A stretch of DNA of 24,304 nt from a virus. Within the stretch, counting starts at the first letter, position 1. Every line of letters begins with the position of its first letter. Where the stretch lies: positions 1 to 24,304 of IMG/VR virus record IMGVR_UViG_3300020438_000268, one strand, 5' to 3'. The notes below the pieces were generated by a model. That model was not told the origin of the DNA and searched no databases. It saw nothing but the letters and a program-made list of their open reading frames with translations. Below, piece after piece: positions 1 to 24,304 of this stretch. The translations under genes and the position numbers were made by a program.

Positions 1-3000
1 AATCAACATTACTATAATTTCCATTAGCTTTATATCCAACTCCTCCAGTGCGAAGTTCGACAGTGGATATTTGACTTCCTACAGATTCAATAATTCCTTT
101 AGCATCAACTGAAACACTTGGTGAGGAACTATTTGCAGCAGTTACTTTTCTACCAGGAACCAAAATAGAACCCATACTTGAATTAGTAGTAATTCCTACT
201 TTTAATTTTCTAGGATATGTTTTAATTGTATTAGATAATGATGTTCTGAAATTATAATCATCACTTTCTAATGATGGATTATAAAATACTACATCAGCAA
301 TTTGATTCGTAATAAATTCACATTTATATAAAGTAAATTTAATATCTTGCTCTTGATTGGGTGTCCAAATGGTACCATTTTGAGATTTAAATAAACTACC
401 ACCAATATACTGTGAATTTACGTAATTTTGACTTCCTTCTGCAAGATTTTTAGTTTCGATAGTAACTTCATTCATTACAGATGTCCATACTTTATACTTA
501 ATACTATCTGCTGCCATAAGGACGATAGCATACTCTTGACCTGCCTCTAGGTAGATTGGTGATGGAAACTTAATATTAGTCGCTACAGAGGCATCTGCAG
601 AGGTTTTAATAATAGAATTATTAGAACTATCCAATTGAGAAGGATCTATAGTTACTTCGGCATAATCTTGTACTACTTGATTTGTTGGTGTACCAAGTTC
701 AACCGTTCTTATTTGAACAGTTAATTTTTCAGTTTCATCAATTTCATAGAAATATAAATCTATAGATGATAAGAATGCACCAGTTTCATCAACAACGAAA
801 GATTGTGCAAGAGGATCATCATGTTGTGGTTCTGGAGGTGGTCTTCTAACAATTGTAGTATATGTTTCTTGATTAACAATAATACCACTAGTAGAATAAT
901 CAGTCTCAGAAAAAGAAATCTCTGCTTCATCTCCAGGAATAACATCAATTTTATTTGTTTGAGATGCTGTTACTTTAAATGATTTAGTTCCAGTTGAGAA
1001 TCTTAATGATGGTGTTGGTATTCCTTGTGGATCTCTAAAAAAGAAAGAACCTAATACATCACCAAAAGTATCTGTTATTAATCTAATATTTGATACTTTT
1101 GCTTCTGCCTTAGATTTTTCACCAACTAATTTAATATCAGTTTCTAATCTACCATAAAAAGATGACTGTACTTCATTAGATAATGATGCTATGTCAACGT
1201 TCAACACTGTAGAAGAAGATGAATAGATAGATGCTAAATTAATAGTTTGATCATAAGGATTAACTGAATAAGTTGTGGTTGGAGTTGAATAATTGCCAGT
1301 TTTATGATTTGCTTGTGCTAATCTAAATTTTATTAATATATTACCATCAGAATCAATACCTATAACTGTTTCTTCTTTCTCAAATGAACCAGACTCCATA
1401 GTAACTTCTATTAATTTTGGAATAATATCTATTCCACTTCTACCATCAAAGAATGGATAATGTGTTGCAAATGCCTTTAAACCACCTGCAGAAAATCCAA
1501 CATTTCTCATACGAATATGTGTATCTGCTCCTCCACTACTATCAATAGTTGTTTCAAATTCGTTTGTATTAGCAACACCTGCGTTAACCTCAGCCAATGT
1601 CATCTGTTGACCTACAACAACTCTATCAGCACCTCTAATTTTTACTGTTCTAGTCCAATTATCTGAAGAAGGACTTAAATTCATTCTTCCCCTAAAAACA
1701 ACAATAGTAAATGGGTTTACATTTTCAATTCTAGATGCAAATGGATTCTTAATCCAATCCTTTTCCTCATATTTAAGTGTAATTAAATCTCCTGTTTTTT
1801 GTGCATTAGAATCTAATAACTCAGGATTATCATTCCAATCTATAATTCCTGTATTGAGTGATGGATTTATTGCAAGTTCTGGTTTAAATGTATAAAAATC
1901 AAGAGGAACAATCATCTCGGAATTTTTTCTATCGATAGCCATATTGCAATCTGGATTATCTCTATCCAAACGTTTTGCATTATTAAAATCATCAACAAAG
2001 AAACCAGTCTTAAATCTATCACCAGTTGCATCCTTTACTTGAAATGATTTTATATCTAACTCCAATAATGATAATGATGTAGTTTCTTCTAAATTAGATA
2101 CTCTTTCATCTAGTCTCCCAATATCTCTCATAGTATATCTCTTATTATCAACCATTGTAACATCTGCATCAGATGGATGATAAAGGTATGCGGGTAATTT
2201 CAATGTTGCAATATGCATTGAATCATCTAACAAAGATGGTTCGGAAGGAGTTATTGAAGAAACGCCTTTTGTTACACTAAATACACCACCTTTACCTAAA
2301 ACTAATTTATCAATTCTAGGTAAATAAAAACTATAAGATAGTGAGGTAGAACTGTTTGGTGCAGGAACTCTTGTTGCTGTTGCTCCAGATGCACTATATT
2401 GTCTACTACTATCTGCAAAAGGTGATCTAACTGAACTTGTAAACTCTGATACTCTAGGTCTAAAATCGATAGTATCAGATGCTCTAATTCCATCTATAGA
2501 TGGAATATCTTTAAGATATCTTTCACTATCATAAGAATTTACAGTAAATACATCTCCAGTATCACTAGATGGTATAGTATAATGATTATATACTATCGTT
2601 AATTTCTTAGATGGTCCTGAAGTATTTTTTCTTCTAACAATTCTAGAATAATCATAAAACTGTTCTTTTTGCCCTTTATTTAAAATGTAACTATCACTAA
2701 TATCCAAATAAGTTCCAAGTTCTATACTTTGAATAATAGTGATAATATTTGATTCACTAAATGTTACTTCTTCACCTGCTTTAAATTTATTATCGTTTAA
2801 ATAACAGATTTCAACATTATTTGCTCCACTTCTAGTAACTAATTGAGCAATTGCTTTAGATTCTGATCCTACAATTTTTTCTCCCAATATGGTATTTGTA
2901 TCTAATCCTAAACCAGAAACAAATACTAACTTATCAAAAATTGGAGCATTAGCATCCTTAGATTCATACACTGCAACCACTTCGGAAACATCTGGAACAT

Positions 3001-5455
3001 TCAAAGATATTTCTTCATCTTCCACACGCAATCCATAAAAATCATTCTGCGTCATTCCAGTAGATGATGTGGTTACACCAGATCTACATCTAGTTACATT
3101 AAGTTTAGTACTTCTAATAAATTGTTTATCTTTATTTGAAATTGAATTTTTTTCTAAAGTAACATTAACAGTACATTCTTTATTTTCTAAACCACTCAAT
3201 TCAACTTGAGTAAAGTTGTTTATTAATTTAAATTGATCGGATGTTAAATCTTCAATACTACCATCAAAATAACTAACAGAATAATGTTGGGTATCAAAAG
3301 GAACAAAAAATGCACTACTTATCCCTGTAGGAATACTAAGTGTTAATGCACCACTAGAAGGAGTTACTGGTCCTATTTGTTCTGCTAAACCTAACGTTGA
3401 ATTTGATAGACTAACATCAGAAACGTCTGTATTGTCTAAAGGAATATACAATCCTGCATTTTCATCATTAACTATTGCTGGTGCAGCAAGAGATGCAGTA
3501 ACAGTACCAACACCAATACCACCCACACATACTCCACTTACATTTGAAACTGCTTCAAGTCCAACAGTTGCTCCATTATTACTGACAGATTTAACTCTAT
3601 TAAATCTAGGAGATGCATCACCTTGAATTTGATATTTAATAATACTACCAATTTTAAGTGTTGAAAATTTAGCACCAGGAGAGGTTAAATTAGTTCCATC
3701 TACATTAATTTGTAGATTTTGACTATTATTTAATATTGGTCTATCTCTAAGTACGGTATCAGCAACAAAATCTGTAGAAAAACCAGTAAATGAAGAAGAA
3801 TCTTGATATACAGATCTTATATCTTCTGCACCAAATGCACTTATAATTCCAATAGTTCTAGAATTTTCTTCCAATCCATTAATTAAAATCTGCTCACCAA
3901 CAATAAATTTACCTGAAGTTTCTGATAATGTAATTGATGTACCAGCAGCATTCAAATTAACATAACCAGAAGCACCACTACTCTTACCCTTTATATAAGA
4001 AGTAGCAGGGCATTGGGATGCTGATAATGCTGAATTTAATGTTAATTGGGTATAAGTTTGAATATCATACAAATATAAATCCCATTCACTAGCAGCATCA
4101 CTATAAGCAGAGTTTCTTAATCCACATGAATATACTCTTGCAGTTCCTATGCCTATTCCTGTTCCAGATGTTGTAGAATTTTTTCTCTGATCATGTAATG
4201 TTACTACATTAGAGTCATTATTGATACCAACCAATGGAGTTCCACTAACATTATTAACTCTCAATAGATTACCCATCTTAAATAAGATATTTCCAGACGA
4301 TACAGTCTGCGTATCTCTAGGTTTATCTACATCTATTACACTAGATCCAACACTAACTACACGATGTCCTTTAACATATGCTTTTCCTGAAGATACCACA
4401 GTACAAAATGTATCTTCAGATGGTGTATTTCCATCCTGTGTAGATTCGTTTGATTGATATATTCCTTCATTTGATATATTATCATTTAAAGATTCGGACA
4501 ATTCTACATCAAAATTATCTAATGAATAATTTCCAGATTCTTCAAAAGTTCTTTTTGAAAGATATTCATCTATTATAGAATATTGACTTGAATTAATTAA
4601 TCTCTTTAGTTCACCATTCTCTACTCTAACTAATTCAATAAAACTAGTATCATTAAAATCTGTTAATGATTTTTTTGTTAAAGTTGTACTAATTTTTAAT
4701 CTATCAGCACCTGGTGCTGCGTAATTAGAAAATCCTCTAGCATTATCATATAATGATGCATCATCTTTTGCAGTTACAATTGATTCTAATACATTAAATC
4801 CAACTCTATATGATGGTGTATTTGAATATGGATCTAAAACTACTGTATCATCAGTTACTTCTACAAAATTTCCTCTTATAAAATAAACTCCACTTCTAAT
4901 TGATACAGAACTGCCTGTTGCTGCAGCATTTAATGATACTAAAGTAGCTACAGTATCTCCTATATCTATTGTAGTATTTCCGTAAACAACAGTTTCTTCT
5001 GCTATTAAAACTTCACCATCTAATAATTCTGATGATGAACTATTAGTTCCCCCAGTCTTATACTTTACAAATAAAGTTAAATCTGTAATATCAGTAGAAT
5101 CTGATGGTAACTTATAATCAATAACTATTACTTTTATACCCGAATTCTGACCTTTAAGAATTTTTCCTTTTAATTCCTTAACATATAAAGAAACTGGTAA
5201 TCCTAAATGTTCCGAATCTAACCTTATCGAATAGTATTCTGAATCATAATTAAGATTACCAGGTATAACCATAGCACCATCTTTAAAGATGTGTCTACCA
5301 AATTTTTCTATTTGATTTTGTGCTATAGATTGTAGAGATGTTAATTCTCTTGCTTGAACAGGTCTTCCTGGTCTAAATAAAACCTTATGAAAATTTTTAT
5401 CATCACTGAAATCATCATAGTAAGGATTTATATTTAAATTAGTCTTTTGTGGCAT
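1..5455 (-). CDS. DUF4815-type virion structural protein (3' end outside window)
   Basis: Partial gene: the ATG is at 5455-5453 and the frame stays open to the left edge, giving about 1818 residues with no stop. The N-terminus (MPQKTNLNINPYYDDF, then a PGRPVQARELTSLQ stretch and GRHIFKDGAMVIPG) is the hallmark of the DUF4815 family, found in tail or baseplate proteins of marine T4-like phages. Near residues 1546-1650 is a second recognisable block: DPLAQSFVVDE, a beta-rich stretch with QIRTVELG, then SPIYLEAGQEYAIVLMA. Similar blocks occur in phage fibre-like proteins. At the window edge a Gly-Gly-Val-Gly-Tyr repeat begins (32-49), also seen in gp8 and the gp7-like giant. The gene starts 3 bases after the gp8 stop, so it is probably co-transcribed with gp8. 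It occupies the place of T4 genes 9/10. Family assignment is confident; the exact role (peripheral baseplate or fibre attachment) is inferred. Confidence 0.88.
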   Translation of the reverse strand, partial: MPQKTNLNINPYYDDFSDDKNFHKVLFRPGRPVQARELTSLQSIAQNQIEKFGRHIFKDGAMVIPGNLNYDSEYYSIRLDSEHLGLPVSLYVKELKGKILKGQNSGIKVIVIDYKLPSDSTDITDLTLFVKYKTGGTNSSSSELLDGEVLIAEETVVYGNTTIDIGDTVATLVSLNAAATGSSVSIRSGVYFIRGNFVEVTDDTVVLDPYSNTPSYRVGFNVLESIVTAKDDASLYDNARGFSNYAAPGADRLKISTTLTKKSLTDFNDTSFIELVRVENGELKRLINSSQYSIIDEYLSKRTFEESGNYSLDNFDVELSESLNDNISNEGIYQSNESTQDGNTPSEDTFCTVVSSGKAYVKGHRVVSVGSSVIDVDKPRDTQTVSSGNILFKMGNLLRVNNVSGTPLVGINNDSNVVTLHDQRKNSTTSGTGIGIGTARVYSCGLRNSAYSDAASEWDLYLYDIQTYTQLTLNSALSASQCPATSYIKGKSSGASGYVNLNAAGTSITLSETSGKFIVGEQILINGLEENSRTIGIISAFGAEDIRSVYQDSSSFTGFSTDFVADTVLRDRPILNNSQNLQINVDGTNLTSPGAKFSTLKIGSIIKYQIQGDASPRFNRVKSVSNNGATVGLEAVSNVSGVCVGGIGVGTVTASLAAPAIVNDENAGLYIPLDNTDVSDVSLSNSTLGLAEQIGPVTPSSGALTLSIPTGISSAFFVPFDTQHYSVSYFDGSIEDLTSDQFKLINNFTQVELSGLENKECTVNVTLEKNSISNKDKQFIRSTKLNVTRCRSGVTTSSTGMTQNDFYGLRVEDEEISLNVPDVSEVVAVYESKDANAPIFDKLVFVSGLGLDTNTILGEKIVGSESKAIAQLVTRSGANNVEICYLNDNKFKAGEEVTFSESNIITIIQSIELGTYLDISDSYILNKGQKEQFYDYSRIVRRKNTSGPSKKLTIVYNHYTIPSSDTGDVFTVNSYDSERYLKDIPSIDGIRASDTIDFRPRVSEFTSSVRSPFADSSRQYSASGATATRVPAPNSSTSLSYSFYLPRIDKLVLGKGGVFSVTKGVSSITPSEPSLLDDSMHIATLKLPAYLYHPSDADVTMVDNKRYTMRDIGRLDERVSNLEETTSLSLLELDIKSFQVKDATGDRFKTGFFVDDFNNAKRLDRDNPDCNMAIDRKNSEMIVPLDFYTFKPELAINPSLNTGIIDWNDNPELLDSNAQKTGDLITLKYEEKDWIKNPFASRIENVNPFTIVVFRGRMNLSPSSDNWTRTVKIRGADRVVVGQQMTLAEVNAGVANTNEFETTIDSSGGADTHIRMRNVGFSAGGLKAFATHYPFFDGRSGIDIIPKLIEVTMESGSFEKEETVIGIDSDGNILIKFRLAQANHKTGNYSTPTTTYSVNPYDQTINLASIYSSSSTVLNVDIASLSNEVQSSFYGRLETDIKLVGEKSKAEAKVSNIRLITDTFGDVLGSFFFRDPQGIPTPSLRFSTGTKSFKVTASQTNKIDVIPGDEAEISFSETDYSTSGIIVNQETYTTIVRRPPPEPQHDDPLAQSFVVDETGAFLSSIDLYFYEIDETEKLTVQIRTVELGTPTNQVVQDYAEVTIDPSQLDSSNNSIIKTSADASVATNIKFPSPIYLEAGQEYAIVLMAADSIKYKVWTSVMNEVTIETKNLAEGSQNYVNSQYIGGSLFKSQNGTIWTPNQEQDIKFTLYKCEFITNQIADVVFYNPSLESDDYNFRTSLSNTIKTYPRKLKVGITTNSSMGSILVPGRKVTAANSSSPSVSVDAKGIIESVGSQISTVELRTGGVGYKANGNYSNVD

Positions 5456-5458
5456 TTT

Positions 5459-7090
5459 TTAGAATTCCAGAATGATTTTAACGTCTTCTTTTTGTCTTGG
5501 ATCTCGGGTAACCAATTTCCTATTGTCTAGGTAGAGAACATCTCCCGACCCTTTATTTATCTCGGCAGAAGAAATACCATCATTGAATTCAACACCAAGA
5601 TCTATAATCTTGTTTCCAGTTGGATTTGTAGTAACACCAGAGAATGATGTATTTATTCCTGCACTAAAACCACCACCAGATTTTTGTATCTGATCTGATG
5701 ATAATGCTTGGAATTGGTATATCTTTCCAGTAGAAGGATTTGCCATAGAAGTAATCCCAGATTGATCTGTTTGATCACCAGTAGACTGATTAAAATACAA
5801 AGATCTATCTTGATAATACTTCAATACTGCTACCTTAGGATTTGCTGATATTTCATCATATGAAACAACATATCCTTTTGCTTCACCAATTTTACTTCCA
5901 TCTTGCTTAATATCTTGGAAAATTATATCTCCAACAGAAATAGTACCAGATGTAGAATTTAATAATACTGAAGATACTGAAGAGAATTGATTTTCAGTAA
6001 ATACTTGAGTTGATCCTATAGATGTTGGATTTTTTACTATTCCAATTTGTGCAAATTTTGTATCTATTGGAAAATCCTTTGTAGAATCATCAAATCTTGA
6101 ATAAATCAAAACTTTATCTGCACCCAATTCCTTATATAAATCACTACCATGTCCTTTTGCAGGAGGAATAATAGGTATTAATTTTGCAGGTGTATTTGCT
6201 TGAATAGCACCTGTGGATATTCCAGATAAATCAACCATACCATAACTATATCCTTTACCACCAGCAGAAACCGTAATATTGGATATTTTTGTTTGATTAA
6301 TATCAACAACAACTTTAGCCCCTTCACCATCCCCTACAATATTAAATTCACCACCATTTCCATTATAACCATTACCTGGATTATCAATGTATACAGTTTT
6401 AATTTGATTATTATTTAAAGTAGAATCTCCATTTTCTCTAACATTTTGTATTTGAGTTTCTGTTGAAGATTCCCAATCATTTGGTAAAGGTACATACTCA
6501 GTTGAATCAAATTTTATAATATCACTTGGATTGACAGAGAACAAATATTTCCAAACATAACCATCATCAGTGGCACCTGATGCCCTAGTAGGTTCTAAAC
6601 TTGTAAATAATGGTTCATTATTAGAAGGTTTACCTTGAGTATTTGCAACACCAGTAGATCCATTCTCAATACAAGTATAAACTCTAAAATCCTTGTTTAT
6701 TACAAAATAATTAGCATCGTATAATCTAGTAGCACCTGTTAATGGAGCTTGCTTTCCAGTAGCACTACTATAATCATGTCGATATATTTCATACTTAGTT
6801 CCTTGAGTCCAAGTTAACTTTTTAACAACCCGTCTAATATTATCACTTGTAATTTTTCTACCAAAAATCATAGTGTCACCAACATGGTGTTCATAATTAA
6901 AATTATCAACAGGATTTAAAGGAGACGCATTCCAAGTATTATTATCGTATGCTCTACCATATGCACTATTACCTATTCCTGGATTTGTCAATCCAACAAA
7001 AACATAATAGGAATTCTGAGTGTTATTTACATCACCCAGAAAATTACTTGCATTCGCAATTCTGAATTGATCTGTTACAATAGCAGCCAT
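5459..7090 (-). CDS. 8: Baseplate wedge subunit gp8
   Basis: 543 aa, against about 334 aa for T4 gp8, a wedge component that binds gp7 and gp10. The N-terminus MAAIVTDQFRIANASNFLGD is typical of cyanophage gp8. Near residues 172-186, DGYVWKYLFSVNPSD matches the DGYVWEYLF stretch of T4 gp8 and is followed by TEYVPLPND (T4: NEYIVVP). The C-terminus GDVLYLDNRKLVTRDPRQKE resembles the T4 ending (GEMIYMENRPPI), and both proteins finish with a short hydrophobic strand. The extra length lies partly between these blocks. Residues about 234-285 hold two Gly-x-Gly-Tyr units (GNGYNGNGGEF and GGKGYSYG) that match repeats in the neighbouring giant protein. The gene is preceded by its own late promoter 20 bases upstream and is separated from the next gene by 3 bases. 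Confidence 0.93.
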   Translation of the reverse strand: MAAIVTDQFRIANASNFLGDVNNTQNSYYVFVGLTNPGIGNSAYGRAYDNNTWNASPLNPVDNFNYEHHVGDTMIFGRKITSDNIRRVVKKLTWTQGTKYEIYRHDYSSATGKQAPLTGATRLYDANYFVINKDFRVYTCIENGSTGVANTQGKPSNNEPLFTSLEPTRASGATDDGYVWKYLFSVNPSDIIKFDSTEYVPLPNDWESSTETQIQNVRENGDSTLNNNQIKTVYIDNPGNGYNGNGGEFNIVGDGEGAKVVVDINQTKISNITVSAGGKGYSYGMVDLSGISTGAIQANTPAKLIPIIPPAKGHGSDLYKELGADKVLIYSRFDDSTKDFPIDTKFAQIGIVKNPTSIGSTQVFTENQFSSVSSVLLNSTSGTISVGDIIFQDIKQDGSKIGEAKGYVVSYDEISANPKVAVLKYYQDRSLYFNQSTGDQTDQSGITSMANPSTGKIYQFQALSSDQIQKSGGGFSAGINTSFSGVTTNPTGNKIIDLGVEFNDGISSAEINKGSGDVLYLDNRKLVTRDPRQKEDVKIILEF

Positions 7091-7109
7091 ATCATCTAGC
7101 TTTTTTCTA

Positions 7110-7117
7110 TATTTATA
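7110..7117 (-). promoter_or_regulatory. T4-type late promoter TATAAATA upstream of gp8
   Basis: The minus strand reads TATAAATA, an exact match to the T4 late promoter recognised by the gp55 sigma factor (established for T4 and found upstream of structural genes in cyanomyoviruses). It lies in the 51-bp gap 7091-7141 between the gp7-like stop and the gp8 start, with the box about 20 bases upstream of the ATG. I see no hairpin terminator in this gap, so read-through from the giant gene is also likely. Confidence 0.72.
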
Positions 7118-7141
7118 CTATTTTTTGAAGTGTACATAATA

Positions 7142-10100
7142 TTAGGCGGTATCTTTAGATTCAAGTGCTCCAGTATCCCTAATACCAGCATTCCTTCTTT
7201 GTATATATGGGAAGGTAGATAACCCACTATCAACAGTCAATCCACTAACTCCAATAGCAATTGGGTTAGCAGAAGATCTTGTTGTTATTCCAGTTATTGT
7301 ACCCCATGAGAAAGATCCAAGTTTTCCAGCACTATCATAAGTATTAATACCAGTAACAGGTGAACCAGGATCTACATTTGCAATAAATTCACATCTATTT
7401 CCAGAACCAGGATTAGTCACAGAATTAACTCTATAGATATTATCTAAGAAAGTAGTACCAATTCCAACAACTGCACCATCATCATATATTGACGTTACTC
7501 CAGAACCAACATTAGTATTAAATATGACTATTGGATGTCCTGTTTTTAATGTAGCAACTACTTCACCAGCAACCCTTTCAACAAAGAATTTTAATGCAAG
7601 AGGATTACTTCCTGTACCAGTTGTTGTTGATATTCCAGTAATTATTCCAGAGAATCCACCTAAACCACTAATTCCTCTAACTTCTTCAAACTTAAATGAT
7701 GGAAGAGGTGCTAATACTTGAGGTGGATTTGATTCACTATATCCTCTTCCAGGATTTGTAACATCAACTGATGATATAGAACCATCAGTAATATTTGCAG
7801 TTCCAAGGGCAATAGGATCAACACCAACTCCTGATAAACCAGATGGTGGTAATCCAATTGAAACCGAAGTTGTTGCTCCAACATAACCTAAACCACCATC
7901 AACAACTGAAATAGAACTAACAGTACCAGCAGCAGACACAACAGCAGTTAGAGAAGCAGCAACAGGGTCTACAGGGTCTATAACAAATGCATTTATGCTA
8001 AGAGGAGTATCTCCTTCATAATTAAATAAATCGGTAGAATCAACAAAGAAAGTAGTATCCGTTATTGAAAAATCAGAAATTATTCCAGCATTAGGAAATA
8101 TTAGAGGTTCAATTGATGCTCTGGATTTATAAACCACCTCACCACCAATGATTTTATCAGTTTTTTGTTTAGTCCATTTTATTGGATTTGCTGGTTTATC
8201 AACATCTATACCTAAACCATAATATAAATTTGTTTCAATAGTATCTGATGTTGTTATTCCTACAATAACTCTTTCATCCTGTGTAATACTTTCAGAACCA
8301 GTAATATTCTTAACATCATTTTTTATTATTTGTACATTATCACCAGATTTTATAGTTTCTGGTACATCAACATAAACACTATCTTCACCATTTGTCCCTT
8401 TATAGAAGAAAATAGATAAATTATCTTCTGGATCTGGAGCTTCTGTAAATAATATTGATGTTCCTCCACCAAAATTATAAGATTCACCTGGAACTTGGAC
8501 AACTCCATTAACAAAAATTAATAAACAAGAATCTAAATCAATTTCTTGAGAATCTTTATCAGATGGATCGGTTTGGAATGATACCAATTCAGTATTATAA
8601 TAAAGAGGAAATCTTCTTCTAATACCATTCTGTAAAGGTTTAACAGAATCAATATAATCAAAATCACCAACATTCCAACATGCAAATTTATCAGTAAATA
8701 TTTCATTAACTGTTAATTTAAAATCAGTAACTAATGATGAATAATATCTACTAGTTACTAATCCAGTAGGTCTAAATACATCCCCTTCCTCAAAAGCATA
8801 ACCTGTTCTACTAATTTTATAACTTTGAACCGCATGTGCAACAGAACCTATACCAGTTGTCTGAGATGCACCAACTTCAACATCTATTAATAATGCATTT
8901 CCAGTATCTGTAGTCTGTCCAATACCACGTCTAGATATACCTTCTATTGGCATATTTTGATAGAATGGTGTAGGGCATTGAACTATTGGATTAACATATC
9001 CACTTCCACCTTCCACAACATTAAATGATAATGCTCCACCAGTCCCATGAGGTGATTTACCAACATTTATTGTAAATTTAGTAGTACTTAAGACTTCTTC
9101 TACACCTAAAACTGCATTATAAGCAGGATCAGAACCACCAGTAACTTTTGATACTCTAGGATAATAATGATTTGATACATGATTATCTTGGGCACAAGTA
9201 AAGTTTAATCCACCAGTAATAATTCCAACAGTGTTATTTGCTTTTTGTATTCCACTCGCTGCTGCTGATACAAAATTGTGTGTTGTTACATTTGTGGATG
9301 GTATAGTATCTAAAACTTGTATTTCAAACATTTGTAAGGTGGTATTACCAATTGCCACCCACTTATTATAAATTGGATCTCCAACTCTTGGATAATAATG
9401 ATTAGAAGTATAATTATCTTTATCACATGTAAATGTTAAAGAATTTTTAGCAAGTTTAACATAATCACCAGTAACAAAATTATGATTATTTACTGTTGTT
9501 AAAGTCATAATACCCGAATGTGGGTTATACTTAGCATTTGTTGCTGTTTGGAATCCAGATGCTACTAATCCATGTGCACCTGTAGTAGTAATTGTCAATA
9601 TCCCTACTAATGGATTATATTCAGTACCAGTTGTTGCTGTAAGAGCACCACCACCTCCAATAGTAATAGAACCAACTCCAGAATTTACAAATCTATGCTC
9701 ATTAAAATCAATAACTTGAGCAGTAATACTTGCTCCAGCACCAGCACCACCACCAGGACCAACATTAACTGAAATAGTGTCAACAGTTGTTGCTCCAATT
9801 GATATGGAAATATCATGTGCAGGATCTGTTGTACGTGGATAATTATGATTAGTTGTAAAATTATCTTTAGAACAAGTAAAGACTATTGAGTTAGTTGCAA
9901 TACCAACAGTATTTGCTGTTGTTAATCCATGAGAAGGTATAGTTAGAATTAAAGTACCAGTAGATGATTCATATGTTGCATTTGTAGGTGTAAGAGAAGA
10001 ACCAACATTTGGTGTTATTGATGCATCATCTGCAGATACAAATCTATGTTCATAAGATTCATCAACTATACCAATTCTAATAATACCTGAACCATCTGTA

Positions 10101-13100
10101 CTTAATCCTGCAGTATATCCAGAACCATGCATATCAAGAGTACCTAATCCAACGGATGCAATTGATTTGCCAGTACCAATAATTGCAGTAACCGCAGCAC
10201 CTGCTAATGGTGCAATACCAATTCCACCACTTGAACCAATAGATATTATTTGTCCAGATCTTGGTAATTGATTTTGATTAACGTCAATATCACTAATAAT
10301 TATTGAACCATTATCTGAAGTAATTCCTGTATAAACAATACTAGAAATACCAGCAGTACTCTTATCAAAGAAATAATTAAAATTTGAATTATTTTCAGTA
10401 GTTGGTGGTTGGAAAATACCATTAATAGTCATTAAAGTACTTCCAGTTTGTACTCCAGTTGTATTTGCACCACTAACTTGCATAGTAAAGGTTCTTCCAA
10501 TTCCAGTAAAATTCTCTGAAATATCATCAAATATTTCATTAGTTGAATAATTTTTTCTTAAATATGCTCTTCCACTAAAGTTAGAATTAACGGGAGGTAA
10601 ATTAGACTTATCCAATTCATTTGAATTATTACCATGTGGTGTGCCAGCAAAATAGAGGTTTTGCCCAACAATATTATAAGCACCTTGATATAATCTAACC
10701 TCTGTTCCATCAACATGTATTGTTGCTGTACTTCCAACAAATCCCCTTTCAACTTCAACAAGATTAAATGATCCAGATTCACCTATAGGACCAAGACTTG
10801 TAGTTCCAAGTCCAACATTAACAATCTTAATATACTCATCATCAATCCTTACAATACTATCATTAGAAATTGTACCAATACCTGTAAGACTCAATAAAGT
10901 AGTAGAGATAGATACTTGTCCAGATATGTTATCAAAAAGAGTTGTTTTAATAGGAGTCCATGTTAATGGTGTTTGAATAATGTTATCTAAGACAATTAAA
11001 CTCTTTTCAAGTTTTTTACTCATTTCAAATAGATGATAATTACCAGTTCCTACTGTATTGAAAGTTGTTGCTGCTCCGCCCAAAGAAGTTGAAATAAAGA
11101 ATGAATCCTTATCATTTTCAACAATGTATACAGTTGATGGTAAACCATTACCATCACTCATAACAATAGAAGAGAATCCAACACTATCATATGATGATCC
11201 AGGTGTATAAAGTATTTCTTCATTATTGCTAAAGAAATGAGATGGAATTGTGAATAATCCAGTTGCTAAATTTAAATTAATAACAGGTTCAAAATATTTT
11301 CCAAAAATAGGCACATCTTTATATTTTAAAACAAATTCATCTATATTACCTGAAGTATTGTTTGTTCCTTTATATTCTAATGTTGATACAGATTCAATAG
11401 AAGAACCATATTCTAAATCTGGTGGAATATTAAGACTATCAAGTTTTTTATTAATAACTTCATTATAACTTTGAACCTCAATATTTCCAGAGACTGAAGA
11501 ATCTGGATGGAATATTAAATTTAAATTAGACCCATTAAATTCAGATGAGAAGGTTCCAATTCCAGAAGAACTGCCAATAGATATGAATGGATATTGTAAA
11601 GTAAAGGTATTTTGTGTATTATGTGCAAATAATACCTGATGAATTGCACTAGTTTCCCCTATAGAAACTCTAACAAGACTTTTAACTGCAGTATCTTTTG
11701 CTGTACTAAATCCTGCTACAGTAGAAGCAGATGAAACATTTGCATATTGAGATTCCAATCTTACAGTATTTTCAGATCCAGCTGGTTGAGTACTTTTCTT
11801 AAATCTATAAGTTCCTATTCCAACAGAAGTAGTTCCAAACCCAACAATTCTTGACTGGAGTACTATTTCATTACCACTAGTATTTTCGTAATTTAATAAT
11901 AAATTATTTGATGAATCAATATTTGAAGTAAATGTTCCTATAGCATTTGTTGTATTGCTTTCTAATTGATAATTTGCAATATATGAATTTGTACCATCAT
12001 GTGTAACATATACATCAACAATATTAGTTTCTTGAGACGTATTATCTTGCAATTCAACTGATGCAAAATATGATTCTGTAAAAGATTTTCCAACAGAAAT
12101 TAAAGTAACAGTAGTTCCAACACCAACTGTTTGATTTATTGATGTTAAATCTGTAAATCCAAAAGAAGTAGTACCTACTCCAGAAACACTATTAAAAGTA
12201 TTTTCAAATACTTTAATCTCAAGATCTATATTTTGAGTATCTACTGGTGTAAATAGCAAACTATATTCATCTTTATTATTTTTATTTCCAATAACACTTA
12301 CAAGACTATCATCATCGTCAATAGAAGAATCTGATAAAGCACCTTTTTGTATTGTATAAACATCTTTAGTGAAGTAATCTATATTAACAACTAATTCTTC
12401 AACTTGTATTTTATTATTTTGAGGATTTCTTGTTTGAATCAAATATCTACCATAAGGAGAAGTTATTTGTAACTTACCATCACTAACTGCATTATTAGTA
12501 GTATTAGAGAATAAATTACTAATATTATCAACTTTTAATACCCTATTAGTTTTACATTCAAAATAATCAGACAATATTCTATTTTCAAATCTAATATATC
12601 TCGATCTTTCTGGATTCGAAATAATATCTACATCAGTAACAACATCAAAATTATTGATACTATCTACTCTATTTTCTGATTGTAAATCACGAGTTATTGT
12701 AGTTGCATCAATACTATTAATACCAATTGCTTTTGGGGCAGAAGTAATTCCAGTATCGGCAAAATTCTTTAATCCAGTTGTATGAACTAGACGATTTACA
12801 GAACTAATTAATTCTTTAAATTCTACTGGACTCTGAATAGTATATGATAATGACTGATAATAATCATTATCTGGTAATACTTGATAATCTTCATTTAATT
12901 TACCAATTTCATCAATCCATCCCTTATTTTGTTTGGATGAATAATCTACCTCAAATACACCACTATTATAATGAATTTCATTAATAGTTGCTAAAATACC
13001 ACTTACATATCCTCTAAGTCTATCATTTTTATACAAGTCCCTATTTCCAGATATCTTAATATAATCATTTCCAACTTTATCAATATAAAGATTTAAATCA

Positions 13101-16100
13101 GACCATTCGTTACCATTCCAAACCAATACTTTTTCACCTTCTATGAATAATCCTTGTTTTTGTATAACATCAAATTTAGGATATTTCTTATAATTTACAA
13201 CAGAAGCATAAGTTTGAGTTGTTTTTGCCAATCCAGGATTTGTAGATATTCCACTTAGATTAAATGTTATCTTAAATGGATTTTTAGGTGAACCAATTTT
13301 AGTAACTTCATAGAATCTATATCCAACTGATGCAGAATTAAAAGTATCACCATATTCATTCTCTATTCCTTCTACAAATACTAAATCACCAACTTCAAAT
13401 GGATCTTCACTAAATCCACCTAAAGGAGTTGCTAAAGTACATGTTACAATACCTGAGTAAGTGTCAGTAACAACGGTTCCACCTATTGTCACATTGTTAA
13501 CTCTAATCCCATTAGCATTATCAACAGCGTAAACTTCACTAACATCTAATCCTTTAGTAGGAACAATAATATTAATATCTACAATGGAAGATCCATTTAC
13601 AACTGCCTGTAAAACACCATTATCAATAACTTCTCTACTAATACTATCAACTACAACTAAATTTGGTGGTATTTCATACCCAAATCCACCATCATTAATA
13701 GTTAACTCACCAACAACATCATAATTTCTTAAAGATATAACAGGTGATAATCTTGCTGTTGGTCTTAAAGTTTTATCAGAAGGATATTCAAATCCAACAT
13801 TAGCAATTCTAACACCATCAACTTTATTTGCCAATTCGGATGTTGGTAAAATACTAGCATTAACACCTTCACTAGAAGCAATACTAATAAATTGAGGTAA
13901 TTCTTTATATCCAATACCACCAAAATTAATTCCAACCTCACCAACACCACCTGATGCAGTATCTGAATTTGTATTATATGTTAAAGTTCCTATACCACTA
14001 TTTTCAACATTTATATACTCATAAGAAAGAGATTCTGGATTTCTATTTAAGAATATACTGAACGTAGTTTCACCTACTCCAGAAATAACATATTCTCCAC
14101 TATAAGTGCTATCAGTATAGAAAATTTCAGATCTATTTGTAACATCACTATCAGATGTACTAATATAACCAGCCTTTTCAATATTGTAATATAATTTCTG
14201 AGGATTGTTAATATCATAATTTACTGTTACAGTTGCATCTGCTCCAGAACCAATAACACCATCTCTTGTTATTGTAAAAGTATTAGTCTGTCCTGTAGAT
14301 ACAAATCTATTATTGAAATTACTGTCATAATAAAAATTAATATCATAAGCACCTAAAGACGTGTCTGATACATCAAAAACAAGATTATTATTATTAATGA
14401 TGGGTATTGGTGGGTTAATTAATGATAATTCCTGCGTAGAACCGCCTGTAGACGCTAAACTTACGACACTGGGAGGATTCTTAGTAGAGTCATTAAGAGT
14501 CTCTGTTAATTGAATATTATTATCATCTATTCTATAAACAAAATAACCATCAGTAGTTAATCCACTAACATTATCATTAGAATCATAAAATACTTTATTA
14601 CCCGTCTCAAATCCATGAGAACTTAAAGTAATTACATTAGTTTCAGTATTAATTCCAGTTGAACTAAATCCTAACGTATTAATTAATAAAATATCCTTAA
14701 TTTGATTATATTTAAGTCTAACTGCAGTTGATGTTCCAATACCAACAGATTTATTAGGAGTAATACTCAAATTAATAATATCACCATTTGATAAACCATG
14801 TGATGTTGATACAGAAACTGTAGATAAGGCTTTTATAACTGTTCCAGTTACTTGTGAGAAATTAGATTCTAAAGAATAATCATAATAATTGCTACCATTA
14901 TTCAAGAAATATAAACCATCTGATGAAGTTGTTAATCCAACATGAGTTACAATGCCAATAAAATTACTAGATTTATTAATTGCAAATAATGTATCATTAG
15001 CATCAATATTAAATCCACCACTAATTGTTCCATCTGTAGAAACACCAATAACAGATCCTGATCCTCTCTTAAATGTTAATTGTTGATTTGTTTTAAATGG
15101 ATGATTTGGTAAATATATGCTTTGTGCAGGAATAGAGATTGTATCCGTTACACCACTAACAGTAACATCCACTGCACTAGATATTCCAGAAATAGTTCCA
15201 ACACCTATAGATTGGAATGGATTAAAGTAGATAATATCATCTATCTTTGAATCAAATTTAGGAATATCTAATGGAATTGATAAGAAACTAGGTATCAAAC
15301 TAACTCTAGATGAAATAGTATGTGCTGTACCAGTAACACCTCTTAATACCCTTAATACCTTCTTATCATTAAATTTATTAAGAACAAGTAATTTTTCAGT
15401 TCCAATTCCAATACTACTACCAATAGATATAAAATCAATATTGGATACAACAATATCGGCAACAGTTCCTGCAGTTGCATTTGAAGGAATTTCAGAATAA
15501 ACAAAAGATTTATCAGTAGATACTCCGATTTTGTGCGATCCAGTAAGATATTTTATTGATGTTGATAATCCAGATACAATAATTTGATCATTATTATTTA
15601 ATTCGTGGGAAGTAGAAATATATGCTGATACCCCATTATCATGCCAAGTAAAACTTACATTTTCATACTTTATATAATTTGTATTAATATCTACTATAGT
15701 TTTTCCCTCTAATGACTTAACATAAGCATTTAACCCATTACCCTCTGTTCCATCATTATCAAATATTAAATTATCGTTTACTTTATAAGATTCTCCTGAA
15801 GTAACAATATCAAATCCATCAACAGATCCTGGAGTTACTGATTCAACAATAGATTCTTGATTTGTTAATTCATATGACTCTATAAAGAAATCATTGCCAG
15901 CAAATTCATCTCCAACTTTATATGGGAATGTATTTCTAACCAAATTTGAATTATTAAAATCAAATAAGTCTTGATTTATCGTAAATTTTTCTTCTAAAGT
16001 TACTGGTTCAGATCTATAACTATCACCAATAAAATATGGGAAAGTTGGTTTTAATTTTCCAAAAGAAGTTGATACTCCAACAAAATATGCATATGTTCCA

Positions 16101-19100
16101 TTTGGGTATTCTGGAGTACGACAAAATCTACCATTATGTTCATCTAAATTTCCAATATTAGTATAAACATAATCATCTACAAAGAACCCTGCCTCAAAAT
16201 CACTTTCTAATGGTCTATCAGTTACTTTTGAAGTGTCTAAAACATATCCCGTTTTTAAAATAGTTAAATCAGTTCTTTGATATGCATCACTATAACCTTT
16301 AGGTCCATATATTGGATTTCCATCATATGCCCATCCAATAATTGGAGAATGGGATATACCATTATCATCAAAATGATTTTTTCCAATATCTGTTGAATAA
16401 CCTACAACAGAATATCTTAGTTTATTTAAAGATTCTAATAATATTTCATCACCATAACGTTTTAAATTGTTTATAGGTAATTTTCTAACATTAAAGGCAA
16501 AAACTGCATTTCGTCCAGCAGATTTAACTTTAATAGTAGTGTTATTTTCAGTATAATTTGCCCCACCATTAATTATTATTACATCAGTTAACTGATTATT
16601 TGTAATAACTGGTCTTAATTCTGCACCGACACCATCACCTTCAATTTCTAAATCAGGAACTGAATGATATTCAGTACCTAAAGCACCAACATTAATACTT
16701 ACAATCTTACCATTTAAAACTACTGGAAATACTTCTGCATTTTTTCCAGATTTTAATGATAAAATTGGTTTATTTTCAAAATTTATAATACTAGAACCAT
16801 ATCCAGTACCAGATTCATACATATATGCATTTGATATATTTCCACGAACTACAGGAGTTGATGTTAAAGTTCTTGATGGGAATATAATATTATCTGTAGA
16901 ATCTGATGATATTCCAGAATATTCAACACTAACTGTTAATTTAATATCTGGATATTTGAATAGATGATATCCAGCACCTATAGAACTTAATCCAACATAT
17001 TTTTTTCTATTATAATCAATTGTTATTGTTCCACCAACACCAGCATTAGATAATCTAAAAGAATTGTCATTAAGTTTTAAAACTTTATACTGAATTGATG
17101 ACGATAAATCTGGTATTGCTACAGATGTATTTGAATATACAACATTATCACCATCTAAAAATCCATGATCTTCATAATTAATAGTTGAATTAAATGTACT
17201 AATACCTGTTGGTTTCACATAAAGTTTCTTATTTGCATAAGATTTACCAGATTCAATTATTTTAATTGAATCTAAAGTATTTTTTGCTTTATAAAGTCTT
17301 ATTATATGCTCTCCACCTGGTAATCCAGTATTAAAACCTACAGTATTGATTCCCGATGTATAATCAGAAAAAGATTTATATAATCTAATACTTGTTAATC
17401 CAACTACTTCTGGATAGTAAATTACATTGTCGTCTAAAGTTTCATCAGTTAAAGCATTAGATGTAGTTGTTGTTATTCCTATTGGTTGGTATCCATTGCG
17501 ATTATAAACAACAGCTTGTCCATTCTTTAAATTATGATTACCTTTAAAAACAATTGTTTCATTATTATAATCAATACCATATGTGCTAATACCATTAGTT
17601 GCATTAATACCTGCAAATAGAACTTCTCTATATCTTTTCTTAATAATCGGTTTTAAAATAGCACCTGTACCATTACCACCAGTAAATTTTACAGAAGTTA
17701 TATTCTCAATATCATAATCTTGAGGATCAACAAAAATATTCTTAATATTTCCACTAACAACTGGTTGAACTAATGCCGTTAATCCTATTCCAGCAGCGAT
17801 TTCAATAGAGGGTGGATTAATAACATCATATTCTATTCCAGGATTTAATACATCAAAATCTTCTAAAGGTCCATAAAAGATATTATCAATTGATTTATAA
17901 TTTTCAATTTCAACTCCATTAATCATCATTCCAATAGATCCAGGAGTAGTTTTTACATTATTACCTGTTTTTAAATTTGGATTTATTGGTAACTTTCTTA
18001 ATAATTTTTGATTTCCCAATTCACCATCTAAATGTCGTAATAATGTAAATGTATGAATGGTTTGTGTATCTACTGGTAAACTAAATTCAGTAACATCATT
18101 AGATGCAATGAAAGATGGAGCCAAATATAACTTAATTTGGTTTTTTAATTCTTGTACTTCAACATAATAGGTACCTTCAGATAATCCAAATAGTGAAGTT
18201 GTAGTTGGTTTATAGTAAACTTCATCCCCTGTTATAAAAGGAACATCTGAAGAAAATGATATTATTGAATATTTGTTAGTTACTGTATTATATCCTTGAA
18301 TAGTACTACTATTAAGTTCACTAATAGATGTTTGTGCTATTCCAACTTTAATATCATAAGAAGGTAATGAATTAGAAGCAACATAAATGTTTTCATTTAA
18401 TTCATTATATACATTTTGAATATCACTTATTATATTATTATTTCCATATTGAATAGGAACACCAGAACTTGTAGACTTATTTAAAATTCTTCTTATATCA
18501 TATGATTTAGTTAATACAGGTATAAAACTATTTCCTATACCAATAGAATTATTTGTTTGTAAAGAAGTTACTTTTGTTGAAAGAACAACATTTTGACCTG
18601 TAGAAAAATTACCAACTCTCTCTAAAACTTCAATATTATCACCAACTTTTAAACTAGATCTATCAATTTTAGAAAAAAGAATAAGAGTTGTTCCACCAGT
18701 GTCCTGATTTACAGTAGATATTTGGTATCTTGAAGAAGTATTATATACCCAAGAATTTGCATTAACTTGTTTTTTAGTAGATATAATTCCATCTACATGT
18801 TCAATTTTCTCTCCAAGATTTTTAACATATATTTTTTCACCCTCTACAGATAATTTATTACTATCAGTAGAAACGAAATCTGCTAAAACACCTGTTATTC
18901 TTAATTCAACTTTCTTTGAAGTATCTCCACCTTCATATCCAAAAATAGTTTCATCAGAACGTAGATTATCTGTGCTATGAATATCTTCTCGTATACCTTC
19001 ACAATCTAAAAACTGATTTATAGTTTTTCCCGAATATGTAATAGATGTATTAAGACCAGAATGAATTAGTGTGCCTGTAGTACTAAATCCAATAGTGGAA

Positions 19101-20131
19101 TCTACTGCAATTACAGAAGATCCCGCAGGTGTAAGTCCAATAACTTTTGTTTTACCTGGAATTGTAAATGTTCCAGTAATTGCCTCCTCATCATCATATC
19201 CAACAAATATATCCAGACTAAAATATTCTGAAGTTGTTGAACCAGAACCTAAAGTGTTAAGAATACCACCACTAACCTTTTCAACTTCAGATACAGATGC
19301 AGTAGAAGTAGAATCATCAGACTTTACTACCGTTTGACCTTCTAACTTTATAGGGTTACCCGATAATTGTTCAGCAACAATAATTTCACGTCTAAGATAC
19401 CTTGCAGAAGATGGTTTTATCAAATATTCTTCAAGATCAATAATTTTAGGATTTACGCCATATAAAACATTAAAAAGTATTCTAAACGATTCTTCAGTAC
19501 CCTTTGACTCATAAAAACTTCTTGCTTCCTTTAAAAAGTTACCAACATTTAAATTTGGAACAAAATCAACATTTTCTAATCCTGGAGTTAATGTATATTT
19601 AAGTTTTTTGTAAAATTGCTTTAAAAATAAGGTACTTAAATTAGTTATTATTGCATTTTCAGCATGTGATTGTGAAGCAGAATCACTGAATATTAATTCA
19701 CCAGTATTATTACTTGAATAATATGATGTAATACCACTAAATCCACGTTCACATTCAAGGAAACTATCTGTAGTTATTCCTTTGTAGGTTATAACCTCAT
19801 CACCTATTTTTAATAATCCATACTTATCAGGAAAACCTTTTGTACTGTTAACACTTATTGTTGTATCATTAGTACTAATTCCTACCTTAAGAATAGTTGA
19901 ATCAACAACCACTTCAGGTGTTAAATTATCTAATTTTAAATATTGATCTAAATTATCACTTATATCAACAGGACCACCAGTATATTCTTGTGAAATATAA
20001 TATTGCTTTAGAAATTCAGAAAATTTATTAACTCCATCAGATGTAACACCCTCAGATAATAAAAATTCTGGAATTTGATTTTCAACAATTTGTTGAATTT
20101 GTACTTTCTTATTAATTCCAGTAGTTATCAT
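7142..20131 (-). CDS. 7: Giant gp7-like baseplate wedge protein with repeat modules and YHYH domain
   Basis: 4329 aa in one uninterrupted frame; T4 gp7 has about 1032. It sits between gp6 and gp8, where T4 has gene 7. Residues 206-225 (19457-19516) carry FYESKGTEESFRILFNVLY, matching the FYSTKGIEASYKFLFKVLY block near the C-terminus of T4 gp7, so the gp7-homologous part is at the N-terminus here. The remaining roughly 4000 residues are modular and beta-rich: HGF..GD.V.Y units, GG.GY units, DEYI...ERGF units, NG..Q.P units, three FTC..DN...NH.YPR units (9116-9880) and a YHYH domain (about residues 1249-1376). I see no signal peptide or membrane segment. The ATG at 20131 follows the gp6 stop by one base and has a good Shine-Dalgarno, AAGAGG. 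The wedge role is supported by position and signature; the function of the extension is unknown, possibly a wedge-anchored appendage or surface-binding structure. Confidence 0.85.
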   Translation of the reverse strand: MITTGINKKVQIQQIVENQIPEFLLSEGVTSDGVNKFSEFLKQYYISQEYTGGPVDISDNLDQYLKLDNLTPEVVVDSTILKVGISTNDTTISVNSTKGFPDKYGLLKIGDEVITYKGITTDSFLECERGFSGITSYYSSNNTGELIFSDSASQSHAENAIITNLSTLFLKQFYKKLKYTLTPGLENVDFVPNLNVGNFLKEARSFYESKGTEESFRILFNVLYGVNPKIIDLEEYLIKPSSARYLRREIIVAEQLSGNPIKLEGQTVVKSDDSTSTASVSEVEKVSGGILNTLGSGSTTSEYFSLDIFVGYDDEEAITGTFTIPGKTKVIGLTPAGSSVIAVDSTIGFSTTGTLIHSGLNTSITYSGKTINQFLDCEGIREDIHSTDNLRSDETIFGYEGGDTSKKVELRITGVLADFVSTDSNKLSVEGEKIYVKNLGEKIEHVDGIISTKKQVNANSWVYNTSSRYQISTVNQDTGGTTLILFSKIDRSSLKVGDNIEVLERVGNFSTGQNVVLSTKVTSLQTNNSIGIGNSFIPVLTKSYDIRRILNKSTSSGVPIQYGNNNIISDIQNVYNELNENIYVASNSLPSYDIKVGIAQTSISELNSSTIQGYNTVTNKYSIISFSSDVPFITGDEVYYKPTTTSLFGLSEGTYYVEVQELKNQIKLYLAPSFIASNDVTEFSLPVDTQTIHTFTLLRHLDGELGNQKLLRKLPINPNLKTGNNVKTTPGSIGMMINGVEIENYKSIDNIFYGPLEDFDVLNPGIEYDVINPPSIEIAAGIGLTALVQPVVSGNIKNIFVDPQDYDIENITSVKFTGGNGTGAILKPIIKKRYREVLFAGINATNGISTYGIDYNNETIVFKGNHNLKNGQAVVYNRNGYQPIGITTTTSNALTDETLDDNVIYYPEVVGLTSIRLYKSFSDYTSGINTVGFNTGLPGGEHIIRLYKAKNTLDSIKIIESGKSYANKKLYVKPTGISTFNSTINYEDHGFLDGDNVVYSNTSVAIPDLSSSIQYKVLKLNDNSFRLSNAGVGGTITIDYNRKKYVGLSSIGAGYHLFKYPDIKLTVSVEYSGISSDSTDNIIFPSRTLTSTPVVRGNISNAYMYESGTGYGSSIINFENKPILSLKSGKNAEVFPVVLNGKIVSINVGALGTEYHSVPDLEIEGDGVGAELRPVITNNQLTDVIIINGGANYTENNTTIKVKSAGRNAVFAFNVRKLPINNLKRYGDEILLESLNKLRYSVVGYSTDIGKNHFDDNGISHSPIIGWAYDGNPIYGPKGYSDAYQRTDLTILKTGYVLDTSKVTDRPLESDFEAGFFVDDYVYTNIGNLDEHNGRFCRTPEYPNGTYAYFVGVSTSFGKLKPTFPYFIGDSYRSEPVTLEEKFTINQDLFDFNNSNLVRNTFPYKVGDEFAGNDFFIESYELTNQESIVESVTPGSVDGFDIVTSGESYKVNDNLIFDNDGTEGNGLNAYVKSLEGKTIVDINTNYIKYENVSFTWHDNGVSAYISTSHELNNNDQIIVSGLSTSIKYLTGSHKIGVSTDKSFVYSEIPSNATAGTVADIVVSNIDFISIGSSIGIGTEKLLVLNKFNDKKVLRVLRGVTGTAHTISSRVSLIPSFLSIPLDIPKFDSKIDDIIYFNPFQSIGVGTISGISSAVDVTVSGVTDTISIPAQSIYLPNHPFKTNQQLTFKRGSGSVIGVSTDGTISGGFNIDANDTLFAINKSSNFIGIVTHVGLTTSSDGLYFLNNGSNYYDYSLESNFSQVTGTVIKALSTVSVSTSHGLSNGDIINLSITPNKSVGIGTSTAVRLKYNQIKDILLINTLGFSSTGINTETNVITLSSHGFETGNKVFYDSNDNVSGLTTDGYFVYRIDDNNIQLTETLNDSTKNPPSVVSLASTGGSTQELSLINPPIPIINNNNLVFDVSDTSLGAYDINFYYDSNFNNRFVSTGQTNTFTITRDGVIGSGADATVTVNYDINNPQKLYYNIEKAGYISTSDSDVTNRSEIFYTDSTYSGEYVISGVGETTFSIFLNRNPESLSYEYINVENSGIGTLTYNTNSDTASGGVGEVGINFGGIGYKELPQFISIASSEGVNASILPTSELANKVDGVRIANVGFEYPSDKTLRPTARLSPVISLRNYDVVGELTINDGGFGYEIPPNLVVVDSISREVIDNGVLQAVVNGSSIVDINIIVPTKGLDVSEVYAVDNANGIRVNNVTIGGTVVTDTYSGIVTCTLATPLGGFSEDPFEVGDLVFVEGIENEYGDTFNSASVGYRFYEVTKIGSPKNPFKITFNLSGISTNPGLAKTTQTYASVVNYKKYPKFDVIQKQGLFIEGEKVLVWNGNEWSDLNLYIDKVGNDYIKISGNRDLYKNDRLRGYVSGILATINEIHYNSGVFEVDYSSKQNKGWIDEIGKLNEDYQVLPDNDYYQSLSYTIQSPVEFKELISSVNRLVHTTGLKNFADTGITSAPKAIGINSIDATTITRDLQSENRVDSINNFDVVTDVDIISNPERSRYIRFENRILSDYFECKTNRVLKVDNISNLFSNTTNNAVSDGKLQITSPYGRYLIQTRNPQNNKIQVEELVVNIDYFTKDVYTIQKGALSDSSIDDDDSLVSVIGNKNNKDEYSLLFTPVDTQNIDLEIKVFENTFNSVSGVGTTSFGFTDLTSINQTVGVGTTVTLISVGKSFTESYFASVELQDNTSQETNIVDVYVTHDGTNSYIANYQLESNTTNAIGTFTSNIDSSNNLLLNYENTSGNEIVLQSRIVGFGTTSVGIGTYRFKKSTQPAGSENTVRLESQYANVSSASTVAGFSTAKDTAVKSLVRVSIGETSAIHQVLFAHNTQNTFTLQYPFISIGSSSGIGTFSSEFNGSNLNLIFHPDSSVSGNIEVQSYNEVINKKLDSLNIPPDLEYGSSIESVSTLEYKGTNNTSGNIDEFVLKYKDVPIFGKYFEPVINLNLATGLFTIPSHFFSNNEEILYTPGSSYDSVGFSSIVMSDGNGLPSTVYIVENDKDSFFISTSLGGAATTFNTVGTGNYHLFEMSKKLEKSLIVLDNIIQTPLTWTPIKTTLFDNISGQVSISTTLLSLTGIGTISNDSIVRIDDEYIKIVNVGLGTTSLGPIGESGSFNLVEVERGFVGSTATIHVDGTEVRLYQGAYNIVGQNLYFAGTPHGNNSNELDKSNLPPVNSNFSGRAYLRKNYSTNEIFDDISENFTGIGRTFTMQVSGANTTGVQTGSTLMTINGIFQPPTTENNSNFNYFFDKSTAGISSIVYTGITSDNGSIIISDIDVNQNQLPRSGQIISIGSSGGIGIAPLAGAAVTAIIGTGKSIASVGLGTLDMHGSGYTAGLSTDGSGIIRIGIVDESYEHRFVSADDASITPNVGSSLTPTNATYESSTGTLILTIPSHGLTTANTVGIATNSIVFTCSKDNFTTNHNYPRTTDPAHDISISIGATTVDTISVNVGPGGGAGAGASITAQVIDFNEHRFVNSGVGSITIGGGGALTATTGTEYNPLVGILTITTTGAHGLVASGFQTATNAKYNPHSGIMTLTTVNNHNFVTGDYVKLAKNSLTFTCDKDNYTSNHYYPRVGDPIYNKWVAIGNTTLQMFEIQVLDTIPSTNVTTHNFVSAAASGIQKANNTVGIITGGLNFTCAQDNHVSNHYYPRVSKVTGGSDPAYNAVLGVEEVLSTTKFTINVGKSPHGTGGALSFNVVEGGSGYVNPIVQCPTPFYQNMPIEGISRRGIGQTTDTGNALLIDVEVGASQTTGIGSVAHAVQSYKISRTGYAFEEGDVFRPTGLVTSRYYSSLVTDFKLTVNEIFTDKFACWNVGDFDYIDSVKPLQNGIRRRFPLYYNTELVSFQTDPSDKDSQEIDLDSCLLIFVNGVVQVPGESYNFGGGTSILFTEAPDPEDNLSIFFYKGTNGEDSVYVDVPETIKSGDNVQIIKNDVKNITGSESITQDERVIVGITTSDTIETNLYYGLGIDVDKPANPIKWTKQKTDKIIGGEVVYKSRASIEPLIFPNAGIISDFSITDTTFFVDSTDLFNYEGDTPLSINAFVIDPVDPVAASLTAVVSAAGTVSSISVVDGGLGYVGATTSVSIGLPPSGLSGVGVDPIALGTANITDGSISSVDVTNPGRGYSESNPPQVLAPLPSFKFEEVRGISGLGGFSGIITGISTTTGTGSNPLALKFFVERVAGEVVATLKTGHPIVIFNTNVGSGVTSIYDDGAVVGIGTTFLDNIYRVNSVTNPGSGNRCEFIANVDPGSPVTGINTYDSAGKLGSFSWGTITGITTRSSANPIAIGVSGLTVDSGLSTFPYIQRRNAGIRDTGALESKDTA
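9116..9880 (-). repeat. Three FTC-xxDN-NHxYPR-DPA repeats in the gp7-like giant
   Basis: Three copies of a 23-29-residue motif occur in frame. They are FTCSKDNFTTNHNYPRTTDP (9812-9880), FTCDKDNYTSNHYYPRVGDP (9365-9433) and FTCAQDNHVSNHYYPR, which has a 6-residue insertion before its DPAYN (9116-9202). Copies are 149 and 77 residues apart. Each is preceded by a V(G/K)-x-N-S/G-L-x-F strand and followed by a beta-rich stretch. The invariant Cys, Asp-Asn, Asn-His and Tyr-Pro-Arg suggest a small folded or ligand-binding unit. Similarity is also visible at DNA level (shared GGATAATnATGATT on the plus strand), which fits duplication within the gene. Confidence 0.85.
16005..16385 (-). other. YHYH-type domain inside the gp7-like giant
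   Basis: Residues about 1249-1376 of the giant contain SHSPIIGWAYDGNPIYGPKG, then LDEHNGRFCRTPEYPNGTYAY and FPYFIGDSY. This order (H-S-P-I-x-G-W-A-x-D-G-x-P-I-Y-G, then L-D-x-x-N-G-R, then T-P-E-Y-P-x-G-T-Y-x-Y, then F-P-Y) is the pattern of the YHYH domain, a domain of unknown function found in many secreted or surface proteins. The usual Tyr-His-Tyr-His core reads Tyr-Ala-Tyr-Phe here, so the namesake histidines are replaced while the frame around them is kept. The domain assignment is from pattern recognition only. Confidence 0.72.
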
Positions 20132-20132
20132 A

Positions 20133-22034
20133 TTATCCTCTTGTTAATACTCCATTTGTATAGCTTGACGTAACTTTAAATCCTACGCCTGATATTTGTT
20201 GACCCGATGTAATAGTGTCATTTACCATATTTATTGAACTATCAGAGATGCTAAATTGCAAATATAAATCTTGAAGACCTATAACATCATTTGACTCTGG
20301 GAATGCCTGAATTTCTATGATATTATTTGGTTTTTCAGTTGAAGTTATATTTACTGTAGTAAGTGTAATTTCACCTTTGATGTAATCTACTGTTCCTGCT
20401 GATTGAACAATGGTTATGATGGATTCATTAACAGGATCTTTCTTTACAATAGATACTTTACCTTTTAATTTGTCAGCATTTGGGGTATCAGTCAAATATA
20501 CAGTATCATTACTTCCAGATATTGTGAATCCAGTACTCTTAATATTAAGTCCATCTGGTTTAACATTAAATTGATTTCCAAAGCAAAGTTCATATTGAGC
20601 AAACTGATTAATCAATGCATTCAAGTTTCTCCTAATCCTTACTCTTGTTATATTTGAAGTTATAGCAGTATCAATACCATCAATAACACTTAACACCTTA
20701 CTATACTTAAATCTTCCACCAAATTTGTTAATATCGATAGATTTTGAGTAAATTGATAGTCCATTAACAACATCGGTATTCAAATTATTAACATTATTGA
20801 CTTGAGATTTATTATAATAGATATAAGACTCTAGTTCGATGTAAAGTACCTTCAAATCAATGATTTTTTGGTTAATTCCAGTCAAAGAATAGTCTTTTAA
20901 GTTGGAAAGTATCTGCTGTTTATCAAAATCTGAGACAAATTCACCATTTTTTGGTTTTATTGTTATAAAAACTGTACCAAATTGTGGTGGATCAAGTTCT
21001 TCACCCCCAACAACCGAAACACTCTCCGTATTTGGGTAAATTTGTTGAACAATTGTCTCATAATCTCTTGATGTTACTGCTCTATACTGTGAAGAATAGA
21101 GTCTAGGAGCAAAATATTTAATAGAATCTAAAGTTTCTATCTCACCACCGTTACTTGCACTAGTAATAGTGTTTATTTCAATAGTATTTGTTGGAGAAAT
21201 GACTATTCCTTCAGGAGAAGACTCTAAACTACCCGAAAATATGAAATTTGCAGCACCATTTCCTTCTTCACCATCAGTAACTATGTAAGTAACAGTAATT
21301 ATTGTGCCATTTTCTAGTTTTTTACCAAAAATACCATCACCAAACAGCAATTCATACCTTTCATCTTGTACTTCTTGTATCAAATATGTCTCAGAAGTAG
21401 AATCTATGTTTAAAATATTGTCAATTTTACTATATTGTCTTCCTTTTCCAGCATCACTTATCCCTTTTACATAAACATTAATAGTAGAAGTGTCAATATA
21501 TGAGTTATTTAATATAAATCTTTGATCTAATGAACCATCAACAGTAAATGTCTTTGTTAAATACGTTCCTTGATATAGAGTTATCGGACTAGTAGAACTT
21601 CCAAAGGTTGCATTTCCCCCAACAATAGGAGTTTGAATATCTTCTGGAGTTGAAAATACATATGTAGTGTCTTCTTTTACTCCAGTACACACTAGACCTG
21701 CCTTTAAAACTGCTGCAGCACTATCAGAAGTGGTATTAGCAGTAAATGTAACATTTGCTTTTGCAGCAGTCCTAGAGCGTGGTACGTAACCAATAGATCT
21801 TGCTAATGAAACTACGTTTTCTCTTACAGTTGCTGAATCTAAGAAAGATTCATTCACAATCATATTTGAATTAAACGCAGTAATATAGGTATTATATGCT
21901 AGGGTATCAATTAAAACGGAAAAATTAGAACCTTCAAAATCAAAATCCGTGAATGTGGAATTTGCACGAAGATAATCTTTAATCGACGTTTTTATTTGAT
22001 CGTAATCTAAATTAGCGAATTTTGTAAAGGGCAT
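20133..22034 (-). CDS. 6: Baseplate wedge subunit gp6
   Basis: 633 aa, close to the 660 aa of T4 gp6, the protein that forms the continuous inner ring of the baseplate wedges and contacts gp25, gp53 and gp7. The N-terminal 90 residues (MPFTKFANLDYDQIKTSIKD, then NFSVLIDTLAYNTYITAFN, then a VSLARSIGYVPRS block) are highly characteristic of T4-like cyanophage gp6. Residues about 308-410 form the baseplate-J-like part, with RAVTSRDYETIVQQIYPNTE followed by a hydrophobic strand typical of the gpJ/gp6 superfamily. The ATG lies one base after the gp25 stop, in the context TAA-T-ATG; the same arrangement recurs at the junction with the next gene, so translation coupling is likely. No anomalies seen. 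Confidence 0.96.
   Translation of the reverse strand: MPFTKFANLDYDQIKTSIKDYLRANSTFTDFDFEGSNFSVLIDTLAYNTYITAFNSNMIVNESFLDSATVRENVVSLARSIGYVPRSRTAAKANVTFTANTTSDSAAAVLKAGLVCTGVKEDTTYVFSTPEDIQTPIVGGNATFGSSTSPITLYQGTYLTKTFTVDGSLDQRFILNNSYIDTSTINVYVKGISDAGKGRQYSKIDNILNIDSTSETYLIQEVQDERYELLFGDGIFGKKLENGTIITVTYIVTDGEEGNGAANFIFSGSLESSPEGIVISPTNTIEINTITSASNGGEIETLDSIKYFAPRLYSSQYRAVTSRDYETIVQQIYPNTESVSVVGGEELDPPQFGTVFITIKPKNGEFVSDFDKQQILSNLKDYSLTGINQKIIDLKVLYIELESYIYYNKSQVNNVNNLNTDVVNGLSIYSKSIDINKFGGRFKYSKVLSVIDGIDTAITSNITRVRIRRNLNALINQFAQYELCFGNQFNVKPDGLNIKSTGFTISGSNDTVYLTDTPNADKLKGKVSIVKKDPVNESIITIVQSAGTVDYIKGEITLTTVNITSTEKPNNIIEIQAFPESNDVIGLQDLYLQFSISDSSINMVNDTITSGQQISGVGFKVTSSYTNGVLTRG
20137..20142 (-). 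promoter_or_regulatory. Shine-Dalgarno AAGAGG for the gp7-like gene
   Basis: The minus strand reads AAGAGG inside the last codons of gp6 (Thr-Arg-Gly-stop), with 5 bases between it and the ATG at 20131. It is the clearest ribosome binding site in the structural cluster and supports this start. Confidence 0.6.
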
Positions 22035-22035
22035 A

Positions 22036-22434
22036 TTATCTTGTGGCTTCTAGCATAAACGTAAATGATTGTGTAGGAAACTGTTGCCCTATGATGTCAA
22101 AATATACATTAACTTCAAATTCATTATCATCAGGTCTTGGAAATACTTCAACTTGTAAGTTTTCAACTCTAGGTTCAAAGTTAGTAACAGTTGTTTCAAT
22201 TTGTCTTTGAATTGTTGAAGCAGTACCAAAATCCACAAAATCAAAAAGACTAGCATTAACATCAGATCCTAGAATAGAATTAAAAAATCTTTCTCCAGGA
22301 ATTGTTTGAACTAGGTTTCTTACAGACTTTTTAACTGCATTTGCATCTTTAAGAACTGTAAGGTCTTTCGTAACGGGGTGAGCATTAAAGGACAGACTAA
22401 TATCTTTAAATGATCTAGATATCCTTGTCTTCAT
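22036..22434 (-). CDS. 25: Baseplate wedge subunit gp25
   Basis: 132 aa, matching the size of T4 gp25 and of the GPW/gp25 family, which also includes TssE of type VI secretion. The family core is visible: TIPGERFFNSILGSDVNASL at residues 44-63, then FEPRVENLQVEV with the conserved Glu-Pro-Arg at 87-89. In T4, gp25 sits with gp6 and gp53 in the wedge core and helps trigger sheath assembly; its EPR motif is structurally important. It is the first gene of the late structural operon here: a perfect TATAAATA lies 26 bases upstream of the ATG and an intrinsic terminator just before that isolates it from the upstream small genes. Upstream of the ATG is GATAAA with no strong Shine-Dalgarno. Confidence 0.96.
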   Translation of the reverse strand: MKTRISRSFKDISLSFNAHPVTKDLTVLKDANAVKKSVRNLVQTIPGERFFNSILGSDVNASLFDFVDFGTASTIQRQIETTVTNFEPRVENLQVEVFPRPDDNEFEVNVYFDIIGQQFPTQSFTFMLEATR

Positions 22435-22460
22435 TTTATCGTAAACAGTTTTCTATATTT

Positions 22461-22468
22461 TATTTATA
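22461..22468 (-). promoter_or_regulatory. T4-type late promoter TATAAATA upstream of gp25
   Basis: The minus strand reads TATAAATA, an exact late-promoter consensus, 26 bases before the gp25 ATG and 15 bases after the T-tract of the upstream terminator. The 84-bp intergenic space 22435-22518 contains only this promoter, the terminator and the short leader. The predicted leader is about 15-20 nt. Confidence 0.8.
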
Positions 22469-22483
22469 CCAATTTTTAAGAAT

Positions 22484-22514
22484 TAATAAAAAAACGCCCC
22501 CGAAGGAGCGTTTT
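22484..22514 (-). terminator. Intrinsic terminator with UUCG tetraloop
   Basis: On the minus strand AAAACGCTCC pairs with GGGGCGTTTT (10 bp, one T-G wobble) around a TTCG loop closed by C-G, one of the most stable tetraloops. A run of seven Ts follows at the 3' side. It lies 4 bases beyond the stop codon of the 48-aa gene. Read from the plus strand, the hairpin is followed by only four Ts, so its main direction is minus. Confidence 0.9.
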
Positions 22515-22518
22515 CAAT

Positions 22519-22665
22519 CTATTTTCCCTGTCCTCTATACTTTTTACGAGACGAGTTACGGGAGGTGGAAGTGTATTTTGTATGTTTTCCGTTTCCTTGT
22601 CGAGTCTTTTTCGGAGTCGATTCAAGTTCAACATTACCCCATGCACCAGTTTTAGATTTTGCCAT
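22519..22665 (-). CDS. 48-aa very basic conserved phage peptide
   Basis: 48 aa: it begins MAKSKTGAWGNVELESTPKK and ends with a Lys/Arg/Ser/Thr-rich tail finishing KKYRGQGK. The composition is strongly basic, with no predicted membrane segment and only one aromatic cluster (Trp9). I recall similar small Lys-rich peptides starting MAK.K.GAWG in T4-like cyanophages, where they are hypothetical proteins. The ATG lies 3 bases after the stop of the 99-aa gene and the stop lies directly before the terminator, so it is the last gene of that transcription unit. Its charge suggests nucleic-acid or ribosome binding, but nothing in the sequence proves this. Confidence 0.8.
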   Translation of the reverse strand: MAKSKTGAWGNVELESTPKKTRQGNGKHTKYTSTSRNSSRKKYRGQGK

Positions 22666-22668
22666 AAT

Positions 22669-22968
22669 TTACCAAGGTTTTCCGTTTAATGTTTTCTTTG
22701 CTAATTTATCTGTAAAATAAGTTTCTATGTTATTACATATTGTTGTTCCAAGTCCTGCCTGTGCCCATCCAATCACAGTTGCCTCATTGAGACTATCATA
22801 TGCCACTAATGTATCAGGACGATCTAAACCTACCTTTGTATTTGTTGATGCTGTATTAGAGGCATCAGCATTATCAACTGCACTAATGTTTACAAAGAGT
22901 TCATAAACATATCCATCAGCAGATTCTCTATGCATATTTGTGATTGTCCAAGTTGTTGTATGAGCCAT
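22669..22968 (-). CDS. Conserved hypothetical phage protein, 99 aa
   Basis: 99 aa: MAHTTTWTITNMHRESADGY at the start, with alternating hydrophobic residues suggesting beta strands (YVYELFVNISAVDN). A middle segment TLVAYDSLNEATVIGWAQ is followed by a helical C-terminus ending KKTLNGKPW. The layout (N-terminal beta hairpin with T-W-x-I, then D-S-L-x-x-x-x-V-I-G-W, then a C-terminal P-W) resembles a family of roughly 100-residue hypothetical proteins common in marine phages (possibly DUF7936); that link is from memory. The start codon overlaps the upstream stop by one base (TAATG), indicating coupled translation. Function unknown. Confidence 0.82.
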   Translation of the reverse strand: MAHTTTWTITNMHRESADGYVYELFVNISAVDNADASNTASTNTKVGLDRPDTLVAYDSLNEATVIGWAQAGLGTTICNNIETYFTDKLAKKTLNGKPW

Positions 22969-23132
22969 TAGTTTTCGTCCTTCTGTATTTGTGTGATAAT
23001 TTCTTGAGGATTTGGTATACCAGTCTGATAAAATTCTATTGACAGATCTTCCATTCTTTCAAAGTATTCTATTTCACCTAAGTCTGAAAATAAAACTTTA
23101 TCTTTATAGACTATAGTATATCTAGGTTTCAT
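22968..23132 (-). CDS. Small conserved hypothetical protein, 54 aa
   Basis: 54 aa: MKPRYTIVYKDKVLFSDLGE followed by an acidic stretch with IEYFERMEDLSIEFYQTG and a C-terminus IITQIQKDEN. The N-terminal third looks like a beta hairpin, the rest an amphipathic acidic helix. The gene sits between the glycosyltransferase (6-base gap) and the 99-aa gene (1-base stop/start overlap), which supports it as a real gene despite its size. No Shine-Dalgarno is obvious. The sequence type is familiar from cyanophage small ORFs, but I know no function. Confidence 0.78.
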   Translation of the reverse strand: MKPRYTIVYKDKVLFSDLGEIEYFERMEDLSIEFYQTGIPNPQEIITQIQKDEN

Positions 23133-23138
23133 TGAAAC

Positions 23139-23900
23139 TTAAATAACCCTTGTTTTCTCATGCCCAACCCTTACACGAGGATCGCACCAGATTTCAAAAC
23201 CTGCTTCGATTGCATCAAGACAGAAAGAAACGTCCTCACCGCACATATCTTGCACTTCCCCTGATTCGAAAACTTGCATCTTGGGTGCGAACCATGGATA
23301 CTTCATTTCATCATGCTCGAAGACTCCATTTTTAATAAGAAGCCAACCGAAACCTGTATAATCTACTGTGAATGGTTTTTTACGCTTGGATATACTTTCG
23401 ACAGTTTCGTGATTCATCACTCCACCGTTGTTACGAAAATCATCCTCTTCTAACCAATGTGCTACAGAAGTAGTCTTACCATCTTCGGTAGCATACCAAC
23501 CACCAGCGATATCCTTTTCCATTAATACTAATTGCCAAAACTTTTCAGTATTAAAAACAATGTCAGAGTCAATCCATAATTGCCAATCATATTTGAGTTT
23601 TCCATCCCATGGTAACTGATCTGGACCTCTGAGAACATTTGCACCAAGACACTTACATCTTGCAAAGTTCACCATGGAACTATAATCTTGTGAAATTTGT
23701 ATACTTGCACCTGCTTGTACTAAATCAAAACATAATTGTACAAATGCTTTTAAGTAGGTGTAAGAAACACCTCTACCTGGTAAACAAAATACAATTGCTT
23801 TTCCTTTTACAATCTCCTTTGCTTTATCATAATCCCATTCAGGGGTTTTTGTTTTCGCAGGAGTAGGGGTTTTTGCTTTTACTGTAAATCCTTTAGACAT
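23139..23900 (-). CDS. GT-A type glycosyltransferase-like protein
   Basis: 253 aa. After a Lys/Thr/Pro-rich N-terminal tail (residues 4-20), the protein shows the GT-A plan. A first beta strand (KGKAIVFCLPGRGVSYTYLK, residues 32-51) precedes helices, then WQLWIDSDIVF at 106-116 carries the D-x-D metal/nucleotide-sugar motif (Asp111-Ser-Asp113). TGFGWLLIK (182-190) follows, and then GEDVSFCLDAIEAGFEIWCD (221-240), in which the Glu-Asp pair is the likely catalytic/acceptor region. A late His247 could be a metal ligand. Such proteins are common in cyanomyoviruses. The acceptor cannot be read from sequence: host lipopolysaccharide, virion protein or DNA modification are all possible. The gene has its own sigma-70-like promoter immediately upstream and heads the unit that ends at the 22484-22514 terminator. 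Confidence 0.88.
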   Translation of the reverse strand: MSKGFTVKAKTPTPAKTKTPEWDYDKAKEIVKGKAIVFCLPGRGVSYTYLKAFVQLCFDLVQAGASIQISQDYSSMVNFARCKCLGANVLRGPDQLPWDGKLKYDWQLWIDSDIVFNTEKFWQLVLMEKDIAGGWYATEDGKTTSVAHWLEEDDFRNNGGVMNHETVESISKRKKPFTVDYTGFGWLLIKNGVFEHDEMKYPWFAPKMQVFESGEVQDMCGEDVSFCLDAIEAGFEIWCDPRVRVGHEKTRVI

Positions 23901-23921
23901 AACCTAATTACTTGTATTCAT

Positions 23922-23950
23922 ATCATACTCTATTATCTATACTTTGTCAA
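23922..23950 (-). promoter_or_regulatory. Sigma-70-type promoter for the glycosyltransferase unit
   Basis: The minus strand carries TTGACA (23945-23950), a 17-base spacer and TATGAT (23922-23927): a perfect -35 box, optimal spacing and a -10 box with one mismatch. The predicted start is about 7 bases further on, near 23914, leaving a leader of about 14 bases before the ATG at 23900. The -35 box overlaps the TGA stop of the upstream 55-aa gene. This is the host-polymerase type of promoter used for early phage genes. Confidence 0.8.
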
Positions 23951-24114
23951 TATGATGCATCGACCATCTCAGGTTCGTTTAACTTTTCATATGTTAAATC
24001 TTCTGTAAAATACGACTTGTATATCCGTCTCCATATTATATTAAACTCCCACTCAGTTAAATCTTTAAACAAACAGTTGTTCTGTAAGTATATGTGATAA
24101 GTTGGATTAGTCAT
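23947..24114 (-). CDS. Small conserved hypothetical protein, 55 aa
   Basis: 55 aa starting MTNPTYHIYLQNNCLFKDLT, then EWEFNIIWRRIYKSYFTEDL and a C-terminus ending MVDASY. The pattern (short N-terminal strand, C-L-F-K-x-L-T-x-x-E-F, aromatic helix) resembles small hypothetical proteins of T4-like cyanophages. An upstream in-frame ATG at 24138 would add eight residues (MRLFSRRK). I prefer 24114 because the family I recall begins near here and because it gives a typical 8-base overlap with the stop of the AbrB-like gene. Its stop codon lies inside the -35 box of the next promoter. Function unknown. Confidence 0.75.
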   Translation of the reverse strand: MTNPTYHIYLQNNCLFKDLTEWEFNIIWRRIYKSYFTEDLTYEKLNEPEMVDASY

Positions 24115-24280
24115 CTTTCTCCGTGAGAATAATCTCACCTTTATCTATGCTCCACTTTAACACAAGATCTTCATACCAGTCAAGTTCATTGATTACTTCT
24201 TCAGGTATTGTCACATGATATCTGTCAGTTACTGGATCGATCTCTATGCTGCTAAAAATATCATCGAAATTTTTTTTCAT
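24107..24280 (-). CDS. AbrB/MazE-like swapped-hairpin protein, 57 aa
   Basis: 57 aa. Residues about 20-55 (RYHVTIPEEVINELDWYEDL, then a beta strand, then DKGEIILTEKDD) follow the AbrB/SpoVT/MazE pattern: a beta strand, T-I-P-x-E-(V/I), a short helix ending in Leu/Trp, a Gly-Asp-like turn (here Tyr-Glu-Asp), then two strands ending G-x-I-I-L. In bacteria such domains dimerise into swapped-hairpin beta barrels that bind DNA (AbrB transition regulators, MazE antitoxins). No toxin-like partner is apparent: the next gene is the 55-aa unknown, overlapping by 8 bases. The frame is open to the window edge, so a longer N-terminus is possible, but the ATG at 24280 gives a compact complete domain. Role inferred: transcriptional regulator or antitoxin-like protein. 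Confidence 0.75.
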   Translation of the reverse strand: MKKNFDDIFSSIEIDPVTDRYHVTIPEEVINELDWYEDLVLKWSIDKGEIILTEKDD

Positions 24281-24304
24281 ATTATATGAACCCTGTGGTC
24301 GTTT
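24281..24304 (-). other. Possible 3' end of an upstream gene at the window edge
   Basis: These 24 bases hold two candidate minus-strand gene ends: TTGFI followed by TAA at 24284-24282, giving the TAA-T-ATG junction seen twice elsewhere here, or NDHRVHII followed by TGA at 24279-24277, giving an ATGA overlap. Too little sequence is present to choose or to name the gene. Confidence 0.3.

Follow-up and report, generated by a model that had tools for sequence, protein, structure and literature searches.

A predicted terminator followed by a late promoter motif ahead of gp25 in a marine T4-like cyanophage

Introduction

Bacteriophage T4 expresses alt as a late gene, whereas the preceding genes, from gene 30 to alt.1, belong to the pre-late class. 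The consensus of the T4 late promoters lies at positions −13 to −6 (PMC1524935), and promoters of this type are described as having no conserved −35 element (PMC2988020). In a comparison of T4-like genomes, a terminator was reported upstream of alt in five of six genomes, and one between genes 35 and 36 in all six (Nolan et al. 2006, PMC1524935). According to a review, g55 is present in the cyanophages sequenced at the time, cyanomyoviruses possess g33 and g45, and sigma-70-like motifs accompany early genes in S-PM2 and Syn9 but were not found in S-RSM4 (PMC2984593). The genes of P-HM2 form early, middle, and late clusters, and 95% of those shared with P-SSM2 are reported to belong to the same time cluster (PMC5082946).

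The locus presented here, from the virus record IMGVR_UViG_3300020438_000268, has a terminator-like hairpin and a T4-type late promoter motif in close succession upstream of the baseplate gene gp25. The favoured reading, to which a probability of roughly 0.85 is given, is that of a fixed boundary in a T4-like cyanophage, where host-type transcription ends and gp55-type late transcription starts.

Results

Gene order of the window

The window, which is the whole stretch of DNA that was analysed, is a 24.3-kb fragment (24,304 nt) whose long genes are encoded by the minus strand. Its region 22000–24304 matches 96 phage records. As these bear the names Synechococcus, Prochlorococcus, marine phage, or cyanophage, the window is attributed to a T4-like cyanophage. 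Along the minus strand, the order is a sigma-70-like promoter, phrog_1574, phrog_3252, phrog_7802, phrog_516, the hairpin, TATAAATA, gp25, gp6, an open reading frame (ORF) of 4329 residues, a second TATAAATA, and a gp8-like gene.

The upstream unit begins with the glycosyltransferase-like gene phrog_1574 (23139–23900, minus strand; PHROG E 2e-122). Its match to a glycosyltransferase family is weak (E 1e-4), and a Pfam search with an E cut-off of 0.01 returned none. Three minus-strand genes without assigned function follow: phrog_3252 (54 residues, 22968–23132), phrog_7802/DUF7936 (99 residues, 22669–22968), and phrog_516 (48 residues, 22519–22665; E 4e-22), which closes the unit. The structural unit opens with the baseplate wedge gene gp25 (22036–22434, minus strand, ATG at 22434; phrog_261, E 9e-53; PF04965 GPW_gp25), followed by the baseplate wedge gene gp6 (20133–22034, minus strand; phrog_219, E 2e-197; PF21379). 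The single ORF of 4329 residues after gp6 (7142–20131, minus strand) stands where gp7 is found in P-SSM2, in which it measures about 15.6 kb.

A hairpin with a UUCG loop directly 3′ of phrog_516

The minus strand has a hairpin and T run directly 3′ of phrog_516 (22488–22514). The stem (22514–22505 with 22500–22491) consists of 10 pairs, one of which is U-G, and an outer G-U pair at 22515/22490 could bring it to 11. The loop UUCG (22504–22501) is closed by a C-G pair, and the T run comprises seven uninterrupted T (22494–22488). A gap of 19 nt separates the T run from TATAAATA, and 56 nt lie between the end of the hairpin and the start of gp25. The folding energy is −15.2 kcal/mol versus −5.6 ± 2.2 kcal/mol for dinucleotide shuffles (z −4.37), with none of 200 shuffles equalling it. 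The site thus combines a short-loop hairpin containing G+C with a U-rich run directly behind the stem, and bears all the marks of a predicted intrinsic terminator. The claim of an earlier note on this DNA, namely a 10-bp minus-strand hairpin with a UUCG loop and a T-tract, is upheld by the z-score and by the length of the T run.

A scan of positions 5000–24304 yielded seven terminator-like sites where 5.1 are expected by chance, so that being listed in the scan is by itself no proof of a terminator. The UUCG hairpin ranks first among the seven in both the number of pairs and the number of G-C pairs. In an Rfam search of positions 20000–24304, the sole sub-threshold match was RsmY at 22491–22621 (minus strand), across part of phrog_516 and the terminator; it scores 26.7 bits where the cut-off is 57, is probably due to chance, and was rejected.

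The boundary could be leaky, much of the early transcript reading through the hairpin. In that case gp25 would also be expressed as a delayed-early gene from long transcripts that begin upstream, and the late promoter would only add to this. There is precedent in T4, where middle RNA stems in part from extended early transcripts (PMC2988021) and where a weak terminator ends about 30% of transcripts (PMC2988022). The strength of the present hairpin and its unbroken run of seven T speak against such leakage, as does the fact that the delayed-early extension in T4 is discussed for Rho-dependent sites (PMC2988021). This possibility is regarded as unlikely, though it deserves to be kept in mind.

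The late promoter motif ahead of gp25

The exact T4-type late promoter motif TATAAATA occupies positions 22468–22461 of the minus strand, leaving a leader of 26 nt before the ATG of the structural gene gp25. Assuming the same spacing as in T4 (−13 to −6), the 5′ end of the late gp25 transcript is predicted near 22455. A second TATAAATA (7110–7117, minus strand) precedes the gp8-like baseplate gene, which starts at 7090; in the scan of positions 5000–24304, no terminator-like site neighbours this second copy. The motif is depleted in the window (2 copies versus 7.46 expected), and both copies are located just upstream of baseplate genes. The core ATAAATA occurs five times on the minus strand of the window and never on the plus strand. 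The other three occurrences (20234, 5656, and 5560) lie within genes and lack the leading T. Upstream of 22468, ATAAATA is absent from both strands of the window.

A stretch resembling AGAAAACT is observed just behind the late motif in many gp25 leaders (46 of 60 distinct ones, with a loose pattern), its place in the window being 22460–22435. In some lineages a short hairpin surrounds this stretch; the window has no such hairpin. A conserved RNA structure of the gp25 leader was considered as a general feature and discarded, since folding at p < 0.1 relative to composition shuffles is limited to 22 of these 60 leaders and the leader of the window has no predicted structure.

The terminator hairpin might instead act on RNA, either by shielding the upstream mRNA at its 3′ end or by preventing the translation of gp25 from long transcripts, as known for gene e of T4, the late promoter of which lies within the region encoding the 5′ strand of the translation-blocking structure (PMC3014915). 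In the window, the hairpin ends well short of the gp25 start and has behind it a T run, as is typical of intrinsic terminators, and the gp25 leader has no predicted structure. Termination and protection of the 3′ end can go together, the latter perhaps as a by-product of the former. A role at the RNA level is judged very improbable.

A conserved sigma-70-like promoter upstream of phrog_1574

The upstream small-gene unit is preceded by TTGACA-17-TATGAT (23922–23950, minus strand), which matches the sigma-70 consensus at 11 of 12 positions and is the only 11/12 match listed for positions 5000–24304. It has the TTGACA- and TATAAT-like hexamers 16–18 nt apart that characterize early promoters of cyanomyoviruses. 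As a class, promoter-like sites are not in excess in this region (131 versus 122 expected), and the case for the promoter at 23950–23922 therefore rests on conservation.

This conservation was assessed in 51 distinct upstream regions (the window, IMG/VR loci, and named phages, leaving out duplicates and regions shorter than 60 nt), taking one match per locus and the nearest ATG as the start. A match at 10–12 of the 12 positions, beginning 50–53 nt before the start codon of phrog_1574, is present in 48 of the 51 regions, including the window. Taken alone, the match surpasses composition shuffles (p < 0.05) in 41 regions and falls short in the other 10. The three loci without a match at 50–53 nt are L061, L091, and L089, the last having a similar site visible further downstream. 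Sites resembling the phrog_1574 promoter are mostly on the coding strand in eight cyanophage genomes, with coding to non-coding counts such as 29:2, 25:0, and 22:0, and 15:5 in Syn33.

These data support the view that the unit from phrog_1574 to phrog_516 is driven by a host-type polymerase, as judged from its promoter. The same promoter type is what suggests an early class for the unit, which could also be middle. The earlier note had claimed a sigma-70-driven unit of small genes set apart from the structural operon. The separation agrees with the conserved promoter and with the lack of ATAAATA upstream of 22468.

Relatives with phrog_1574 (for example L003, L006, L007, and L074) often have the palindrome GTAATTAC behind the sigma-70 promoter, close to where the transcript is expected to begin. 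It was considered as a genome-wide operator and abandoned: in nine genomes it stands behind just one promoter-like site, in P-SSM2, which is possibly the phrog_1574 locus itself.

Conservation among IMG/VR relatives

Relatives were taken as the best 80 of at least 596 confirmed IMG/VR loci encoding gp25, a choice that biases the sample towards close relatives. In a 45-nt search, 79 of these best 80 loci, representing 66 distinct leaders, showed ATAAATA 24–41 nt ahead of gp25, and 46 of the 79 showed the full TATAAATA. In the single locus without it (L004), the sequence available before gp25 is only 29 nt long. Among random 45-nt segments of the same loci, 1.1–1.5% contain ATAAATA (55/3750 upstream, 43/4000 downstream). 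The perfect late promoter that the earlier note had placed right after the terminator is thus upheld as a sequence motif, both by its exact match and by its persistence in relatives.

Of the best 80 loci, 64 contain phrog_516, which makes 65 with the window. In the cases with no more than 130 nt between this gene and gp25 (nine loci and the window), a terminator is called behind it in 10 of 10 cases, versus 18 of 2400 random 70-nt segments, and ATAAATA occurs within 60 nt past the terminator stem in all 10. The terminators behind phrog_516 differ in their stems and have UUCG, GAAA, GCAA, AAAA, or other loops; it is therefore the place that is kept and not the letters. The distance to gp25 exceeds 130 nt in 55 of the 65 loci (window included), which makes the compact form a minority arrangement. 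Among these 55 wide-spaced loci, a terminator is called after phrog_516 in 11 and not in 44. Nine of the 11 terminators have ATAAATA within the next 60 nt, and ATAAATA precedes gp25 in all 11 loci. The 21 terminator calls after phrog_516 (window included) comprise one, in L021, that appears spurious by eye and was counted nonetheless, as well as an identical terminator stretch in L025, L027, and L028. As the relatives share descent, the counts are not independent.

An AT-rich genome may produce hairpins and copies of TATAAATA by accident, and the terminator-like sites of the window are indeed not in excess. Such a coincidence is hardly credible here, given the z-score of the hairpin, the retention of the place of the late motif in 79 of the best 80 loci and of the terminator in 10 of 10, and the scarcity of TATAAATA in the rest of the window.

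Two further observations were made in these loci. Tandem late motifs, 26–30 nt apart, precede gp25 in L007, L008, L014, L018, L025, and others. In L049, one ORF between phrog_516 and gp25 resembles S-adenosylmethionine decarboxylase by eye.

Named cyanophages

Among the 15 named cyanophage regions in which gp25 was located, only seven have ATAAATA within 60 nt before this gene. The strict scan called a terminator after phrog_516 in none of 17 named cyanophage regions. In Syn9, Syn33, S-ShM2, and ACG-2014g, two genes precede phrog_516: a baseplate gene and then another, which has a PAAR annotation in all but Syn9. From the end of phrog_516 to gp25, the distance is 31 nt in Syn33, 36 nt in ACG-2014g, 169 nt in S-ShM2, and 376 nt in Syn9. 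From these results, the compact joint of terminator and late promoter in the window is taken to be typical of some of its lineage and not of the whole. In S-TIM5 (L093), inspection by eye showed GGCGCC and an extended run of T at the stop codon of phrog_516 (about 2605–2625), a possible terminator that the scan missed.

Because it follows a baseplate gene in Syn9, Syn33, S-ShM2, and ACG-2014g, phrog_516 may be a late gene in these phages. By extension, there may be no early/late contrast in the window at all: the upstream unit would be late or constantly transcribed, and the hairpin would merely set transcript ends and levels. The T4 joints 8/9 and 35/36, which lie between two structural genes, would be compatible with such a role. 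It fits poorly with the conserved sigma-70-like promoter in the lineage of the window and with the absence of ATAAATA upstream of 22468, and it is considered less probable than a leaky boundary.

Joints across eight cyanophage genomes

Eight cyanophage genomes and T4 were scanned in pieces, S-SRM01 being covered to base 240000 of 240842. In the eight cyanophages, 87–97% of the ATAAATA copies are on one strand (for example 90:7 in S-SRM01, 51:6 in S-SKS1, and 61:5 in P-SSM2), versus 52–58% for the pool of the 20 other words that these letters can form. Among all 21 words, the strand bias of ATAAATA ranks first in seven of the eight genomes and second in ACG-2014f. Of 204 cyanophage terminators, 26 have ATAAATA within the next 60 nt, compared with a mean of 5.0 for 20 permuted words. 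The maximum among these, 17 for TAAATAA, is due in part to its overlap with ATAAATAA.

With gene starts from simple ORF calling, a terminator was found just upstream of 22 of 188 genes with ATAAATA before their start and of 58 of 1594 genes without it (odds ratio 3.5, p 1.1e-5). As genes without an upstream gap cannot hold a terminator, the test was repeated with a minimal gap. The difference persisted with gaps of at least 50 nt (17/62 versus 55/536, p 6e-4) and of at least 80 nt (13/38 versus 37/395, p 9e-5). It was weaker when shorter ORFs were called without a gap limit (20/183 versus 57/1009, p 0.013). For single genomes, enrichment of the joint reached p < 0.05 in three of the eight only, namely S-SRM01, S-SKS1, and Syn33, and none of the 25 terminators of P-SSM2 forms a joint with the late motif. 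Counts of TTTTTTTATAAATA and of the reversed letters over the whole collection mix all viruses and were not used as evidence.

Discussion

From the elements observed, their positions, and their conservation, we infer how the site may work, from the timing and the efficiency of termination to the involvement of gp55, gp33, and gp45 and the resulting insulation. The host RNA polymerase would start at the sigma-70-type promoter near 23.94 kb, transcribe four genes, of which phrog_516 is the last, and stop near 22.49 kb, at the UUCG hairpin. At a later stage, a polymerase directed by gp55, the sigma factor of the phage, and assisted by gp33 and the gp45 clamp would start at TATAAATA, near 22455, and produce a transcript covering gp25, gp6, and further baseplate genes. 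The terminator would prevent upstream transcription from reaching the late promoter and the baseplate genes, and the late promoter would provide a separate start for gp25.

The earlier note had called this site a switch. The word is too strong, because a temporal change would come from the sigma factor and not from the site. Moreover, a non-systematic look met no hint that the hairpin is regulated, so that the site reads as a boundary.

It is conceivable that the joint of terminator and late promoter is a selected, portable insulator at a hotspot of gene content, an idea that is put forward tentatively and that we hold to be rather doubtful. If so, the joint would stay behind phrog_516 and drive whichever gene comes next, and gp25 would keep a late promoter of its own. 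Newcomer genes would become late, and both neighbours would be left undisturbed. The proposal draws on the 9 of 11 wide-spaced loci in which the terminator is followed by ATAAATA, on the persistence of ATAAATA before gp25 in all 11, and on the enrichment of joints over the eight cyanophages taken jointly; the 44 of 55 wide-spaced loci without a terminator call after phrog_516 count against it.

Returning to the fixed boundary, it supplies a clean map of where upstream transcription is expected to end and late transcription to start in a T4-like marine phage. For the annotation of uncultured T4-like phages, the comparisons suggest that a hairpin and T run with ATAAATA close behind often mark the start of a late unit. 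The gain is modest, because the parts and their arrangement are known from T4.

Other cyanophages provide one point of comparison. The late promoters NATAAATA of S-PM2 and Syn9, as given in the review (PMC2984593), share with the window both the motif and the place before late genes. There is no essential difference, the window having the full T4 form TATAAATA. No claim is made that such a joint is new to the cyanophage literature.

The gp25 baseplate gene has its ortholog in T4 gene 25, the surroundings of which differ. T4 gene 25 lies between gene 26 and uvsY, and no TATAAATA is found in the 120 nt that precede it. It is reported to have a split ribosome-binding site with RNA structure (PMC3014915), unlike the leader of the window. 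The different gene order and the missing late motif rule it out as a direct precedent.

Closer parallels are found elsewhere in T4 (NC_000866.4), where 3 of 32 terminators form such a joint, ahead of the downstream genes at 8/9, alt.1/alt, and 35/36. At alt.1/alt (about 125.5 kb), as in the window, a small gene is followed by a CUUCGG hairpin, a T-rich tail, and TATAAATA, and then by alt. The genes are different, and the T-rich tail of T4 runs into the promoter, whereas a gap separates the two in the window. At 8/9 and 35/36, a hairpin terminator is likewise followed a few bases on by TATAAATA and then by a structural gene. Unlike in the window, both flanking genes are structural, so that two structural units are parted. 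Together with the reported conservation of the terminators at 35/36 and upstream of alt (PMC1524935), the three joints of T4 mark the arrangement as an old T4-type habit. The window, with parts and an arrangement already known from T4, is an ordinary T4-type boundary that is shared by some close relatives.
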